From Lentisphaera profundi (GTDB lineage Bacteria; Verrucomicrobiota; Lentisphaeria; Lentisphaerales; Lentisphaeraceae), in contig NZ_CP117811.1 of NCBI RefSeq assembly GCF_028728065.1, forward strand, positions 682,001 through 746,000: 64,000 nt of DNA, given 5' to 3'. Positions 1 through 64,000 of this stretch are shown here, piece after piece; within the stretch, counting starts at the first letter, position 1, and every line of letters begins with the position of its first letter. The position numbers and the translations under genes were made by a program. The notes beneath the pieces are model-generated. The model was not told the DNA's origin, searched no databases, and was given only the letters and a program-made list of their open reading frames with translations.

Positions 1-535
1 AGATGCCTTTCTGGAGGCCGAGTTTAATACCCTTTTCCCCCACCATATCATTGCTGGTTTTCCACAGCCCCGCGGTGTCATCAAGAGGGGCCCCAGAAGT
101 AACATGCTCATTCACATGAAAGGCCCTCAGCAGTTTATTGTCTGCATGCTTCATGGCGTATTCGCGTTCGGCCTTGTCAACACGCATAAAATCCCATTCC
201 ATATTGGATTGTCCTGAAGCGAGCCACACTTCACCAACGAGTACATCGCTAAGAGTGATTTTATTATTCCCCTCGATAATCATTTCGCGAGCCTCAGAGG
301 AAGCTTTTAGTGGATTGAGCTTGATCATCCACTTGCCTTTTTTATCCGGCATTGCCTTCTTCGTCTGCCCGGCAAAGCTCACCTTCACCTCTTCTCCCTG
401 ATCGGCCCAGCCCCAGATAGGAGCCTCGACACCGCGCTGTAAAATCATGTGGCTATTAATAATTTTTGGTAAAATAACTTCTGCGTTTAGTGCGGATGAA
501 GCCATGAGTAAAAATGAGAGTAAAAGTGTTTTCAT
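1..535 (-). CDS. Sialate O-acetylesterase-like protein (3' end beyond window)
   Basis: Esterase of the sialate O-acetylesterase/SGNH type, expected to remove acetyl groups from sugars outside the cytoplasm. A signal peptide covers about residues 1-18 (MKTLLLSFLLMASSALNA). The N-terminal beta-domain follows with SHMILQRGVEAPIWGWA, typical of the family, and the nucleophile motif GQSNMEW lies at about residues 108-114 with Ser110 as the likely catalytic residue. The start is ATG at 535 with AAGGA six bases upstream. The frame stays open to base 1, so only the first 178 or so residues are visible. It is divergent from the GH95 fucosidase, and both have a TGTTAAG/CTTCTAT element in the shared intergenic space, which suggests joint control of glycan de-decoration. 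The family call is strong; the substrate is inferred. Confidence 0.85.
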   Translation of the reverse strand, partial: MKTLLLSFLLMASSALNAEVILPKIINSHMILQRGVEAPIWGWADQGEEVKVSFAGQTKKAMPDKKGKWMIKLNPLKASSEAREMIIEGNNKITLSDVLVGEVWLASGQSNMEWDFMRVDKAEREYAMKHADNKLLRAFHVNEHVTSGAPLDDTAGLWKTSNDMVGEKGIKLGLQKGI

Positions 536-646
536 GTTATTTCCTTTAAGGTGTTATTATACTGTAAGATACTGCAGTCAGTTCACATGATTAGGTAGAT
601 GACGGTATAGTATTATTTGTTCTAGTGAATACTAGCTAGTTCTTAA

Positions 647-677
647 ATAGAAGTCCAAATTCATTGAAACTTTAACA
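647..677 (-). promoter_or_regulatory. TGTTAAA-N17-CTTCTAT promoter-like element
   Basis: On the minus strand TGTTAAA is followed after exactly 17 bases by CTTCTAT, about 112 bases upstream of the sialate esterase start. The same two boxes with the same spacing precede six other genes in the window (N18 in one). Two hexamer-sized boxes 17 bases apart resemble a -35/-10 promoter. The sigma factor is unknown. Confidence 0.6.
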
Positions 678-980
678 GCTGATCTTCAAATAATGTAAAT
701 TAATTTAAAAATGCTTTTTATAAACAACAACTAGGATTTAGCTCTACGGTGTTAATGAGCGCCACACGTACGGGCAAATACTTTTATCCGCCTGTCTGGA
801 AAGACCTCACGATGTGAGTCCGACATATAGCGGACCCAGGGGCATTGGGTCCTGAGGGTACAAGAGCTTGTTATGATCAACTTTTCGAATCCTTGTTTAG
901 AACGGTCTTCATTTGAGTAGTAAGAGCTTCAATAGATAAACGCCTGTAGAAGTAAATGAATGACCTTTCTCTAAGTTAGA

Positions 981-1012
981 TGTTAAGAATTGGCTTCTAG
1001 CTAGCCTTCTAT
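981..1012 (+). promoter_or_regulatory. TGTTAAG-N18-CTTCTAT promoter-like element
   Basis: TGTTAAG at 981-987 and CTTCTAT at 1006-1012, about 40 bases upstream of the GH95 fucosidase start. This is the only copy on the plus strand and the only one with an 18-base spacer. Its orientation matches the gene it precedes, which supports a promoter rather than a random repeat. Confidence 0.6.
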
Positions 1013-1051
1013 CATTATCAATAAATAAATATTTGACCTAAAGGAAATACA

Positions 1052-3430
1052 TTGATAACAACAAAAATCATAATGAGTGCCTTATTCTGCGCATCACTGC
1101 AATCAGCTTTTGCGAATACCGCATACGACATAAAACACGATAAGCCCGCAATGATGCAGGCAAAAGAAAAACGTTTTCATCCTCGAGATCCGGTCTGGCA
1201 GAAGTACTGTTTACCTATTGGTAATGGCAAAATTGGTGCCATGGTTTATGGCGGAGTTGAACAAGAACGCATTAACTTCACTATTGATAGCCTTTGGTCT
1301 GGAAAGGTCGATAAAGATCAGAATATTGTGGATAGTCACAAGGGTATAGATAAGCTTCGATCCATGCTCATGAATGATGAGTATGATGCCGCTCATAAGC
1401 AAGCTAAACAATTGATTGGTTCGTCAGCTAGCGCCGACAAAAACTTTGGTACTTTCCAAACTTTTGGTGACTTAGTCTTTGATACGGGAATCAAGTTTGA
1501 GTCGGTGAGCGATTACCAACGTAAGCTCGATATCAATAATGCCCTTTCCGTCGTTGAATTTACAATGGGTAAGCATAAATACACTCGTACGGCTTTTGTC
1601 TCACACCCCGATCAGTGCTTGGTGCTTAGATTCGAAGTATCCGCAGGGGGCTCACAAAATATAAAGCTCGGATTCGAAACACCCAACAAAGACTGGGTGC
1701 CCCGTGTCAATGGCAATGATATAGTTATTTCCGGAAAGGCTGCGCAGAACCACATGCCGGTCAATGCACGCATTCGTGTAAAGCATGAGGGCGGCAGCTT
1801 AAAATCTACAGCAGGCATCATTTCAGTGGAAGGCGCTCGAGTGGTAGAGTTTTACCTAGCAGCAGATACCGCTTTTGATTACAAGGCTCCCAATCGTATT
1901 GGAGAGGCTCCCGATCAAGAGGTTTTAGAAACCCTCAATGCTGCCACTACAAAACCCTATGAGCAGCTTTTGGAGAGACACCTAAATGACTTCAAGGAAC
2001 TCTTTGATCGTGTCAGTTTAGATCTTGGTGATTCCAGTACAGAACTAAGAAATATGCCCATGGAGGCAAGGCTGAAATCCTATGGTGAGCATCTTGAAAA
2101 GAGCTCTAATCCAGACCCAGATTTAGTCGAGACTCTCTACCAATATGGTCGTTACCTATTGATTGCGAGTTCACGCCCCGGGACTTTGCCTGCAAATTTA
2201 CAAGGTGTTTGGAACAATTCATTAACCCCTCCCTGGGCGGCGGATTATCATATCAATATTAACCTACAGATGAATTACTGGCTCGCAGGCCCGACTAACC
2301 TTATCGAATGCGAAGAGCCCTTGCTCGAGTTTATCGAATCTTTAGTTGAGCCGGGACGTATTACCGCAAAAGAATATTTCAATTCTGAGGGCTGGATGGC
2401 TTATCACGCCACAAATATCTGGGGTCATACCGCTCCACGTGTAGGCCGCGGAAAGGGGCAACTCACTTGGAAGGCCTTAAGTTCTTGCTCGCTTTGGCTC
2501 TCTCATCATCTCTATGAACATTTTGCCTATCGTCAGGATAAGACCCAGCTTAGAGAAGAACTTTGGCCCGTTTTAGCGGAGGCCGCAGATTTTGCAGCTG
2601 GCTACCTACATAAACTTCCTGATGGAACTTACACCTCTATGCCATCTTGGTCGTCAGAACACGGCCTCATTTCAAAGGGCGCTATTACAGATATTGCTAC
2701 GACACGAGAGATCTTGCAATGTGCCTTGGAGTGTGCGCAGATACTCGGCGTTAATAACGAACGCACAGAGAAATGGAAAAATCGCAAAGATAATTTATTA
2801 GCCTATAAAATTGGTCAGTATGGCCAATTACAGGAGTGGTACGAAGATCGCGATGATCCCAAAGATAAGCACCGTCATATCAATCACTTGTGGGGACTGC
2901 ATCCCGGAACACAAATTTCGCCTCTTAAAACTCCAGAGCTGGCAAAGGCTGCACTAATCACCCTAGAACATAGAGGAGATGGTGCAACGGGTTGGTCTTT
3001 GGGTTGGAAACTGAATTTTTGGACACGCATGCGCAATGGCGAAAAAGCGATGATGCTCTTGAACAATCTGATAAAAGGAAAGCTTTACCCCAATCTTTTT
3101 GATGTTCACCCCCCCTTTCAGATCGATGGTAATTTTGGTGCGACCGCAGGTGTGACGGAAATGTTACTCCAATCCCAGGAGCGCGATTCAGAAGGCCGCT
3201 ATGTACTAGATATTTTACCCGCACTTCCCGCGTCATGGCCCACGGGTAGTGTGCAAGGCATTAAAGCACGTGGCGATTTCGAAGTCGATATTAGCTGGGA
3301 GGCGGGTCAAATAAAAAGCTTATCGATTACTTCACTCAAAGGCAAGGAGTTTGCTTTGCGCCTCAATGGTGAAGTCAAAACAAAAATTCACCGCCCCAAA
3401 AGCGCCGAAAAAATGACATGGAAATTTTAA
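1052..3430 (+). CDS. GH95-family alpha-L-fucosidase, secreted
   Basis: Glycoside hydrolase family 95 enzyme predicted to release alpha-L-fucose from fucosylated glycans. A signal peptide ends near AFA-NTA. The N-terminal domain has the family hallmark YCLPIGNGKIGAMVYGG. In the catalytic (alpha/alpha)6 domain I see N402 and N404 (YHININLQMNYW), E536 (SSEHG) and D692 (FQIDGNFG), which match the Asn/Asn/Glu/Asp active-site set described for Bifidobacterium AfcA. Length (792 aa) fits the family. The start is probably TTG at 1052, because AAGGA lies six bases upstream; an ATG at 1073 is in frame but has no good ribosome-binding site. An L-fucose/uronate operon at 46.2-51.9 kb may use the product. 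GH95 also includes alpha-L-galactosidases, so fucose is the likely but not certain substrate. Confidence 0.93.
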   Translation: MITTKIIMSALFCASLQSAFANTAYDIKHDKPAMMQAKEKRFHPRDPVWQKYCLPIGNGKIGAMVYGGVEQERINFTIDSLWSGKVDKDQNIVDSHKGIDKLRSMLMNDEYDAAHKQAKQLIGSSASADKNFGTFQTFGDLVFDTGIKFESVSDYQRKLDINNALSVVEFTMGKHKYTRTAFVSHPDQCLVLRFEVSAGGSQNIKLGFETPNKDWVPRVNGNDIVISGKAAQNHMPVNARIRVKHEGGSLKSTAGIISVEGARVVEFYLAADTAFDYKAPNRIGEAPDQEVLETLNAATTKPYEQLLERHLNDFKELFDRVSLDLGDSSTELRNMPMEARLKSYGEHLEKSSNPDPDLVETLYQYGRYLLIASSRPGTLPANLQGVWNNSLTPPWAADYHININLQMNYWLAGPTNLIECEEPLLEFIESLVEPGRITAKEYFNSEGWMAYHATNIWGHTAPRVGRGKGQLTWKALSSCSLWLSHHLYEHFAYRQDKTQLREELWPVLAEAADFAAGYLHKLPDGTYTSMPSWSSEHGLISKGAITDIATTREILQCALECAQILGVNNERTEKWKNRKDNLLAYKIGQYGQLQEWYEDRDDPKDKHRHINHLWGLHPGTQISPLKTPELAKAALITLEHRGDGATGWSLGWKLNFWTRMRNGEKAMMLLNNLIKGKLYPNLFDVHPPFQIDGNFGATAGVTEMLLQSQERDSEGRYVLDILPALPASWPTGSVQGIKARGDFEVDISWEAGQIKSLSITSLKGKEFALRLNGEVKTKIHRPKSAEKMTWKF

Positions 3431-3532
3431 GATAAATGGTGAGGATTTAAGGTTTTTTAGCTGCACTTTTGCAAAGCAAGTCCGCTCGCGGAGGCATTTA
3501 TAGTAGTATGGAACTTAAGAGATACTGACAGA

Positions 3533-4466
3533 TATTTGAGCTCGGAGAGCTTAGGAATGTAGCCATGGACGTAAGTCCGTGGTATTTGAATAAGGGAATC
3601 GTGCGTGCTGAAGGTACGCTGCAGAGTTTTAGCTTCATACCTTCGGCATGACTATATGACAAATGCGGGCGAGACGCCCGCGCTCCCAGGGAAGATGCTT
3701 TTTGTGAATTTAATGGATATGGCCAAATAGTAGCTTGAAGATCCGCTTTGACAAAATTCTCCAAACAACCAAAATAGTGCTCTCCTCCAATGAGTTATGA
3801 GGAACTTAATAGCATTGGCTCCACCCACACCGGCTCAAGAGGGTGGATGTACCCTTAAGAATAAGCTCCATTGGATTAAGTATAAATTTCGCATTTATAG
3901 CTTCTTAAGTTCCCTCAATCTTAAGAGGAGGACTTCGGTATTTGAGCTCGGAGAGCTTAGGAATGTAGCCATGGACGTAAGTTCGTGGTATTTGAATAAG
4001 AGAATCGTGCGTGCTGAAGGTACGCTGCAGAGCTTTAGCTTCATACCTTCGGCATGACTATATGACAAATGCGGGCGAGACGCCCGCGCTCCCAGGGAAG
4101 ATGCTTTTTGTGAATTTAATGGATATGGCCAAATAGTAGCGTGAAGATCCGCTTTGACAAAATTCTCCAAAAAACCAAAATAGTGCTCTCCTCCAATGAG
4201 TTATGAGGAACTTAATAGCATTGGCTCCACCCACACCGGCTCAAGAGGGTGGATGTACCCTTAAGAATAAGCTCCATTGGATTAAGTATAAATTTCGCCT
4301 TTATAGCTTCTTAAGTTCCCTCAATCTTAAGAGGAGGACTTCGGTATTTGAGCTCGGATAGCTTAGGGATGTAGCCATGGACCTAAGTCCGTGGTATTTG
4401 AATAAGAGAATCGTGCGTGCTGAAGGTACGCTGCAGAGTTTTAGCTTCATACCTTCGGCATGACTA
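3533..4466. repeat. 406-bp tandem direct repeat, two full copies plus a partial third
   Basis: Copies run 3533-3938 and 3939-4344, with a third partial copy 4345 to about 4466. The period is exactly 406 bases, with only scattered differences between copies. Each full unit contains repeat A (GTAGCCATGGACGTAAGTCC... through CATACCTTCGGCATGA) and a strong palindrome GCGGGCGAGACGCCCGC (near 3664 and 4070). Open frames of 86-91 codons occur in the units on both strands, but they recur in every copy and have no start signals, so I take the unit as noncoding. After the third copy, 4466-4549 holds a hairpin (CACCGGATAAATTCGGTGG) related to ones at 17,138 and 21,290. Bases 3431-3532 carry more repeat debris resembling 17,280-17,330. 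Confidence 0.9.
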
Positions 4467-4549
4467 TCATTTTTTCTACAATAAGCACCGGATAAATTCG
4501 GTGGCTACCACACTATATACCTTCGGCATGTGCTGGAGTTCTGTCCGGA

Positions 4550-5299
4550 TTAGTCCAGTTGACCTGTTACCCAAAGAGCTGCGTTGGAAAGCATGTCGAG
4601 ATACTCAGTAGACTGCATAGTTTCGTTATGATGTCCTAAGGTAGTAGCAAAAACTTTGCCTTTGCCATACTGGTTGACCCAGATACAAGGGATTGGAGTT
4701 TTGTCACCTTTTTCAAGACGAGTGCCCATAGCCAAAGGAGTCATTGTTTTTTCCATTGCGCTGATGTTATAAAGCTCGCCATTTGGAGTGATCCACTCTT
4801 TGGGGAAACCTTTCATGATTGGATGCTCAGCAACAGGCTTGACTGAAATCTTGGATTTTGGACCGTGATTCGGTGAAGTTACACCGAGGAATTTTGTCCA
4901 TGACTTTTCTCCTTTAATCTTCCAGTGATAAGAGTGCATTGAGCAGTGCAGCGCTATGGCGCCTAGCCCGTCATGGTGAAGTTTGGTGATAGAGTCTATA
5001 AACTCACTGTCAGATTCTTGGGACTGACAGATATTATAGATGACCAGATCGTAGCCCTTGGCCCAGTCGATTTTACTGAGTTTTTCTTTCATTACTTCTT
5101 TTTTTATGGCGAAAATAATGTCAGTTTCAATATTAATTCTTTGTGCCAGGCCTTGGGGAATAATCTTTTGCTGACTCTTGTAGTCGTGACAGCAGCCACC
5201 GGTGATATAAAGCGCTTTAATTGTTTTTTTCTGGTCTACTGCACAGGATGTAAGTAGCGTGATCAGGGTGATTATTATATATTTCATGGTTTTTCTCAT
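4550..5299 (-). CDS. ThuA-like domain lipoprotein
   Basis: ThuA-fold (class I glutamine-amidotransferase-like) protein. The N-terminus has a lipobox-like LLTSC at about residues 15-19, so it is probably a membrane-anchored lipoprotein. The ThuA features ALYITGGCCHDY, LHHDGLGAIALHCSMHSY and NQYGKGKVFATTLGHH are all present, and 249 aa is normal for a single-domain member. In Planctomycetes and Verrucomicrobia such proteins often sit near PSD-cytochrome and DUF1552 genes, as here. The enzymatic activity of the family is not settled. A second in-frame ATG lies at 5287; neither start has a clear Shine-Dalgarno sequence. The repeat tract ends directly at its 3' side. Confidence 0.8.
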   Translation of the reverse strand: MRKTMKYIIITLITLLTSCAVDQKKTIKALYITGGCCHDYKSQQKIIPQGLAQRINIETDIIFAIKKEVMKEKLSKIDWAKGYDLVIYNICQSQESDSEFIDSITKLHHDGLGAIALHCSMHSYHWKIKGEKSWTKFLGVTSPNHGPKSKISVKPVAEHPIMKGFPKEWITPNGELYNISAMEKTMTPLAMGTRLEKGDKTPIPCIWVNQYGKGKVFATTLGHHNETMQSTEYLDMLSNAALWVTGQLD

Positions 5300-5412
5300 T
5301 AATATGTTTTAAAAATTTTATACACAAAGGCATCACTTAGTTTTGATAGCCAGTCTTCTCTGCAGATCGCGACTGCTTTCGAGTGAACGGCATGCCTTCA
5401 GCTGTAAATTGC

Positions 5413-5520
5413 TCAATATTTCTTTTGCTTACTCATCTTCTCAAAGATTTTCTTTTCCTCACGCTGCAGATTGTTAATCTGGAGTAAGTCGTCGCTAACA
5501 CGGTAAAATTCATGCCATAT
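5413..5520 (-). pseudogene. Possible decayed C-terminal remnant of a sulfatase-like gene
   Basis: An open stretch of about 35 codons (WHEFYRVSDDLLQINNL... to a TGA at 5413-5415) has the look of the ELYDLSNDPxExxNLA segment near the end of type I sulfatases, followed by a charged tail. It has no start codon and is preceded in frame by a stop. This is a weak call: the match is a remembered pattern over about 17 residues in an otherwise empty 242-base gap. Confidence 0.3.
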
Positions 5521-5541
5521 TCATCGTATCTCTTTGCCTAT

Positions 5542-6843
5542 TTAAACTAAAATTTGTGGAAGATTTTTATTATCGTAATTAAACTTATCAATTTTCACTC
5601 CAGCCTGCTGAAGTAAGGTGAGCCAGTATTTACCAAGAGAAGTATTCTCTTCTTCAAGAATGATATGCTCACCCTTCCTGATGTCTTTCGCACCACCGCC
5701 AGAAAGAATCGCCGGAACATCCTGAGTCCCGTGACCCGTCTTAAGGTTTGAACCATAGTTCACAATCGTACTATCAAATAAGCTTTGACCTTGAGTATCT
5801 TTGGTACGCTTCAAACGATCAATAAAGCCCGCATAAAGCTCCATAATCTTCGCATCTCTCTTTTCAGAGGCAACTCGGCTATCGCCTGAACTGCCGTAGT
5901 GACTCAAGCTGTGAGGAGACAGAGATATACCTAAGCTTTTAATCACAGAGGCCACGGGCTGGCGGTAAGTAATCACGCGAGTCATATCTGATTGTAGCGC
6001 AATGATCATCATATCGTAAATCAGATTAACTTCTTTTGCTCCATCCATGCCTTCAGTCGGAGGGCCAAAAGGCGCTTGCTGCTTGGGGACATTGGCCCAT
6101 GCCTTTTCACGACTTAAAGTCTGCTCAATTTCTCTTACTGAGGTGAAGTACTGATCTAACTTTTCCGAATCTTCACTGGCAAGCTTTCGCTGCACACTTG
6201 TGGCATCTTTATGAACAAGATCTAGGACACTCTGACGTTTGTTTAAACGCTTAATAACAGTGTCACTGGAGTCACCCTCTTGAGCAAATAAAGTCTTATA
6301 TAATTCCAAAGGCGAGTTTAAAGCTGGAATGGAACGGCCACGTTCATCAGAAGATAAAGAGTAGCCACTGCCATGACCGGCACCTTGACCAGGCATATGG
6401 TCATTCCCTGAAAGTACCAATGACCGAAAGCGACAATCTTTACCAATCGTGTTGGCGGCAATCTGATCGCATGAGATGCCCGCTTCATGTTCACGGTAGC
6501 TACCGCAACTTAAGTGAAACTGGCTCCCCCCGTGAGGGTTGCTCACACCTAAATTAGTTAAATTCCTCACCATTGTAATATCATTTTTATGACGTTCCAA
6601 GGCTTTCATTGAATGCGTCAGTCCCATATCTACAAACTTACCTGCTTGTTCCGGAAAAAAACTTTCATTATTTGTGCCATGATGGGCATGAGTAAAGCCA
6701 TAACCCCCGCCTAGAAAAATCATTCTCTTGGGGATAGAGCTAGGTGTGTTAGCCGCCATAGAGTCTAGATAAGGTAAGGCCAATAAACAGCTACTCGTTT
6801 TTAGAAATGAACGACGATTCATTAAATTTGTTATAAGTGACAT
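5542..6843 (-). CDS. DUF1552 protein with Tat signal (module 1)
   Basis: DUF1552 family protein of 433 aa. The N-terminus carries a twin-arginine signal (RRSFLK, residues 10-15) and a hydrophobic stretch, so it should be exported folded. Family features include MIFLGGGYGFTH, HGGSQFHLSCG and, toward the C-terminus, NYGSNLKTGHGTQDVPAILSG. In PVC bacteria DUF1552 genes sit next to PSD-cytochrome genes; here it starts 13 bases after the FHA-PSD gene and is surely co-transcribed. Biochemical function is unknown; the related DUF1501 family belongs to the alkaline phosphatase superfamily, so a hydrolase-like fold is possible. It is paralogous to 10099-11364. Confidence 0.88.
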   Translation of the reverse strand: MSLITNLMNRRSFLKTSSCLLALPYLDSMAANTPSSIPKRMIFLGGGYGFTHAHHGTNNESFFPEQAGKFVDMGLTHSMKALERHKNDITMVRNLTNLGVSNPHGGSQFHLSCGSYREHEAGISCDQIAANTIGKDCRFRSLVLSGNDHMPGQGAGHGSGYSLSSDERGRSIPALNSPLELYKTLFAQEGDSSDTVIKRLNKRQSVLDLVHKDATSVQRKLASEDSEKLDQYFTSVREIEQTLSREKAWANVPKQQAPFGPPTEGMDGAKEVNLIYDMMIIALQSDMTRVITYRQPVASVIKSLGISLSPHSLSHYGSSGDSRVASEKRDAKIMELYAGFIDRLKRTKDTQGQSLFDSTIVNYGSNLKTGHGTQDVPAILSGGGAKDIRKGEHIILEEENTSLGKYWLTLLQQAGVKIDKFNYDNKNLPQILV

Positions 6844-6856
6844 AAGCTTTCTCTAT

Positions 6857-9802
6857 TTAATTCTTGATAAAAATTGGACTTTCGATGACGGCGTAAATCA
6901 TATCTTTAATACGGAAATTTTGCCCTCTAGTGTTAGTGATGATTTCATCTATATGGGGCATGTCAGTAAATTCGATATCTCTACCTAAACTATATACCAA
7001 AAGTGATTCGATCATGTTCCTGGCGAGTTTTTCTTCATAGCTAAGTAAATGACTTTGAAATTCACCATAGGTCTGAAAAGCATTGCCATCGGCAAATGCG
7101 CCATCAATTTTGATCGGAATATGATCTCTAGAAACCCTTTCCGTATCGCGCCAACGTCCAATGACATCAAAGTTTTCCATCGCCAGTCCCATATTATCCA
7201 TGTCTCTGTGACAAGATGCACACTGCACTTGTGATTGATGCAGCTCCACTAGTTTGCGAGTCGTCAAAACTTCATCACTTTCTGCCCCTAATTCAGGAAC
7301 ATTTGGAGGCGGAGGAGGAACTGTTTTATTCATGAAGCGATTAAGTAGCATCATACCGCGAATTGTAGGTGAAGAGCGTTCGCCATTTGAACCCGATAAT
7401 AAAAAGACTCCCTGAGACAGAAAGCCACCTCTAGGTGAATTTTCTGGAAGCTTAACTGATTCAAATTTATTACTCGTCATATTGGGAATACCATAAAGAG
7501 TGGCCAATTGCGCGTTGATCGTCACAAAATCTGATTTAACAAGATTTGAAATCGGCAGATTATTGCGAAGCATTTCTTGGAAATAATGAATCACTTCCTG
7601 CTTCATTGAATAGCGCAAGCCCATATTAAAAGTAGGATATTGCTTCGAATTAACCGTTATATTATCAAAGCGTGTAAAGTCCGCCCACTGACTTGCAAAG
7701 CCTTCACTAAAATCTCGATAATTAGTTTTTTCTAGAAGTCGATCAATCTCCTCTCTTTGAGAAGTCTCGGTGACTGAGGCTTGATTGAATTTTTTATATA
7801 ATGCTTTATCGGGGGGAGAGCTCGTGAGGAAGTAAGACATCCTTATCGCTTTGTCTTTATTAGAGATTTGCTTCGGACTATCTTCATTCAAGAATAAAAA
7901 GCTTGGTGAGGACAAAACAACCGCGAGAGTATCGATCAAGGCTTCTTCAAAACTAGAGCCCAATTTTCGCTGCTTCTTATGAAATTCATTGAGCCCAATT
8001 ATGAAATCATCTGAGGGAGTTTTATGCCTAAAAGCTTCATAGGTGAATTTTTCTAAAAGCTCATTTACGCTGGCATCATTCCAGACCATGACGGAAGGTT
8101 TTTCAGGAGTCGGCTCCTCGGGACAAAGCAACTTGTCAAAGAAGCTTCTTTCTTCTGGGTAGTAAGGACCTTCACATTTAAAGGAATCAATCCAGATCAA
8201 ACCTTCTTTCTTCGCATCAACACCCTCATAGCGCTCAATAAAGCTAAGGTAATGAGATAGCCAGGCACCTGAACGATCTTCCGCAACATATCCACCAATT
8301 TTCTCTTTTAGAGTTTTTGGTGTGATTTCTATCGTACTTTCTGTGGGATTATCTTCTGTACCATTAACGCGAATCACGCCAGCTAAGTCTTCACTTCTAC
8401 CTAATTGCAATCTTACATAACGCCTAAAAGGTGCTACCTGACCATGAACTCCGGACTTCACACTGATCTTGTACTTGGCGCGAGGATCAATCCCAAAGCT
8501 ATAACCTAAATGCCGGATCGGTTGAGCCAGGTAGACTCCCTCTTTATACTTAGGTAATTTAATGTAGGCCTCATTATTCCTGGACAGCCTGTAAACTTTA
8601 CCTGATCCTTTTGGTTTGTGTGCATGTTCATCTAAAAACCTTTGTATATGACCATTGGTACGTTCTTCTGGTTGAGTTTCCACTATCTTAAAAGTTTCTT
8701 TTTTTCCAGCCAATTTAAAACTTGTTTGTAGAACCTCTCTAGCCAGTTCATAATAATGATCTATGTGCTTGGAGTTAAAGTCTTGACGAATTCCAACCGT
8801 ATCAAAGTTTTCAACTCCTTCATCTGCTGGGATTTTCTTTGGTTCAGGCTCTAAGCCAAAGATATCTCTTATGGTTGCTCCATATTCTCGACGCGTTAAG
8901 CGACGCATGGTCACTTTTCCACCTTTAGAAGCAAGCTGTTTACGTGCGACAAATAAGCCCTCGGTCAATTCCTTGATCACGAGCTCAAGCTCTTCTTTTT
9001 TTGGCTGAGTTTCTTCTTCTGGTGGCATATCACCTGTATTTAAGACATCAAGTATATCTTGGTACTCAAAAGCTTCGTAGTTATCAGAAACGACATAATC
9101 AAGATGATCAAAACGCGTACTCCCCTTTTGTTTCTTCGTGCCATGACATGAAATACAATGCTCTTCTATGAAGGGCTTAAGGACCTGGGTATCAAAGTTA
9201 ACTTCATGATTAAACTGCTCAGGTTTTTCTTTATTGACAAGGGGCGCAGTTTCGCTCTCCTCGCCTTTATCTCCAGCTAGCTCCTGCTTAGATTCTACGC
9301 TTGTGCCACGAGCGGAATTTGCTCTTTCGACATTTCCTTTCGAGCCATAGATACAACCGACAAGTAGCAGTGCAAGTAACACAGCAATACAGAGTTTCTT
9401 TGAAGACTCAGTCTTCTTTTTAGCATTCAATTTTCTATCCCTTAATTTTTTATTTCTAATATTGTTTATATTCAGCGTAAGTACTTTGCCTTCTTTAAGT
9501 AAAGAAGATTTTGACGTACTCAATTCAACTTTAAATTCAATATTTACAAGATTGATGGTGCTACCATCTAAAACTTCGCCCTGACGATCAACTTTCGCTC
9601 CATTAATATACACTCCATTGGTGCTATCATTATCAATAATGAACCATTGCCCATCATATTTTCTCAAAGAAGCATGTTGAGCTGAGATGCCTGGGGCTGA
9701 AATTACTAATGAATTACATTCATTACTGCCAATGGTAATAATTGCTTCACTAAACTCTAATTTTTCCCCTGCCAGAGGACCATTTGAAAAATTGAGTATC
9801 AC
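6857..9802 (-). CDS. FHA-TM-PSD cytochrome fusion protein (module 1)
   Basis: A 981-aa membrane protein with an unusual layout. Residues 1-95 are an FHA domain (IGSNECNSLVI, GISAQHASL, DSTNGVYING), the phosphothreonine-reading fold. A basic stretch and one transmembrane helix follow (about 137-153), so FHA should face the cytoplasm and the rest the outside. The outer part has a first heme-binding motif CISCH (216-220), then the planctomycete PSD series: DUF1587 (MRRLTRREYGATIRDIFG), DUF1595, DUF1592 (RMSYFLTSSPPDKALY), DUF1588 (RGGFLSQ...SPTIRGMMLLNRF...PPPPPNVPEL), a second heme motif CASCH (861-865), and DUF1585. The usual family lacks FHA and has a signal peptide. It is first in an operon with DUF1552, with a TGTTAAG/CTTCTAT element upstream. 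A redox or surface-binding role controlled by a Ser/Thr kinase is inference. Confidence 0.88.
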   Translation of the reverse strand: MILNFSNGPLAGEKLEFSEAIITIGSNECNSLVISAPGISAQHASLRKYDGQWFIIDNDSTNGVYINGAKVDRQGEVLDGSTINLVNIEFKVELSTSKSSLLKEGKVLTLNINNIRNKKLRDRKLNAKKKTESSKKLCIAVLLALLLVGCIYGSKGNVERANSARGTSVESKQELAGDKGEESETAPLVNKEKPEQFNHEVNFDTQVLKPFIEEHCISCHGTKKQKGSTRFDHLDYVVSDNYEAFEYQDILDVLNTGDMPPEEETQPKKEELELVIKELTEGLFVARKQLASKGGKVTMRRLTRREYGATIRDIFGLEPEPKKIPADEGVENFDTVGIRQDFNSKHIDHYYELAREVLQTSFKLAGKKETFKIVETQPEERTNGHIQRFLDEHAHKPKGSGKVYRLSRNNEAYIKLPKYKEGVYLAQPIRHLGYSFGIDPRAKYKISVKSGVHGQVAPFRRYVRLQLGRSEDLAGVIRVNGTEDNPTESTIEITPKTLKEKIGGYVAEDRSGAWLSHYLSFIERYEGVDAKKEGLIWIDSFKCEGPYYPEERSFFDKLLCPEEPTPEKPSVMVWNDASVNELLEKFTYEAFRHKTPSDDFIIGLNEFHKKQRKLGSSFEEALIDTLAVVLSSPSFLFLNEDSPKQISNKDKAIRMSYFLTSSPPDKALYKKFNQASVTETSQREEIDRLLEKTNYRDFSEGFASQWADFTRFDNITVNSKQYPTFNMGLRYSMKQEVIHYFQEMLRNNLPISNLVKSDFVTINAQLATLYGIPNMTSNKFESVKLPENSPRGGFLSQGVFLLSGSNGERSSPTIRGMMLLNRFMNKTVPPPPPNVPELGAESDEVLTTRKLVELHQSQVQCASCHRDMDNMGLAMENFDVIGRWRDTERVSRDHIPIKIDGAFADGNAFQTYGEFQSHLLSYEEKLARNMIESLLVYSLGRDIEFTDMPHIDEIITNTRGQNFRIKDMIYAVIESPIFIKN

Positions 9803-9887
9803 ATTGAACCTTCCGCTATGCTTAAGACCCTATGCCTAGTAAATCTATAATGAGTTATTTGCATATTTTATATCCTAATATTTTCTA

Positions 9888-9918
9888 ATAGAAGTCAGAA
9901 AAAGGCTCAATCTTAACA
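9888..9918 (-). promoter_or_regulatory. TGTTAAG-N17-CTTCTAT promoter-like element
   Basis: Minus-strand TGTTAAG and CTTCTAT boxes 17 bases apart, about 86 bases upstream of the FHA-PSD gene of module 1. The flanking sequence out to about 9,990 is also similar to that upstream of the genes at 14,351 and 16,825, so these three sites probably descend from one another. Confidence 0.6.
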
Positions 9919-10000
9919 GCTATTTAAAATAAAGTTCAATACTTAGCTATGTACAAGTTTTAATCACACAAACAAATTCATTGTTACTGAGAGATAGCTC

Positions 10001-10099
10001 GAAAGGCTTAGGAATGTAGCCATGGAGGTAAGTCCGTGGTATTTGAATAGCAGAATCGTGCGTGCCGAAGCTACGCTGCAGAGCTTTAGCTTCATACCC
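10001..10099. repeat. Repeat A copy between the two FHA-PSD modules
   Basis: One copy of repeat A (GGAATGTAGCCATGGAGGTAAG... to TTTAGCTTCATACC), about 100 bases. It begins after the promoter region of module 1 and ends directly at the stop codon of the module 2 DUF1552 gene. It has the same orientation as the copies at 3.5-4.5 kb and 17.0 kb. Confidence 0.85.
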
Positions 10100-11364
10100 T
10101 AAGCTAAAAATGAAGTCTCTCTGCCTGTACTTTGACCAAAGTTTTTAACATCTACCCCAAGTTCATTGAGAATAGTCAGTAAAGCGTTTGCTAGAGGAAC
10201 TTTCTTCTCATGAGGGCGCACATTGTGTCCTTTCTTTAAGCCTGCAATCGCTCCACCTGTGACGAAAAATGGCATATCTCGGTTGCCGTGACCACTCCTT
10301 AGATTCGATCCACAGATAAAGGCCGTATTGTCAAAAAGGTTTTGACCATTGACATCCTTTGTCTCTTTAAGCTTTTTAATACCATAAGCAAAGAGTTCCA
10401 TATTCGTTTTATCTCTTTGTTCCGCCCAAGTCCTCATCTGTTGACTTGAATTGTAGTGAGATACACCGTGGATAGTAGTATTAATACCTAAACCAGTCAG
10501 CAGAGCCGTGTTCGGTATGGCCAAGGAAGCGACGTTTGTCTGACCCGACTGAAAAGCCAGGGCAATCAAATCATAAGACAGTTTGACATCTTTTATACCA
10601 TCTCTTTTAGCGGCGTATTTAGTCTTACCACCAAGTTTTGTATCAGGAAATGGGTATGGTGCCTTTGGTTTTGGTACAGCGACCCAGTCAAGTTCTCTTT
10701 TCAGTTCGTATTCCATTTGACGAATTGACTGAAAATACTCATCAAGTTTAACTTTATCAGATTTTGTAAGCTGGCTGGAAAAATTATTATAATCTATCTT
10801 TTTTGAATCTAAAACACTTCTCTTTTGCTTTATACGCTGGATTAACTGTGCTTTACTTTCATTGCTACTGAACAGAGTTTTATACAAATCCAAATTTCTT
10901 CGGAAACCAGGTATATAACCACCCCTAAAGTCATAAGATAAGCCCTTGCTATGTCCATCGCTAAAGTCAGATGTATTTAGAACAATATTTTTATAACGAG
11001 CCTCTTTACTTAAGTAGGTTCCTGCAAGAATATCTGCAGAGACGGGACCCATGGCTCTCAAAAACTGGGTGCTGCCATCGTGGGCTGAATGATAGCCAAA
11101 ATTCCTTAGCTTTTCGACCATAGTTATTTCATCTATAAAGGGGCTGAGAGGCTTCATGCTTTCTTCAAGGCCAATTTTGGCAAAGCTCCCCACTGTCTTA
11201 GGGTAAAAATGTGTATCTGAAAAACCATAGCCTAAACCAACGCACAGGAATTTTTTGGGAGTATTTTTTGATTTAGCTGCCTCCGCTTCAAGTGTAGGAA
11301 GCGCTAAACAGGCCGCAGAAGAAATTAAAAAAGATCTTCTAGAAATATTTTTAATAATGCTCAT
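10099..11364 (-). CDS. DUF1552 protein with Tat signal (module 2)
   Basis: DUF1552 family protein of 421 aa, paralogous to the product of 5542-6843. The Tat motif RRSFL lies at residues 9-13 with a hydrophobic region to about 27. Family features include FLCVGLGYGFSD, LSYDLIALAFQSGQTNVASL and ICGSNLRSGHGNRDMPFFVTGG. It starts 14 bases after the module 2 FHA-PSD gene, the same spacing pattern as in module 1, so the two-gene unit was duplicated as a block. The C-terminus ends within a base or two of repeat A, so the last residues may have been altered by repeat insertion. Function is unknown; export and partnership with the PSD protein are inferred. Confidence 0.87.
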   Translation of the reverse strand: MSIIKNISRRSFLISSAACLALPTLEAEAAKSKNTPKKFLCVGLGYGFSDTHFYPKTVGSFAKIGLEESMKPLSPFIDEITMVEKLRNFGYHSAHDGSTQFLRAMGPVSADILAGTYLSKEARYKNIVLNTSDFSDGHSKGLSYDFRGGYIPGFRRNLDLYKTLFSSNESKAQLIQRIKQKRSVLDSKKIDYNNFSSQLTKSDKVKLDEYFQSIRQMEYELKRELDWVAVPKPKAPYPFPDTKLGGKTKYAAKRDGIKDVKLSYDLIALAFQSGQTNVASLAIPNTALLTGLGINTTIHGVSHYNSSQQMRTWAEQRDKTNMELFAYGIKKLKETKDVNGQNLFDNTAFICGSNLRSGHGNRDMPFFVTGGAIAGLKKGHNVRPHEKKVPLANALLTILNELGVDVKNFGQSTGRETSFLA

Positions 11365-11378
11365 GTCTTATTCCTTTT

Positions 11379-14351
11379 TTATTTACTTCTAAATGTTTTT
11401 GAATTTACAACCTCAAGAACCATATCCAGAACGCGGTAATCACGCTTTTTTAATCGCTCAAGACATTTTTCTATTTCGGGCTCATCGATGAATTCAAGCT
11501 TGCGACCTATACCATAAGAGAGCATCTCCTCGAACATCGAACGAGCCAACTTTTCTTTCTGTGTTATCAACTGAGCTTTAAAACCCTCAAGGTCATTAAA
11601 GGTATGACTGGTATCCAAATAACCACTGGGATCAATTTTAACTAAATGTGTATCTTTTCGGTCAGAATCTGGCTGCCTTTTTAGTCTGACCTCTTCTCTG
11701 AAATTCCCCAAATGATCAAAATTTTCGAGTCCATAACCAAGGGGATCAATTTTCTCGTGACATGAATTACACTGCGGGACACTTTTATGAAGGTCTACAA
11801 GTTGCCTGATTGTTTGAGTGCCATCATCTTGAACAGCTAACTGGGGAACATTTGGTGGCGGTGGCGGCGGCGTATCATTTAAGAATTTACTGCGAATAAT
11901 CGTTCCACGAATTGTTGGTGATACTTTTCCCCCATTACTGCCCATGGCCAGAAAAGCCACTTGAGTTAGCACCCCGCCTCTTTTGCTGTTTGCTGGTAAT
12001 TTTACAGCTCGAAAGCCATTAAACTCTCCTTTAATCCCATAGTGATTCGCCAATTGTTGATTGACCACGGCAAAATCCGAATCAATCAAACTCTCAATTG
12101 GTAAATTATTCTCCAACATATACTTAAAATAGTGCAATGGCTCTTTTCTCACGAATTCTCCGAAAGGAGGTTTTATTTCTGCAGCGCTAAGTCTATCTAA
12201 GCCAAACCATTGCCCGAAAAAACTACCCAAGGCTAATTCTCTTTCCTCAGAACTAAGCATTTCCTTTATCTGCTTCGCAACTCCGTCGGCTGACTGCAAT
12301 TCACCTCTTCGAGCCGCCTCAAGTAATTTTTGATCAGGTGGTGCCCCCCACATAAAGAAAGCTAAACGATTAGCATAATCTGGCGCTGCTATCTCTTGCC
12401 CGAGCCCCTTTGAATACTCTTTCATGTATAGAAAAGACGCAGAAGAGAGTACCGTTGCAAGCTGGCTCTTCAGAGCCTCTCCTGGGGCAGCACCTATTTC
12501 CCGCTCACTTCTATAATTCTTAATCAATGAATCGATAAAAGCGTTCGCAGGCTCTACGTTTCGAAAGGCTCGATCACAGAATTTGACTAAGGCCTCTCTT
12601 AGCTGCTTATCGCTAACAGACTTGTTACTAATAATAGGTTCAAAGCATTCTTCAAAATGGGACTTCTCGGTTTCGATTGGCTCCAAGAGAAAATAATCAA
12701 AATAACCATTTTCGGGTGCATATACAACAAAACCACGCTTATGACTTGTTTGGTATTTATCATATACTCTATGTTTGTCTAATAACAGTGAACCAGTAAT
12801 GATCACACTTGCTTCATGTCTCTTTTTGGTGGAATCAAACTTTAACTTTAGGGCTTCAGATCCCTCAAAGCTAAGAGAGCCAATTTTGTCACTACTGCCA
12901 AAAGTCACGACAGTAAATTTATACTTTTGACCCGGAGCTACAGTAAAGTTACAGACAATTCTGTTATTTGCCCCAAATTCAAGATTTTCATCAAGTAAAC
13001 CCCTTATCGCTCTAGGAACGAGAATACGGCCTACTTTACCAGGGTACTTTTTTTGCATTGCCTTCACTAAATCTTTTTGTGTGTAGGAACGGTATTTTTC
13101 TATATCTATTTCACCTTTAGTAAATTGATCGAACTGCCTCTTCATGTGCTTCCGCTGAAACACCTCAGGATCAAAACGTTGCTTAGCTGTATACTTCCTT
13201 TTCTCGTTTATAGAAACATATGCAGAGCTAAGAATATCAATTGCCTTGGTATAATAAATCTTTTGGTGATTGATGGTGAAAAACTGTTCGCTGCCGTCAG
13301 TATCCAAACCCTCTGGCGAGTCAGAGGGCAAATTTTGTGTACTTAAGGGTGCGCCAAACAAATCAGCTATACTCCCCTTGTATTCGCGTCTATTTAAGTG
13401 ACGCATCGTAATAACTCCGCCAGTAGAAGCAAGCTTTTCTTGGGCTTTTTGAAGCCTGTTCGTAAGCTCCCCAATGACTCCAGAAAGTTCTTTTTTTGAG
13501 GGTTGTTTTTCATCTTCAGGTGGCATATCCCCACCATTTATTGCATCCAAAATCTCTCGCCAATGGCTAATGGCTTTATGGCTTGAAATAGCAAAATCAC
13601 TATCATCTATTCTGAGTTTGCCTTTCTGTTTCTTGTCATTGTGACAGCTAAAACAATACTTATCTATATAATCATAGAGCACGTCTCCAATTAAAGGCTT
13701 CGGCTTAGCAGCAACAAGGGTTTCAGTTTTGGCTTCTGGAGTAAATTTTTCGCTAAGCGGCACTACCTGAGCTTCTGGGCTTTCTATTTTGTCAGCAAGT
13801 TCAGTTGGCGCTGTTTTAGTGTTGACATCCTTTGGAGCTTGGCTCAATTCCTTCTGCCCGACAACACAAGCGGCCAATACCACGCCAGTAAAGATAGCTA
13901 GGCTTAGCGCCTTAGAAAAGCCTTTCTTCTTTTGGTGTTTGAGCTTCTGTCGAGCTTTATTTTTCGATGAAAATTTTTGAGCTGTCTCTACTGCTTTAAG
14001 CGGCTGTTTTTTTTCGGCAGCAAAAGTAACTAAAGGTTTTTCTTTAAGCGAGGCAATTACCTCTTCAGTAATCAGTACAACAAACTCTACTTCTGCCAGT
14101 TTAATTGTATCGTAGTCGCTAAGATTTGCTTTATGCTCTACTTTTTGTCCATTGATGAAAATGCCATTAGTACTTTTGGCATCAATCACCATCCACTGAC
14201 CATCTAGCTTTTCGATATGAGCGTGTTTAGATGAAATCCCCGGCTCAGGAATGACGAGTAAATTACTCTTATCACTGCCAATGCTTATAATCGACTGATC
14301 TGTATCTAGCTTTCTGCCTTTTAGCGAGCCGTTTAAAAATACAAATTTCAT
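11379..14351 (-). CDS. FHA-TM-PSD cytochrome fusion protein (module 2)
   Basis: A 990-aa paralogue of the module 1 fusion. The FHA domain spans residues 1-95 (IGSDKSNLLVI, GISSKHAHI, KSTNGIFING). A basic linker with KHQKKK precedes one transmembrane helix at about 147-164. The extracytoplasmic part has heme motif CFSCH (233-237), DUF1587 (MRHLNRREYKGSIADLFG), DUF1595, DUF1592 (RLAFFMWGAPPDQKLL), DUF1588 (RGGVLTQVAFLAMGSNGGKVSPTIRG...PPPPPPNVPQL), a second motif CNSCH (861-865) and DUF1585. Both FHA domains have GS where classical FHA domains have GR, while the S/H and N-G residues are kept. First gene of an operon with DUF1552. The pair duplication argues for a selected function of the whole module; what the heme domains do is unknown. 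Confidence 0.88.
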   Translation of the reverse strand: MKFVFLNGSLKGRKLDTDQSIISIGSDKSNLLVIPEPGISSKHAHIEKLDGQWMVIDAKSTNGIFINGQKVEHKANLSDYDTIKLAEVEFVVLITEEVIASLKEKPLVTFAAEKKQPLKAVETAQKFSSKNKARQKLKHQKKKGFSKALSLAIFTGVVLAACVVGQKELSQAPKDVNTKTAPTELADKIESPEAQVVPLSEKFTPEAKTETLVAAKPKPLIGDVLYDYIDKYCFSCHNDKKQKGKLRIDDSDFAISSHKAISHWREILDAINGGDMPPEDEKQPSKKELSGVIGELTNRLQKAQEKLASTGGVITMRHLNRREYKGSIADLFGAPLSTQNLPSDSPEGLDTDGSEQFFTINHQKIYYTKAIDILSSAYVSINEKRKYTAKQRFDPEVFQRKHMKRQFDQFTKGEIDIEKYRSYTQKDLVKAMQKKYPGKVGRILVPRAIRGLLDENLEFGANNRIVCNFTVAPGQKYKFTVVTFGSSDKIGSLSFEGSEALKLKFDSTKKRHEASVIITGSLLLDKHRVYDKYQTSHKRGFVVYAPENGYFDYFLLEPIETEKSHFEECFEPIISNKSVSDKQLREALVKFCDRAFRNVEPANAFIDSLIKNYRSEREIGAAPGEALKSQLATVLSSASFLYMKEYSKGLGQEIAAPDYANRLAFFMWGAPPDQKLLEAARRGELQSADGVAKQIKEMLSSEERELALGSFFGQWFGLDRLSAAEIKPPFGEFVRKEPLHYFKYMLENNLPIESLIDSDFAVVNQQLANHYGIKGEFNGFRAVKLPANSKRGGVLTQVAFLAMGSNGGKVSPTIRGTIIRSKFLNDTPPPPPPNVPQLAVQDDGTQTIRQLVDLHKSVPQCNSCHEKIDPLGYGLENFDHLGNFREEVRLKRQPDSDRKDTHLVKIDPSGYLDTSHTFNDLEGFKAQLITQKEKLARSMFEEMLSYGIGRKLEFIDEPEIEKCLERLKKRDYRVLDMVLEVVNSKTFRSK

Positions 14352-14498
14352 CTTTGAAGCTCAAATAGGCTAGCTTCATGAGCAAACTTAGAATTGGTCA
14401 ATGTCATATTTTGATCCTTAAATTTTTCTAATAGAAGGACGAATAGAAGCGGACCTTAACAGCAATTTTAAATAAAATTCAATACTTAGCTATATCCT
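14338..14498. repeat. Promoter-region duplication, copy 1
   Basis: About 160 bases, from within codon 6 of the module 2 FHA-PSD gene through its 5' leader and TGTTAAG/CTTCTAT element to ...CAATACTTAGCTAT, are repeated almost exactly at 16,809-16,970 in front of the SGNH hydrolase. The first six codons (MKFVFL) are part of the shared block. Confidence 0.88.
14431..14461 (-). promoter_or_regulatory. TGTTAAG-N17-CTTCTAT promoter-like element
   Basis: Minus-strand TGTTAAG and CTTCTAT with a 17-base spacer, 80 bases upstream of the module 2 FHA-PSD gene. A second CTTCTAT lies within the spacer but only 5 bases from the TGTTAAG box. The site lies within the duplicated block shared with 16,809-16,970. 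Confidence 0.6.
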
Positions 14499-14544
14499 GA
14501 ATTCGTGAGCTATATTATGTTGATTTTTACAATTTCAGCTTGTG

Positions 14545-14841
14545 TTAATTCCATTTCTCCGCCTTTAGCCTTCCAGCCGTGAGTCCGCCATATACCGCAC
14601 CCAAGGCTGGGCCCTCCAAAAAATTGATCTGCCAATTCATGCCCCTTACGGAGCATGCTACACTATGTCGGTGCTTTGCACCTAAGTTGGATTCGCCTAT
14701 TAGGGTCGTAGACCCAGCATAAATCAGCCTGTGTTGCATTAGACGAGGGTCGTAGACCCGGCATAGAATAGCGTGTGGCGTGAGCCACACGAGCGAGATA
14801 ATAATAAAATGATTGAGGGCTCACTTGTGAGTCCGGCATAT
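14545..14841. repeat. Repeat B array, left of the IS200-like unit
   Basis: Noncoding palindromic repeats. They include a hairpin at 14,638 (CATGCCCCTTACGGAGCATG), the perfect palindromes GGGTCGTAGACCC (twice), and a left half of the GTCCGGCATATACCGGAC hairpin ending at 14,841 where the transposase unit begins. Related arrays lie at 15.36-15.81, 21.49-21.99 and 22.80-23.0 kb. Confidence 0.85.
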
Positions 14842-15355
14842 CAATACTTCATAATAGGAAGCCCTAAATAAAACTTGCTTTGTCTCGTAGGCTACTATAA
14901 ATTAGCTATAATAAGTAAATAATGGAGCAAGTTATGTCTAAATCATTTAATCAAATTTATGTGCACATAATTTTCCATGTGGGCAAAAGTGCAATTATAA
15001 AAAGTGACACGGAGAGTGAATTATATGCCTACATGAGAGGACTAAGTAAAATTTTATCTAGTCAGATTTTGGAAATGAACGGCACCGATAATCATGTTCA
15101 TATTTTAGTTTCATTATCACCTACTATTTCTGTGGGGGAGTTTGTTAATAAAATAAAAAGTAATTCATCAAGATGGATGAAGAAGGTAGATAAAGATTTT
15201 AGTTGGCAAAGAGGCTATGGGGCATTTTCGGTTAGTTCGAGCGTTTGTGTAAAGGTTAGACGCTACATTAAGAAACAGAAAGAACATCATAAAGTTATTT
15301 CATACCAAGATGAATTACAGAGTTTTTTAGAGCATTATAATTTAGAGTGAGGTAT
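14842..15355 (+). mobile_element. IS200/RAYT-like unit inserted in a repeat B hairpin
   Basis: Uninterrupted repeat B copies read GTCCGGCATAT-AC-CGGACCC (for example at 21,580-21,600). Here the left part GTCCGGCATAT ends at 14,841, the transposase gene follows, and CGGACCCAAGTTTGGGCCC resumes at 15,356. So a unit of about 514 bases sits in the loop of this 6-bp-stem hairpin. The boundaries come from comparing filled and empty copies; one or two bases of ambiguity remain because TAT occurs at both edges. The unit holds only the Y1 transposase gene. Confidence 0.75.
14934..15350 (+). CDS. IS200-like HUH (Y1) transposase, REP-associated type
   Basis: Single-strand DNA transposase of the IS200/IS605 TnpA group, to which REP-associated tyrosine transposases belong. 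The HUH motif is HVH in TDNHVHILV (about residues 54-56), and the nucleophile is the Tyr in RRYIKKQKEHH (about residue 111), followed by the typical EHH. GYGAFSVSSS is also a family signature. The start at 14,934 is chosen because GGAG lies six bases upstream; an ATG at 14,922 would add four residues. The 138-aa length fits IS200. The gene lies inside and between repeat B copies, so it could act on those hairpins. It could equally be an ordinary IS200 element that used the hairpin as a target. Confidence 0.88.
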   Translation: MSKSFNQIYVHIIFHVGKSAIIKSDTESELYAYMRGLSKILSSQILEMNGTDNHVHILVSLSPTISVGEFVNKIKSNSSRWMKKVDKDFSWQRGYGAFSVSSSVCVKVRRYIKKQKEHHKVISYQDELQSFLEHYNLE

Positions 15356-15815
15356 CGGACCCAAGTTTGGGCCCTAAATCAATTCTAAACCAGTCTCATG
15401 CCCCTTACGGAGCATGCTACATTATGTCGGACTCACAAGCGAGCCCTCACCAGAAATTTGATCTGCCAATTCATGCCCCTGACGGAGCGTGCTACATAAT
15501 GTCGGACTCACAAGTGAGCCCTTCCCAATTGATATATCCTCATTCATGCCCCTGACGGAGCATGCTACATAATATCGGTGCTTTGCACCTAGGGCTTTGC
15601 CCGGGGTAGAGTAGGTGTATTGCATTCACATAGAGCGAAATGATTAGGGTCGTAGCCCCAGCATAAATCAGCCTGTGTTGCATTAACATAGAACGGAACA
15701 ACGAGGGTCGTAGACCCGGCATAGAATAGCGTGTGGCGTGAGCCATAGGTATAGTTTGATGAAATGACGCGAGGGCTCACTTGTGAGTCCGGCATATATC
15801 GGTCTTGGCTGTGAG
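15356..15815. repeat. Repeat B array, right of the IS200-like unit
   Basis: Three more copies of the CATGCCCC-TNACGG-AGCATG hairpin start near 15,397, 15,472 and 15,545. Copies of GGGTCGTAGMCCC and of GTGAGTCCGGCATATATCGG are also present. The hairpins alternate with GTCGGACTCACAAG segments that carry the reverse complement of GTGAGTCCG, so the array could fold into long compound structures. Short open frames in this stretch follow the repeats and are not genes. Confidence 0.85.
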
Positions 15816-15832
15816 CCACTTTAGCCCTATCG

Positions 15833-16002
15833 CTACTGCATGAGTCCATCGAATCGAAAATTGCCAATGCCCCAGTTATTGGATTTATTCCAGGGATGAC
15901 CATTGGTATTTTTATTAAAGCCAATCATTTGAGGATTGCTGAATATATACATATAATTCATTGCTTTGACATGACCGTCGACAAATAGCGCATTAGCTTT
16001 GT
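15833..16002 (-). pseudogene. C-terminal fragment of a DUF1559 pilin-like gene
   Basis: About 55 codons, from KANALFVDGHVKAMNY to a TAG at 15,833-15,835, are nearly identical to the C-terminus of the intact pilin-like gene at 17,638-18,378. The match breaks sharply at about 16,002, where an unrelated SGNH-hydrolase fragment begins in a different frame. No start or promoter belongs to it, so it is a dead duplicate. Confidence 0.8.
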
Positions 16003-16150
16003 GCGCCAGCTGTCGATGCGCTTCAATCCGGTTTCGGTATGCTGTCCATTTGCATTGATGCGCTCAAGCCTGGCAACATCATCCAATGCACCGCCCACAA
16101 ACATCGTGTATCCGCTTGAAATAGAATCACCGATGAGTAATACCTTGGGG
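16003..16150 (-). pseudogene. N-terminal fragment of a second SGNH hydrolase
   Basis: Minus-strand reading gives KVLLIGDSISSGYT, then VGGALDDVARLERINANGQH and ETGLKRIDSW, the block I and following segment of SGNH/GDSL hydrolases. It resembles the same part of the intact gene just upstream but is a different sequence, so it is a second family member. It is joined to the intact gene's tail at a run of four C residues (16,147-16,150), where the frame shifts, and to a pilin fragment at 16,002. It looks like the scar of an internal deletion. Confidence 0.7.
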
Positions 16151-16825
16151 AAGGACTGTGCGAGGCGGAGCGGCAGCCTCTCCCGAAACCGCGATCATGA
16201 TATGTTTAGCGACTTGTTTTGCGTGTTCTTTGCGGCCCTCGGTGTTGAAGTGAACGTCATTATCTGCAAGAGCAAACTCATTGCGCCTGGCTTTTGTGAA
16301 GGAATGCAGATCATTCACCTGAATGCCATGTTTCTTCATTACGCGCTCAGCAGCATCCAGATATGTCTTTTCTATTTCAGGTGTCAGGGTGATTCCGCCG
16401 GTGCGTTCCGCTTTCGGGCAAATCGTCGTCGTTGTGGCCCAGATAAGCTTGGCTCCTGTTTTCTTCAAGCGGAGAACCAAGGTTTCCAGCCTTTCTTCAT
16501 AAGCCTTTGGACTCCTATCGACCTCCATATACCGCCATCCATACATGTCCCATAAGCCCCAGTTGAAATGAATGACATCCCATTCAGTAGTTTCTAACCA
16601 CGTATCAATATGGGCGATACCTCTCATTGTAGGCCCTGCATTTCCTTTGTGATGCTTCACAATCGCTTTTCCATTTAACTGCTTGATAACATAGGGCGTA
16701 TACTGACAGGAAATGGAGTCCCCAATGAGCAATACCTTGGGAATACCCGTATCCAGCAGAGTTTGTCCCTCTGGCTGAGCTACAGTCGTTACAGCGGCGA
16801 CAAGCATTAAAAATACAAATTTCAT
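16127..16825 (-). CDS. SGNH/GDSL-type hydrolase, secreted
   Basis: SGNH-fold esterase of 232 aa with signal peptide (about 1-18). Block I is KVLLIGDSIS, the central block HFNWGLWDM supplies the Asn/Gly region, and the C-terminal DVHFN supplies the Asp and His. The fold suggests removal of acyl groups from glycans, which fits the neighbouring enzymes. The last 15 or so residues run into a foreign SGNH fragment and are probably not native. The first six codons and the promoter region are a duplicate of those of the FHA-PSD gene at 14,351, so the gene seems to have acquired its promoter and first codons by recombination. Substrate unknown. Confidence 0.78.
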   Translation of the reverse strand: MKFVFLMLVAAVTTVAQPEGQTLLDTGIPKVLLIGDSISCQYTPYVIKQLNGKAIVKHHKGNAGPTMRGIAHIDTWLETTEWDVIHFNWGLWDMYGWRYMEVDRSPKAYEERLETLVLRLKKTGAKLIWATTTTICPKAERTGGITLTPEIEKTYLDAAERVMKKHGIQVNDLHSFTKARRNEFALADNDVHFNTEGRKEHAKQVAKHIMIAVSGEAAAPPRTVLPQGITHR

Positions 16826-16970
16826 CTTTGAAGCTCAAACAGGCTGGCTTCATGAGCAAATTCAGAATTGGTCAATGTCATATTTTGATCCTTAAATTTT
16901 TCTAATAGAAGGACGAATAGAAGCAGACCTTAACAGTAATTTCAAATAAAATTCAATACTTAGCTATGTA
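16809..16970. repeat. Promoter-region duplication, copy 2
   Basis: Nearly identical to 14,338-14,498, including codons 1-6, leader and promoter element. Beyond 16,967 the similarity switches to the sequence upstream of the module 1 FHA-PSD gene (GTACAAGTTTTA-TCACACAAACAAAT, 9,950 region) and then to repeat A. The segment is therefore a mosaic of the two FHA-PSD upstream regions. Confidence 0.85.
16905..16935 (-). promoter_or_regulatory. TGTTAAG-N17-CTTCTAT promoter-like element
   Basis: Same boxes and 17-base spacer as at 14,431-14,461, 80 bases upstream of the SGNH hydrolase. It arrived as part of the duplicated block and so is not independent evidence for the motif. Confidence 0.55.
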
Positions 16971-17004
16971 CAAGTTTTACTCACACAAACAAATGCACTG
17001 TTAC

Positions 17005-17637
17005 TGAGAGATGAGCTCGAAAGGCTTAGGAATGTAGCCATGGACGTAAGTCCGTGGTATTTGAATAGCAGAATCGTGCGTGCCGAAGTTACGCTGCAGA
17101 ACTTTAGCTTCATACCTTCGGCATGAGTATCATTTTTTAACAATAGCCACTGGATAAATCCGGTGGCTACCATGCTTCATACCTTCGGCATGTACTTGAT
17201 TTCCCATTCATTAATGGGGAGCTCGAGGAGCAGCAGGCCTCAAATGGCTGGGAACTTAAGGGGTTTCAGGTGTTTTTTTTGCGAAGCTAGCCCGCGGAGG
17301 CTCTCTTAATGGGTGGAAACTTAAGGGTATTTATACGTGCTGCCACCTTTTTTAGTAGGGCCCCGAGGGCTCCTCGGCTACCGGAGGTATTTATACTGGG
17401 GCTCTGCCCCAAACCTCGCTTAAGGTACTGCCGTACGGGCCAATCATCTTTATCCGCCTGTGTGGCAACACCCCTTAAGGATCCCTACACTCGGAGCTTC
17501 GCGCCCGCGCTTAATTTTAAGCTTAGATTTGCTTCAATTCCCTACCATTAGGAGCACCTATCTCTTAGGGATCGCATCTTTGGCGTCAGTGACACAGTCG
17601 CGCATCTTGACCCTATCTCTCACACAAAGACGGTAAT
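17005..17637. repeat. Repeat A copy and mixed repeat debris
   Basis: A repeat A copy occupies about 17,014-17,127. It is followed by a hairpin GCCACTGGAT-AA-ATCCGGTGGC (17,138-17,162) and TCATACCTTCGGCATG. From about 17,280 there are segments resembling 3,450-3,530 (CCGCGGAGGCTCT...GGAACTTAAG). A segment near 17,432-17,463 matches the one near 768-800. No credible gene is visible in this stretch. Confidence 0.75.
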
Positions 17638-18378
17638 TCACCACAGCGTCGGCTGCGTGAGTCCGTCGAATCGAAAATTGTCAATCCCCCAGTTAGTGGA
17701 TCTATTCCAGGGATGACCATTGGTGTTTTGATTAAAACCAATCATTTGAGGATTGCTGAATATATACGTATAATTCATTGCTTTGACATGACCGTCGACA
17801 AATAGCGCATTAGCTTTGTTCCCAACATGTCGGGGAGCTATAACATTGGTATTGTAATAGATGTCAGCACGGCCGTGGGCATCCATGGTAAAAATGACTT
17901 CGGAGGGGCTTACTGCACCCAAGCCACTGAGCGACGACACTTCCCTAAGGTAGCGATTCATGGGAAAACTGGCCTCCCAAATCATGCTAGTGATCCAAAA
18001 ATCTCTGTTTTGCGAGGGACAGAACCATAGGTCCATGTTTCGGACATAATTATAATCATAAATACCTTTATAGCCTTTGGTTCCTCCAGGTCCTGTTAAT
18101 AGCGTCGGCAGAGGCCCGTTTGGGCCGCCAGAACGATAATAATTATTGCCGTTATATCCCATACCACTTGGCAAGAATCGATTGTCATTATCATCAAGAT
18201 ACATGAAGTTAGCCATACCGATTTGTTTTTGCTGACTGACGCATACCGCTTTTCTTGCTTCGCCTCTTGATTTAGAAAGCATGGGAGCCAAAAATGAAGC
18301 AAGGATACCAATAATCGCAATGACTACCAGTAATTCTATGAGGCTAAAGTGATTTGTTTTTGTACAATTATTTTTCAT
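17638..18378 (-). CDS. DUF1559 prepilin-like protein
   Basis: Type IV pilin/type II pseudopilin-like protein of 246 aa. It has the prepilin N-terminal motif FSLIELLVVIAIIGILA just after a short basic leader, and a C-terminal DGH motif with a histidine spaced before it (RHVGNKANALFVDGH), close to the H-X9-DG signature of this PVC family. Such proteins are very numerous in Lentisphaera and relatives and probably form surface or secretion pseudopili. The start has AAGGA-like sequence upstream and a TGTTAAG/CTTCTAT element 32 bases away. A nearly identical C-terminal copy is present as debris at 15,833-16,002. The gene is divergent from the ECF sigma factor. Confidence 0.88.
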   Translation of the reverse strand: MKNNCTKTNHFSLIELLVVIAIIGILASFLAPMLSKSRGEARKAVCVSQQKQIGMANFMYLDDNDNRFLPSGMGYNGNNYYRSGGPNGPLPTLLTGPGGTKGYKGIYDYNYVRNMDLWFCPSQNRDFWITSMIWEASFPMNRYLREVSSLSGLGAVSPSEVIFTMDAHGRADIYYNTNVIAPRHVGNKANALFVDGHVKAMNYTYIFSNPQMIGFNQNTNGHPWNRSTNWGIDNFRFDGLTQPTLW

Positions 18379-18409
18379 TTAAGGTCCTTAGGTTCTATTA
18401 TATTTTATA

Positions 18410-18440
18410 ATAGAAGTCAGTTTAAATCAAGATCTTAACA
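18410..18440 (-). promoter_or_regulatory. TGTTAAG-N17-CTTCTAT promoter-like element
   Basis: Minus-strand TGTTAAG, 17 bases, CTTCTAT, followed by a very AT-rich stretch. It lies 32 bases upstream of the pilin-like gene start. Outside the boxes it is not similar to the sites at 14.4 and 16.9 kb, so it counts as an independent occurrence. Confidence 0.65.
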
Positions 18441-18586
18441 CTAAATCAGAAAAAAATTAAATTTTCTGTTTAAAGTTTACTTATTTTACTTAGTATAGTA
18501 TTGATTAGAGTGCTGATTTAATAGATCATTAAAGTACGAGAAGCAATTGGGAAATTGCGATGGCACACAGAAAACATAGGAATCAA

Positions 18587-19174
18587 ATGGATAATTGGAA
18601 TACAAGAGAGTCTTTACTTCTACGAGCATCGGATCCAGATAATCACGAAGCCTTTGAAGAGTTCGTTTATTATTACAAAAATTTTATCAGCATGGTTTTT
18701 TCTAAGCTGGGTGTGCAACAAAGTCAAATTGATGACCTCCGGCAGGATCTTTTAATTAAACTTTGGAAAGACATCGGCAAGTTTGATTCGACTCGGGAGA
18801 ATTCGAATTTTCGCGGTTGGCTGAGTGTGGTTATGAGGCATGAAGTTTATCGTTTTTTTCGAAAAAATAAGAGTGATAAGAAGGAACTCAGTGATACAGA
18901 TTTGGACTTATCGCAAGAAAGTGAAATTGATCAAATGATTGAAAAAGAATGGAAGGCTTATGTTACTTCTTTGGCGGTAGAAAAAATCAAAGCTCATTTT
19001 GATGGCAATGCCCTGAAAGTCTTTTATCTCACTTTAGAGGGCAAGAATGCTGCCGCTATTGCTGTTGAGTTAGAGATGTCCGAAAACTCTGTCTATGTAC
19101 TTCGTTCAAGGGTAAAAGCTCGTTTTCAAGGTGAGATCCGCCAATTAAGGTCACTACTAGAGAATCATCAGTGA
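18587..19174 (+). CDS. ECF RNA polymerase sigma factor (kinase-linked type)
   Basis: Sigma-70 family ECF factor. Region 2 spans roughly residues 15-85 (EFVYYYKNFISMVF, DDLRQDLLIKLWK, FRGWLSVVMRHEVYRFFRK). Region 4 lies near the C-terminus (KNAAAIAVELEMSENSVYVLRSRVKARF). I choose ATG 18,587 (MDNWNTRESLL) because AGGA sits five bases upstream and relatives start this way; an upstream ATG at 18,560 is in frame. Its stop overlaps the GTG start of a Ser/Thr kinase by four bases, so the two are translationally coupled. ECF factors paired with Ser/Thr kinases are known to be switched on by phosphorylation rather than by anti-sigma factors. It is a candidate to read the TGTTAAG/CTTCTAT promoters, but its own upstream region lacks that motif. 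Confidence 0.9.
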   Translation: MDNWNTRESLLLRASDPDNHEAFEEFVYYYKNFISMVFSKLGVQQSQIDDLRQDLLIKLWKDIGKFDSTRENSNFRGWLSVVMRHEVYRFFRKNKSDKKELSDTDLDLSQESEIDQMIEKEWKAYVTSLAVEKIKAHFDGNALKVFYLTLEGKNAAAIAVELEMSENSVYVLRSRVKARFQGEIRQLRSLLENHQ

Positions 19175-21216
19175 CTCAGGAAACCGATAAATTTATTGCC
19201 ATTCCCAAAAACCTTGATTATCGAGCGACGGATTTTTATGATTTAGAGGAAGATGAGCGAGATACGCAATGTACTCAGCTCTATGAAGAATTTGCTGATG
19301 TTAATAAGCGCTATACGGAAGTGGCTGAAATTGCTTCTGGGGGGATGAAAATCATTTCTCGAGCCTATGATCAAAAGACCGGGCGTTATGTGGCTATGGC
19401 GTCGGTTAAAGAAAATTTAGGAAAAGAACCCTACGGTCCTTTTCTTGCAGAAGCACGGCTGACGGCGGCACTGCATCATCCCAATATTATCAAAGTTCAT
19501 GATATAGATTACAGAGATGATGGCAGTCCGTATTTCACCATGGACCTCAAGTTAGGAGATTCATTAAACGAAATTCTGAAGAAATTGCAGCAAGGTGTTG
19601 AGTCCTACACAAATTTATATACGACGGAATCACTACTCAATATTTTTATTAAAATTTGTGATGCGGTCTCCTATAGCCATGCTCAAAGTATTTTGCATTT
19701 GGATATAAAGCCGGAAAATGTTCAGGTAGGTGAACATGGTGAAGTACTGCTTTGTGACTGGGGCTTGGCACGTCAGCTTGGCGACAAAACTACAGACAAT
19801 GATGATCTTTTGAGCATGGAGTTTCTCAATGGTCAGACACTGGTCGGCAAAGTTCGAGGAACACCTGGCTTTATGGCTCCCGAACTTCTCAAAGACAAGA
19901 AAAAAAGAGCTTTGCAGTCAGATGTTTACGCATTGGGCGCAGTGCTTTACACAATCCTGACTTATCAGAATCCGATTGATGGTGATGTTCAGACGGTACT
20001 TTTGAAAACTAAAAATGGCGATATTATAGCTCCGATTGAGCGTTGCCCAGATAAAGCGATTCCCAAGAGTTTGAATGCGGTGGTGATGAAGGCTATGGCT
20101 TATGATAAACACGACCGTTACGCCACGGTGAATGAGTTTACTGAGGATGTCAGGAAATATTTATTTGGTTATGCGACAAGCGCAGAAAACGCGGGTTTTT
20201 TGAAAGGCTTGATGCTATTTTATAAACGCAATAAAAATGCTAGTCGAATTGCCGCTACTTCACTTTTTATTCTGATGATGTTTGTTTATGCCTTTATTAT
20301 CAAGCTTGAAAAGGCCAGGCTGAATGAATATCAACTGCGATTGACTGCTGAGCAGCAGAGAAAAATAGCCGAGGATAATTTTCAAAAATACAAAGAGGAA
20401 AAAGAGCTAGCCGATTTAAGTCTAGCGGCTGACCCGAGCGTGGTTCTTGCTAAGATAAAAGAGTATTACCATAGTCATTTTCTGGATGCGCCGAAAGCAA
20501 CACTTGATCATGTGATGAAATCCCTCGAGCGCATTAAAGAATCCAATGACAGCGCTATTTTACTTTATGAATTCAAGGGAGATGTACACTTTGTCAGGGA
20601 AGAGTTTGATTTAGCGCTCAAAGAACTTCAAAAAGGACGAGGAGCCGAAGAGAACCCCAATTTATTTAAAGCATTAAAATCAGTTGAAGATTATCAGAGT
20701 AGTCAGCAAGCAGCACCGATAGCAGTGATCAACACTGTTTTAGATAAGTTGAGTGGTGATTTTGTTCAACAGCAGGTCCGGATGATGATTTATGATGGGG
20801 CAGTAAGAGCCAAAGATGAAGATCATCTTCAATTAGTAAAGCGAGTCTTCACGGAAGTTAATCGAGTTGATGTACTCGATGAATTTAGCTATGATTTTGA
20901 AACTAAAACTTTAATAATAGATGGTGATTTTGTGCGCTGTAGTACTTATATTGCGCAGTTTGATCAAGAAGTTTCACTCTTATCGACTTTGGGACCAGAG
21001 CACCTCATTATAAAAGGGACGGAGCGCTTAAATACACCCAGCCTCGGTGGCTTGAATTTAAAAACGCTTGATTTGAGTGGAGTAAAATTAGATAATCTGT
21101 ATAAGTTTATCAAAAGAGGGGTGACTGAAAAACTCATTATCAATAAAGCGACAACGGATCCCGAGCTTTTAAAGCTTTTGAAAAAAGAATACAAGATCGT
21201 TTTTAAACCTGAGTAG
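19171..21216 (+). CDS. Transmembrane Ser/Thr protein kinase, ECF-coupled
   Basis: PknB-type kinase of 681 aa starting at GTG. The kinase domain spans about residues 48-330 with catalytic HLDIKPEN (Asp178), DWG in place of DFG (196-198) and MAPE (235-238). The VAIK lysine position reads VAMA (Ala77), although Lys80 is close by, and the glycine loop is short (IASGGMKII). A transmembrane helix (358-378) is followed by a coiled coil, a TPR-like helical region, and a C-terminal part with leucine-rich periodicity (LKTLDLSGVKLDNLYKF). Catalytic activity is plausible but should not be assumed. It probably senses an extracytoplasmic signal and phosphorylates the sigma factor encoded just before it. 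Confidence 0.9.
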   Translation: MTQETDKFIAIPKNLDYRATDFYDLEEDERDTQCTQLYEEFADVNKRYTEVAEIASGGMKIISRAYDQKTGRYVAMASVKENLGKEPYGPFLAEARLTAALHHPNIIKVHDIDYRDDGSPYFTMDLKLGDSLNEILKKLQQGVESYTNLYTTESLLNIFIKICDAVSYSHAQSILHLDIKPENVQVGEHGEVLLCDWGLARQLGDKTTDNDDLLSMEFLNGQTLVGKVRGTPGFMAPELLKDKKKRALQSDVYALGAVLYTILTYQNPIDGDVQTVLLKTKNGDIIAPIERCPDKAIPKSLNAVVMKAMAYDKHDRYATVNEFTEDVRKYLFGYATSAENAGFLKGLMLFYKRNKNASRIAATSLFILMMFVYAFIIKLEKARLNEYQLRLTAEQQRKIAEDNFQKYKEEKELADLSLAADPSVVLAKIKEYYHSHFLDAPKATLDHVMKSLERIKESNDSAILLYEFKGDVHFVREEFDLALKELQKGRGAEENPNLFKALKSVEDYQSSQQAAPIAVINTVLDKLSGDFVQQQVRMMIYDGAVRAKDEDHLQLVKRVFTEVNRVDVLDEFSYDFETKTLIIDGDFVRCSTYIAQFDQEVSLLSTLGPEHLIIKGTERLNTPSLGGLNLKTLDLSGVKLDNLYKFIKRGVTEKLIINKATTDPELLKLLKKEYKIVFKPE

Positions 21217-21242
21217 TTCACTTCAGGTTCTGCAGTGTCACC

Positions 21243-21383
21243 TTATAGTAGGGAGCTTAAGCACATGCCGACGGTATGTAGTAGGGTAGCCACCGGATTC
21301 ATCCGGTGGGTATGGTTAAAAAAATAATATTCATGCCGAAGGTATGATGGAAACGCTCTGCAGCATAGTTTCGGCACGCACGA
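21243..21383. repeat. Inverted repeat A fragment with hairpin
   Basis: Repeat A elements in reverse orientation: CATGCCGAAGGTATGA, CGCTCTGCAGCATAGTTTCGGCACGCACGA, and the perfect hairpin CCACCGGAT-TC-ATCCGGTGG at about 21,289-21,308. This is the only repeat A block on the opposite strand. Confidence 0.75.
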
Positions 21384-21488
21384 TGAACCTAGAATCCATG
21401 CACCTGATGCAAATTTAGAAGCGGGGCATCTGTAGAAGGCTAATTTATTGGTGGTCTCTTTACCAATATAAGGTTCGAGCATTTGCTA
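21384..21488 (-). pseudogene. Internal fragment of a DUF1559 pilin-like gene
   Basis: About 33 codons (QMLEPYIGKETTNKLAFYR, then CPASKFASGAWI) match residues 77-110 or so of the intact pilin at 21,998-22,708 ([21 protein letters not shown]). A stop precedes the fragment in frame. It is sandwiched between an inverted repeat A block and a repeat B array, with no flanking coding sequence left. Confidence 0.75.
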
Positions 21489-21990
21489 GCGTAATAAGAC
21501 TCCAACCCGGCATATATCAGCGTGTGGCGTGAGCCACAGGTATAGTTTGATGCAATGAAGCGAGGGCTCATGAATGTGAGTCCGGCATATACCGGACCCA
21601 AGCTTGGGCCCTAAACTAATTCTAAACCAGTTTCACGCCCCTGACGGAGCATGCTACATAATGTCGGACTCACAAGTGAGCCCCTTCCCAAAATCAGATT
21701 TATTTAGTCATGCCCCTGACGGAGCATGCTACATTATGTCGTTGCGGAGCACCTAGAACTGAAGGTCCGCAATAGTGTAGCCTGTGTTGTATTCTCCTAG
21801 AGCGGAACAATTAGGGTCGTAGACCCAGCATATATCAGCGTGTGGCGTGAGCCACATGTATAGTTTGATGAAATGAAGTGAGGGCTCATGAATGTGAGTC
21901 CGGCATATACCGGAGCCAAGTTTGGGTCCTAAACTAATGCCAAACCTGTTTTCACGCCCCTGACGGAGCATGCTACATTCTAGTTTAATG
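21489..21990. repeat. Repeat B array
   Basis: Contains uninterrupted copies of the GTCCGGCATATACCGGAC hairpin (21,580 and about 21,898). CRCCCCTGACGGAGCATG hairpins start near 21,634, 21,709 and 21,953, and there is also GGGTCGTAGACCC. Units recur in the order GTGAGTCCGGCATATACCGG, GGGCCCTAAACT, CGCCCCTGACGGAGCATGCTACA, GTCGGACTCACAAGTGAGCC. No gene. Confidence 0.87.
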
Positions 21991-21997
21991 CATATAT

Positions 21998-22708
21998 TTA
22001 AAAAGCACTTTCTCCGATGGCAGCTTCAAAGAATGGTGTCCAGGTATTTCTATATGGCTTAGTAGACCGCCACTCGTCTGTTGGGATATAAGCTTTTACC
22101 ACACTTCCATCGGTAACAGCTAGGTTGAAATATCCATGATTGCCATGAAAGTCACCTTTAGAGGTCTCCATCACAAAATCATACATAAAAGGTTTTCTAC
22201 TTGAATGCTTGAATGGAGGTAGATGTCCTGCGTTCCAATTGTGAATCGTCAAATTATCGAGCGTCTGTGGACGACCGTAGTTTGAACGCATAAAGCCGTT
22301 GTAGTTTCTTCCATTAGAGGCACCTGCGATCCATGCTCCATCACCACTGTTGTACTCTGAACTAGGGCATCTATAAACGGCTAATTTATTATTCACGTCA
22401 TCTCTCCCTAAGTAGGGTTCAAAAATTTGTTCACCACTTTCGTAAAATTGACCCGACTCTGCTCCGTCGTTCCAAGCGGTCGCTACCATGAATTGACCGC
22501 GTAAATGGTGAGCATAAACTTTGTTTTCATTATCATCAGCAAAGAGCATTTGAGTGATATAAAGTTGCTTGAGGTTATTTTTACATAGGACTTCTCTAGC
22601 TTTCCTTCTAGCATTGCTTAGCGATGGCACCAGTAGCGATGCCAAGATGCCAATAATGGCAACAACGACGAGAATTTCAATCAGTGTGAATCTCTTTTTA
22701 AGCTGCAT
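21998..22708 (-). CDS. DUF1559 prepilin-like protein
   Basis: Pilin-like protein of about 236 aa with prepilin motif [20 protein letters not shown] after a basic MQLKKR leader. The N-terminal helix continues into [15 protein letters not shown], standard for the family. The C-terminal [14 protein letters not shown] is a degenerate form of the H-X9-DG motif. I choose ATG 22,708 because GAGG lies six bases upstream; an ATG at 22,726 would add six residues before the basic leader. A TGTTAAG/CTTCTAT element lies 41 bases upstream. It stands alone between two repeat B arrays. It probably belongs to the surface pseudopilin set; partner unknown. Confidence 0.87.
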
Positions 22709-22748
22709 ATCTGACCTCAATATCATTAATTAAGTGTATACCTTTTAT

Positions 22749-22779
22749 ATAGAAGTCACAAGCTTGATCAATCTTAACA
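22749..22779 (-). promoter_or_regulatory. TGTTAAG-N17-CTTCTAT promoter-like element
   Basis: Minus-strand TGTTAAG at 22,773-22,779 and CTTCTAT at 22,749-22,755 with 17 bases between, 41 bases upstream of the pilin-like start. An independent occurrence, since the flanks differ from the other sites. Confidence 0.65.
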
Positions 22780-22794
22780 ACTAATAAATATTTA

Positions 22795-23057
22795 TTGATG
22801 AATTGAAGCGAGCGCTCACGAATGTGAGTCCGGCATATACCAGAGCCAAGTTTGGGCCCTAAACTAATCCCAAACCTGTTTTCACGCCCCTGACGGAGCA
22901 TGCTACATAATGTCGGACTCACAAGTGAGCCCTCACACAAAATTAGATTACTCATTCATGCCCCTGACGGAGCATGCTACAATCTGTTGGTGCGGAGAAT
23001 TAAAAATCACCTGATAGTACGCTTAGCCAAGTACCGCACTGAGTAATATCAGCGTGG
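22795..23057. repeat. Repeat B array, degenerate at its right end
   Basis: Copies of GTGAGTCCGGCATATACC (22,823) and of the CRCCCCTGACGGAGCATG hairpin (about 22,883 and 22,957). After about 22,990 the match weakens; a short AATATCAGCGTGG at 23,045-23,057 still resembles the ATATCAGCGTGTGG unit of the array. The IS110 element appears to begin right after it. Confidence 0.75.
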
Positions 23058-23126
23058 AAATTTGGCAAAGAACGAGGCAATGACCTTTATTGAAGTTTCA
23101 CACAAACAAAAAAAGGAAATTGCCTC

Positions 23127-24224
23127 ATGGAAATGTATAACTCAAAAACGAAATATCATTGTGGAATTGACCTTCACAAGTCATCTGCTCATATTTGTGT
23201 CATGGACAAGGAAGGAAATATAATGCTGCATAAAAACATCCGAGATAATAATTTTGTCTATATGAAGAAGGTCTTGGCGCCTTATGTCGATGACCTCACT
23301 ATTGCTTGTGAGAGCACTTATAATTGGTACCCTCTTGCAGATTTTTGTCGTTCAGAGAATATTGAATTCACTCTTGGTCATGCGCTCTATATGAAATCTA
23401 TTCACGGAGGAAAAGCTAAAAACGATAAAATTGATAGCAAAAAAATCACTGATTTATTACGCACGAATTTATTGCCTCACGCCTATGCTTGCCCAGCAGA
23501 ATACCGCTCTCATAGAGACCTCTTACGAAGGCGTATAAAGTTAGTGCAGTCCAAGTCTGGAATATCAGTCTACATGAATATTTTTGAGCAACAAAACGAG
23601 CTAAAAGAAAGTACTTTATACATGAGGTCAAAACCAGATAAACTAGAAAGTCTAGTAGAACATCAGGACTTTTCTGGGATAGGTGGCATCGCGATGGAAC
23701 GGAACTATCAGCTCAACACAAATCTATTGATGGCTTATACAAAAGAGTTGATCGCAGTGGATAAAGATCTCAAAGAATTCACTTTAAATAGTGCCTACAA
23801 TGAAGAATTTGAAATAGTAAAGTCAATGCCTGGAGTAGGCGATACCCTTGGTATGGTCATTATCTATGAAACTCACGACATCAAAAGGTTTAAAAGCCCA
23901 GGTAAGTATTCAAGTTATTGTCGAGTGATTAAATGTAAAAAAGAAAGTGCGGGTAAAAGTTATGGTTATAGTGGAGCAAAAATAGGTAATCCATTTTTAA
24001 AATGGGCCTATAGTCAGGCTGCCGTACTATCAAAAAGAAACCCTTTGATGAAAGCTTTTTCAAATGACCTAATAAGGCAACACGGCGAACGTAAAGCTAG
24101 AGCTATTTACACTCATAAGATTTGTCGATCAATTTATTTCATGCTCCAGAGAAAACAAAAATTTGATCCCATTGATTTTTTTGGAAGACAAAAATATGAA
24201 CGTTTACAAAGACTAAATAATTAA
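23127..24224 (+). CDS. IS110-family DEDD transposase (bridge-RNA-guided recombinase family)
   Basis: Transposase of 365 aa. The N-terminal RuvC-like domain carries D14 (CGIDLHK), E62 (CESTYNWY), D100 and D103 (KNDKIDSKK), the DEDD set of IS110 enzymes. The C-terminal domain has MPGVGDTLGMVII and ESAGKSYGYSGAKIGN, the region that supplies the catalytic serine in the family. IS110 recombinases are known to be guided by a bridge RNA encoded in the element's noncoding end. The gene looks intact, with AGGAAA ten bases before the ATG, so the element may still be active. Confidence 0.92.
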   Translation: MEMYNSKTKYHCGIDLHKSSAHICVMDKEGNIMLHKNIRDNNFVYMKKVLAPYVDDLTIACESTYNWYPLADFCRSENIEFTLGHALYMKSIHGGKAKNDKIDSKKITDLLRTNLLPHAYACPAEYRSHRDLLRRRIKLVQSKSGISVYMNIFEQQNELKESTLYMRSKPDKLESLVEHQDFSGIGGIAMERNYQLNTNLLMAYTKELIAVDKDLKEFTLNSAYNEEFEIVKSMPGVGDTLGMVIIYETHDIKRFKSPGKYSSYCRVIKCKKESAGKSYGYSGAKIGNPFLKWAYSQAAVLSKRNPLMKAFSNDLIRQHGERKARAIYTHKICRSIYFMLQRKQKFDPIDFFGRQKYERLQRLNN

Positions 24225-24662
24225 AAAATCTGGAATCTTTTGCAGTGAAGCCGTCAATGGGGACTTGGACTTTGAGCCTCTATCACCTGATTAGATCGCT
24301 GTAAAAGGTTTCTTTAAATCAAAAGAAGTTTAGATGATGACTCACCCCTTACTGAGCCCGATATGTACTGGACGATTCCACATGATAGAATTGAGCCTTG
24401 ATTTACACCTGAATAGGACAGCGAGGGATTGACCGCAAGTAGTTTCTAAGGCGTCGGTTAGCAGCTAAAAAGAAAAGCTGAATAGATCGACAGGGCTCCT
24501 TTAAAGCCTTTGACCTTATATGGATGTCTGGAGGGACTTCACATTAAGTGAAAGACCCGTACCCGAAAAGAAGAAACAAAGATGAGCTGAACTAAACATT
24601 TTTAAGCACAAGTCGTTTTGAAAATCAAAAAAACGGATACAAAGATTTATTGTCTACTTGAC
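24225..24662 (+). ncRNA. Candidate bridge RNA region of the IS110 element
   Basis: A noncoding stretch of about 440 bases lies between the transposase stop and the likely right end. It has an imperfect internal repeat: TTGAGCCTCTATCACCTGATTAG (near 24,273) and TTGAGCCTTGATTTACACCTGAATAGG (near 24,390). It also has several potential short stems. In characterised elements the bridge RNA lies in such an end and has two binding loops. I cannot fold it or identify the loops here, so this is a place to look rather than a demonstrated RNA. Confidence 0.3.
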
Positions 24663-24706
24663 AAATTTGGCTAAATGGATGTCCCCAATTTTTCCTAAGA
24701 GCTCAG

Positions 24707-26683
24707 TTAATCGACATAGGTGAATTTGATGAGAGGCATTTTTCGGATGAACTCGTTTGGGATTTGACCTTTTTTAATGACGATTTCTTCTAGGCCTTTA
24801 ATCGCATAGAAGCGTTCGAATTCTACTATTTTACGATCGACTAAAATGAGTTTTTTTACATAAGTAAAGCTGATTTTTTCAGGGGAGAATGAGCCTTTTC
24901 CACTGAGGTCGAGGGAACCAATAGTCATCCCTGCAAGAGCCATGAATTGATCGGCTTTATTGTGATTCTTCAAGGAGAAGGAAGTGAAGATTTGACCTTC
25001 TTCAGTGTCGTATTGAATATCCCAAAGCTCTTGATGGGGGTTTGTTTTCTTTATGGTCTGAATAATTAAGTTGAGTCGTGATTCACGGCTTTGGGGGATT
25101 TCCATACGAGTGCGCATAATCCCGCTGGCAATCCAAGCATGCTGCTTGAGTTTTAAGTCAAAAAATAGTTGGATCATGAGCTCATTGCTAAAGCCACTGA
25201 TAGTGGGACTCAATTTGGCGTATTTTCTGAAAATAGGAACGCACTTTTTCATGAAATCAGTCTGTGTGAGGTGGGTATCATAAGTTTTGATGGCTTCGGG
25301 GAAATTGCCATTAAAAACGTGAAGCATAAACATTTTTTCGTAGAGTTCGATCCTATTCGGGGTGGCCTGGATAGCGACTTCTAATTGTTTTTCATAGCGA
25401 TAGTATTTCCATTTATCGAGTCCCACGGGAACTTTGCTAATCCATTCTGAAGTGAGTTCGCCGAATTGCTTGCGTTCACTTTTTTCTTGCTTATATAAAC
25501 TAAAATTACTTTCGCTCTGGAGCAGAGCTTTCTCGGTGGCGATTTTTGATTCGGTAGCGGCTGTTAAAGCTAAGCGGGTATTGGATTCACTCTGCTGTAA
25601 TTTTGTGATGAAAGTGAGGGTGAGCATAAATATGATGATGAGAGAAGCAGAAATCAATAAACAGATTTTCATGTGGCGTTGAAAAATTAACTTACTGAGA
25701 GTGAGTAAATTGGCATTCTCGGCTTCAGTGGCAAAGCCATCGAGGTAAAGTTCAATTTCGTGCTGGAGGTCCTTAACTTGCTGATAGCGCACATCGGGAT
25801 GATTGGACATAGCTTTCATACAAACGGCATTTAAACTCGAGGGGATCTTGAGTTCGGGGCAACGCTTGAGGGGGGAAGTGAGTTTGCGTTCTAAACGAAT
25901 ATCTTGTGAGCCGAAAGGGCGCTTATAGGTGAGTAAGCTATAGAGGATTCCACCCAAAGAAAAAATGTCGGTACGTTCATCAGTTATTTTATGCTTGGGA
26001 TCGAATTGTTCTGGCGCCATATAGGAAGGCGTGCCATTAATCGTGTCAGGGATAGTAATATTATTTTCGGAGAGCTGATTACTATCATTTTCGGGAATAT
26101 AGATTCGCTTTGCGATGCCCCAGTCATGGAGCAGAACTTCGCCAAAACTATCGATTTTGATATTTTCAGGTTTGAGATCGAGATGAATGATTCCCCGTGA
26201 ATGAGCATAGGAAACCGCATCACAAATTTTAATGAAAATTCGCAGGGATTGATTGAGCGTGAAATGCTTTGATTCTTCAAAAATATAGTGATTTAAATTA
26301 TCTCCCATCACTAATTTCATAGTGAAAAAGGGGCTCTCCATGACGCCGACATCATAGACCGGGATAATATTGGGATGCTCGAGTAAAGCACTCATTTTTG
26401 CCTCGCGCACGAACTCAGCTTGATGTAGCTCAAGGGGACGATCTTCGCGCAGGAAAGCAATGGCTAAATGACGGCAGCTTTTGCGGTCGTAGGCTTTGAA
26501 AATAGATTTCAGACCACCATCAGCCACTTTGTCGCCAATTTGGTAACGCTCTTCGGGAAGTACGGGATCAAAAGAATCGTCGAGCTCTTCATCGTGAATA
26601 TTTTCATAGAGAGAACCCAGGCGATCATCGATGTGAAAACAGGCTTCGTGAATGAGTTCTTCTTTATGAGTTTCGTCAGGCAC
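24707..26683 (-). CDS. Transmembrane Ser/Thr protein kinase (orphan)
   Basis: Kinase of 658 aa, similar in layout to the ECF-coupled one at 19,171. The kinase domain spans about residues 46-320 with HLDLKPEN (Asp169), DWG (187-189) and MAPE (222-225). The VAIK lysine position reads LAIA (Ala76), as in the other kinase. A transmembrane helix at about 335-360 is followed by a coiled coil, a helical domain and a C-terminal leucine-rich-like part (IGSLDLSGKGSFSPEKISF). No sigma factor is adjacent; upstream and divergent space is a short AT-rich gap. The shared Lys-to-Ala change suggests a subfamily with altered ATP binding or a pseudokinase-like sensor. Its partner is unknown. Confidence 0.88.
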   Translation of the reverse strand: MPDETHKEELIHEACFHIDDRLGSLYENIHDEELDDSFDPVLPEERYQIGDKVADGGLKSIFKAYDRKSCRHLAIAFLREDRPLELHQAEFVREAKMSALLEHPNIIPVYDVGVMESPFFTMKLVMGDNLNHYIFEESKHFTLNQSLRIFIKICDAVSYAHSRGIIHLDLKPENIKIDSFGEVLLHDWGIAKRIYIPENDSNQLSENNITIPDTINGTPSYMAPEQFDPKHKITDERTDIFSLGGILYSLLTYKRPFGSQDIRLERKLTSPLKRCPELKIPSSLNAVCMKAMSNHPDVRYQQVKDLQHEIELYLDGFATEAENANLLTLSKLIFQRHMKICLLISASLIIIFMLTLTFITKLQQSESNTRLALTAATESKIATEKALLQSESNFSLYKQEKSERKQFGELTSEWISKVPVGLDKWKYYRYEKQLEVAIQATPNRIELYEKMFMLHVFNGNFPEAIKTYDTHLTQTDFMKKCVPIFRKYAKLSPTISGFSNELMIQLFFDLKLKQHAWIASGIMRTRMEIPQSRESRLNLIIQTIKKTNPHQELWDIQYDTEEGQIFTSFSLKNHNKADQFMALAGMTIGSLDLSGKGSFSPEKISFTYVKKLILVDRKIVEFERFYAIKGLEEIVIKKGQIPNEFIRKMPLIKFTYVD

Positions 26684-26769
26684 TGAATATCCTAATTAAA
26701 ATGAGTATGTAGACTTAGTTTATACTAAAATGCTAGCTAAATCTAGTGACGGTACATGGGAAGAAGAAT

Positions 26770-28746
26770 TTATATTCGACGAATACGCATCTTTTGTACT
26801 TGAGTTTCTTGATCTGCCTTCGAATGTTGGAAAGATATGGGGCCCGCTTGCTTGAGTTTAACTTTTGAATCAGAGATGAGTTTATTATTGATCCATATTT
26901 CTAGGCGATTTTGATCTAGGCGTAAACGCAAGTGATTCCATTTTTGTTGGGAGGCGGGCAAGGTAGTTATTATTTGCTCACCACGAAGTGCTAAGTGGAG
27001 TTCTTCACTATTTGTTTTGTAATCGAATTGGAGGTCAAAATTGTGATAATTATTGAGGGTAGTCAAGGCCTCTTGCGCTTGTTTTGATTTGAATGAAATA
27101 AGCTTGTTATCGATCTGGATCGATTGATTAGTCTGCCACTGATTTACAGGCTCCCAATTATCACCATCACGCAATTGAATCAGTTGCTTTTTGAGTTGAG
27201 TTTTGATGTGAGTGTACTCTGGAGAAGTGGCGAGGTTTTGCGATTCACGGGGGTCGCTTGAGTAATTGTAGAGTTCTTCTTCACCATTAGATGTTAGCGT
27301 ATAACGCCAATCCTCTGAACGGACAGAGAAATGAGGGAAGGGAGCTCCATCAAAATTCTTATTCATGCTATGGTCTTTGCCGGGTAGGGCAGTAATAGCC
27401 ACTTTGGGACCGGGCCATTGTTGTGACTGGGGATTCATAAGAAAGGGACGCAAACTAAAGCCATCCATTTTGATTTTATTGGTCTCGGCATTGGGCTCTA
27501 GGGGAAGTTGTAAGAGATCATTGATTGTGGGGTACAGATCAATTAGAGATACCGGTTTCGAACATTTTTGATTTTGAACCATGTTTTTGAGACCGGAAAT
27601 AATGAGTGGTACGTGAGTGGCACCATCCCAGAGGCTTTGTTTATAGAGGAATTTTTTGTCGCCCATATGAAAACCGTGGTCACTCGTGAAGACAACAATT
27701 GTATTATCGCGATATTCGCTGGCTTCAATAGCATCCAATATTTCTCCTACTTGATCATCCACAAAAGAGACGCAGGCGAGGTAAGCTTGTATCCACTGGC
27801 GTAGGAGGAGGTCATCACCATTTTGAGCAAGAAATTTATAGCGCTGGAAACCATAGAGCTCGGTGTTGGCAAGTTGAGTGCTACAATCGGCTAAATCATT
27901 TTTAATGCGAGTGGGGATTTTTATGCTCTCGAGTGGGAAGCGATCAAAATATTCTTGGGGAGCATAGAGCGGTGTGTGAGTTCGTACTAAGCCGGCAAAG
28001 AGAGCAAAGGGCTTGGAGTGCTTTTTAGCCAAAATTTCTTTGCAGTAATTGGCCGAGAGCTCATCGGGAAGCAGGTCGCGATCATGACCATTGTTTAGAT
28101 TCCAGGGTTTATTATAGAGGAACCAACCTTTTTTTCCTTGAGGAAGCGATGACCAATCGGGAATTTCTTCGAGGGGGCCGAAAGTTTGTTCCCACTTGTG
28201 AGATAGATTGGGCATGGCTTTAAAGAGGTGATCTTGACTCGAATGATGGCCCATGTAGGGCTCGCCATTAAGCGGGTGCGGACCGTAATTCGTGCCAACG
28301 CCATAAGTTTTAAATACTTTTGCTTTTTGACCACCATGATAAACTTTGCCGGTTGCATAGACATCGAAGTTATTGTTTTTCAAATGATGAGGAAGGTCAA
28401 TACAATCTTTGAAAATTCCACGTTGCTTAGGGTTCTCAAACCAAAAAAGTCCACTTGTTTGAGGATAGAGTCCATAGAGTAAACTCACGCGCGAAGGAGC
28501 ACAGATGGGGTCGTTTGAATGAGCGTTCGTAAAGCTGACGCCACTTTTTGCGAGGCGATCAATATTAGGGGTCGCAATTTCCGGACGAGTCGATGGTCCC
28601 AAAGGCAAATCATTGAGATCATCCACAATGATAAAAACTAGGTTAGGAGCTTGTGTTTGAGCTAATAATTGTGAAACAAGGCCGATAGTTAAGCCTAGTA
28701 TTAAAAATATTTTTGATCGATTCTTACTAGTCAAATTATTGTTCAT
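26770..28746 (-). CDS. Type I sulfatase with C-terminal beta-sandwich domain
   Basis: Secreted sulfatase expected to desulfate polysaccharides. After the signal peptide come the metal-site motif FIIVDDLND and CAPSR, whose Cys becomes formylglycine in active enzymes. Further family features are HTPLYAPQEYFDRF and FTSDHGFHMGDKKFLYKQSLWD. It resembles the iduronate-2-sulfatase-like branch. The last 110 or so residues form an extra domain resembling laminin-G/DUF1080-type sugar-binding sandwiches (NHLRLRLDQNRLEIWINNKLI). The annotated ATG at 28,746 is one choice; an in-frame TTG at 28,755 has AAGGA five bases upstream and may be the true start, and an ATG at 28,779 overlaps the upstream pilin gene. 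It is co-transcribed with that gene. Confidence 0.9.
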   Translation of the reverse strand: MNNNLTSKNRSKIFLILGLTIGLVSQLLAQTQAPNLVFIIVDDLNDLPLGPSTRPEIATPNIDRLAKSGVSFTNAHSNDPICAPSRVSLLYGLYPQTSGLFWFENPKQRGIFKDCIDLPHHLKNNNFDVYATGKVYHGGQKAKVFKTYGVGTNYGPHPLNGEPYMGHHSSQDHLFKAMPNLSHKWEQTFGPLEEIPDWSSLPQGKKGWFLYNKPWNLNNGHDRDLLPDELSANYCKEILAKKHSKPFALFAGLVRTHTPLYAPQEYFDRFPLESIKIPTRIKNDLADCSTQLANTELYGFQRYKFLAQNGDDLLLRQWIQAYLACVSFVDDQVGEILDAIEASEYRDNTIVVFTSDHGFHMGDKKFLYKQSLWDGATHVPLIISGLKNMVQNQKCSKPVSLIDLYPTINDLLQLPLEPNAETNKIKMDGFSLRPFLMNPQSQQWPGPKVAITALPGKDHSMNKNFDGAPFPHFSVRSEDWRYTLTSNGEEELYNYSSDPRESQNLATSPEYTHIKTQLKKQLIQLRDGDNWEPVNQWQTNQSIQIDNKLISFKSKQAQEALTTLNNYHNFDLQFDYKTNSEELHLALRGEQIITTLPASQQKWNHLRLRLDQNRLEIWINNKLISDSKVKLKQAGPISFQHSKADQETQVQKMRIRRI

Positions 28747-28766
28747 GATTTTCAATTTTTTCCTTT

Positions 28767-29408
28767 TTAAGGATTCCATAAAGTTGAGCCCCAGGTACTA
28801 TTGGCGGTGAGGTAAGAACTGGATAAAGCTTGGGCATGACCATCTAAAAATGACGTATTAGCTTTGTTATTGTGCCTATTGATTCTAATACTGCTATCAG
28901 CTGTGAATAGACTAGCTGAATTTGTTTGATAATAAGCCGTATAACTAAAATTACCGTTGTTTAAAGTGTCCATCATTAGAACAGTTTCGCTGGGGTGAGA
29001 ACTGGTGATGGCGACGGGCTCATCACTATTAGATCTCCAGCCAATTTTTGAGTTAGGACCAAAGCCGGAAGACCAATGATTGGTGATGGGAGTACTTGAA
29101 GGACATGAAAGATTATTGAGATTATCCACATCTGATATATAGCCAGTAACTTTGAGGCGATCGTACCATTGATCCCATGGCGCAAGCGTATTGGCGGTAG
29201 AGTGGGGCACCATATTATCAAAATCATCGGCATAGATCAAGCTTGAGATGCTGTATTGCTTTATTTTATTGAGGCATACAGCTTGCTGTGCAGTTTTTCT
29301 AGATTTACTCAGCATGGGTAATAAAAGACTTGCAAGGATACCAATGATGGCAATCACGACTAAGAGCTCAATTAAGCTAAAATTTTTAAAGATATTTTTT
29401 TTATGCAT
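28767..29408 (-). CDS. DUF1559 prepilin-like protein, sulfatase-linked
   Basis: Pilin-like protein of about 213 aa with prepilin motif [24 protein letters not shown] after a basic leader. The C-terminal RHNNKANTSFLDGHAQAL carries a clean H-X9-DG motif. I choose ATG 29,408 because GAGGAG stands just upstream; a start at 29,435 would add nine residues. It ends within 20 bases of the sulfatase start, so the two form an operon. A TTGTCAC-N17-GTTT element lies about 30 bases upstream, shared with the next sulfatase unit. The arrangement suggests the pilin and sulfatase work at the same surface step, which is inference. Confidence 0.88.
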   Translation of the reverse strand: MHKKNIFKNFSLIELLVVIAIIGILASLLLPMLSKSRKTAQQAVCLNKIKQYSISSLIYADDFDNMVPHSTANTLAPWDQWYDRLKVTGYISDVDNLNNLSCPSSTPITNHWSSGFGPNSKIGWRSNSDEPVAITSSHPSETVLMMDTLNNGNFSYTAYYQTNSASLFTADSSIRINRHNNKANTSFLDGHAQALSSSYLTANSTWGSTLWNP

Positions 29409-29438
29409 GTGAGCTCCTCGTTTAGTGCTTATCATAAA

Positions 29439-29466
29439 AAACAGGGTGGCTTTTGATAAGTGACAA
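29439..29466 (-). promoter_or_regulatory. TTGTCAC-N17-GTTT promoter-like element
   Basis: Minus-strand TTGTCAC followed after 17 bases by GTTTT, 31 bases upstream of the pilin-sulfatase operon. The same boxes and spacing occur at 31,625-31,652 before the second sulfatase. GTCAC-type -35 boxes are common among ECF promoters. Two sites only, so moderate support. Confidence 0.45.
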
Positions 29467-29538
29467 AAAAATGAAATCTTTTATTTTGGCACGCCCTATC
29501 TTTACGAGGAGTTCAGCTACTGATTTTTTGAATTAGAA

Positions 29539-29865
29539 TTAGATATTCTGCGACTTTTTGTGTTTATTGTATTCAGGCCAGCTAAGTTCGCCATCCTTGT
29601 TGCTGTCAGCAGAGGGATTTTTTTTAAAGTAGCTATCTTTCCATTTTTCGCCGGCAGTTTTTGTTGCTTCGTCTTTTGTATCAAGAGCTTTTTGGGCATC
29701 TTTATGAGCTTTGTGCTCCGGCCAGCTAAGCTCACCATCCTTGTTGGTGTCAGCAGTAGGATGTTTTTTGAAATATTCTGTTTTCCAATCGTCAGCTGAT
29801 TTTTCAGCGTGTAATGAACTGATGAACGAGAAGGCTAGGGCGGTAAATATTAGAGTTTTATTCAT
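29539..29865 (-). CDS. Secreted two-EF-hand protein
   Basis: Small exported protein of 108 aa with signal peptide (about 1-20) and two calcium-binding loops, DTNKDGELSWPE and DSNKDGELSWPE, each in a repeat of about 40 residues (KxxYFKKxPxADxNKDGELSWPExxxHKK). Its start overlaps the end of the upstream sulfatase by eight bases (ATGAATAA), so translation is coupled. The sulfatase ends in a third copy of the same module, so the small protein probably arose by duplication of that module. Possible roles are calcium-dependent anchoring or assembly with the sulfatase; neither is shown. Confidence 0.82.
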   Translation of the reverse strand: MNKTLIFTALAFSFISSLHAEKSADDWKTEYFKKHPTADTNKDGELSWPEHKAHKDAQKALDTKDEATKTAGEKWKDSYFKKNPSADSNKDGELSWPEYNKHKKSQNI

Positions 29866-31585
29866 TTGTAGTCCTTATTTTTTTATGTTTATTAAATTCA
29901 GGCCAGCTAAGTTCACCATCTTTATTGCTGTCAGCAGAGGGGTGCTTTTTAAAGTAGGTATCTTTCCATTGCTCGCCGCCTATTTTCTTTTTCTTGGAGC
30001 TCACGGTGCTTAGTGGAGTATTTTTATCTTTGATGCTCTCAAACATGTCGCTCTTGAGCTGTTTTTTGATATGTGCGTATTCGGGATTCGAAGCAAGATT
30101 AGTCCATTCATTTGAGTCACGTCGATGATCATAAAGTTCTTCTTTACCATCCTGATAATGAATGTAGCGAAAATCTTTGGTACGAATGGCGATATGCTGA
30201 TCTTTTGGGAGTTTTGATCTATAACTATCGGTCATGGTCATAGCAAAGTTGGGCCCTGCCCATTGTTCGGTTTCAGGATTGTCTAAAAAGCTTTTAAGGC
30301 TAAAGCCATCAAGTTCAGCCCCATGATCATTTAATTTAGTCGAACCTTGTAATTGACAGAAATCTTTAAGTGTGGGGAAAACATCGATAAGGCTAATGGG
30401 CTGCTGAACAGCTTTACCTGCTTGATGCTTATAGTCGGGGTGTTTAATGATGAAAGGAACTCGAGTGCTATCTTCCCAAAGAGTGTATTTCCAAAGATGA
30501 TCTTTTTCGCCAATCTGGTAGCCATGATCACTAAAGACCACAACAATGGTGTTATCTTTATAAGCGCTCTTTTCGAGTGCATCCAAAGCTTGTCCTAAGA
30601 TTTCATCGGCAAAGGCAACAGAAGCTAAATAAGCTTGGGTATAGCGCCGTAAGCCTTCATCACTGCCTTCGCTATTGGCTTTTAGTGCTTGGTAAATTTG
30701 TGCGCCACGTGAATCCTTGCCACTACCTTGATGATAATGTGTATCTGCTAAGTCGTTTTCTTTGCGTTTGGAGAGTTGGATGGAGTCGAGTGGAAACATG
30801 TCGAAATACTTATCGGGCACTACTAAGGGCGTGTGAGGACGAATAATTCCTAAGGCCATAAAGAAGGGCTCGCGCTGCTTTTGTTTTTCCATTTGACCCA
30901 ATTTATTTTTGAACCAAGTCACGGACTTTTCATCATTGAGTAGGTCGCGATCGCTTTCAGATTTATATTTGAAGGGAATAGCCTGTCCCCAGTTGCCGCC
31001 CATCCAACCTGTATAACCTGGAGCATCAGCACTTGCCGCAACCGAGGGGACATCAGAGAGCCGAGCAAAAGTGGCATCCAAAGCACCGAATGAACTCATT
31101 TCTTTAGGGCAAGAAGGATGGAGAGTACTCTTTTTGCCGTTGTAAGCGAGGGGGCCATAATCAGTTTCAACACCCACTTCATCCCAGACACCTTTCACTT
31201 TGCCATGAAAGATTTTACCTGCTAAATAAGTTTTATAGCCATTTTCTTGGAAGTACTGAGGTAAAGTTTTAGAGTTCTTTAAAACCGGGTTTTGAGCAGA
31301 GTTTTTAAAACCGTAATTTCTTGAACTCGCCGGATGAATTCCTCTCATAAAACTCGCTCGTGAAGGAGAACACACTGGCGCGTTACTATGGGCATTAGCA
31401 AAGATCACCGAGTCATGAGCCAATTTATTCAAATGAGGTGTTTTTGCTTGGGGATGTCCACCTAAAGGACCAATGAAATCATTGAGGTCATCAAAGACAA
31501 TCATTAGCACATTGGGTTTTTCTTGAGCTGACATAGCTAAGCCAGTTAAGATAAAACTAATAAAGCAAAACAATTTAGAGTTCAT
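29858..31585 (-). CDS. Type I sulfatase with C-terminal EF-hand module
   Basis: Secreted sulfatase of 575 aa. The signal peptide ends near residue 20. FDDLNDFIGP gives the metal site and CSPSR (Cys72) the formylglycine motif. HTPLVVPDKYFDMF and FSDHGYQIGEKDHLWKYTLWED mark the iduronate-2-sulfatase-like branch, as in 26,770-28,746, and the two are paralogues. The last 40 or so residues are an EF-hand module (DSNKDGELSWPE) absent from the other sulfatase. The downstream EF-hand gene overlaps it. A TTGTCAC/GTTT element lies upstream. Substrate unknown; sulfated algal or mucus glycans fit the neighbourhood. Confidence 0.9.
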   Translation of the reverse strand: MNSKLFCFISFILTGLAMSAQEKPNVLMIVFDDLNDFIGPLGGHPQAKTPHLNKLAHDSVIFANAHSNAPVCSPSRASFMRGIHPASSRNYGFKNSAQNPVLKNSKTLPQYFQENGYKTYLAGKIFHGKVKGVWDEVGVETDYGPLAYNGKKSTLHPSCPKEMSSFGALDATFARLSDVPSVAASADAPGYTGWMGGNWGQAIPFKYKSESDRDLLNDEKSVTWFKNKLGQMEKQKQREPFFMALGIIRPHTPLVVPDKYFDMFPLDSIQLSKRKENDLADTHYHQGSGKDSRGAQIYQALKANSEGSDEGLRRYTQAYLASVAFADEILGQALDALEKSAYKDNTIVVVFSDHGYQIGEKDHLWKYTLWEDSTRVPFIIKHPDYKHQAGKAVQQPISLIDVFPTLKDFCQLQGSTKLNDHGAELDGFSLKSFLDNPETEQWAGPNFAMTMTDSYRSKLPKDQHIAIRTKDFRYIHYQDGKEELYDHRRDSNEWTNLASNPEYAHIKKQLKSDMFESIKDKNTPLSTVSSKKKKIGGEQWKDTYFKKHPSADSNKDGELSWPEFNKHKKIRTTNE

Positions 31586-31892
31586 AGAGGTCCCATATCA
31601 TTAATTAAGTGTGATTAATTAAAGAAACCGACTCAATAGTACGGGGTGACAAAGAAGGTGATAATTTTTTTTTAATTACGATTGTGATCATTCGGAAAAG
31701 ATAGTTTAAGACGATGATTCAAATGGATGAATTAGCCATCTATAAATTCCCTGCATGCAGAATAAATCACGCAGTATCATCAAGGCCAATAATCTTAAGG
31801 ATCTTAATTAAATGGAGCTACGGATTTGTCTAGATAACATAAAAAACTGTGATGTTATCTTGATAATTTTTTGTTTTATAAAAAAGATTTAC
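31586..31892. other. Intergenic region upstream of sulfatase operon
   Basis: About 307 bases between the sulfatase start and the end of the ECF sigma gene. It holds the TTGTCAC/GTTT element at 31,625-31,652. The rest is AT-rich with no gene or clear terminator that I can support. An imperfect inverted repeat GTTATCT...AAGATAAC near 31,835-31,863 may mark the 3' end of the ECF sigma transcript. Confidence 0.4.
31625..31652 (-). promoter_or_regulatory. TTGTCAC-N17-GTTT promoter-like element
   Basis: Minus-strand TTGTCAC at 31,646-31,652 and GTTT at 31,625-31,628 with 17 bases between, 40 bases upstream of the sulfatase start. Matches the element before the pilin-sulfatase operon in boxes and spacing. 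Confidence 0.45.
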
Positions 31893-32468
31893 TTACCCCA
31901 ATTCGTTATCAAGTCGTCTTACTTCACGACGTAAGGCTTTTTGGACTCGTTCCTTGTAAACGTAGACCGAACCACGACTGATATTGAGATCACTGGCGAT
32001 ATGATCGGCCGTGTCACCTTGAGATAAACGTATGTATACATTCGTGACTTGAGGAGTGAAATTAGGGGTGATAGCTTTCCAGGCGAGTTGTGATATATGA
32101 AGCATCCACTCGCGTTCTGAAATAGAATCAATCTCGGCTTGAATAGAACCTTCGTCATCAAGCGGAGAGTATTTATTATTATCGCGAAAGCAGTTGTATA
32201 CATGAAAGCGAATGACAGTACATAGCCAAGAACGAAAACTGCCTTTATTGGGTTGGTATTCGAATTCAGGAAGCTTGGACCATAGCTTTATGAGGATTGC
32301 CTGAACGACATCGTCGAGATCAGACTTATCAACGCCTAGGTTTTTTACGACCACATAAATATAATTTTTGTAGTATTCAATGAAGCGTTGCCATGCGTCA
32401 TCATCATATTGATTGCGCAGTTTGAGTAGAAGGGTTTTCTGCGTATAGAGAGATTTTTTACTATTCAT
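31893..32468 (-). CDS. ECF RNA polymerase sigma factor
   Basis: Sigma-70 ECF factor of 191 aa, related to the one at 18,587. Region 2 has RFIEYYKNYIYVVV, LDDVVQAILIKLWSKL and FRSWLCTVIRFHVYNCFRD. Region 4 has DTADHIASDLNISRGSVYVYKERVQKAL. It is divergent from a Ser/Thr kinase 97 bases away, so this is a second sigma/kinase pair but with head-to-head rather than overlapping genes. No anti-sigma gene is nearby. It may control the TTGTCAC/GTTT promoters of the adjacent sulfatase genes; that is proximity-based inference only. Confidence 0.88.
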   Translation of the reverse strand: MNSKKSLYTQKTLLLKLRNQYDDDAWQRFIEYYKNYIYVVVKNLGVDKSDLDDVVQAILIKLWSKLPEFEYQPNKGSFRSWLCTVIRFHVYNCFRDNNKYSPLDDEGSIQAEIDSISEREWMLHISQLAWKAITPNFTPQVTNVYIRLSQGDTADHIASDLNISRGSVYVYKERVQKALRREVRRLDNELG

Positions 32469-32565
32469 AAGTCACACTAATGTATTGCTTAAACTTGTGC
32501 AAGCTTTGATAAAGTGCTTTCTTTCTTTATACTTTTACGATGAATGTATATAATGAGGTGTATTT

Positions 32566-34479
32566 ATGGATAGCTCATCTCCTACTGTGGACTTCTTACT
32601 CAAAGAAGGTTTATTAGCTCTAAAGGAGGAGGATAGCCTCTTCTCTGATAAGCGTTGGAGAAATGAAGAAAAGCTTGCCGAAGGTGGTTTTAAATCTATT
32701 TATACTGTCTATGATAGTTGGAATCATCGTGTTGTCGTAAAAGCTCGCCCCAAAAATGAGAGTGATTACTCGTCGTTTATAAATGAGTTTCAATTATTAT
32801 CATCACTACAGCACCCTTATATATTACCAGTATATGATATAGGTAAAGATGATGGTGTGCCGTATTGTGTCATGAAGTTTATTGAAGGACAAACTCTGTC
32901 TGAGTATCTTGAAAATTCAAAGTTACAGAGCGATGTATTAATAAATATGTTTCATAAGCTTTGTGAAGCAGTATTTTATGCACATAATGAAGGAATCGTG
33001 CACCTAGATTTGAAGCCAGATAATATACGTATCTCTCAATCCGGCGATTTAACACTTTGTGACTGGGGCAGCGCACGTGGAGTTCATCAAAAGGCGCGAG
33101 TGGAGGTTTCGGCGACACCGGCTTATATGGCCCCTGAGATGTTTAAGGGTATTATTGGAGTACAAAGTGATATTTATGCCTTAGGTATAATTTTTTACGA
33201 AATCCTTTCAGCTTATAATCCTTTTTATAATAAAGATCTAAAAAAAACTGTTGCAGCAAATAAACAAGGCGAGGTTGATTTTAGTCAGATTAGAGACCTG
33301 AGTTCACGCGCAATTTGTCATAAAGCCTTGGAATTCGATGCTCAAGCGCGTTATGAAAATGTTGCTGACATACTAATTGATTTACGACTTGCAGGTCAAG
33401 GCCAAGCTACTAAAGCTGAAAAAGCAGGAAGGTGTAGAAAAACGTACTTGCTGTGCCGCCGCAATCCTCAAACCTTATTAGTAGTACTCTTATTGTTAGC
33501 CCTATTAGTGATAAGTAGTGTCATCTTTGCCTTTAATTTAAATAGAGAGAAAAAAGCGGTGGAAGTTCTCTCAGAAAAACATCGTGAAGAACGGGATCTA
33601 CGTATTGACCTAAGTGTAACACAAGCGGGCATTCTTTTGGATCAAGCATGGATTGCCTTTGGCCAATTTCGACATATCGAGGCAAGTAACTTACTTAAGC
33701 TCTCTCTTCACAAGCAAACGTCTGAAAGCGGACAGCTACTGAAGGGTATACTTGCTATCATTGCCTTTGATCCAATTGTCGCTAAGCAGGCCTTTGATAG
33801 TATTGAAACAGTACAGGCATCTCGATATCGTCAGTATTTGGAAATTATACCGAAGTTCACAAAATTACTCAATCAAGATTCGCAAGATTGGGTTACGCTG
33901 ATCATGGATTTGAGAAAAATAGATATTTATTTTTATCATCACTTCACGGGATATTTGATGAATTCAACAGCCCTAAGTGAAGAGAAAAAAGAACTCTTTA
34001 TTAATCAGCTCTATTATGCGCTCACAGGAGAAAGTATTCTCATTCAATTTAATGAGAATGAAAACTTGTTAAAATTCAGCGGAAGTATACGAGAATTAAA
34101 ACTACACCCCTTTAAATCCTTACGAATCAAAAAGCTCGATTTCTCTACGAGTCAGGGAGATATAAAAAGTTATACCTTGAAAAATCTACATTTTTTTCAT
34201 GAGCTTGAAGAAGTTTATTTTCACAATACAAAATTTGATAATTTCCTAGAGCTACAGGGCTTGCCGATTAATATACTGTCTATTTCTTGTTATGGTCGAT
34301 CACACTATTTACAGCAACTAGGCTTCGAAGAAATTTGGCTTACGGGCAGAGAAATCCAAGATCTGCATCCCTTACTTAAATGTGTAAATTTACGAAAGGT
34401 TAAACTTGAAGCGCACATGGTTAACTTGCCGGGGTATGAAGCTGTGAGTAAAGTTTTCATATGTGAAATCACAGAATAA
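32566..34479 (+). CDS. Transmembrane Ser/Thr protein kinase, divergent from ECF sigma
   Basis: Kinase of 637 aa. The kinase domain spans about residues 33-290 with a glycine loop LAEGGFKSIY, the invariant lysine Lys59 (VVVKARP), HLDLKPDN (Asp148), DWG (166-168) and MAPE (188-191). Unlike the two other kinases here it keeps the VAIK-type lysine. A hydrophobic transmembrane segment lies at about 304-326, followed by a coiled coil, a helical region and a C-terminal leucine-rich-like domain (LKLHPFKSLRIKKLDFSTS). It is probably the regulator of the ECF factor encoded divergently. The extracytoplasmic part is long and should be the sensor. Confidence 0.9.
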   Translation: MDSSSPTVDFLLKEGLLALKEEDSLFSDKRWRNEEKLAEGGFKSIYTVYDSWNHRVVVKARPKNESDYSSFINEFQLLSSLQHPYILPVYDIGKDDGVPYCVMKFIEGQTLSEYLENSKLQSDVLINMFHKLCEAVFYAHNEGIVHLDLKPDNIRISQSGDLTLCDWGSARGVHQKARVEVSATPAYMAPEMFKGIIGVQSDIYALGIIFYEILSAYNPFYNKDLKKTVAANKQGEVDFSQIRDLSSRAICHKALEFDAQARYENVADILIDLRLAGQGQATKAEKAGRCRKTYLLCRRNPQTLLVVLLLLALLVISSVIFAFNLNREKKAVEVLSEKHREERDLRIDLSVTQAGILLDQAWIAFGQFRHIEASNLLKLSLHKQTSESGQLLKGILAIIAFDPIVAKQAFDSIETVQASRYRQYLEIIPKFTKLLNQDSQDWVTLIMDLRKIDIYFYHHFTGYLMNSTALSEEKKELFINQLYYALTGESILIQFNENENLLKFSGSIRELKLHPFKSLRIKKLDFSTSQGDIKSYTLKNLHFFHELEEVYFHNTKFDNFLELQGLPINILSISCYGRSHYLQQLGFEEIWLTGREIQDLHPLLKCVNLRKVKLEAHMVNLPGYEAVSKVFICEITE

Positions 34480-34606
34480 CTTCTCATGGACTTAGGTTTT
34501 ATTATTCGTGGTGGAACTTGCCTCATTTAGTAATGGAAATATCGGCCATTACAGTAGGTATTAGCGGACTAGCTAGTGCGATATAAATCATTTTTAGGCA
34601 GTATTT

Positions 34607-35323
34607 TTATAGACGAAAATCAGGGTGTAGTTGTTCATTGACGGAAATACGATCCATCGCGAAGATCTCTTTAGTATACTTATCATTGAAGACATAACGC
34701 GGTATCCATTTTATTAGTTCACCATGACCATCAACAAAAGTATAGCTTGCACGTTGTTTATTATGTTTGAAATTGTTGTAAAAGAGACCAGAGCCTTTGT
34801 TATATTTATCTTCACTATAGACAGATATCTCATAACGACCCACTTTGATGCTGGGGTCATCTGTTTTTAGTGTGTCCATTAATAACATAGCATTTGCGGA
34901 GTCATTAATTTGAGTGACTTTGCGGCCAATTAATGATTGATAATTATTAATGTGTGCCATGCCGTAATCCGTCGCTTCAATTCTATTCTCGGCATCAAGA
35001 GCGGTGCTGGGACAGGCATACCAAGTTGGTGAAGCATTGTTATAAAAAACACTTGCATCCTCTCCAGGTAGAGCATTTCCCCCTAAATATGTATCAACAC
35101 CACTTTGAAATTTTCTGAGTGATGAATAACCATAAGCAATTGCGCCATCATTATCTTCACGAAACATAATCATAGCGAAGGCAACTTGTTTATTAGAATT
35201 TAGACAGCTTGTGGCTAAGGCCGTCTTTCTAGCCTGTCCTAATACAGGCAAGAGCAAAGATGCAAGTGTACCTATAATTGCGACGACAACTAGCAGTTCT
35301 ATGAGTGTGAATTTTTTATTCAT
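34607..35323 (-). CDS. DUF1559 prepilin-like protein
   Basis: Pilin-like protein of about 238 aa with prepilin motif [24 protein letters not shown] just after MNKK. The C-terminal HNKQRASYTFVDGHGELI has an H-X9-DG motif. I choose ATG 35,323 because GGAG lies seven bases upstream; an ATG at 35,338 would put five more residues before it. It stands alone, convergent with the kinase and divergent from a secreted pectate-lyase-fold protein, so a joint role with that protein is possible. No TGTTAAG/CTTCTAT element is present, though a partial AGTTAAGA lies far upstream near 35,550. Confidence 0.86.
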   Translation of the reverse strand: MNKKFTLIELLVVVAIIGTLASLLLPVLGQARKTALATSCLNSNKQVAFAMIMFREDNDGAIAYGYSSLRKFQSGVDTYLGGNALPGEDASVFYNNASPTWYACPSTALDAENRIEATDYGMAHINNYQSLIGRKVTQINDSANAMLLMDTLKTDDPSIKVGRYEISVYSEDKYNKGSGLFYNNFKHNKQRASYTFVDGHGELIKWIPRYVFNDKYTKEIFAMDRISVNEQLHPDFRL

Positions 35324-35338
35324 TATTTTACTCCACAT

Positions 35339-35708
35339 TATTATATATCGAGGGATACACAGAAAAATACAATGTATAACACTAAAATATGAACTTATTT
35401 AAAATAAGTATGAATATCTTGTTAGATATTATTTTTCATCGTGTATCACCGTAATAAGAAATAAGCTTGTTTCATAAGGGTCCTTATATTTTGGTCTAAG
35501 AATTAATAGTCATTTTCTTGAACGGTAAATTTTTGAGCCACTGATAACAAATCTTAACTGCTGGCCTGATAAATGATGGTTTGGTGACTTAAGTGCAATC
35601 TCTTAGCGCTACATTAGGAGAATGATAGGCTTATTTATGGTGTAGGAGTTTTTTAGCAATAGCTTCCGACGTATTACAAAATGCTGATAGTTAAGATATA
35701 GGATATAA
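35339..35708. other. Divergent AT-rich intergenic region
   Basis: This 370-base gap separates a pilin-like gene and a pectate-lyase-fold gene. It is AT-rich and must hold both promoters. I see no repeat A or B, no hairpin of note and no convincing copy of either shared promoter pattern. Confidence 0.4.
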
Positions 35709-37553
35709 ATGATAATGAAATGGGTGTGTATTATGGGCGTTTGTTTTTTGAGATTCATATATGATATAGTGTGTCAAAAGAGCCGAAATAGGTCTATTTT
35801 TTTACTTACAATCTTATGTGCGTTTAATGTATTTTCTGAAACGAATGAATCTAGCTTACTCAGGTTTGGACCGACAGGGAAATTGCTTTATAAAGCCTTT
35901 AATGAACAAGGGGGCATCATTCCTGATTTTTCAGTTTGTGGCTATCGTGGAGGAGGAGTTAAATTACCGCGAATAGAAAATAAACTATTTTTAGAAGCTG
36001 GTGACGGCGTGACTGACGACACAAGTCGTATCCAAGAGGCTATAGATAAACTGGCTCGTATGGTGGCTGATAATCAGGGTTTTCGAGGTGCATTACTGCT
36101 CAAAAAAGGAGTTTATCTGATTAGCGACAGTCTTGAGATAAGGCAGAGTGGCATAGTTATAAGGGGGGAGGGGCAGGGGCCAGAAGGTACAGTGCTTTAT
36201 GCCTCAGCAGATAAAGTGTATAATGTTATAGAATTAACTGGGCGGGATAAATTACGTCCGAAGAAAAACCATCGAGTTAAGGTTCTAAATGATTATGTTC
36301 CTATAGGTGTAAATCGATTATGCGTAAGTAATACAAAAAACTTTGCGGTGGGCGAGACTATTCTACTGACCCGTATGGCAAGTCAGGCGTGGTTGCGTTT
36401 CATTGGCATGTGGGATTTACAAAATTTTTATAATAATAAAAATTTAAGTAATTGGGAGCCCAAAGATTATAATTTTCAGTATGAACGTAAGATTATAGCT
36501 ATAGATGGCAATAATTTAATCATGAATGCGGCAGTGGTGGAGCCGTTAAATAAAAGCTTTGGAGAGGCGTACATATCCAAAACATTAGATAGAAGACTTG
36601 AGTTGTGTGGAGTAGAGGATTTACGTATTGTTTCTCATTTTGACCATGAAAAACAAGTCTTAAATGATTCAAAAGAGTTTAATAAAAATGAGTTGATATT
36701 AAGTTACAAAGATGAAAATCATGCGAGAATTGGCGTATATTTAAACAGGGTGTCGAATTCATGGGTACGTAATGTGACAGCACTTTATCTAGCGCAAAGT
36801 GCTGTTCATGTTAATCAAAGTTCCTATATAACCGTTCAAGATTGTGCTATGATTGACCCTGTTTCGTCAACGCAGGGGGGACGTAAATATGCTTTCGTTA
36901 ATGAAGGTCAACTTAATTTATTTCAAAGACTATATTCTCGTAATGCTCGGCATGATTATACCTTAGGGCCACGTATTGGAGGGCCTAATGTGTTTTTACA
37001 TTGCTATTCTGATAATTCTTTGAATGCAAGTGAATCGCATCATCGCTATGGTCATGGCGCCTTGTTTGATAGTTGTGTTTTACGAGGAGAAGGCTTGTTA
37101 TTGGCACTTAATCGAGGTCAGTCTGGTACGGGTCATGGTTGGTCTGGAGCGATGATAATCTTTTGGAACTGTGCAGCAAGTCTTACAGCGATTATGTCTC
37201 CTCCAAGCTCGCAAAATTTTAGTATAGGCTGGACTGGGAATCAGGCAATAACTCAAAAAACGGCAAGACAAGTTAAAATTCTCAATAAATGGCTTGAAAG
37301 AGAGGTTGGCGTTAGCCTAGAATCGACAGGCGATAGCGTATTAGGAGATGGTTATATAGAATCATCTAAACATGCCGTGGAGCCCTATAGTTTGTATCTT
37401 CAGCAATTAGAAGAGCGCTTAGGTAAACAAGCCCTTATCAATATTTCCCATCCTTGGCAATTAAGTTCAGTAAATGCTGATTATATAATGCCAATTTCTA
37501 AAGAGAAAACTATTAAAAAACCTATAGGTTTCAAACCTAAATCCGTGAACTAG
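35709..37553 (+). CDS. Secreted right-handed beta-helix protein (pectate-lyase-3-like)
   Basis: Large exported protein of 614 aa. A hydrophobic segment around residues 27-43 follows a long N-terminus, so the true start could be an internal Met. The segment LEAGDGVTDDTSRIQEAID (from about residue 95) is the hallmark that opens pectate-lyase-3/right-handed beta-helix domains, and GQGPEGTVLYAS and VQDCAMIDPVS fit turns of such a helix. HHRYGHGALFDSC and GHGWSGAMIIFWNC are likely active-site or groove segments. Members act as polysaccharide lyases, epimerases or hydrolases, and I cannot tell which. The preceding NFSxCGYxGGGVxLP-like segment (PDFSVCGYRGGGVKLP) is common in these proteins. Confidence 0.78.
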   Translation: MIMKWVCIMGVCFLRFIYDIVCQKSRNRSIFLLTILCAFNVFSETNESSLLRFGPTGKLLYKAFNEQGGIIPDFSVCGYRGGGVKLPRIENKLFLEAGDGVTDDTSRIQEAIDKLARMVADNQGFRGALLLKKGVYLISDSLEIRQSGIVIRGEGQGPEGTVLYASADKVYNVIELTGRDKLRPKKNHRVKVLNDYVPIGVNRLCVSNTKNFAVGETILLTRMASQAWLRFIGMWDLQNFYNNKNLSNWEPKDYNFQYERKIIAIDGNNLIMNAAVVEPLNKSFGEAYISKTLDRRLELCGVEDLRIVSHFDHEKQVLNDSKEFNKNELILSYKDENHARIGVYLNRVSNSWVRNVTALYLAQSAVHVNQSSYITVQDCAMIDPVSSTQGGRKYAFVNEGQLNLFQRLYSRNARHDYTLGPRIGGPNVFLHCYSDNSLNASESHHRYGHGALFDSCVLRGEGLLLALNRGQSGTGHGWSGAMIIFWNCAASLTAIMSPPSSQNFSIGWTGNQAITQKTARQVKILNKWLEREVGVSLESTGDSVLGDGYIESSKHAVEPYSLYLQQLEERLGKQALINISHPWQLSSVNADYIMPISKEKTIKKPIGFKPKSVN

Positions 37554-37845
37554 ATTTAGAAGAATTACGTAGAGATGCTGTTCACAGAACTTTATAGATT
37601 TTTGTGGGAATAACCGTAGGCATTTGAAATTTTTCATAAGTCAATGAGGATCAAAGATCAAGATCATTGACAAAATGTAACTCGCGGATTCAGCTTATCA
37701 TTTAAAAATGGTTTTAATGTTAGACCTAATCATTCTTTGTGTATCCCATAAATATTAAATTATAGCTTGATCTTATACAATTATTTATATAAGGCCATCA
37801 TGGCAACGCTGCTAAATAGCTATTTTATATTAAGGAGATACTGAA

Positions 37846-38389
37846 ATGATTGATAGAAGAAATTTACTGAAACTTTCTGCCATGGGTTTGGCTTTGCCAA
37901 GCAAAATATTGGCAGCGTCGAAACCCATTAATCCTCGAGTAAAATTAAAGAAAAATGTTGTACTTGTGTGTTTAGATTTAGGGCTGTATGCAGGAAACCA
38001 TCGAGAAGGTGGAGCGAAATGTAAGTATATGATGGAATACTTTTCTGAATTCAAAGATGAAATGACCTTTTTACAGGGCATTTCCGAGCCAGGTCTAGTT
38101 GGGGGGCATGAAGTTCAGCCTGCAACATTTACAGGTATGCGATATGATCATAAAAGTCATTACCCAGAGCGGCAATTCATAAGTTTAGATCAACGTTTAG
38201 CCAGTGATTCAATACAAGATACTCGTCATAAATTGCTTTATCATCAAGTGAGTAGAGGTAATTTTGTGTCATGGAATCAGTTTGCGCAACCAATGCCACC
38301 CACACGTGGGGGAATGGGTATAGCCATGGTGATTAGATTCTTTGTATAAGTTGGCAGTGATTAGGGATGAGCTGAGTCCTTTTTTATAA
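37846..38389 (+). pseudogene. Truncated and frameshifted DUF1552 gene
   Basis: Starts well, with a Tat-like signal (DRRNLLKLSAMGLALP) and DUF1552-type sequence (VVLVCLDLGLY, LQGISEPGLVGGHEVQPATFTGM, ERQFISLDQRLA). The frame ends at 38,349 after only 167 codons, against about 430 in the intact genes here. Near 38,320-38,389 other frames hold short pieces (GYSHGD, then DSLYKLAVIRDELSPFL), which suggests at least two frame disruptions followed by loss of the 3' two thirds. AAGGAG precedes the ATG, so a short peptide could still be made. Confidence 0.7.
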
Positions 38390-38394
38390 AGGGT

Positions 38395-38901
38395 TTATTC
38401 TTCAGGATCTTCTGATGAAGTATTAAGGGTGACAATGGGGATATCTTCTGCTAGTTGACTCTTCAAGTACTTAATGAATTTCTTGTCGCCACCACGTTCA
38501 TTGGATAAGGGGAATTCGTATTCGAATTCTTCAGTATTGAGGTAAACCCAGCTATCGTCTAACCATGTATCATTGTATTCAATTTCTACATTGATGATTT
38601 GATCAAAAGGGATTTTTTCGGCGGGCTCAGGCCATTCTTCTGAATAGAGTACGACCTGTTTATTGGTGATGAAGTACATACCTTCATCAATTTTCATAAA
38701 GCCATCAGAATAAAAGTATTTGATGGTTTCATCTTTATCGATGAGTTTTAAAGCGAGAATATGCTCGGTATATTTTTTGGGAATTCGGTTTTCTTTATAA
38801 ACGTAAGTTTCTGGTGCGCTGTCGACAATCACGAGTGCGACCGTAAAGAGAAGCCCAACAATAATACCTAAGCCAATGAGAACAATTTTTAATACTTTCA
38901 T
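38395..38901 (-). CDS. Membrane-anchored protein of unknown function (PH-like core)
   Basis: Protein of 168 aa with one N-terminal transmembrane helix (about residues 5-27) and an acidic soluble part. The pattern YFYSDGFMKIDEGMYFITNKQVVLYSEEW, then IPFDQIINVEIEYNDTW, resembles bacterial PH-like domains in which a strand pair is followed by a statement of surface potential, but I do not recognise a named family. It is preceded by a divergent repeat-bearing gap and convergent with the broken DUF1552 gene. Function unknown. Confidence 0.6.
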   Translation of the reverse strand: MKVLKIVLIGLGIIVGLLFTVALVIVDSAPETYVYKENRIPKKYTEHILALKLIDKDETIKYFYSDGFMKIDEGMYFITNKQVVLYSEEWPEPAEKIPFDQIINVEIEYNDTWLDDSWVYLNTEEFEYEFPLSNERGGDKKFIKYLKSQLAEDIPIVTLNTSSEDPEE

Positions 38902-39304
38902 GATGTGAATAATCCTTTTATTTTCCTTTCCATTTGTGTCGTGCTAAGCCCTCCGAAAATTTGCTAAAAGCGCAAATTACGACAAGAAATAATATAAAGC
39001 TAAAAGTATGCTTTGAATGGGGCGAATAGAGTAAAAAGAAGGAAGTTTCTGCTGTATAAGAACTTTTAGTTAGGGTGATTTATAGTTAGATGAGATTAAA
39101 TAAGCTTGGATAAATGACCATCACAAATACATTCAGCAAACAATTTTTATTTTTATGATTAAACATAATGCTTCGCATACGAGAGGGACGCTGTCCCCCT
39201 CGAGCTCCCCCAGCAAGGATTTGCCAATCCTTGACCTGGCGAATAAGGGGCTGAGCCCCGCTTAATGGGATAATCATGGTTATTTTTATAAATGGGAGAA
39301 GAAG
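38902..39304. repeat. Intergenic region with GC-rich palindromic repeat island
   Basis: Within an otherwise AT-rich 403-base gap, about 39,165-39,265 is a GC-rich block with GGGACGCTGTCCC, AAGGATTTGCCAATCCTT and GGGGCTGAGCCCC palindromes. This kind of compound hairpin block looks like a dispersed repeat, but it has only one copy in this window and is unrelated to repeats A and B. No gene is visible. Confidence 0.5.
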
Positions 39305-39748
39305 ATGAAGTTAATGACAGGGCTTTTATTGTGTTTGGTTTTTTCGCTTAGTGGCAAAGAATTAAAAGAGGATGTGAATGATTGGTTAGCGGGAAGAAAA
39401 ATCGAAATTTTAAAAACTACCGTGAAAGATTATTGGCCGGATAAAACAGAAAAACTTGAGCAGAGAATCAATTTAGATAAAGTGATTAATTCAAAAATCC
39501 TTATCGATACCAATGAAGAACTCGCGGTCTTAGTTAAAGTACCGGGCCTCAATATTGGTAAGGGTAGGGAAGATGGGGTTGTAGTTACGAGTTTTAGGTA
39601 TTTACACGAAGGGAAAAAGCTTACGATTCTAGCTGTTTTTGAGTATAAAAAATCTCTCAATAAGAGAACACTCAGTCATGTGACTTTTAAAACGACTAAC
39701 ATAGCCTCGAGCAAAGTTCGTTATGCGGTGCTGCCATCGCAACCTTGA
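39305..39748 (+). CDS. Secreted protein of unknown function
   Basis: Exported protein of 147 aa with a signal peptide (about 1-16, MKLMTGLLLCLVFSLS) and no recognised domain. The body has alternating charged and hydrophobic strands (LAVLVKVPGLNI, VVVTSFRYLHEG, KLTILAVFEYKKS), so it is probably a small beta-rich periplasmic or surface protein. GAAGAAG lies just before the ATG. It is followed by a bidirectional terminator and is convergent with proS. Function unknown. Confidence 0.55.
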   Translation: MKLMTGLLLCLVFSLSGKELKEDVNDWLAGRKIEILKTTVKDYWPDKTEKLEQRINLDKVINSKILIDTNEELAVLVKVPGLNIGKGREDGVVVTSFRYLHEGKKLTILAVFEYKKSLNKRTLSHVTFKTTNIASSKVRYAVLPSQP

Positions 39749-39819
39749 TGCCCATCGAGTTTCGTAATTCAGGAAGTTAAGTCATGTAGAATTGCTGATT
39801 TAGCTAAGACAAAAAAAAT

Positions 39820-39842
39820 GGATCAAACATAATGTTTGATCC
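39820..39842. terminator. Bidirectional rho-independent terminator
   Basis: GGATCAAACAT and ATGTTTGATCC form an 11-bp palindrome with almost no loop (about nine pairs usable). A run of eight A precedes it and a T-rich stretch follows, so it can end transcripts from both the secreted-protein gene and proS. Confidence 0.85.
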
Positions 39843-39868
39843 GTTTTGTCTGAAAAATCTAAGTTGCT

Positions 39869-41602
39869 TTAGACGAATTTTTCCATTTCAGTTTTCACAC
39901 GATTGACAATGAAGTCAAAAACGTCTGCTTTTGGAATTAATTCTTTTTCGCTACCATCACGAGTTTTGAATTCGTATGCGTCTTGCTCCAGTGATTTTTT
40001 GGAGATGATTAAACGCAAGGGAACGCCAATGAGGTCAGCATCATTAAAGGCGAAACCAGGCTTAGGGCTACGGTCATCAAAAATAACTTCGATCCCTTCT
40101 TTCTGTAATTTTTTATAGAGCTCTTCAGCTTCTTCTTTAATAGGAGCTTGTCCACCTGTTAAAGCAATGAGGTGAACTTGATAAGGAGCGATAGAGATGG
40201 GCCAAACGGGACCCCACTTATCATTGCGTTGTTCGCAAACAGAAGCGAGAGCACGGCCGACACCAATACCATAGCAACCCATGGTTGGAATTTGCGATTT
40301 ACCATTTTTGTCGAGGTAGCGCACACCCATGGAATCTGAGTATTTAGTACCGAGTTGGAAGATATTACCGACTTCGATGCCATTGAGCATTTCGAGTGGT
40401 TCACCAGTAATAGGGCAAGGCTCGCCTTCGCGAACAGTAGCAATATCAATGATGTCAGCGTCGCCATCGAAGTCGCGTTCCCAATTGAAGTTTTTATAGT
40501 GATGAGCTTCTTCATTAGCACCGACGACTAGATTAGAGCTTTCAACTGCAGAAGGATCAGCAATGATAATCACGTTATCTTTGTTAAGGCCCTTAGGAGA
40601 GGCGAAACCTGGTACAGCACCAGCGGCAATAATAGCCTCATCATTAGCAGTGACTAAATCGCCACAGCCGAGGTGATTGCCAAGTTTTGTTTCGTTGACT
40701 TCGATATCTCCGCGAATGACACATAAGATCACTTTATCTTCGATGGAAGCTGAGCTATAGAAGACAGCTTTTGCCGTATCGCTTTCTGCTACTTCGAGGA
40801 ATAGAGAAACTTCTTCAATAGTTTTTTGTGTTGGGGTATGAACTTTTTCTAGTTCTAGAGCTGCTTCGCTTTTGTAAGTGATTTTTGAAGTGGCGACTTC
40901 GCGATTCGCTTTGTATTGACGATCAGGTGAGAGAAAAATAGTATCTTCGCCAATTTCAGTTACGGCCATGAATTCATGAGAGAGTGAACCGCCAATCATG
41001 CCACTATCAGCTTCGATAGAAACACAGTCAGTTAAACCAAGACGTTGAAAAATACGTTCATAGGCTTTGTGCACTTCATTGTAGTAGGAGGAGAGGCATT
41101 CTTCGGTCTCATGGAATGAATAAGCATCTTTCATGGTGAATTCGCGTACGCGGATTAATCCGGCGCGTGCACGTGCTTCATCACGGTATTTCGTTTGGAT
41201 TTGGAAAACAGAAGTAGGCAGTTGTTTGTATGAGGTGATCTCGGTTCTTGCCATGTGGCAAACGGCTTCTTCGTGAGTCATGGCCAAAACCATATCCTTT
41301 TGATTGCGGTCTTTGAAGCGCAGAAGACTTTGATCGACGCTATCGTAACGACCAGATTCGTGCCAGATATCTGCAGGATTTACGAGTGGCATCAAAATTT
41401 CTTGAGATTCAACTGCGTTCATTTCTTCGCGAATGATGTTTTCGATTTTAGCTGTCATGCGAGCAGCTAAAGGGAGGAGAGTAAAGATACCTGTTGAAAG
41501 AGGACGGATATAACCGCCACGCATAAGAAAGATATGGCTTGCGCTTTGCGCATCTTTTGGCGCTTCTTTAACGCGTTTTCCGATAAGTTTTGAGAGTCTC
41601 AT
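39869..41602 (-). CDS. proS: Prolyl-tRNA synthetase
   Basis: Charges tRNA-Pro with proline. This 577-aa protein is the bacterial type of class II synthetase with an inserted editing domain. N-terminal motif 1 region (HIFLMRGGYIRPLSTGIFTLLP), MTHEEAV, motif 2 region (REFTMKDAYSFHE) and motif 3 (GCYGIGVGRALAS) are all present. The YbaK-like editing insert lies at about residues 240-385 and clears alanyl-tRNA-Pro. The C-terminal anticodon-binding domain contains FDDRSPKPGFAFNDADLIGVP. Length and order match the E. coli type. Single-gene unit, ending in the bidirectional hairpin. Confidence 0.97.
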   Translation of the reverse strand: MRLSKLIGKRVKEAPKDAQSASHIFLMRGGYIRPLSTGIFTLLPLAARMTAKIENIIREEMNAVESQEILMPLVNPADIWHESGRYDSVDQSLLRFKDRNQKDMVLAMTHEEAVCHMARTEITSYKQLPTSVFQIQTKYRDEARARAGLIRVREFTMKDAYSFHETEECLSSYYNEVHKAYERIFQRLGLTDCVSIEADSGMIGGSLSHEFMAVTEIGEDTIFLSPDRQYKANREVATSKITYKSEAALELEKVHTPTQKTIEEVSLFLEVAESDTAKAVFYSSASIEDKVILCVIRGDIEVNETKLGNHLGCGDLVTANDEAIIAAGAVPGFASPKGLNKDNVIIIADPSAVESSNLVVGANEEAHHYKNFNWERDFDGDADIIDIATVREGEPCPITGEPLEMLNGIEVGNIFQLGTKYSDSMGVRYLDKNGKSQIPTMGCYGIGVGRALASVCEQRNDKWGPVWPISIAPYQVHLIALTGGQAPIKEEAEELYKKLQKEGIEVIFDDRSPKPGFAFNDADLIGVPLRLIISKKSLEQDAYEFKTRDGSEKELIPKADVFDFIVNRVKTEMEKFV

Positions 41603-41731
41603 ACTGCTTCATTCCTAAGTGAATTTATAAATTTCCGCTAATCTAATGCAGTATTATATAAAGGGAATTCAGCTTTGAAAAAAAAATGGTGATGATACAT
41701 AAATAAAAAGAGCAAGAAGAACTTGTTCGGC

Positions 41732-43372
41732 TTAGTTATTTTGAATCACATCACCACGGTAGACTGTGAGCGTGGAATCTTTAACTTTGAAGGGGAGGCT
41801 GATAGCCTGCCATTTATAACGAACTGAATCAGTGCAGATTCGTACAGGCTTGGACTCGGTTCCGATAACATAGATGGTGTCGGCGAGTTGCGCTGGTTCG
41901 AAAGCTTGATTCACTTGGATTGATTTATTTGCTAGGTAGAAAAGCTCAGCTTTTAATTCATGGCCAGAAAAATTGTAAACGAGCTCATTGTCATTTTTAA
42001 TACTCTGATGAATAAGTTGCGCGGTATCTTGCTTGCTATATTCAAATTCATTGAGTCGCATGTGTCGTGCTGAATCAACGCTGAAATAAATGAGCATGGA
42101 AGTAAAGATGATCTTATACCATAGGGGCTGGCGTTTAAACATTTTGAAAAAGAATAAAATGGAAATGATTATCCCTGCGAGTAGAAAGCTTATGGCGATA
42201 CTAAGATGGAGTTCTTGGTAGTGGCTCATTTCTTGACTTAAAAGAGGGTAGGCAAAACCAGCAATGATAAGCAGGGCAATAAAGTTGAGCAGGTGAATAG
42301 CTCTGAGAACTTTGTTCAGGAGCAGGCCATAGCGTCTCGCATAAATCGGGTAATGAAGTGCCGTCATAACTGACAAAGGGAAAATCAAAGGCAGAAGAGA
42401 GTAGGCATTGCTTTCCGGGTAAAGCATAAAAGCAAAAAATAAAACACATGTGATTCTGCGCATGAAGCGGAAAATTTCAGGTCCTGCACTGGAGTTTTTT
42501 TCGATGAGTCGAAAGGCTTCGCAAAAACCCGTCCAAGCAAGAAAAGTCCATGGGAGGTAATAGCTCATGGCATTGAGAGCAAATTTAATGGAGGCTTTGA
42601 TGTAACCTTCATCAAATTGGAAGTCGATTTTTTGGGGAGCGCTGACGTCGGTACTGAAGTAAGTGAAAGCACTCTCACGGTCACTGGCGAACTTCGTTAA
42701 AAAATATTGAATAGCAATGATAATCAAAATATTAAAACTCATGGCACTTAGATGTGGGAGCATAACAAGGCGTTTGCGGATATCTGTAGGACGAGTCATG
42801 AAAAGTGTAGGTAAGTAAAAAAAGAGATACATGTGTGGGCCATTGACGGAAGCGGCTAAAGAGGTGAAGAAAATGCCCCAAAACCAAGCTTTGAACCAGC
42901 GTTTGCTCTTGCGACTTATGCTGTACCAACTGAGCCATGCACAAGACATTAAAAAAGCTGTTAAGAGGCCTTCTTCTGCACGAGTAGCCATGTTCACTAC
43001 TGCAATGGAACTTATACTAAAGGCGAAGGCTGGCCATGCTGATTTTATACCACCAAAACGTTTGGCGGAGAAAAATGAAATTAAGCCGATGCCGACTAAT
43101 GAAATGAGTGAGACGAAGCGCAGAGAAAAGGGATTAACTTTTTCACCACTTAGAAGGAGGCTGATCCAAGAATAAAAGGGGGAGTGCTTCGTTTGCGTGC
43201 CGAGCATGGAGTTTTCAAAATAGCCTTGCTCGCTAATATGGCGCGTGATATGGGCGAGAGTACTTTCCCTAGGACTTAGCTCGTAGCTATAGTTTTCGAT
43301 ACATAGATAAGTAAAAAATAGACTAAAGAGAATGACTAAAGCGAGGGGTTTAGGGTCTTTTTCATTATACAT
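41732..43372 (-). CDS. Polytopic membrane glycosyltransferase (PMT/ArnT-like)
   Basis: Integral membrane protein of 546 aa with roughly 11-12 hydrophobic segments. The first extracytoplasmic loop has SPRESTLAHITRHISEQGYFENSMLG, close to the catalytic-loop pattern of GT39/GT83 enzymes (Asp/Glu followed by E...R), and TKHSPFYSWISLLLSG resembles the PPL/W segment. Such enzymes move sugars from polyprenyl-phosphate carriers onto lipids or proteins. Substrate and acceptor cannot be told. It starts 23 bases after mgtE and may be co-transcribed with it, though no functional link is apparent. Confidence 0.72.
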   Translation of the reverse strand: MYNEKDPKPLALVILFSLFFTYLCIENYSYELSPRESTLAHITRHISEQGYFENSMLGTQTKHSPFYSWISLLLSGEKVNPFSLRFVSLISLVGIGLISFFSAKRFGGIKSAWPAFAFSISSIAVVNMATRAEEGLLTAFLMSCAWLSWYSISRKSKRWFKAWFWGIFFTSLAASVNGPHMYLFFYLPTLFMTRPTDIRKRLVMLPHLSAMSFNILIIIAIQYFLTKFASDRESAFTYFSTDVSAPQKIDFQFDEGYIKASIKFALNAMSYYLPWTFLAWTGFCEAFRLIEKNSSAGPEIFRFMRRITCVLFFAFMLYPESNAYSLLPLIFPLSVMTALHYPIYARRYGLLLNKVLRAIHLLNFIALLIIAGFAYPLLSQEMSHYQELHLSIAISFLLAGIIISILFFFKMFKRQPLWYKIIFTSMLIYFSVDSARHMRLNEFEYSKQDTAQLIHQSIKNDNELVYNFSGHELKAELFYLANKSIQVNQAFEPAQLADTIYVIGTESKPVRICTDSVRYKWQAISLPFKVKDSTLTVYRGDVIQNN

Positions 43373-43395
43373 TAGTCAGGATTCGCTTCGTTGAT

Positions 43396-44784
43396 TTAGA
43401 GAAAGACTTTCAAAAGCGTAGTCGCAATGAAAAAGTAAATGAAGGAAGAGAGGATGTCATTCATGGTGGTGACAAATGGACCAGCCGCAACAGCAGGGTC
43501 GAGGCCCCATTTACGAAGACTAATGGGTATTAAGGTGCCAATTAAACTAGCGGAAGTCATTCCGAAACATACGGAGAAAAAGATGATTTTAGCTAAAATG
43601 AAGGGGTTTAAGTGACTCGTCTCACCATATAAGATGGGAATGCCTATATAAGCAATGAGCGCTGCAATTAATCCACATACAATACCCATAAGGAAACCAG
43701 AGAGAGTCTCACGTAAGACAAGGGAGCTGAATTCTTCAGGTAAAATCTTTTCCAAAGCTAATTCACGAATAAACACAGTGGCTGATTGCATGCCAGTATT
43801 TCCTCCCATAGCGGCGATTACAGTTGGGAATGCAGCTAAGACGATGAATTTGTCGAGAGATTTGAGGAAGTGTCCAATAACAAAAGCATTGGTTAAGGCA
43901 AGGAGTAGGGTGACGACTAACCAAGGGAGGCGGAGGCGGATGGCTTCCATTAAGTTGGCATCATGGCTGACGGCTTCGCTTGTACCGGTCATGATAGCAA
44001 TATCTTCATCGGCTTCTTCGATTGAGATGTCGAGTATGTCATCGACGGTAATACGTCCAACGATTTGATTGCGATGATCTAATACAGGCATGACCCAAAG
44101 ATTATACTTGCGGAATTTAGCGGCGATTTTTTCTCGGTCTTCATCAAGGCTTGCCCAGATTGAGCTAGGTTCAGCAATTTCGCCAATTTTCTCATCTGAG
44201 TCAGCATGAATGAGGTCGATAAGAGAAATCGCACCTAGAAAGTGTTTTGATACTGAATCAATCACATAGACGTACATGACGGGGTCTTTCAGGGTTTCGG
44301 GCTGTAGCGAATTCAGGACATCTTTTACAGTTAAATTATTCGGGAAGGCACATAACTCGGAAGTCATGATACCGCCGCCAGATTCTTCATCAAAAGAAAG
44401 AAGTTTGGTGATGTCTTGGCGGAATTCTGTTTCTGTATGTTTTAAAATTTCTTTTACGAGTACATCATTTTCTAAGTCAGCAAGGAAATCGGCAGCATCA
44501 TCCGAAGCCATTTCTTCAATTAAGCTGGTGATTTCCTGGGGATCGGCTTTTTCAGTGAGCTTGAGCTTTAAGTCATCTTCTAAGAGCGAGAGTAATTCGG
44601 CGCGTTTCTCGGTGTCATCAGTCAGACGGAAAACTCTAAGCTGATCTTCAAAAGAACTGAATTGGGAGATGACTTCTTCAATATCGGCAGGTTCAATTGC
44701 AAGGAGTTCTTTTCTGATTTGCTGATCATCATCTTCCTTCAGAAGATTGGAGATCTGTTCAAGCCATATTTGTTGATTAGACAT
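43396..44784 (-). CDS. mgtE: Magnesium transporter MgtE
   Basis: Magnesium channel/transporter of 462 aa. The N-terminal MgtE superhelical domain (about 1-130, SLLEDDLKLKLTEKADPQEI, DDAADFLADLEND) is followed by two CBS domains (about 135-255; ISLIDLIHADSD, GRITVDDILDISIEEADEDI) that sense cytoplasmic magnesium. Five transmembrane helices follow (TLLLALTNAFVIG ... DPAVAAGPFVTTMNDILSSFIYFFIATTLL); PAVAAGPFVTT is the conserved pore segment. Length matches Thermus MgtE. I looked for a magnesium riboswitch in the 120-base leader and saw none. Confidence 0.95.
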   Translation of the reverse strand: MSNQQIWLEQISNLLKEDDDQQIRKELLAIEPADIEEVISQFSSFEDQLRVFRLTDDTEKRAELLSLLEDDLKLKLTEKADPQEITSLIEEMASDDAADFLADLENDVLVKEILKHTETEFRQDITKLLSFDEESGGGIMTSELCAFPNNLTVKDVLNSLQPETLKDPVMYVYVIDSVSKHFLGAISLIDLIHADSDEKIGEIAEPSSIWASLDEDREKIAAKFRKYNLWVMPVLDHRNQIVGRITVDDILDISIEEADEDIAIMTGTSEAVSHDANLMEAIRLRLPWLVVTLLLALTNAFVIGHFLKSLDKFIVLAAFPTVIAAMGGNTGMQSATVFIRELALEKILPEEFSSLVLRETLSGFLMGIVCGLIAALIAYIGIPILYGETSHLNPFILAKIIFFSVCFGMTSASLIGTLIPISLRKWGLDPAVAAGPFVTTMNDILSSFIYFFIATTLLKVFL

Positions 44785-44858
44785 GTAAGAATTTCCTGCT
44801 AAGAATCAAAAATTGCCCTAAGCTAAGCTAGTGAGGGCAGAATACAAAGAATAAGAAC

Positions 44859-44892
44859 TTTAAGTCCGATCATTTTTTGATTCGGACTTAAA
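44859..44892. terminator. Strong hairpin downstream of purM
   Basis: TTTAAGTCCGA and TCGGACTTAAA pair over 11 bases with a loop containing TTTTTT. It lies 13 bases after the purM stop. The poly-U tract on the minus strand is poor, so it may be a factor-assisted terminator or 3'-end stabiliser. Confidence 0.5.
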
Positions 44893-44904
44893 GAATCGTA
44901 GCAA

Positions 44905-46089
44905 TTAGTAGACGAATTCACCAAAGGAAGTTTTGACGGTAACTTTATTCCCTTGTGGATTTTCCTCTAAGCGTCCAATTACCTGAGCGGGGATGCCAAA
45001 ACTTTGTGAAATCTTGATGATGTTGTCGGCGATTTCTTCATCAACCATAAGCTCTAAGCGATGGCCCATGTTAAAGACTGCATACATTTCGTGCCAAGGA
45101 GTATTGGAGCATTCGTGAATGTATTTAAAGAGTGGCGGAATTTCGAAGAGGTTATCTTTAATGAAATGTAAGTTGCTACCAAAATTACGGCATTTACTTT
45201 GAGCACCACCACTACAGTGAATAATGCCACCAATTCGATCGCGACCAAGTTCATCAAAAATGGTTTTGACAACAGGTGCGTATGTTCTAGTGGGAGATAA
45301 GACAGCTTTACCCATATTGAGAGGCATGTCGTCTACCGTATCAGTAAGTTTGAATTTGCCACTGAAAACGAGATCTTCTTCAGTGTTGGCATCAAAAGCT
45401 TCAGGGAAACGATTCATATATTCTTTAGCGAAGACATCGTGCCTAGCAGAAGTTAAGCCATTGGAGCCCATACCTGCATTATACTCGGTTTCGTATGTCG
45501 CTTGACCGTAGGAGGAGAGACCGACGATGACTTGTCCTGCTTTCATGCGAGCGGCATCAATCACTTGTGATTTTTTGATACGAGCGCTTACGGTGGTGTC
45601 GACAATTACAGTACGAACTAAATCTCCAACATCAGCAGTTTCACCGCCAGTGTTGACCATTTGGATGCCATTGTCGTTGAAAAATTGGATGAGTTTTTCA
45701 TTCCCAGCAATGATAGCAGAGATAACTTCGCCAGGAATATTGCTTGCGTTACGACCGATAGTCGATGACATCAGCATGCCTTCTGTTACGCCAACGCAAA
45801 TCATATCATCTACATTCATGACAATTGAATCTTGAGCTATACCTTCCCAAACACTGAGATCACCCGTTTCTTTCCAGTACATGTAAGCGAGCGAAGACTT
45901 GGTTCCTGCACCATCAGCGTGAACAATGTTGACGTGATCATCGCTGCCACCTAAGAAATCTGGGATAATTTTACAGAAAGCTTGTGGGTAGAGACCTTTG
46001 TCGACATTTTTGATGGCGTCATGAACTTCTTTTTTGGAGTAAGAAACTCCGCGTTTCGCATAGCGTGATTCAGCTTCGTTGTTTGACAT
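44905..46089 (-). CDS. purM: Phosphoribosylformylglycinamidine cyclo-ligase (AIR synthetase)
   Basis: Fifth step of purine biosynthesis: ATP-dependent closure of FGAM to AIR. The 394-aa protein has MSNNEAESRYAKRGVSY at the N-terminus, HADGAGTKSSLAY, QDSIVMNVDDMICVGV, NTGGETADVGDLV and the C-terminal GGIIHCSGGAQSK and MYAVFNMGHRLEL, which follow the PurM order. It is longer than the 345-residue E. coli enzyme and resembles the diverged type seen in Bacteroidetes. It is a single gene; neighbours are unrelated. The ATP-grasp-independent PurM fold is shared with PurL and ThiL, but the substrate-site motifs favour PurM. Confidence 0.9.
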   Translation of the reverse strand: MSNNEAESRYAKRGVSYSKKEVHDAIKNVDKGLYPQAFCKIIPDFLGGSDDHVNIVHADGAGTKSSLAYMYWKETGDLSVWEGIAQDSIVMNVDDMICVGVTEGMLMSSTIGRNASNIPGEVISAIIAGNEKLIQFFNDNGIQMVNTGGETADVGDLVRTVIVDTTVSARIKKSQVIDAARMKAGQVIVGLSSYGQATYETEYNAGMGSNGLTSARHDVFAKEYMNRFPEAFDANTEEDLVFSGKFKLTDTVDDMPLNMGKAVLSPTRTYAPVVKTIFDELGRDRIGGIIHCSGGAQSKCRNFGSNLHFIKDNLFEIPPLFKYIHECSNTPWHEMYAVFNMGHRLELMVDEEIADNIIKISQSFGIPAQVIGRLEENPQGNKVTVKTSFGEFVY

Positions 46090-46221
46090 GGCGTAAGTCC
46101 TTGAAAATGATTAGAAATTATTTTCATAGTTTAAACGAAACGCGCAGGCTTTCAAATGCTCTAATCAGCTAAGTCGAGACTTATTGAGTCACGCGAATTA
46201 TTAGCGTAGAAAATGGATGAA

Positions 46222-46620
46222 TTAAGAGTAAATGAATTGGCCGTCAATCGCACGGTGTTCTTGCTTTTGATCCATTTTGTAAATGCGCTCCATAAGTTGC
46301 CATTTATCCTCAGCAGATGCATCGGCAGAAGTGTTCTGGAATTTTGCCATGGAGGCTTCCCATTCACTTTGACGAGGCATCTTTGCGAGTTTAGCAAAAG
46401 CTGAATCGTGATCAAAATCAGGAGTTGTTTCCATAATCATGAATAAACGATTGCCAAAGATATAGATTTCCATGTCGCAAATGCCAATATCTTTCATGCC
46501 CTGAGTTACTTCTGGCCAAGCTTGACCCATTGAATGTGCAGCCGTGTATTCTTTGATAAGTTGAGGGTCATCTTTAACTGTGAGTGTTTTACAGTAGCGT
46601 TTGTTTGTTACTTCAGACAT
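46222..46620 (-). CDS. L-rhamnose/L-fucose mutarotase-like protein
   Basis: Small enzyme of the RhaM/DUF718 family (132 aa) that interconverts anomers of deoxysugars. The segments CKTLTVKDDPQLIKEYTAAHS, AWPEVTQGMKDIGICDMEIYIFGNRLFMIMET match the ferredoxin-like fold with a catalytic His (about 29) and the WPE motif. It is the last gene of the uronate/deoxysugar operon and starts 13 bases after the aldo/keto reductase. Given that neighbour's resemblance to L-fucose dehydrogenases, fucose is as likely a substrate as rhamnose. Confidence 0.82.
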   Translation of the reverse strand: MSEVTNKRYCKTLTVKDDPQLIKEYTAAHSMGQAWPEVTQGMKDIGICDMEIYIFGNRLFMIMETTPDFDHDSAFAKLAKMPRQSEWEASMAKFQNTSADASAEDKWQLMERIYKMDQKQEHRAIDGQFIYS

Positions 46621-46633
46621 AATTTTCCTGAGC

Positions 46634-47626
46634 TTAGAGATTAATTAATTTTTCAGCTTTCATCTTGTCCCAAAATGCGCTAGGGATTTTTGCATAAACT
46701 AAATCCATGTTGGATTTGACGCGTTCAGGCTTGCTGGTATTGAGAGCGATGGATTTTATCTCGGGGAATAAAAAGGAAAATTGAACACAGGCCGCGGCAG
46801 GTTTCACATCGAATTCTTCACAGATAGCGAAAAATTTAGTTCTCCAAGCGAAGATTTCGGGATGACTTTCTTCTGTGATCACTTGGTAATCAAAGTGAGT
46901 TCCACCAATGAGGAAACCTGCATTGAAGACAGCAGAGTTGATGACGTCAACGCCTTGATTGCCCAGCTTTTTGAGTAAGCCTTTTGCGAAATCACTATGT
47001 GTGTAAGGAGTGATAGAACAGGCGAACATAGCCCAGTCGAGTTGGATGTGATCGGAAATAAAATCTATGACTGAAATATCTTTGGCGCCAACGCCAATAG
47101 ATTGAACTTTTCCAGCTTCTTTGAGTTCGGCTAAGGCTTTAAAGGCATCGAGTAAATTAGTTTTTCTTTCTTTGAGTTCAGCTTCATCTTTTGCGGAGGA
47201 TAAATACTCGTCAGGATCGTGGATCGAGACGAGTTGGGCGTCGTAATTACCTAAGAGTTCATTGCCTTGCTCATAGCAATCAATAATACCTTGGTAAGAG
47301 ATATCTTGGACCGCATCGTTTTTTAAATTAATCCATGCACCGGGTTCAAAGGTGGGTTCATCACTTGTGAGCGGCACGCGTTTCCATGCGAGTTTATTGC
47401 TGATAAGGACTTTGTCTTGCGGGACATTAAGTTGGGATAAGCATTCAGCTAAACTTTCTAGAGCGAGGCCAGCACCATATTTTCCCGCGCTATCAAATAC
47501 AGCTAGATCAGGATTGGCGGCTACGATTTCTTTGACGATGTTAAGTTTAGTTTCGAAGAGTGGTTCGGAGAAGAGGTTACCTAAGGAGGAAGTTCCAAAG
47601 ATGACTTTCGGGAGAGATTTGCTCAT
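46634..47626 (-). CDS. Aldo/keto reductase, D-threo-aldose (L-fucose) 1-dehydrogenase-like
   Basis: AKR-fold oxidoreductase of 330 aa. The tetrad is visible as Asp45 and Tyr50 (FDSAGKYGAGLALE), Lys78 (LISNKLAW) and His136 (LVSIHDPDEYL). Sequence features match the D-threo-aldose 1-dehydrogenase group, which oxidises L-fucose to its lactone. That would feed a non-phosphorylating fucose route ending in an aldolase cleavage, and the operon does encode an aldolase. Separated from the upstream dehydrogenase by an 82-base gap holding a strong hairpin. The L-fucose assignment is inferred from family and from the GH95 fucosidase elsewhere in the window. Confidence 0.82.
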   Translation of the reverse strand: MSKSLPKVIFGTSSLGNLFSEPLFETKLNIVKEIVAANPDLAVFDSAGKYGAGLALESLAECLSQLNVPQDKVLISNKLAWKRVPLTSDEPTFEPGAWINLKNDAVQDISYQGIIDCYEQGNELLGNYDAQLVSIHDPDEYLSSAKDEAELKERKTNLLDAFKALAELKEAGKVQSIGVGAKDISVIDFISDHIQLDWAMFACSITPYTHSDFAKGLLKKLGNQGVDVINSAVFNAGFLIGGTHFDYQVITEESHPEIFAWRTKFFAICEEFDVKPAAACVQFSFLFPEIKSIALNTSKPERVKSNMDLVYAKIPSAFWDKMKAEKLINL

Positions 47627-47648
47627 TTTTGTCTACCTTGAATAAAAT

Positions 47649-47700
47649 GAGCCTGCCAAGGGATAAATGCGACTAAGGATAATAATCCCTTGACAAGCTC
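47649..47700 (-). promoter_or_regulatory. Intercistronic hairpin in the sugar operon
   Basis: GAGCCTGCCAAGGGAT pairs with ATCCCTTGACAAGCTC over 16 positions with only wobble interruptions, leaving a 20-base loop. It lies between the zinc dehydrogenase and aldo/keto reductase genes, the only real gap in the operon. In the sense direction it is followed by ATTTTATTC, a weak U tract. It could be an attenuating terminator or an RNA-processing site that sets different levels of the last two genes. Confidence 0.55.
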
Positions 47701-47708
47701 AAAAATTA

Positions 47709-48737
47709 TTAATCGTTCAGTTCAACCATCGCTTTAATGACGCCAGTTTCTGGTTTGGTCCATGCAGGGAATTCTTCGATCATATCTTCGAATTTACATG
47801 TGTGAGTGATCATGCAAGTGCTTTTTGCACGGCCATCATTTAAGCAATCAGCTACATGCTGGAAATCTTCTAGAGTGGCATTTCTACTGCACATGATAGT
47901 GAGTTCACGTTTGTGAATGTTCGGGTGATCGTAAGAAAGCGTGTCTTTGCTAAGACCAACATAAACGAGATTGGCGCTGTGAGCACAGTATTCTACGGCT
48001 CCCATCATGGAGCCAGCATGGCCAGTTGCGTCGATGACTGCAGTAGCAAATTCACCATTGGTGAGTTCGCTGATTTTTGCAATAGCATCTTCGTTTTTGG
48101 GATTGACAGTAGCGGCAACACCAATATCAGACTGACAGAAATCTAAACGCTCTTGGTTGAGATCAAGGACAATGACATTTGCACCAGCGGCTTTAGCAAA
48201 CTGCATAGTTGCTAAGCCAATCGGACCTGCACCAATAACGAGTGCATTGTCACCTTTTTGGATGTCGGCACGACGTACGGCATGAGCACCAATGGCTAAG
48301 CACTCAACTAAAGCCATGGCATCTAAACTTAGGTTCTCTACTTTGAGGACATGGCTAGTGGGAACACTAATGTATTCGCACATGCCACCGTCTTGGTGAA
48401 CACCAATAACTTGCATTTTAGCACAGCAGTTGGTGTTTCCACGTCGACAGGCAACGCACGTGCCACAGTGAAGGTAGGGAACGATTAAAACATTGTCGCC
48501 AAGAGCGAGTTTGCTTTGATCGGCATCGGCACCAAATTCGGCGACTTCACCAGAGAGTTCGTGGCCTAAGACACGTGGGTACTCAAAAAAAGCTTGGTTA
48601 CCTTGGTAGGCATGCAAATCAGTTCCACAGATACCAATGCGACGGATTCTAACGAGGACTTCACCTTCTTTGGCAGAAGCTTTTGCGGTTTCTTCCATGG
48701 TGAACTTATAGGGTTCTTGGCAGACGACAGTTTTCAT
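47709..48737 (-). CDS. Zinc-dependent medium-chain dehydrogenase (sugar-acid type)
   Basis: MDR-family dehydrogenase of 342 aa. Catalytic zinc ligands are Cys37 (GICGTDLH) and His59-Glu60 (GHE). Structural zinc is bound by Cys91, 94, 97 and 104/105 (CGTCVACRRGNTNCC). The NAD site is VIGAGPIGL. It resembles L-galactonate/L-idonate 5-dehydrogenases and related sugar-acid enzymes. In this operon it may oxidise a galactonate- or fuconate-derived acid before KDG-type cleavage. It starts 14 bases after the aldolase gene. The exact substrate cannot be assigned. Confidence 0.82.
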   Translation of the reverse strand: MKTVVCQEPYKFTMEETAKASAKEGEVLVRIRRIGICGTDLHAYQGNQAFFEYPRVLGHELSGEVAEFGADADQSKLALGDNVLIVPYLHCGTCVACRRGNTNCCAKMQVIGVHQDGGMCEYISVPTSHVLKVENLSLDAMALVECLAIGAHAVRRADIQKGDNALVIGAGPIGLATMQFAKAAGANVIVLDLNQERLDFCQSDIGVAATVNPKNEDAIAKISELTNGEFATAVIDATGHAGSMMGAVEYCAHSANLVYVGLSKDTLSYDHPNIHKRELTIMCSRNATLEDFQHVADCLNDGRAKSTCMITHTCKFEDMIEEFPAWTKPETGVIKAMVELND

Positions 48738-48751
48738 AATTATATCCTCGT

Positions 48752-49372
48752 TTATTTGATTTTGTTTAAGGCTTCTTTGGCGATTTTAGTGATTCCTGAA
48801 AAATCTCCTGCATCCATTAGTTTGTTTGGTACCATCCAGCTACCACCGCAAGCTTGTACTTGTGGTAGAGCAAGGTATTCACCCACGTTGTCGGCGTTGA
48901 TGCCACCCGTAGGAACAAACTTAACACCTGGGTAAGGTGCAGCAAAGGCTTTTAGTGTATTAACACCACCAAGTGCTTCTGCAGGGAAGAATTTTAAAGT
49001 TTTCCAGCCATCGGCTAAGGCATCTTGGATATCGCGTGGGGAAGCAATTCCGGGGAAATAGATTAAGCCAGCCGCAATACATGCTTTCGAGACTTCAGGA
49101 GAGAAGCCTGGGGAGATAATAAAAGTTGCGCCCGCATTTTTGGCTTCTTCAACTTGTGCCGCATTAATAACGGTGCCGGCACCAAGAAGTAAGTCTTTGT
49201 ATTGAGACATAATTTTGATGGCTTCGGCGGCACAGTCAGTTCTGAAAGTGACTTCTGCTACAGGGAGACCTGCGGCAATGAGGGCTTCTGCTAAAGGAGC
49301 GGCGTGAGCCGGATCAGTTATTTTGATAACAGGAACGAGTTTTAGGTCGGCAATTTGTTGTTCGATAGTCAT
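48752..49372 (-). CDS. eda: 2-keto-3-deoxy-6-phosphogluconate (KDPG/KHG) aldolase
   Basis: Class I aldolase of 206 aa that splits KDPG to pyruvate and glyceraldehyde-3-phosphate. The general base Glu40 (VAEVTFRT) and Schiff-base Lys127 (TLKFFPAE) correspond to Glu45 and Lys133 of E. coli Eda. GAGTVINAAQVEEAKNAGATFIISPG and VPTGGINADNVGEYL are conserved. It follows the KDG kinase and reductase in the operon, completing the lower uronate route. GAAACACC precedes the ATG. Some relatives prefer KDPGal, and the adjacent dehydrogenase makes a galacto-configured variant possible. Confidence 0.93.
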   Translation of the reverse strand: MTIEQQIADLKLVPVIKITDPAHAAPLAEALIAAGLPVAEVTFRTDCAAEAIKIMSQYKDLLLGAGTVINAAQVEEAKNAGATFIISPGFSPEVSKACIAAGLIYFPGIASPRDIQDALADGWKTLKFFPAEALGGVNTLKAFAAPYPGVKFVPTGGINADNVGEYLALPQVQACGGSWMVPNKLMDAGDFSGITKIAKEALNKIK

Positions 49373-49386
49373 GGTGTTTCCTAGTT

Positions 49387-50760
49387 TTAAAGTTGGGGGA
49401 AAAGGCTTGTTTTTAAACCTTTTTGATTAAAATCTTCGAAGATTTCAGTAAGGCGAAGTTCAAAAGTAGGATGAGCTTTAAAGGCGCCATTCCATGCTGA
49501 ACAAGCAAGGATTGCTTTTGCGAAGTTCGCAGGCGTGCTGGTATCACATTTGGCAATAGCATTCATTGCTTTTGCGTCATCGGCAAAATCATAACTTAAA
49601 CCTTCTGCTTCTCCTTTGAAGGTATCACCTACAACTGAGCCTCTGTAGAACCAGAAAAAAGCAGCAATCGCTTGTGAAAGTTTATCAGGGAAGCTTTTGT
49701 TGATGGCCGTAGAATCTGCAAAAGATGGAAGTAAGCGAACAAGTAACTTAGAAGATGAGTTGAGCGCAATATTAATCATTTCGTGATTGAGAAAGGGGTT
49801 TTTGAAACGTTCAATTACCGCTTCTGCGTAATCTTTTAACTCTTGAGTATTTCCGCCTTTTGCTTCTAGCGTGGGGAGAATTTCATCCAAAAGTATAGAA
49901 CGTAAGAATTGGTCAATGGGTTCTTTTTCTAAGGCATCTGCAACGATGGTTTCTCCGCTTAAGATAGCGGCGTATATCATAGAGGTGTGGCCACCATTAA
50001 GCATACGTACTTTAGTTTCTCTGAAAGCAGGGAGGTTTTTCGTCCAAAAGACATTGATACCGGCTTTTTTAAGGGGCAAAATATCTTCTGCTGAGTCACC
50101 TTCGATAGCAAAGAGATGATAAGGCTCTACGCATGCGTCGGTATTTTCGCCTTTGGTAACAATGCGATCAACAAGTGTATTGCGAAAGTCGCAAGACTTT
50201 TTAATCCAGGTGATGAAGTCGTGGTCTAAGCCCCAGTCATTTGCATGCTTGCAGATAATTTCTCTGAGCTTGATACCATTGTGCTCAATGAGTTCCATGG
50301 GTAAGATGAGAGGCGCTTTATCAGCACTCTTGTCAAAGAATGAAAAACGTTTATAGAGCCAAGCACATAGTTTTGCAGGATAGGTTTCTGGGCATTCGTT
50401 GGGGAAGGCGCATTGTTTGTAGACAATGCCTGCTTCCGTAGAGTTGGATACGACAATTTGTAAATCCTCTTCTTCGGCGGTGGCCAAAAACTCTACCCAT
50501 TCAAGGTAGGGGTGGATGAAACGTTGGTAGACACTGATCTCTTCTTTCTGATCAATAGTCTGGCCATTTAATAAACCTTTTGTGGTGAGATTGTACTTTC
50601 CATCGAGTTCAATAAATTGGCTTAAGTCACCTCTAGGGGTGAGTTTTACCATAGTGATACTCGCGTCGGAGAGTTCTTGTTTATTGAGTTCGTGGATCAT
50701 CCATCCCCAAAAACCACGGAGGAAGACGCCCGAACCGAATTGGAGGATTCTATTTTTCAT
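49387..50760 (-). CDS. uxaB: Tagaturonate/fructuronate reductase-like dehydrogenase (mannitol dehydrogenase family)
   Basis: Polyol/long-chain mannitol dehydrogenase family protein of 457 aa. The N-terminus ILQFGSGVFLRGFWGWMIHEL matches the UxaB nucleotide-binding start, and LNGGHTSMIYAAILSG with the downstream NPFLNHEMINIALNSSSK fits the catalytic region. UxaB reduces tagaturonate to altronate in galacturonate breakdown; the fructuronate reductase UxuB is the close alternative. It overlaps the KDG kinase stop by four bases and precedes eda by 14 bases. The isomerase UxaC and the dehydratase UxaA/UxuA that would complete the route are not in this window. Confidence 0.82.
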   Translation of the reverse strand: MKNRILQFGSGVFLRGFWGWMIHELNKQELSDASITMVKLTPRGDLSQFIELDGKYNLTTKGLLNGQTIDQKEEISVYQRFIHPYLEWVEFLATAEEEDLQIVVSNSTEAGIVYKQCAFPNECPETYPAKLCAWLYKRFSFFDKSADKAPLILPMELIEHNGIKLREIICKHANDWGLDHDFITWIKKSCDFRNTLVDRIVTKGENTDACVEPYHLFAIEGDSAEDILPLKKAGINVFWTKNLPAFRETKVRMLNGGHTSMIYAAILSGETIVADALEKEPIDQFLRSILLDEILPTLEAKGGNTQELKDYAEAVIERFKNPFLNHEMINIALNSSSKLLVRLLPSFADSTAINKSFPDKLSQAIAAFFWFYRGSVVGDTFKGEAEGLSYDFADDAKAMNAIAKCDTSTPANFAKAILACSAWNGAFKAHPTFELRLTEIFEDFNQKGLKTSLFPQL

Positions 50761-51851
50761 CGGATAACGCGAGCTCCTGCACCAGCAACTAGGCGCTCAA
50801 CTTCATTGAGGCGAGCGGTAGTTGTGTCGCCAGCAGTTGTCATTGCTAGAGCACCATGAGCAGCACCATATTCAACACCTTCTTGGATACTGCCTTTGAT
50901 CATATAGCCGTATATTAGGCCTGAGGCAAAACTATCGCCACCACCAACACGGTCGAGGATTTCAGTTTCATTGCGCTTGGCAGATTCTACGAAACCATCT
51001 TCTCTTGACCATGCAACGGCACTCCAGTCATTGATAGTGGCAGTTTTTACGCCGCGCATTGTTGTTGCAATAGCTTGGAAATTGGGAAAATCTTCAGAAG
51101 CTTTTTTGATCATGCTATGGAAAGCAGAGGCTTCGAGATTAGTGAGGTTGTGATCAACACCTTCGATTTCAAGACCGAGACAAGCAGTGAAATCTTCTTC
51201 ATTACCAATCATTACATCAACGTATTTAGCGATTTCACGATTTACTTTTTGAGCCGTTGCTTCGCCACCAATAGCATTCCAGAGAGATGGGCGGAAATTT
51301 AAATCGTAAGAAACAATAGTGCCATGTTTCTTAGCAATTTGTACAGCTTCAAGTACAGCATCAGGAGTCGTTTCTGATAAAGCCGCAAAGATCCCGCCTG
51401 TGTGGAACCAACGAACTCCGTCTTCGCCAAAGATTTTTTCCCAATCAATATCGCCTTTTTTAAGTTGAGAAACGGCCGTGTTACCGCGATCGGAGATACC
51501 TAATGCAGAGCGAAGTCCAAATCCGCGCTCAGTAAAGTTTAGACCATTACGAACTGTGCGACCACAGCCATCATAAGGAACCCACTTGACGTATTCTTGA
51601 TTGACTCCACCTTGGTACATAAGGTCTTCGACGAGGTAGCCGATGTCATTGTCAGCGAGGGCAGTAACAATAGCAGCTCTTTGTCCGAAGCAACGTTTTA
51701 GACCACGGGCGACATTGTACTCACCGCCACCTTCACATACGTTAAACTTACGAGTGTTTCTTACGCGTCCTTCTCCTGGATCCAAGCGTAACATAACTTC
51801 GCCGAGTGAGAGGATGTCGTATTTACAGTCTGCAGCATTTTTGATTTTCAT
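50757..51851 (-). CDS. kdgK: 2-keto-3-deoxygluconate kinase (PfkB family)
   Basis: PfkB-family sugar kinase of 364 aa, first gene of the operon. The N-terminal ILSLGEVMLRLDPGEGRVRN is typical of KdgK, and the C-terminal signature VGGGDSFASGLIYGYM holds the catalytic Asp and anion hole. It phosphorylates KDG to KDPG for the aldolase two genes downstream. The stop overlaps the next gene by four bases, so translation is coupled. A 194-base divergent space separates it from the AraC-type regulator, with a small palindrome at 51,936-51,951. Confidence 0.9.
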   Translation of the reverse strand: MKIKNAADCKYDILSLGEVMLRLDPGEGRVRNTRKFNVCEGGGEYNVARGLKRCFGQRAAIVTALADNDIGYLVEDLMYQGGVNQEYVKWVPYDGCGRTVRNGLNFTERGFGLRSALGISDRGNTAVSQLKKGDIDWEKIFGEDGVRWFHTGGIFAALSETTPDAVLEAVQIAKKHGTIVSYDLNFRPSLWNAIGGEATAQKVNREIAKYVDVMIGNEEDFTACLGLEIEGVDHNLTNLEASAFHSMIKKASEDFPNFQAIATTMRGVKTATINDWSAVAWSREDGFVESAKRNETEILDRVGGGDSFASGLIYGYMIKGSIQEGVEYGAAHGALAMTTAGDTTTARLNEVERLVAGAGARVIR

Positions 51852-51935
51852 TTTTTCTTTTCCTTTGTTTTATATTCAATTTATAATAAATGATGCTCAA
51901 CCATAAGGGGAGGACTTGTATTATACTTTCAGACT

Positions 51936-51951
51936 AATATCGTTGAATATT
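51936..51951. promoter_or_regulatory. Possible operator palindrome between kdgK and araC-type gene
   Basis: AATAT-CGTTGA-ATATT is a 5-bp inverted repeat centred about 90 bases from each divergent start. AraC proteins often bind direct rather than inverted repeats, so this is only a candidate. Confidence 0.25.
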
Positions 51952-52045
51952 ATAACTTGGAACATTTTTCTATGTGTGGATGTGTTCTTGCTGTAGTTGT
52001 TATTCTTAATTGTACTCTTTAATCTGTTTCTGATAAGGTGAAAAA

Positions 52046-52977
52046 ATGGCGAATAAACTCATTAGGTTCGGACGACCACAGGATCGTCCTTCTTTATTAA
52101 AAGAGATAGCCGTGCTAGGGCACAGGCAGGTGACGGAAGTTAGTAGAAATGCGATGCTGCCCCATATGAATCAGCGTTTCGAGATTTCTTACCTCGTATC
52201 AGGGACTTTAGAGTGGTTGATAAACGATGAATTAATTGTCACTCGACAAAATGATCTTTTGGTAACTTTCCCCGAAGATAAATTAGCTCTTTTGGGGGGC
52301 ACTTCATGGTGAGTGATGCGTATTTTATGCAGATTGACTTAGATCATGATGGTTTTTTGAGTAAAGAAGATCGTGAATTATTTAAACGAAAGTTATATGC
52401 AGTTGAGGGCCGTAAAATTTCCTTGCCAACAGATAGGAGCGTTTTATTTGAGAAGTTACTCAGCGAGCATGAACGTCAAGATGTGTTTTCTGAAGGTTTG
52501 TGCAATGGTTGGTTACACGAAATTCTTACCATGGTTATCCGTCGTTCAGAAGGTTGGGAAGCCAAGACCTATTTAAATGAATATAATATTTTCAAAAAGA
52601 GTTTATTAACGTATTTAGAGAGCCATGTATCGCGATCCGATATAAAAGTACAAGAAATCGCAACGCATTTTAATTATTCTGAAAGTCATTTTCGTTTTCT
52701 ATTTAAAAAGATATTTAAGACTTCGCCGGTTGATTTTGTACGGCAATTTAGGGTAGATACTGCTCAGCGTTTAATTAGAGAAGGGCGTTTTTCAATTACT
52801 GAGATTGCTTTTAAGGTAGGTTTTTCTAGTTCACAGTACTTTTCCCAAACATTTAAAAAAGAATTGGGTATGAGTCCTAGGGAATATAGAAAGTCTTTAA
52901 AGCTCGAAAGTGGACGCATACAGGATATGACCACGAGTATTTATTTTATGGATCAGCATTTCCCCGATAAAAAATAG
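52046..52977 (+). pseudogene. AraC-family regulator split by an apparent single-base frameshift
   Basis: The first frame (52,046-52,312) encodes a cupin-like sensor start (LPHMNQRFEISYLVSGTLEWLI, RQNDLLVTFPEDKLALLGGTSW) and stops at TGA. The second (52,306-52,977) begins in a -1 frame with VSDAYFMQIDL and ends in a complete AraC HTH domain (IKVQEIATHFNYSESHFRFLFKKIF, ITEIAFKVGFSSSQYFSQTFKKELGMSPREYRK). One extra G in TCATGGTGAG would restore GGTSW-VSDAYF as a normal regulator of about 310 aa. It is divergent from the sugar operon and was surely its regulator. Alternatives are a sequencing error, programmed -1 frameshifting, or two coupled polypeptides (ATG 52,306 overlaps the stop). Confidence 0.75.
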
Positions 52978-53061
52978 AGCTTTGAAATCTCTTTGTAGGC
53001 TTTGCAAAACTGATCTTATCTTTTAGCTTGCGGATGAATTTATGATTATTAAGGAAAAGAC

Positions 53062-53490
53062 ATGAAAACTGAACATTTGGATTTAATGCTCGACTCAGCA
53101 TTAACTAAAGCCTGTGAAAAACTTGAGAAGAATGAGACCCTTTATCCCTATGTACTAGTGATGGATAAAAATGCCTATGTTGAATTCAATGATGATTTTG
53201 ATCAAGCAGTGTATGAAAGTGACCCTGAAGAGTTAATCGAGGATTTATTCCTGCGCTTGAAAAAGCGAGCTGATGAAGAAGATATCTACGGCGCGGGCTT
53301 AGTGTGTCAGGTAAAAGTTAAGCATCCTGAATATGGTGAGTATTGCAGTGCAATTGAGGCACATGTCGAATATAAGGATGGAAGTGCTTATGACTGTTTT
53401 TTACCTTACAATAAAAAAGATGATAAGATTGAGTACGGCGAAATATTTTCTAGCGAAATTGATCCCAAGATTTTTTCCACTCAGAAATAA
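53062..53490 (+). CDS. Acidic protein of unknown function
   Basis: Cytoplasmic protein of 142 aa with no signal peptide or membrane segment and a high content of Asp and Glu. Segments LEKNETLYPYVLVMDKNAYVEF, GAGLVCQVKVKHPEYGEYCSAIEAHVEYKDG and CFLPYNKKDD suggest an alpha/beta domain of about 130 residues that I do not recognise. AAGGAAAAG precedes the ATG. Its 3' end overlaps the convergent EF-hand-like gene by ten bases. Function unknown. Confidence 0.6.
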   Translation: MKTEHLDLMLDSALTKACEKLEKNETLYPYVLVMDKNAYVEFNDDFDQAVYESDPEELIEDLFLRLKKRADEEDIYGAGLVCQVKVKHPEYGEYCSAIEAHVEYKDGSAYDCFLPYNKKDDKIEYGEIFSSEIDPKIFSTQK

Positions 53491-53921
53491 AGAGGCGTTA
53501 GGCTAGGGCTTATTTTATCTTTGTCGTCTTTGAAAGGGTCAATGAGATCGTAAGCGGGGATCATTGAGGGATACTGATAGTCAATTTTTTTCATATCCCC
53601 CTCGCTTGCGTACTTAGAAAAGAGTTGTTCGTAATAATAACAAATAGCAGCAAGTCTGGCGCGAATGATGCGCTCTTCTTGTGGGTCAATTATGTTATTT
53701 TTATCAATGTCGGAACTGAATATGAGGCTCAGCTTTTTTCTGATTTTCGAAGAGCCTCTAACTTTGTATTTTTCAAATTCTTCTAAGGCTACTACGATCC
53801 ATGAATTTTGTTCATCGAGTGAAAATTTCAGGTCGTTATTGAGATCAATTTTAAGTATATCTTGCTTGTCTGCAAAGCTGTAAAATGAAAAAAATAGCAG
53901 ACAAAGTGTAGCTAGCTTCAT
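53481..53921 (-). CDS. Secreted EF-hand-like protein
   Basis: Exported protein of 146 aa with signal peptide (about 1-17). Two calcium-loop-like segments are present: DLNNDLKFSLDE and DIDKNNIIDPQE, each with acidic residues at the usual positions although the central Gly is replaced. The start overlaps the stop of the FHA protein gene by four bases, so the two are coupled. Different in sequence from the EF-hand proteins at 29.5-31.6 kb. Role unknown; calcium binding is inferred from the loops. Confidence 0.65.
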   Translation of the reverse strand: MKLATLCLLFFSFYSFADKQDILKIDLNNDLKFSLDEQNSWIVVALEEFEKYKVRGSSKIRKKLSLIFSSDIDKNNIIDPQEERIIRARLAAICYYYEQLFSKYASEGDMKKIDYQYPSMIPAYDLIDPFKDDKDKISPSLTPLYF

Positions 53922-56083
53922 CGGCGGGTTCTTGATAGCTCTTCATAGCAAAGTAGGAAAGATACAGTGCCGATAGTTACAACATCTCCAGGGATGACGA
54001 TACTACGACTTACTTTTTCTAAATTAACCTTAGTGCCATTAATACTTTTCAGGTCTTCCAGCATAACTGATTTATCTCGAATACTGATTTTCGCATGTCT
54101 ACGTGATACAGAGATATCTTTAATCATGAGATCGGACTCTTCGTTTCTCCCGATGACAAGGTTACGTAGGCCTGGAGTTAAAATAATGGGTGGCAGTTGA
54201 CTGCTGACCGGCATGAGTTTAAGTCTTTGCTTAGTATTATGAGCATCAGTTAGAGCCTGACGATGAGTGTCTGGTGTGCCGGTGACAACTACGTCAAAGC
54301 GAGTTTTTCCCGCAGTGATACTAATCGTGTTGGTAATAGCGGTATTGCCAGAAATTCTGTGATCTCCAATAAATACACCAGGGTGGCCTTTGGTTAAGTC
54401 TTCTATGTATAGGCCGACTTGACTCCAATAAATGATGAAGTGAAATGGGTTAAGCGAATCCATGCGAAAGTCGCAACTAGCATGAGATCCGGCTAAAATA
54501 GGGGCCATCGTACTTGATCGAGCTTTGTTTCGATAGCTTAATGTTACGCAGGCATCATCAACATAGGGCTCTGGGATATTGTTGAGTATAGAGCGTTTGA
54601 GAGTTTGAGTGTCGGTTTCGTCGTAGTCTTTACTGTCCAAGCCAATGTGAATGATCCAGCTATTGCCACATTTGATTGCGGTACGAGATTCAGATGTGGT
54701 AGTGAGTTGTCTAGACTTTATGCCGTTGAAGGATAATGCGTCACGAACGCCTGTGTCCATGAAGGTCCAGCGGCCTTTGAAATGGATAGAGCGCACCTGT
54801 GTTTCGGAAATGGATTTATCATTAATATGACATTCATTATTTTTTCCGCGACCAAAATTAAAGATTACATCATCTTCTCGTATGGGAGTCATGCGAATGC
54901 CCTTTTCGTCAATGACGTAAAAGGAAGGGCTGAAGCCTCCGCTAGCTTTTGTTGATTGCTTTGTGACAGGAATGACTTCGTGTTCTACGTCTGCAACAAA
55001 TTCTGTATTTGGATCGAATTGATTTGGATCAATGGCGAATGGATCTAGTTGAACAAGAGTTTTTTGGTGATCGGATTCACTTGATTCACTTGATTCACTT
55101 GATTCACTTGATTCACTTGATTCACTTGATTCACTTGATTCACTTGATTCACTTGATTCACTTGATTCACTTGATTCACTTGATTCACTTGATTCACTTG
55201 ATTCACTTGATTCACTTGATTCACTTGATTCACTTGATTCACTTGATTCACTTGACGGAAGGGATGCTTGTTCGCTGTTGGCATTGAGTAGAGTTTCGCG
55301 ATCGCTGTCTACGGTGTGTTTAAGTAGTTCTTCTTGTACTGAAGCAGATTCATCACTGGTGTTGAGTGGTGATATTGCTTTGCAGGTGCTGGTGTCAGTG
55401 AAACGTTTTTTCTCGAGAGTAATGGGGGCGTCATCCATAGGATTAATTTCTGGCTCAGGCTCATCATCGTTCGCGGTAGGTTCTTCATCAGTATTCTCAA
55501 GAGCTTCGATTTCTTTTTTGAGTTGTTCTTCTTTTTTGACTTTATCTTCGTATTCAACCCAGCGCTTTTCATCTTCTCTTTCGTGTGCTTCAACGAAGCT
55601 CGCTTCTTCCTCATGGCGTATTTGATCTTCTCGCCTAGCGTGTTCGAATTGGAGTTTTTCTTGTTGGAGTTTTTTACGTTCTTGGTCGAGACGTTCTTCC
55701 AGTTCTTTTAAGCGCTGTTCTTGCATTTCTTCGAGTTTGCGAAGTTTATCTTCTTGCTCGATAATTTCTGTGCGTTTACGCTCTTCTATTTCATAGAGGT
55801 TTTCTTGGTGTTGCACATAGGTGGCGAGTGGATCAAGAGATTCAATTTCTTCGAGGGTCTCTTGTGCTCTTTGGGCATGTTCTTGCTGAGCTGAAGTAGA
55901 TTTTATTTTTAGCTGGTGACTATTGGCTTGACTGGAAGGTTTTAGCAGTTTGAGTTGGTGATCATTAGAAGACTGGTTATCGGAACGCGGAGAAACAATC
56001 TTTAAACCTTGAGATTGTTGTCCGGGGGTTTTGATTTTTAATCCGCGGGGAAGGGGTCTGTCTTCTGGATAATGAGTACTCAT
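53918..56083 (-). CDS. Triple-FHA protein with coiled coil and Ser-Glu repeat
   Basis: Soluble protein of 721 aa, probably a phospho-dependent scaffold. The N-terminus has four short repeats (GLKIKTP, GLKIVSP, QLKLLKP, QLKIKST). Residues 70-197 form a long charged coiled coil. Residues about 278-337 are a pure SSE tripeptide repeat. Three FHA-like domains follow: about 385-465 (FGRGKNNECHI), about 500-590 (LAGSHASCDFRM), and a canonical one at about 640-715 (IGRNEESDLMI, ISVSRRHAKI, LKSINGTKV). The first two lack some binding residues. It is preceded in the operon by a small Cys-rich protein and followed by an EF-hand-like protein. The window's three Ser/Thr kinases are possible partners. Confidence 0.85.
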   Translation of the reverse strand: MSTHYPEDRPLPRGLKIKTPGQQSQGLKIVSPRSDNQSSNDHQLKLLKPSSQANSHQLKIKSTSAQQEHAQRAQETLEEIESLDPLATYVQHQENLYEIEERKRTEIIEQEDKLRKLEEMQEQRLKELEERLDQERKKLQQEKLQFEHARREDQIRHEEEASFVEAHEREDEKRWVEYEDKVKKEEQLKKEIEALENTDEEPTANDDEPEPEINPMDDAPITLEKKRFTDTSTCKAISPLNTSDESASVQEELLKHTVDSDRETLLNANSEQASLPSSESSESSESSESSESSESSESSESSESSESSESSESSESSESSESSESSESSESSESSESDHQKTLVQLDPFAIDPNQFDPNTEFVADVEHEVIPVTKQSTKASGGFSPSFYVIDEKGIRMTPIREDDVIFNFGRGKNNECHINDKSISETQVRSIHFKGRWTFMDTGVRDALSFNGIKSRQLTTTSESRTAIKCGNSWIIHIGLDSKDYDETDTQTLKRSILNNIPEPYVDDACVTLSYRNKARSSTMAPILAGSHASCDFRMDSLNPFHFIIYWSQVGLYIEDLTKGHPGVFIGDHRISGNTAITNTISITAGKTRFDVVVTGTPDTHRQALTDAHNTKQRLKLMPVSSQLPPIILTPGLRNLVIGRNEESDLMIKDISVSRRHAKISIRDKSVMLEDLKSINGTKVNLEKVSRSIVIPGDVVTIGTVSFLLCYEELSRTRR
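55074..55253. repeat. Perfect 9-bp minisatellite, 20 units, coding
   Basis: GATTCACTT is repeated exactly 20 times without a mismatch (180 bases). On the coding strand it encodes Ser-Glu-Ser units. Unit length is a multiple of three, so copy-number change alters protein length without a frameshift. The antisense reading is also open in two frames but only as repeat artefacts. Confidence 0.97.
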
Positions 56084-56096
56084 GTTCTTATTATAA

Positions 56097-56318
56097 TTAC
56101 TTGTCTATGCTAAATTCAAATTTAAAATTAGATTTCTTTTTTGTTGCGGTAATAGATTCTTTACAGAGACAGCATTTTAGCTCGTCGCCTTCCTCCAGTT
56201 CATAGCCAGTTCGTGCTTGAGTTTCGACTTCACAGTGGGGACATTCATAAAAGTATCCAGGCATAGGACCACAATGTCCTCCGCCACAACAATAATCGGG
56301 TGTAAGTGTTATTTCCAT
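56097..56318 (-). CDS. Small cysteine-rich zinc-ribbon-like protein
   Basis: Protein of 73 aa with Cys pairs CCGGGHC (about 10-16), CPHC (26-29) and CCLC (49-52), consistent with a zinc ribbon (CPHC...CCLC) plus a Cys/Gly-rich N-terminus. The rest is charged. It starts the transcription unit that continues into the FHA protein 13 bases later. No function is known to me; a small zinc-binding accessory protein is likely. Confidence 0.6.
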   Translation of the reverse strand: MEITLTPDYCCGGGHCGPMPGYFYECPHCEVETQARTGYELEEGDELKCCLCKESITATKKKSNFKFEFSIDK

Positions 56319-56462
56319 AGATTGCGCTTTATTTAAGTTTTAACATTACTATTGACCGGCGTATTATATACATAAAACAACTCTCTTACAACATGGACTT
56401 GACCTAAATAAAAGGAGATTTAAGTTCAATTGAGTTATTAATTTAGTTTAAGTGAAGAAAAT

Positions 56463-57047
56463 ATGGAACAAGTAAAAATAAATAGAAAGACATCGGAAAC
56501 AGAAATCGAATTAGATTTGAATCCTTTTTCCGGTACGGGCTACACGATTGACACAGGGATACCGTTTTTTGATCATATGCTAACTCATATTGCCAAGCAT
56601 GGTCAAATGGACATGGTTTTAAAAGCCGTGGGTGATATAGAAGTTGATTTTCATCATACCGTTGAAGATGTGGCAATTGTTTTAGGCCAAGCTTTTGATA
56701 AAGCGACGACAGACATGACGGGCGTGACTCGTTATGGAAGTTTTACTTTGCCAATGGAAGAAGTTTTATGTACTGTGGCAGTAGATATTCGTAAGTCACC
56801 TCATTTTGAATACCGAGTTCCAGAAGTTTTTGTTGGGCTCATGGGTACTTTTGATTGTGAACTCGTCAAAGAGTTCTTTCGAGCGCTATCTATTTTTGGA
56901 CGTATGAATATCCATGTACTCGTTCATTATGGTGATAATAAGCATCATATTTCAGAAGCGATTTTTAAGTGTTTTGCCAAAGCTTTTGCGATTGCAGCAT
57001 CAAAAGATGGCACTTCGAATCTGTATTCTACCAAAGGTTCTCTATAA
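56463..57047 (+). CDS. hisB: Imidazoleglycerol-phosphate dehydratase
   Basis: Histidine biosynthesis enzyme, monofunctional, 194 aa. Metal-binding motifs are DHML (38-41), HHTVED (64-69) and HHISEAIFKCFAKA (about 162-175), all present in order. The other his genes are not nearby, so the pathway is dispersed in this genome. A short AT-rich leader with AAGTGAAG precedes the ATG. Confident by motif and length. Confidence 0.96.
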   Translation: MEQVKINRKTSETEIELDLNPFSGTGYTIDTGIPFFDHMLTHIAKHGQMDMVLKAVGDIEVDFHHTVEDVAIVLGQAFDKATTDMTGVTRYGSFTLPMEEVLCTVAVDIRKSPHFEYRVPEVFVGLMGTFDCELVKEFFRALSIFGRMNIHVLVHYGDNKHHISEAIFKCFAKAFAIAASKDGTSNLYSTKGSL

Positions 57048-57141
57048 AAAAAACAATTCCACAACTTGACTTTATTTCTCATTGGGATTATTCATTTCAC
57101 AAAATTAATTTTTAAAAGCTAAATCTTTAAGGAAATAAATC

Positions 57142-57720
57142 GTGAGCAAATATCGAGTATGGTATGATGGTGAACCAGAGTATACAGAGTTCGACACTCT
57201 AGCAAAGGCCCTCAAATATGTACGTAAGACTAAAGTACTTGATGAATCAAATTCTGGATTAGAAGAATGTACTGATGGTTACTGGGATGAATGGATGGAT
57301 AGTGATGATCAAGAAATACATGATCATTTATACATGTACGGTGGGAAATCACCTTACTTGAAGAAAAGTGCGGTAAAATCAGAACCCGTTCGTCCATCAA
57401 TAATGGATACAGTGAGTTTCAGTCGTGAAGATCTTATCGCATCACTTGAAGAAGATGATGAAGATGAAGAAAGCGAAGAAGATGATGAAATCACTGATCC
57501 GGAAGATGAAGAAGAAGCTTTGGATGAAGAGTCTCTCGACGAAAGACTGATGAATGTGATTGGTGTATCTCCGAAGACAACAACGGAGGTAACTACTGAA
57601 GCTGGTAGTGATACTGAGACGCCTGAAGAATTTATCGGCGAAGATGAAATGTCTGAGTTTGAAGATGACGTAGATGAAGATCTTGAAGTTGAAGACGAAG
57701 ACGAAGACGAAGAGAAATAA
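57142..57720 (+). CDS. Highly acidic protein of unknown function
   Basis: Protein of 192 aa starting at GTG, with AAGGAA ten bases upstream. Residues 1-75 form a folded-looking domain (YRVWYDGEPEYTEFDTLAKALKYVRK, DGYWDEWMDSDD). From about 95 the sequence is almost entirely Glu/Asp-rich and probably disordered, ending in EDEDEDEEK. It is followed at once by a strong terminator. Charge pattern resembles nucleic-acid-mimic or chaperone tails, but I have no evidence for either. Unknown function. Confidence 0.6.
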   Translation: MSKYRVWYDGEPEYTEFDTLAKALKYVRKTKVLDESNSGLEECTDGYWDEWMDSDDQEIHDHLYMYGGKSPYLKKSAVKSEPVRPSIMDTVSFSREDLIASLEEDDEDEESEEDDEITDPEDEEEALDEESLDERLMNVIGVSPKTTTEVTTEAGSDTETPEEFIGEDEMSEFEDDVDEDLEVEDEDEDEEK

Positions 57721-57741
57721 TTCTTAGAACAATTTTTATAA

Positions 57742-57768
57742 GGCGGGCTTGTCCCGCCTTTTTTTTGC
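57742..57768 (+). terminator. Rho-independent terminator
   Basis: GGCGGG-CTTGT-CCCGCC followed by eight T. A textbook terminator for the acidic-protein gene. It ends only two bases before the ATG of the GNAT gene. Confidence 0.95.
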
Positions 57769-57769
57769 T

Positions 57770-58339
57770 ATGACGAGACTTGAATATCCAGAGATTTTTT
57801 TAACGCGCAGCCATTTAAATGACTTGCCTAATACCCCTTTGCCTGAAGGCTATTATTTCAGGAATTATCAATTCGAAGATGAAGAGAATTGGTTTAGGAT
57901 TTATGAGGCCTCAGATAATTATAACAAAGTTTATTCAACGACTTTTCGTGAATACTTTGGTGCAAAAGTAAAAAAATTAGAACAAAGACAAATTTATATA
58001 TGCAATCAAGAAGGTCTTGCTGTGGCCACTGCAACTGCCTGGAATGATGAAAACTTTCATGGTGAGCACTGGGGAAGAATTCATTGGCTTGCAGTGCATC
58101 CCGATTTTCAAGGCTTAGGTTTAGCGAAGTGTTTGTTGAATCAGGCGATGCAACGCTTGAAAGCATGTGGTCATGAAAAAGCCTATTTACGGACTTACAC
58201 CATGCGTGAAAAGGCTATTAAGCTCTATCTCAATTTTGGTTTCACGCCTTTGATTAGTTCTGTTAATGATGAAGAAGTATGGAAATCAGTGGCAAAAAAA
58301 GTTGATCACAAATTACTTGCGACTTGGAGAGATCAATAA
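57770..58339 (+). CDS. GNAT-family N-acetyltransferase
   Basis: Acetyltransferase of 189 aa. The acetyl-CoA motif lies in IHWLAVHPDFQGLGLAKCLLNQAMQRL (Q-x-x-G-x-G/A form), followed by AYLRTYTMREKAIKLYLNFGFTPL, the usual beta5-alpha4 end of the fold. The start ATG at 57,770 is preferred; a TTG at 57,749 would place codons inside the terminator hairpin. There is no room for a promoter between terminator and ATG, so expression probably depends on read-through or an internal start. Substrate unknown. Confidence 0.85.
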   Translation: MTRLEYPEIFLTRSHLNDLPNTPLPEGYYFRNYQFEDEENWFRIYEASDNYNKVYSTTFREYFGAKVKKLEQRQIYICNQEGLAVATATAWNDENFHGEHWGRIHWLAVHPDFQGLGLAKCLLNQAMQRLKACGHEKAYLRTYTMREKAIKLYLNFGFTPLISSVNDEEVWKSVAKKVDHKLLATWRDQ

Positions 58340-58382
58340 GTCGTCTAAATTATGATTAATCATGATTTTATAGGAGTCTTAT

Positions 58383-58718
58383 ATGAGTACAATTTTTTCT
58401 AAAATTATTGCTGGTGAAATTCCTGCGGACGTGGTTTATGAAGATGAGCACTGCTTAGCCTTCAAAGATATAAACGCCATAGCACCGATGCATATCTTGT
58501 TAATCCCAAAGAAAGAGCTCGTAAACTTATCTGATGCGAAAGAATTGGATAAAGAATTGCTTGGGCACATGATGCTTAAAACAAAAGAAATAGCAGATTC
58601 ACAGGGCTTTGAAGATTATCGAGTTGTGACAAATAATGGTGCAGGAGCTCAGCAGAGTGTTTTTCATTTACATTTTCATATTATTGGCGGAAGAAGCCTA
58701 AACTGGCCTCCAGGATGA
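58383..58718 (+). CDS. hinT: HIT-family nucleotide hydrolase (HinT-type)
   Basis: Histidine-triad protein of 111 aa that hydrolyses nucleoside phosphoramidates. The triad is HLHFH (His95, His97, His99). N-terminal TIFSKIIAGEIPADVVYEDEHCLAFKD and the central PMHILLIPKKEL are standard. Length fits HinT. It lies 43 bases after the GNAT gene, so they may share a transcript. Confidence 0.94.
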   Translation: MSTIFSKIIAGEIPADVVYEDEHCLAFKDINAIAPMHILLIPKKELVNLSDAKELDKELLGHMMLKTKEIADSQGFEDYRVVTNNGAGAQQSVFHLHFHIIGGRSLNWPPG

Positions 58719-58780
58719 TAGCTCGTTCTAAACTTTTATTTTCGAATGATAAAGAACTTTAAAAGTGAGCGTGAAGCAAT

Positions 58781-59263
58781 ATGAGCTATGAAAGAGATGT
58801 CTTACTGAAAATGACTGATGAAGAGTTATTAAATCGTTGTAAGACGGATCACTATATTGCTACCGGCAATGGTGGTCAAAAACGCAATAAAACTTCCAGT
58901 GCAGTTCGCTTGACGCTTAAAGATACATCCATTTCTGCAACGGCGTCAGAAGACCGTCAGCAATCGGTGAACAAGAAGAGGGCACTTCGTAAGCTGAGGT
59001 TGGCAATCGCTATGGAAATGAGGCAAGAGGCTCAGCAATGGCAGGGGCAGCTAGATATGAATCCCAAAAATGCGCAGTACCCCTTATTTATCGCAGCTCT
59101 CACCGATAATCTATTTGATAAGAATTGGCAGGTTTCCGAAGTAGCGAAATCAATGGATCTTTCCACGGGAAAGCTGATTAAGATTATCGCCAAGGACGAT
59201 ACCCTATGGCAGTTCGTGAACAAAGAACGACAAAAAAACGATTATAAGCCACTGAAGAAGTAG
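58781..59263 (+). CDS. RF-1-domain (GGQ) release-factor-like protein
   Basis: Protein of 160 aa with the peptidyl-tRNA-hydrolysing GGQ motif at residues 31-33 (ATGNGGQKRNKTSSAVRL) and no codon-recognition domain. That architecture fits ribosome-rescue or RF-H/ArfB-related proteins. The C-terminal half is not the basic tail of ArfB. It is a helical region ending in VSEVAKSMDLSTGKLIKIIAKDD that looks like a small HTH, and the end is lysine-rich (KNDYKPLKK). The role is therefore uncertain: rescue of stalled ribosomes is likely, cofactor unknown. Confidence 0.75.
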   Translation: MSYERDVLLKMTDEELLNRCKTDHYIATGNGGQKRNKTSSAVRLTLKDTSISATASEDRQQSVNKKRALRKLRLAIAMEMRQEAQQWQGQLDMNPKNAQYPLFIAALTDNLFDKNWQVSEVAKSMDLSTGKLIKIIAKDDTLWQFVNKERQKNDYKPLKK

Positions 59264-59516
59264 TTTCGGAATAAGCTCAAGTTGAGATGATCTAGGAATC
59301 ATAGTTTACTGGTGGTACGGAATAGATTTTGGCGAAAAATAATAAATGAGATTTCTCCAGATCAGGAACTCAGTCATGGAGAAACGAATCTGGATAATGC
59401 TATACTTAAACTTACTTGCTAGAGATTGACCAAGGTTTTGCGTAAATCGCAAATTATTTGACCTTATGTCAATGAGCAGGGGCAGAAACGAAATATGAAG
59501 GTACTGAAATAAAGTT

Positions 59517-60848
59517 ATGAGTCAGAATCAAAGTATGTGGTCAGTAAGTCAGGTGGCAATGGCCGTGCGCCAAGTCTTGGAGCAGGGGGTTAAGCCCTTC
59601 TGGGTCAAAGGCGAGGTCTCGAATTTAACCATCCATACCTCTGGTCATGTATATTTTTCAGTCAAAGATGCCAAGTCCCAAGTCTCCTGTACTTATTTCA
59701 ATGGTGCTCAACAAGCGCGATCTTTTCATATGCAAGATGGTATGGAAATTGAGCTTTTTGGCAGCTTAACTTATTTTGCACCCTCGGGTAGAACTCAGAT
59801 TATTGTTAGAGATCTCAGGCCAGGTGGCGTCGGCAAGTTACAGTTAGAATTTGAGATGCTCAAAAAGAAACTCAATGATGCGGGATTATTTGATCCAAAG
59901 AGAAAAAAACGACTGCCTTTATTTCCAGAAAAAATTGCGGTCGTGAGTTCCGCTAATGGCGCCGCCCTACACGATTTTTTACAAGTATTAAATCGTCGCT
60001 TCCCCGGCAAAGAAGTTTATTTGTTTCCCGTAGCCGTTCAAGGAGAAGGCGCAGCAAAAAAAATTGCTGGCGCGATTCATCGTTGTAATTTGTTGGATGC
60101 AGCGGATGTCATTGTCCTGACTCGTGGTGGCGGGAGTATAGAGGATTTATGGGAATTTAATCAAGAGCATTTAGCTTACGCAATAGCCGATTCACATATC
60201 CCGATAATTTCTGCTGTGGGTCACGAGGTTGATTTTACAATATCGGATTTTGTAGCAGATTTTCGAGCTCCAACGCCTTCTGCGGCGGCCGAATTGGTGA
60301 TTAAAAGTCGTAGTGAATTCAGCAATGATTTAAATAGCAAGATCAAAAATTTAAGTAATAATTTTGATTTGAAACTCTATGCCTTAAAGCAGCAGTATGT
60401 AAAAGTTCGTCATCGTTTAATGCTGAGCAATCCCGAGAAGAAATTACAAATGCAATCGCAGCATGTGGATTTCTTACAAGTGAAACTTGTGAAAGCGATG
60501 GAAGCACGCTTGCTTTATCACAGTCAATTAACGGCCAATTTGAAACAAAGAATGAAGGCCTGTTCACCAGATTTAGAAAGACATAGGACGGAACTTAAAT
60601 CCTTGGAAGCAAGGTTGAGTATAGCCTTTAAAAATCATTTAATTAATAAAGAAAATAAACTTAAATCCTTATCTAAGAATTTAGAATTATTAAACCCTCA
60701 GGGGACTTTAGATCGTGGCTACAGTATAGTGCGTTATAAAGGAGAGATTCTGCATTCTAGTACGGAAGTCGCTCAGGCCGATATCATAGATATACGTTTG
60801 GCTAAGGGCTCATTAACCGCAAAAGTAGAAGGGAAGACCGAGTCATGA
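59517..60848 (+). CDS. xseA: Exodeoxyribonuclease VII large subunit
   Basis: Catalytic subunit of exonuclease VII, which degrades single-stranded DNA in both directions. The 443-aa protein has the N-terminal OB domain (FWVKGEVSNLTIHTSGHVYFSVKDAKSQVSC). The catalytic part includes VVSSANGAALHDFLQVLNRRFP, VIVLTRGGGSIEDLWEFN and ISAVGHEVDFTISDFVADFRAPTPSAAAELV. A long coiled coil and the C-terminal LDRGYSIV follow. It overlaps xseB by four bases. The 253-base gap upstream has an inverted-repeat-rich stretch but no gene. Confidence 0.96.
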   Translation: MSQNQSMWSVSQVAMAVRQVLEQGVKPFWVKGEVSNLTIHTSGHVYFSVKDAKSQVSCTYFNGAQQARSFHMQDGMEIELFGSLTYFAPSGRTQIIVRDLRPGGVGKLQLEFEMLKKKLNDAGLFDPKRKKRLPLFPEKIAVVSSANGAALHDFLQVLNRRFPGKEVYLFPVAVQGEGAAKKIAGAIHRCNLLDAADVIVLTRGGGSIEDLWEFNQEHLAYAIADSHIPIISAVGHEVDFTISDFVADFRAPTPSAAAELVIKSRSEFSNDLNSKIKNLSNNFDLKLYALKQQYVKVRHRLMLSNPEKKLQMQSQHVDFLQVKLVKAMEARLLYHSQLTANLKQRMKACSPDLERHRTELKSLEARLSIAFKNHLINKENKLKSLSKNLELLNPQGTLDRGYSIVRYKGEILHSSTEVAQADIIDIRLAKGSLTAKVEGKTES

Positions 60849-61063
60849 AAGAAAAGAAATTTGAAGAAGCCTTAGGCGAATTAGAACAAATCGTGCAAGA
60901 AATGGAGCTCGGTGAGTTAAGTCTTGAAGAAAGTTTTAAAAAATTTGAGAAGGGCAATGCACTAGCAAAAGTATGTGCCGGTAAATTAACAGAAGTTGAG
61001 AAAAAAGTTAAGGTCCTAAAAGGCATTAGCGAAGAAGGACCCGAGTGGGAAGATTTAACTTAA
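60845..61063 (+). CDS. xseB: Exodeoxyribonuclease VII small subunit
   Basis: Small subunit, 72 aa, with the family pattern FEEALGELEQIVQEMELGELSLEESFKKFEKG. It starts by a four-base ATGA overlap with xseA, so the two are coupled. It binds along the coiled coil of XseA and is needed for the active complex. Length and motif leave little doubt. Confidence 0.95.
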   Translation: MKEKKFEEALGELEQIVQEMELGELSLEESFKKFEKGNALAKVCAGKLTEVEKKVKVLKGISEEGPEWEDLT

Positions 61064-61092
61064 TCTGAGTGTCTGATAAATTTAAAATCAGC

Positions 61093-61926
61093 TTAGTTTA
61101 AGAACTGTGCGTGCCATTTGATATGCTCACCGATAAACGATGAGATGAAGTAGTAAGAATGGTCGTAGCCTTCTCTATCATTTAAAATTAAATTAAGCTT
61201 ATTTTCTGCGCAGACAGTTTTTAAGGAGTCAGTTTTCAGCTGATCTTCTAGGAAATTATCTGCGAGTCCTTGTTCAACTAAAATATGATCTACTTTATTT
61301 CCCTGCTTAATAAGTTCGACCGCATCCCATTCCGACCATTGAGTTTGATCATCACCCAAGTAGGTAGTAAAAGCTTTTGTTCCCCAAGGGCAGTCGAGAG
61401 GATGAACGATCGGTGCAAATGCCGAGACGGACTGATATTGCTGGGGGTTTTTCAAAGCGCAAATTAAAGCTCCATGACCGCCCATGCTATGTCCTGAAAC
61501 AGAGGCCTTATCATTGCAAGGAAAGTTAGTTTTAATAATTCCGGGAAGTTCTTTCACAACATAGTCATACATCTGGTAGTGATCCTTCCAGCCTTCACTT
61601 GTGGCATTTAAATAGAAGCCTGCGCCACAGCCGATATCCCATGCATCTTTAATATCCTTGACGGATTCGCCCCGAGGACTTGTGTCTGGAGCGACAACAA
61701 TGATGCCATGTTCGGCAGCGTATCTTTGAAAGCCAGATTTACTGGTAAAGTTATCCGCAGTACAAGTGAGGCCCGAAAGCCAGTACAAAACAGGGCATTT
61801 TTTTTCCTTGGCTTGTGGAGGAATGAAGATCGAAAAAGTCATTTCACAATTGAGTGCCGAAGACTGATGAGAATAAAATAATTGCTGACCATTAAAAATA
61901 AGATTTTCAGACTTTTTTTCAATCAT
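61093..61926 (-). CDS. fghA: S-formylglutathione hydrolase
   Basis: Esterase-D-type alpha/beta hydrolase of 277 aa. It splits S-formylglutathione to formate and glutathione. The nucleophile sits in SGHSMGGHGAL, with Asp in QGLADNFL and His in GYDHSYYFI. The oxyanion region LYWLSGLTCTADNFTSKSGFQRYAAEHG is diagnostic. I choose ATG 61,926 (MIEKKSENL), which has AGG upstream and matches the usual length; an ATG at 61,971 would add 15 residues. It is divergent from the glutathione-dependent formaldehyde dehydrogenase, so the pair completes formaldehyde detoxification. This implies glutathione or an equivalent thiol in the organism. Confidence 0.95.
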   Translation of the reverse strand: MIEKKSENLIFNGQQLFYSHQSSALNCEMTFSIFIPPQAKEKKCPVLYWLSGLTCTADNFTSKSGFQRYAAEHGIIVVAPDTSPRGESVKDIKDAWDIGCGAGFYLNATSEGWKDHYQMYDYVVKELPGIIKTNFPCNDKASVSGHSMGGHGALICALKNPQQYQSVSAFAPIVHPLDCPWGTKAFTTYLGDDQTQWSEWDAVELIKQGNKVDHILVEQGLADNFLEDQLKTDSLKTVCAENKLNLILNDREGYDHSYYFISSFIGEHIKWHAQFLN

Positions 61927-62004
61927 TGAATTTACCTGTTGATTTTTATTATTTATCAATAAAATTAACATCAGATAAATTTTAATAAATAGCTAAAGAG
62001 ATAA

Positions 62005-63117
<1,113 letters not shown>

Positions 63118-63148
63118 AGAAGTCACCAGTCTAAGTTAGAAATAAAAA

Positions 63149-63173
63149 AGGCCTCAATACGAGGCCTTTTTTT
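63149..63173. terminator. Bidirectional rho-independent terminator
   Basis: AGGCCTC-AATAC-GAGGCCT flanked by an A run on the left and a T run on the right, between frmA and the convergent gene that ends at 63,172. Works in both directions. Confidence 0.93.
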
Positions 63174-64000
63174 ATAAGTTGAGTAGTGTGATCATGTTTT
63201 CTTTAATGATTTCACCCATATTTTTGCACTTTAAAAAGCTTTTAGTCTTGTGGAACTCAGCGAGTTCTGTTCTGAGTTGTAAAATATTTTCATCTGCCGC
63301 GAGTTTATCTTTGCTCATGCATCGAACGAGGCTTTTGACCTGTTGCTTTGAATAGAGAAAGCGACGGTTAATAATATTGCGCTCTTCGCGTTGGTACTGA
63401 CGTACGGTCTCAGGATTTAAGAGATCCATACAAAGTTGGACAATTTTTTGATTCTCAGGGAAAAATTGAGGTAAGTAAACCTGAACTTTGCCTTCGTGAC
63501 AAAATTGATCAAAATCAATCGGTCGAACTCGGTATTGATCTTCTTCTACATCGGGAGTGACCGTTACAACGTAATTATATGAACGCATATCACCAATTAA
63601 AGAGGTGAAGCAACGTTCGTTAAATTTGACAAATTCCTTACAAAGACGCACGGGATTAACAGTTTTCTGCGAGAGATTATGTTCAATAAAATGATCACCG
63701 GGAATGCCAATGATATGCTCTTCGATTAGAGTGCTATGGTCAACCATATAATTGACGCGATTAGGAGATAAAAGTCCTTCAAATTCGAGGCCATAGATAC
63801 GGGAAGCATCGGCTTTTTTGACATAGAAGTGATCGCGATTATCATTAAATTTATTGATAACGCGAATTCGGAAAGGACGCGAGTTGGCAAAAGCACAGTA
63901 GTCAATGCGATCAATACTCAAATGTTCAATAATGGATTTATCACCACCTGCTAATAGTGTCACATAAATTTCGATTAAAGCCTTTTCGAGGATGATTTGA
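63172..64000 (-). CDS. Protein of unknown function (5' end beyond window)
   Basis: The frame is open to the window edge, so the N-terminus is missing; a GTG at 63,963 is in frame but need not be the start, because the reading continues upstream as ILEKALIEIYVTLLAGGDKS. About 275 residues are visible. Features include FRIRVINKFNDNRDHFYVKKADASRIYGLEFEGLLSP, HIIGIPGDHFI and VRPIDFDQFCHEGKVQVYLP. The pattern of a strand pair with ...VKKADASRIYG and a later ...RPIDFDQ recalls the kinase-like fold of some phosphotransferases, but I cannot assign a family. Convergent with frmA. Confidence 0.55.
   Translation of the reverse strand, partial: QIILEKALIEIYVTLLAGGDKSIIEHLSIDRIDYCAFANSRPFRIRVINKFNDNRDHFYVKKADASRIYGLEFEGLLSPNRVNYMVDHSTLIEEHIIGIPGDHFIEHNLSQKTVNPVRLCKEFVKFNERCFTSLIGDMRSYNYVVTVTPDVEEDQYRVRPIDFDQFCHEGKVQVYLPQFFPENQKIVQLCMDLLNPETVRQYQREERNIINRRFLYSKQQVKSLVRCMSKDKLAADENILQLRTELAEFHKTKSFLKCKNMGEIIKENMITLLNL

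Follow-up and report, generated by a model that had tools for sequence, protein, structure and literature searches.

Two genes of Lentisphaera profundi raise the question of why an FHA domain, predicted to be cytoplasmic, should be joined through a membrane helix to a PSD-type heme protein. Both lie in a window of 64,000 nucleotides (the whole stretch of DNA that was analysed), taken from a genome of 5.46 Mb in two contigs, referred to below as G000. The PSCyt/PSD domain sets and their conserved neighbour genes have already been described, without known function, and the legend of the architecture figure in that work lists carbohydrate-binding and protein-interaction domains, with no FHA (PMC5615132). 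A literature search returned no report of FHA joined to PSD cytochromes, and nothing on what PSD cytochromes and their DUF1552 partners do. The sequence-only reading of the locus had proposed that a phosphothreonine-reading FHA domain links Ser/Thr kinases to a machine at the cell surface.

Architecture and membrane topology

The two genes, their key segments and their partners are as follows:
6857..9802, minus strand: gene 1, FHA-TM-PSD cytochrome, 981 aa, GTG start (continuous ORF, Pfam; nested among lipoprotein-signal orthologues)
9518..9802, minus strand: FHA domain of gene 1, residues 1-95, Ser for the GR Arg (Pfam and alignment)
9341..9397, minus strand: TM helix of gene 1, residues 136-154, lipobox-like LVGC inside (hydropathy)
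5542..6843, minus strand: DUF1552 (HXXSHH) partner of gene 1, Tat-type N-terminus (Pfam, twin Arg)
11379..14351, minus strand: gene 2, FHA-TM-PSD cytochrome, 990 aa, ATG start (continuous ORF, Pfam, AlphaFold2 model)
14067..14351, minus strand: FHA domain of gene 2, residues 1-95, Ser for the GR Arg (Pfam, Foldseek FHA matches)
13848..13919, minus strand: TM helix of gene 2, residues 145-168, lipobox-like LAAC inside (hydropathy, AlphaFold2)
10099..11364, minus strand: DUF1552 partner of gene 2 (Pfam; AlphaFold2 model resembling the sulfatase/alkaline phosphatase superfamily)

ORF analysis, Pfam and hydropathy agree on the architecture first read from the letters. The FHA domain (residues 22-85 in both proteins; 55 and 58 bits in genes 1 and 2) is followed by a single N-terminal TM helix, placed by hydropathy at 136-154 in gene 1 and 148-166 in gene 2, and then by PSCyt1, DUF1587, DUF1595, DUF1592, DUF1588 and DUF1585 in order, above or near the Pfam cut-off. 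Two CxxCH motifs are present, at 216/861 in gene 1 and 233/861 in gene 2. Both proteins share the six ordered domains, the pair of CxxCH motifs and a DUF1552 gene downstream with the PSCyt3-class planctomycete cytochromes (PSCyt1-PSD3-PSD5-PSD4-PSCyt3-PSD2), from which they differ in having an FHA domain, predicted to be cytoplasmic, and an internal TM helix in place of the N-terminal signal peptide. AlphaFold2 models gene 2 (pLDDT 80.8) as an FHA sandwich (1-95) that passes through a basic, disordered linker into a helix (145-168), followed by a second disordered stretch and a compact body (223-990). Its FHA fold matches GarA-type FHA domains in Foldseek, and FHA domains were the only matches in a PDB sequence search with gene 2.

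The five complete fusions all have a charge of +5 to +8 on the 15 residues preceding the helix and of -1 to +2 on the 15 residues following it. Neither CxxCH motif varies among 40 relatives, and c-type heme attachment is extracytoplasmic. Because of this charge pattern and these motifs, the supported reading of both sequences is that the FHA domain lies inside and the PSD body outside, as had been proposed, rather than both on the heme side of the membrane. A separate FHA gene joined to the cytochrome by misreading is excluded, since FHA is in frame in L077, L079 and the separate fusion L081, all from other genomes.

The DUF1552 genes begin 13 and 14 nt after the two FHA-PSD genes. Their predicted Tat export, also part of the sequence-only reading, is borne out by Pfam and by a twin Arg (R9 R10) that is invariant in 35 DUF1552 proteins and is followed by a hydrophobic stretch. 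A PDB sequence search gave no match for DUF1552. The AlphaFold2 model of the gene 2 partner matched sulfatase/alkaline-phosphatase folds with a top E of 8e-5 and a TM-score of about 0.4.

Distribution and exchange of N-terminal heads

FHA is found on two of the 24 PSCyt3 proteins of G000. Further fusions are L077 (G004), L079 (G002), L081 (G005) and the contig-end fragment L152 (G005), whose FHA and presumed PSD body, L076, stand on two contig ends and are presumably joined. All genomes with a fusion belong to one GTDB family, Lentisphaeraceae. Among the matches listed for 388 Verrucomicrobiota genomes, FHA occurred in frames longer than 800 aa only in G000, G002 and G004; a separate contig scan, with narrow peptide patterns, shows close relatives only. 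A widespread FHA-PSD architecture was also considered and rejected, as none was seen outside Lentisphaeraceae among the best-ranked Verrucomicrobiota matches listed. The expectation of a clade-restricted architecture with conserved DUF1552 adjacency thus holds within these matches, the adjacency being conserved in the gene 2 clade; the distant fusion L081 has neither an adjacent DUF1552 gene nor the promoter-like motif described below.

The two genes had been regarded as a duplicated pair, which is misleading. Their PSD bodies share 37% identity and fall into separate clades, which rules out tandem duplication of one FHA-PSD gene. The gene 1 body is 86% identical to that of L075 and about 73% identical to those of L078 and L076, with 86% and 76-77% for the respective DUF1552 partners. 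These three orthologues start with a lipoprotein signal and have no FHA; because the closest relatives of gene 1 carry this signal instead of FHA, the pair is not a simple duplication. On a tree of 48 PSD bodies the FHA label requires 3 changes, forced by supported branches. The FHA label of the row L076:15990 is a presumed one, and without this row the FHA clade retains gene 2, L077 and L079. The FHA tree did not resolve the PSD-linked domains as one clade or several.

Other PSDs carry different heads at the same TM position, either zinc-ribbon-like CxxC pairs (14 rows, called from cysteine spacing, with no Pfam match above the cut-off) or helical segments (3 rows). The zinc-ribbon-like heads account for 7-9 changes on the same tree, at least seven of them on supported branches. 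Because different heads occupy one position in these genomes, the PSD N-terminus is, judging by the sequences, an exchangeable cassette that may be FHA, zinc-ribbon-like, helical or a plain signal peptide. Upstream of zinc-ribbon-like PSD genes in L063, L067, L084, L085, L086 and L091, a different and rough promoter-like motif, TGTAAC-N16-GTCTA, was noted by eye. A PSCyt2/PSD1-type protein (L081:816-3485) that adjoins a DUF1501-like gene has N-terminal CxxC pairs and a TM helix, and suggests that cytoplasmic heads occur in this sister PSD class also.

The lipoprotein signals of the FHA-less orthologues bear on the question of whether the FHA head is retained at all. A lipobox-like Cys (LVGC, LAAC, LLGC) lies in the TM helix of gene 1, gene 2, L077 and L152, at the place of the lipobox in L075, L076 and L078. 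The helix might consequently be cut as a lipoprotein-like signal, giving a PSD lipoprotein and an FHA-TM by-product. However, the position is Tyr or Lys in L079 and L081, which remain open fusions, and the FHA sequence is better conserved than the linker, needlessly so for a discarded piece. Signal peptidase II, moreover, normally cuts short N-terminal signals. Removal of the head is for these reasons considered highly improbable.

Promoter-like element and the ECF sigma factor/kinase pair

The regulatory features of the locus are as follows:
14428..14461, minus strand: promoter-like TGTTAAG-N18-TTCTATTAG before gene 2 (pattern search)
9885..9918, minus strand: promoter-like TGTTAAG-N18-TTCTATTAG before gene 1 (pattern search)
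16902..16935, minus strand: promoter-like element before the GDSL-hydrolase gene (16127-16825), near copy of the gene 2 5' end
18407..18440, minus strand: promoter-like element before the pseudopilin-like gene 17638-18378 (pattern search)
22749..22779, minus strand: promoter-like element before the pseudopilin/DUF1559-like gene 21998-22726 (pattern search)
14348..14407, minus strand: 19-codon leader ORF, stop overlapping the gene 2 start (ATGA)
9799..9864, minus strand: 21-codon leader ORF, stop overlapping the gene 1 start (GTGA)
L154:13430-13474 and L152:3380-3424: further leader ORFs before FHA-PSD genes
18560..19174, plus strand: ECF-type sigma factor, proposed regulator of the element (sequence, co-occurrence of orthologue and motif)
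19171..21216, plus strand: Ser/Thr kinase with one TM helix (360-378), overlapping the sigma gene by 4 nt

Within the window the element has 4 matches to the first pattern (0.18 expected) and 6 to a refined one (0.10 expected). A strict form, TGTTAAGR-N17-TTCTAT-N3-AAA, has 5, 3, 8 and 5 sites in G000, G002, G004 and G005 and none in G001 and G003, while a reversed control gave none in all six genomes. All five strict sites of G000 fall between 9,882 and 22,779 of the window, no more than about 9 kb from the ECF gene. In most cases the start codon of the target gene or leader ORF follows the element at about 18-45 nt. In G000 the element precedes both PSD operons, the GDSL gene and the two pseudopilin-like genes; in relatives its targets include sulfatases and further PSDs. 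Sulfatases and a GH95 gene also belong to the locus, and the latter (1052-3430) has a similar element whose spacing is one base longer.

Leader ORFs of 14-21 codons precede the gene 2, gene 1, L077 and L152 fusions. They have a ribosome-site-like AGGAT and a 4-nt overlap with the PSD start (ATGA, GTGA or TTGA), which suggests translational coupling. About 150 nt of the gene 2 5' end, comprising the element, leader ORF and first codons, is nearly copied before the GDSL-hydrolase gene (window 16780-17020 and 14306-14546), a duplication of the promoter/leader cassette. Copying of such 5'-end cassettes is a possible route of head exchange. Between these two genes, the window contains an IS200-like (Y1_Tnp), REP/RAYT-like transposase ORF (14922-15350), with four-copy imperfect repeats and inverted repeats around it (14608-15800).

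Orthologues of the ECF gene (70-81% identity) occur in exactly the four genomes with the strict motif, with none in G001 or G003, and in all four the ECF gene is followed, with a 4-nt overlap, by a 681-aa kinase. From this co-occurrence (six genomes, four positive) we infer that the ECF sigma factor reads the TGTTAAGR-N17-TTCTAT element. ECF sigma factors regulated by Ser/Thr kinases, with adjacent genes, have been described (PMC8103513). The pair resembles those of ECF43, ECF59, ECF60 and EcfP/PknT in the adjacent kinase gene and may differ in its DAED-like region, which reads QIDD by eye, whereas uncharged residues replace DAED in sigma factors of this type. In the whole G000 genome there are 86 sigma-70 region 2 and 105 protein kinase matches, with many ECF/kinase pairs, some of them near PSD genes.

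The presence of three Ser/Thr kinases in the window (19171-21216, 24707-26683 and 32566-34479) was reported correctly in the sequence-only reading. As to kinase-to-surface signalling, a kinase is indeed nearby, and the ECF/kinase locus and the common promoter-like element support a link of the FHA-PSD genes that would be transcriptional; the part of the claim that ran through phosphothreonine reading by FHA was not supported in the form proposed.

The link could also run in the opposite direction. The PSD/DUF1552 machine might sense substrate or redox state, with its cytoplasmic head relaying the signal to the ECF/kinase pair in a feedback loop. The exchange of membrane-crossing heads on a kept PSD body would fit such sensing, as would the position of the FHA-PSD genes under an element tied to the same ECF/kinase locus. 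However, a general loop of this kind is ruled out by two gene 1 orthologues that share the promoter element but begin with just a lipoprotein signal and lack any head in the cytoplasm, and the kinase 19171-21216 has its own TM helix and C-terminal extracytoplasmic region. Sensing through the FHA head is rated as quite unlikely.

The FHA pocket and phosphothreonine reading

The GR-motif Arg of FHA domains contacts the phosphate of phosphothreonine. In 6/6 PSD-linked FHA domains Ser or Cys stands in its place, and a small residue (Ser, Ala or Gly) follows the SxxH serine. Most other FHA domains of G000 keep GR, as do three solved FHA domains aligned to gene 2. The PSD-linked domains thus resemble those of GarA, FhaA and Rv1747 in fold and most core residues and differ in the missing Arg and in being joined by a TM helix to a heme protein. 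Residues S40, H43, S60-G63 (STNG) and N67-G68 (NG) are invariant among them. Because the phosphate-contacting Arg is lost, canonical high-affinity phosphothreonine reading is doubtful; because other residues lining the phosphopeptide pocket (Ser40, Thr61 and Asn62) are retained, weak or altered binding may persist.

Conservation gives a mixed picture. In the closest set (gene 2, L077, L152), FHA identity is 59-77% versus 47-58% for the PSD body, whereas in L079 the FHA domain is the less conserved part (37-46% versus 49-60%), so constraint on FHA is uneven. From L077:5472 and L152:3421 onwards, the synonymous difference is 0.15-0.34 in the first 60 FHA codons and rises to 0.8 by codon 120, while other genes in these two genomes differ by 0.58-0.81 (small windows, rough values). 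Either the transfer of a 5' cassette or selection acting on the 5' end may explain the low initial difference.

The original proposal was that the FHA domain binds phosphothreonine made by a neighbouring kinase and thereby controls or anchors the PSD/DUF1552 machine. It draws on the ECF/kinase pair 4 kb away, conserved in the four motif-bearing genomes, on the retained core Ser, Thr, Asn and His, and on the occurrence of an ECF-FHA fusion in G000 (L116:3352-4542, a 396-aa ECF sigma factor that ends in an FHA domain). It also finds a parallel in a sister system of the same family, in which DUF1501, PSCyt2/PSD1 and FHA-TM-PEGA genes stand in a row:
L187:2411-8001, with a Ser/Thr kinase gene ahead
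L186:3679-8660
L110:3683-7914
The full kinase-DUF1501-PSCyt2/PSD1-FHA-TM-PEGA order occurs in G002, while G004 and G000 have its last three members. Here, too, a membrane FHA protein is tied to a PSD/Tat-protein pair; it differs from FHA-PSD in being a separate gene, in its intact GR Arg and in having PEGA in place of PSD. This grouping keeps the phosphothreonine-reader idea alive for the sister system. For genes 1 and 2, against the proposal stand the altered pocket in all six domains and the lack of an FHA head on most G000 PSD genes, though many ECF/kinase pairs lie near PSD genes, and the proposal is considered unlikely. Elsewhere in the window, a 721-aa protein (53918-56083) has a long SSE repeat and at least two FHA-like domains, one with intact GR.

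Proposed role of the locus

The preferred explanation, for which the probabilities for and against are evenly balanced, is that genes 1 and 2 are membrane-tethered PSD cytochromes of a sulfated-polysaccharide locus under the ECF/kinase pair, with FHA as a docking module. Both would be PSCyt3-class cytochromes anchored in the inner membrane: with FHA in the cytoplasm, a flexible basic linker and a single TM helix would keep the two-heme PSD body on the periplasmic side, next to an exported DUF1552 partner with a sulfatase/alkaline-phosphatase-like fold. The PSD/DUF1552 pairs would belong to a locus transcribed by the dedicated ECF sigma factor/Ser-Thr kinase pair. The N-terminal head would be swappable among FHA, zinc-ribbon-like, helical and plain signal peptide forms, and the FHA head would, through a mostly phosphate-independent contact, dock the heme complex to a partner in the cytoplasm or the membrane.

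The explanation builds on the observed architecture, topology signals, head exchange, motif/ECF co-occurrence and loss of the GR Arg. Docking of a partner and a sulfated polysaccharide as substrate are its inferred parts, for which the hints are the DUF1552 fold, the sulfatases and GH95 of the locus, and the better FHA conservation in the closest set. In a broader and less likely form, periplasmic PSD/DUF1552 complexes of different polysaccharide loci in Lentisphaeraceae may receive swappable cytoplasmic heads (FHA, zinc-ribbon-like or helical) that wire each to its own ECF/kinase circuit, a repurposed, Arg-less FHA being one such plug.

PSD cytochromes and DUF1552 partners are abundant in PVC bacteria, and this locus offers a handle on their function through a candidate regulator, a promoter-like element of defined sequence with few targets, and a cytoplasmic head usable as bait for partners. 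Head exchange on a conserved heme body would represent a new way to wire periplasmic machinery to the cytoplasm.

Follow-up and report, generated by a model that had tools for sequence, protein, structure and literature searches.

The ECF-kinase gene pair

The window analyzed here, a stretch of 64,000 nucleotides corresponding to C1:682001-746000 of the 5.46-Mb, two-contig genome of Lentisphaera profundi, contains an ECF sigma factor gene joined to a kinase gene, with pseudopilin genes on the opposite strand.

18587..19174, + strand: ECF sigma factor gene, first of the pair (ORF call, Pfam, NCBIfam; start common to 4/4 orthologues)
19171..21216, + strand: membrane Ser/Thr kinase gene (ORF call, Pfam, NCBIfam)
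17638..18378, - strand: pseudopilin gene, divergent from the ECF gene, regulon member (Pfam, NCBIfam)
21998..22726, - strand: second pseudopilin gene, regulon member (Pfam, NCBIfam)

The ECF ORF could begin at 18560 or at 18587, and the latter (MDNWNTR) is the start found in all four orthologues. Its product consists of regions 2 and 4 only, in about 200 amino acids, and matches Sigma70_r2 (Pfam, 1.8e-10) and TIGR02937 (57.6 bits against a cut-off of 42.9), meeting the criteria for an ECF (group 4) sigma factor. The kinase matches Pkinase (Pfam, 5.9e-35), and its best NCBIfam matches are the bacterial PknD/PknB models. As read from the sequence, a cytoplasmic kinase domain is followed by a single hydrophobic segment near residues 357 to 375 and by a C-terminal sensor-like part in which no fold was identified. 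An AlphaFold2 model of the kinase was poor (mean pLDDT 55) and offered nothing interpretable beyond secondary structure.

An earlier note on this DNA had described a four-base overlap of the two genes and the lack of an anti-sigma gene, and both descriptions held. The ORFs share 4 bases, which is not special, as the overlap is exactly 4 bases in 6 of the 31 same-strand pairs of this genome and most of the others lie within ~15 bases. No anti-sigma-like gene was seen among the neighboring ORFs, with Pfam scanning limited to 8 proteins encoded near the pair and 10 regulon proteins. Three observations lie outside that note, namely, the absence of the usual catalytic lysine from the kinase, the presence of about fifty such pairs in the genome, and apparent private promoters at several others.

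A probable promoter motif clustered around the pair

A spaced heptamer pair, TGTTAAG-N17/18-CTTCTAT, recurs around the two genes. Its sites in the window, with the genes that they precede, are as follows.

18410..18440, - strand: promoter (TGTTAAG-N17-CTTCTAT) of the pseudopilin gene 17638-18378; same 31-mer before the orthologous pilin in G004
22749..22779, - strand: promoter of the pseudopilin gene 21998-22726, inside a short spurious ORF
16905..16935, - strand: promoter of the SGNH-hydrolase-like gene 16127-16825, near copy of the 14431 promoter
14431..14461, - strand: promoter of the FHA-PSD cytochrome gene 11379-14351, followed by the related gene 10099-11364
9888..9918, - strand: promoter of the FHA-PSD cytochrome gene 6857-9802, followed by the DUF1552 gene 5542-6843
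981..1012, + strand: promoter (N18) of the GH95 fucosidase-like gene 1052-3430
647..677, - strand: one-mismatch promoter of the secreted-protein gene C1:680868-682535, which leaves the window at its low end

These comprise six exact sites and the one-mismatch site at 647-677, in keeping with the seven-gene promoter class first proposed; the pilin promoter said to lie about 150 bases away on the other strand is the one at 18410-18440, 147 bases before 18587. The product of C1:680868-682535 reads like a sialate O-acetylesterase, although no Pfam scan was made of it. The ECF gene itself has no TGTTAAG/CTTCTAT site.

When all 5.46 Mb were searched with gaps of 16 to 18, seven exact sites were found, all within C1:668921-704779, a span of 36 kb around the ECF-kinase pair; a control pattern in the same scan gave one site. 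Under a uniform spread, the odds of seven sites falling in 36 kb are about 6e-13, and a scan of the window that allowed gaps of 10 to 22 found its 6 exact sites against none in 100 shuffles. With the gap fixed at 17 and at most one mismatch, seven of the eight sites in the genome lie in the cluster interval. Two additional one-mismatch sites with a gap of 18 (C1:676535 and 680542) lie ahead of a gene for a small secreted protein and one for a cytochrome, which brings the cluster total to 10 probable promoters. A consensus, cTGTTAAGat-N15-CTTCTATt--AAAA, was derived from 29 sites (at most one mismatch, gap 17, in all contigs of four genomes fetched for the motif, with G005 excluded); the spacer is poorly conserved, and the sites lie mostly 22 to 112 bases upstream of genes.

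Pfam scanning of 10 regulon proteins identified a GH95 catalytic domain, ThuA, DUF1552, a cytochrome c protein, and DUF7133 proteins, one of which also carries ThuA; 2 of the 10 had no match or only matches below the cut-off. Two proteins begin with an FHA domain, followed by planctomycete-type cytochrome domains of the PSD and PSCyt families. FHA domains bind phosphothreonine, so we infer that the kinase might also act on proteins of its own regulon.

The motif cluster follows the orthologous ECF in relatives

Six genomes of the order were compared, including that of L. profundi (G000). Motif sites number 7 in G000, 4 in G004, 1 in G005, 0 in G001, 8 in G002, and 7 in G003. Orthologues of the ECF (at least 70% identity) are present in exactly G004 (83%), G002 (71%), and G003 (70%), and in all three the orthologue sits on a site-bearing contig, among the sites, with some G003 and G004 sites on other short contigs. 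G005 and G001 have no orthologous ECF, and the single G005 site, 653 bases from a 70-amino-acid ORF, looks accidental. Several sites precede the same gene families in relatives, where a sulfatase is among the cluster targets. In some orthologous promoters, both heptamers are retained and the spacers have diverged; the promoter before the ECF-adjacent pilin is identical over all 31 bases between G000 and G004. A locus search returned no loci with a single ECF as the query and 2 with the four orthologues, both coinciding in position with the G002 and G003 hits.

The pair had been put forward as the best local candidate to drive this promoter class, and the motif is indeed clustered around the orthologous ECF in three of three relatives, with 0 and 1 sites in the two genomes without it. 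Orthologous pairs lacking the motif, the outcome set beforehand as a refutation, were not encountered. So tight a fit is what a sigma-target relation predicts, as far as comparative sequence from a small sample of six genomes in one order can indicate.

Two other ECF genes, the kinase-less C1:666839-667471, which adjoins the outermost site, and 31893-32468 in the window, are close enough to the cluster that either could be the one that reads the promoters, leaving the 18587 ECF a bystander. At the motif clusters of G002, G003, and G004, no orthologue of either was found in the fetched stretches, the only ones searched, which gave just 27-35% matches, to the 18587-type ECF. By contrast, the motif cluster and the 18587 ECF are present or absent together in six of six genomes. 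We regard a bystander role as very improbable.

Another account takes the motif for an activator or repressor site read with the housekeeping sigma factor and attributes the ECF linkage to hitch-hiking in a horizontally moving cluster. Block inheritance of the cluster would give some of the co-occurrence pattern. Nevertheless, the two conserved heptamers, the fixed 17-base gap, the promoter-like distance to genes, and the diverged spacers speak against this account, as does the finding, described below, that other ECF modules carry different dyads of the same geometry, and we give it only a slim chance. Recognition of the motif by the 18587 ECF is the reading that we retain.

Other ECF-kinase modules and their candidate promoters

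The genome contains 51 ECF-kinase pairs whose members lie within 2 kb, and in 31 of these both genes are on the same strand with the ECF first. Pilins lie within 3 kb of 12 of these 31 pairs, compared with 6.8 expected, a modest link given that the largest of 300 random draws was 14. Upstream regions of the modules were scanned for spaced hexamer pairs, within the genome and between orthologous modules. These scans replaced a de novo dyad scan of whole neighborhoods, in which palindromes and AT-rich dyads prevailed and no module other than that of the window stood apart.

In the own-genome scan, in which random region sets served as the control, 10 of 35 modules reached p<0.05, with 1.75 expected; the other 25 did not. 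Among 25 orthologous module pairs with G004 or G005, for which empirical p values were taken against 10,831 mismatched pairs, 8 were at p <=0.007 (about 0.2 expected), one more was at 0.046, and 16 did not reach 0.05. The eight pairs represent seven ECFs of the L. profundi genome and six different dyads, one being shared by two neighboring ECFs. The window module reached only p=0.022 in the first scan and 0.006 in the second, because its distant sites count as background.

Three dyads stand out most clearly. The first, CTGTCC-N17-ACGAA, is represented by 5 sites in G000, by 3 in G005, and by 4 in G004, with 5 elsewhere among 1008 regions; its sites precede pilins, a sulfatase, and other genes, and it is conserved beside 87-88% identical orthologous ECFs in G005 and G004. 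With the stricter pattern CTGTCC-N17-ACGAAW, four of four genome sites are within 10 kb of its ECF. Of three G004 sites of the CTGTCC/ACGAA type, two (on C5 and C27) are not accompanied by such an orthologue. The ECF on G004:C21 (61% identical) was set aside as the orthologue of the C1:435691 ECF in favor of the better match on G004:C3 (86.7%).

For the second, CTGTCAA-N16/17-CAGTTA, both genome sites lie beside its ECF, preceding sulfatases and a pilin; there are three in G005, conserved before the orthologous sulfatase and pilin, and none elsewhere. The third, ATCCAA-N15/16-CTGTAA, has 3 and 4 sites in its orthologous pair and 5 elsewhere. For TGTTAM-N15-GGGTTTA, four of five genome sites are beside its ECF, and conservation of this dyad in relatives was not seen. 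Neighboring modules at C2:500-532 kb share a GGGTTTA -10 element, so not every promoter is private and cross-talk is possible. Together, these patterns suggest that at least several other ECF-kinase pairs read their own local promoter, while many show none that is detectable. They would provide a natural collection of sigma-promoter pairs, apparently distinct from one another within the same cell, in which to read out how ECF specificity diverges.

A relocated lysine in the kinase

Two codons of the kinase gene are of note.

19348..19350, + strand: encodes Lys60, the lysine of WNK type, in the GGMK of the Gly-rich loop (PKA position 55); invariant in 17/17, K in 45/52
19399..19401, + strand: encodes Ala77, which occupies the place of the beta3 VAIK lysine (PKA 72); invariant in 17/17

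The two residues are 17 positions apart, which satisfies the criterion for the WNK lysine position. In an alignment of 52 kinase ORFs from the fetched stretches, 45 combine Lys at the last position of the Gly-rich loop with Ala at the beta3 lysine position; six of the remaining seven have the canonical Gly and Lys, and one, possibly misaligned, has Gly and Val. Among 40 kinases of the L. profundi genome, the swap is present in 33 of the 34 with an HLD catalytic loop and in none of the 6 with HRD or YRD. Of the same-strand, ECF-first pairs, 29 of 31 have a kinase with the swap (27 scored automatically, plus two overlapping pairs that had been labeled kinase-first and were reassigned by coordinates). 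Both exceptions have canonical HRD kinases, and there is also a canonical HLD kinase next to an ECF, which shows that the swap is not obligatory. When the kinase alignment was used to search 145 genomes of the phylum, 56 gave matches at 1e-60. Of 20 kinases sampled from these, chosen to favor strong full-length matches, 15 have the swap, 8 of those 15 adjoining an ECF, and 5 lack it; the family with the swap thus extends beyond the order and is not always linked to an ECF.

The same shift, from position 72 to position 55, characterizes the WNK kinases, which the available part of Kannan 2007 (PMC1821047) calls the only functional eukaryotic-type kinase family lacking K72. We propose from the alignments that the kinase, whose activity is inferred, is a WNK-like variant in which the lysine that anchors ATP has shifted out of strand beta3 and into the Gly-rich loop. 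It shares with WNK the Lys at PKA-55 in place of PKA-72 but differs in being bacterial, in having Ala rather than Cys at beta3, and in having HLD rather than HRD. Convergence is likelier than kinship, although no tree with WNK sequences was made. A bacterial family with this swap makes the evolution of that active site directly testable.

Loss of the beta3 lysine is also a usual criterion for a pseudokinase (PMC12599244, as far as its accessible text goes), and a kinase unable to phosphorylate could hold or release the sigma factor by binding, in the manner of a membrane anti-sigma factor. The membrane location, the lack of a visible anti-sigma gene, and the acidic residues kept in region 2.2 of the sigma factor would suit such a role. 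Conversely, K60, A77, E94, H176-L177-D178, K180, N183, and D196 are invariant in 17 of 17 full-length kinases, as is P237-E238 (APE), so that the alpha-C Glu, HxDxKxxN, DxG, and APE are all present; Lys60 is the only invariant N-lobe lysine and stands at the WNK position (PMC1821047, in the part available); and a dead kinase is not expected to keep its catalytic residues in dozens of paralogues. The bacterial Ser/Thr pseudokinase families ActPs1-3, GLW, CP1, DYD, and DLHK, in the accessible account (PMC12599244), likewise have an altered ATP-binding lysine; the present kinase differs in its intact HxD Asp, Asn, and DxG Asp and in the invariant replacement lysine of its Gly-rich loop. We consider a pseudokinase unlikely, though not to be dismissed, and continue with a WNK-like kinase that is inferred to be active.

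Region 2.2 of the sigma factor and the route of activation

The pair resembles the ECF43 systems EcfP-PknT and EcfK-PknS, in which, according to the accessible portions of PMC8999054 and PMC13147305, an ECF gene stands beside a gene for a membrane Hanks-type kinase without an anti-sigma gene, an arrangement that is the hallmark of ECF43, and the sigma factor is thought to be activated by its own kinase. In the same sources, the phosphorylation that activates the sigma factor falls in an uncharged region 2.2 and, for EcfK, also in the sigma2-sigma4 linker. The present kinase differs in lacking the beta3 lysine, and the L. profundi genome carries about fifty such pairs, with local catabolic clusters as targets.

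If activation were of the EcfP type, phosphorylation in region 2.2 would supply the charge needed for RNA polymerase binding. Besides the shared gene arrangement, two features fit: the D at the first DAED position is lost (Q or H) in the orthologues, and Ser46, just before the motif, is conserved in four of four. However, region 2.2 reads QIDD, HVDD, QSGD, and QSGD in the four orthologues, with at least one acidic residue in each, and most paralogous ECFs keep an acidic motif; it is not the uncharged STTA or QTTA with a phosphorylatable Thr, so the ECF43 criterion is not met and the EcfP model does not transfer simply. Moreover, Ser112 in the linker is also conserved in all four orthologues, at a place comparable to the linker sites of EcfK. 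We judge the EcfP route rather improbable. A family-wide scan for phosphosites found an N-terminal Thr that is invariant in 48 of 48 ECFs and may be structural. Direct phosphorylation at another site and control by binding both remain possible.

A proposed self-contained regulatory module

We think it probable, in the absence of transcription or biochemical data, that the locus is a self-contained module in which the membrane kinase senses, the ECF encoded upstream of it is activated, and the ECF drives a local cluster from a private promoter. The proposal builds on the pair, the motif, their joint occurrence, and the lysine swap, all of which comparative sequence documents, and adds inferences to them. 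The kinase, its activity itself inferred, would sense a signal from beyond the inner membrane; from the GH95 gene in the cluster, we infer that this is probably released in the breakdown of a glycan that contains fucose. It would then act on the ECF encoded just upstream, most likely by direct phosphorylation. RNA polymerase carrying the ECF is inferred, with support from comparative genomics, to read TGTTAAG-N17-CTTCTAT, and the genes transcribed would be those for pseudopilins, the GH95 hydrolase, FHA-PSD cytochromes, and DUF1552 and ThuA-type proteins, with a sulfatase in relatives. Few ECF-kinase regulons are known, and the locus offers a defined regulon, with its promoter sequence, for a class that is large and unstudied and that belongs to marine bacteria rich in sulfatases.

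ECF-kinase operons as such are already known. A literature search, which did not extend to most subscription journals, turned up no account of this regulon, none of an ECF-linked kinase whose lysine has been relocated, and none of Lentisphaerota ECFs with private promoters. This is weak evidence that the lysine swap, the count of pairs, and the private promoters are undescribed. In Rhodopirellula, the ECF RB138 and the kinase RB140 rise together in a stress time course (PMC2754498), and the sulfatase wealth of such bacteria is well documented (PMC6388578); neither source, in the parts accessible, describes ECF-kinase-promoter wiring. Our confidence is evenly divided on the broader claim that the Lentisphaerales have a new architecture, in which each of dozens of paralogous ECFs of a single genome would be paired with a WNK-type-lysine kinase, many with a private promoter for an adjacent glycan cluster, such that regulator, sensor, promoter, and targets co-evolve as a unit and the kinases constitute an independent, catalytically active origin of the WNK site outside eukaryotes.

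Polysaccharide utilization loci under local ECF/anti-sigma control occur in Bacteroidota. There, as in the module proposed here, a sensor-regulator pair governs its own neighboring glycan-degradation cluster, but a kinase takes the place of the anti-sigma factor and TonB transducer, and pseudopilins that of SusCD. Such a locus is a possible reading of the present cluster, which has a GH95 gene and shared promoters but in which many members are cytochromes or pilins.

Additional ECF sigma factor and kinase genes

Besides the ECF-kinase pair at 18587-21216, the following loci carry related genes (window positions unless marked C1, the contig of the window).

24707-26683 (-), second kinase with the lysine relocated as in the 19171-21216 kinase (from beta3 to the glycine-rich loop), preceded by a sulfatase gene
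31893-34479, another pair, ECF and kinase, divergently oriented
C1:666839-667471 (outside the window; 4839-5471 of stretch L015), ECF gene at the regulon's far edge

No ECF gene lies within 5 kb of the second kinase, which could belong to the relocated-lysine kinase family as an orphan. The glycine-rich loop of the kinase in the divergent pair also contains a lysine, and a scan of upstream regions of own-genome modules for spaced hexamer pairs revealed no dyad private to this pair. The ECF gene at the regulon's edge, with no kinase gene inside 30 kb, is an orphan regulator candidate for the cluster on its opposite flank.

FHA proteins and degenerate sequences

6857-9802 (-) and 11379-14351 (-), fusions of FHA and planctomycete-type cytochrome domains
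53918-56083 (-), FHA-containing protein (FHA assigned by eye), its middle occupied by a long tract of SSE repeats
21220-22000 and 22698-22955, degenerate repeated sequence, pseudopilin gene remnants
14922-15350 (+), IS200-type transposase-like ORF
23127-24224 (+), IS110-type transposase-like ORF

Both fusion products apparently have a membrane segment between their FHA and cytochrome domains; they would place a phosphothreonine reader within a regulon inferred to be under kinase control. Motifs of the CTGACGGAGCATGCTACAT type recur in the two degenerate stretches, which look like a duplicated, decayed pilin region. The transposase-like ORFs were named by eye, without a family search.
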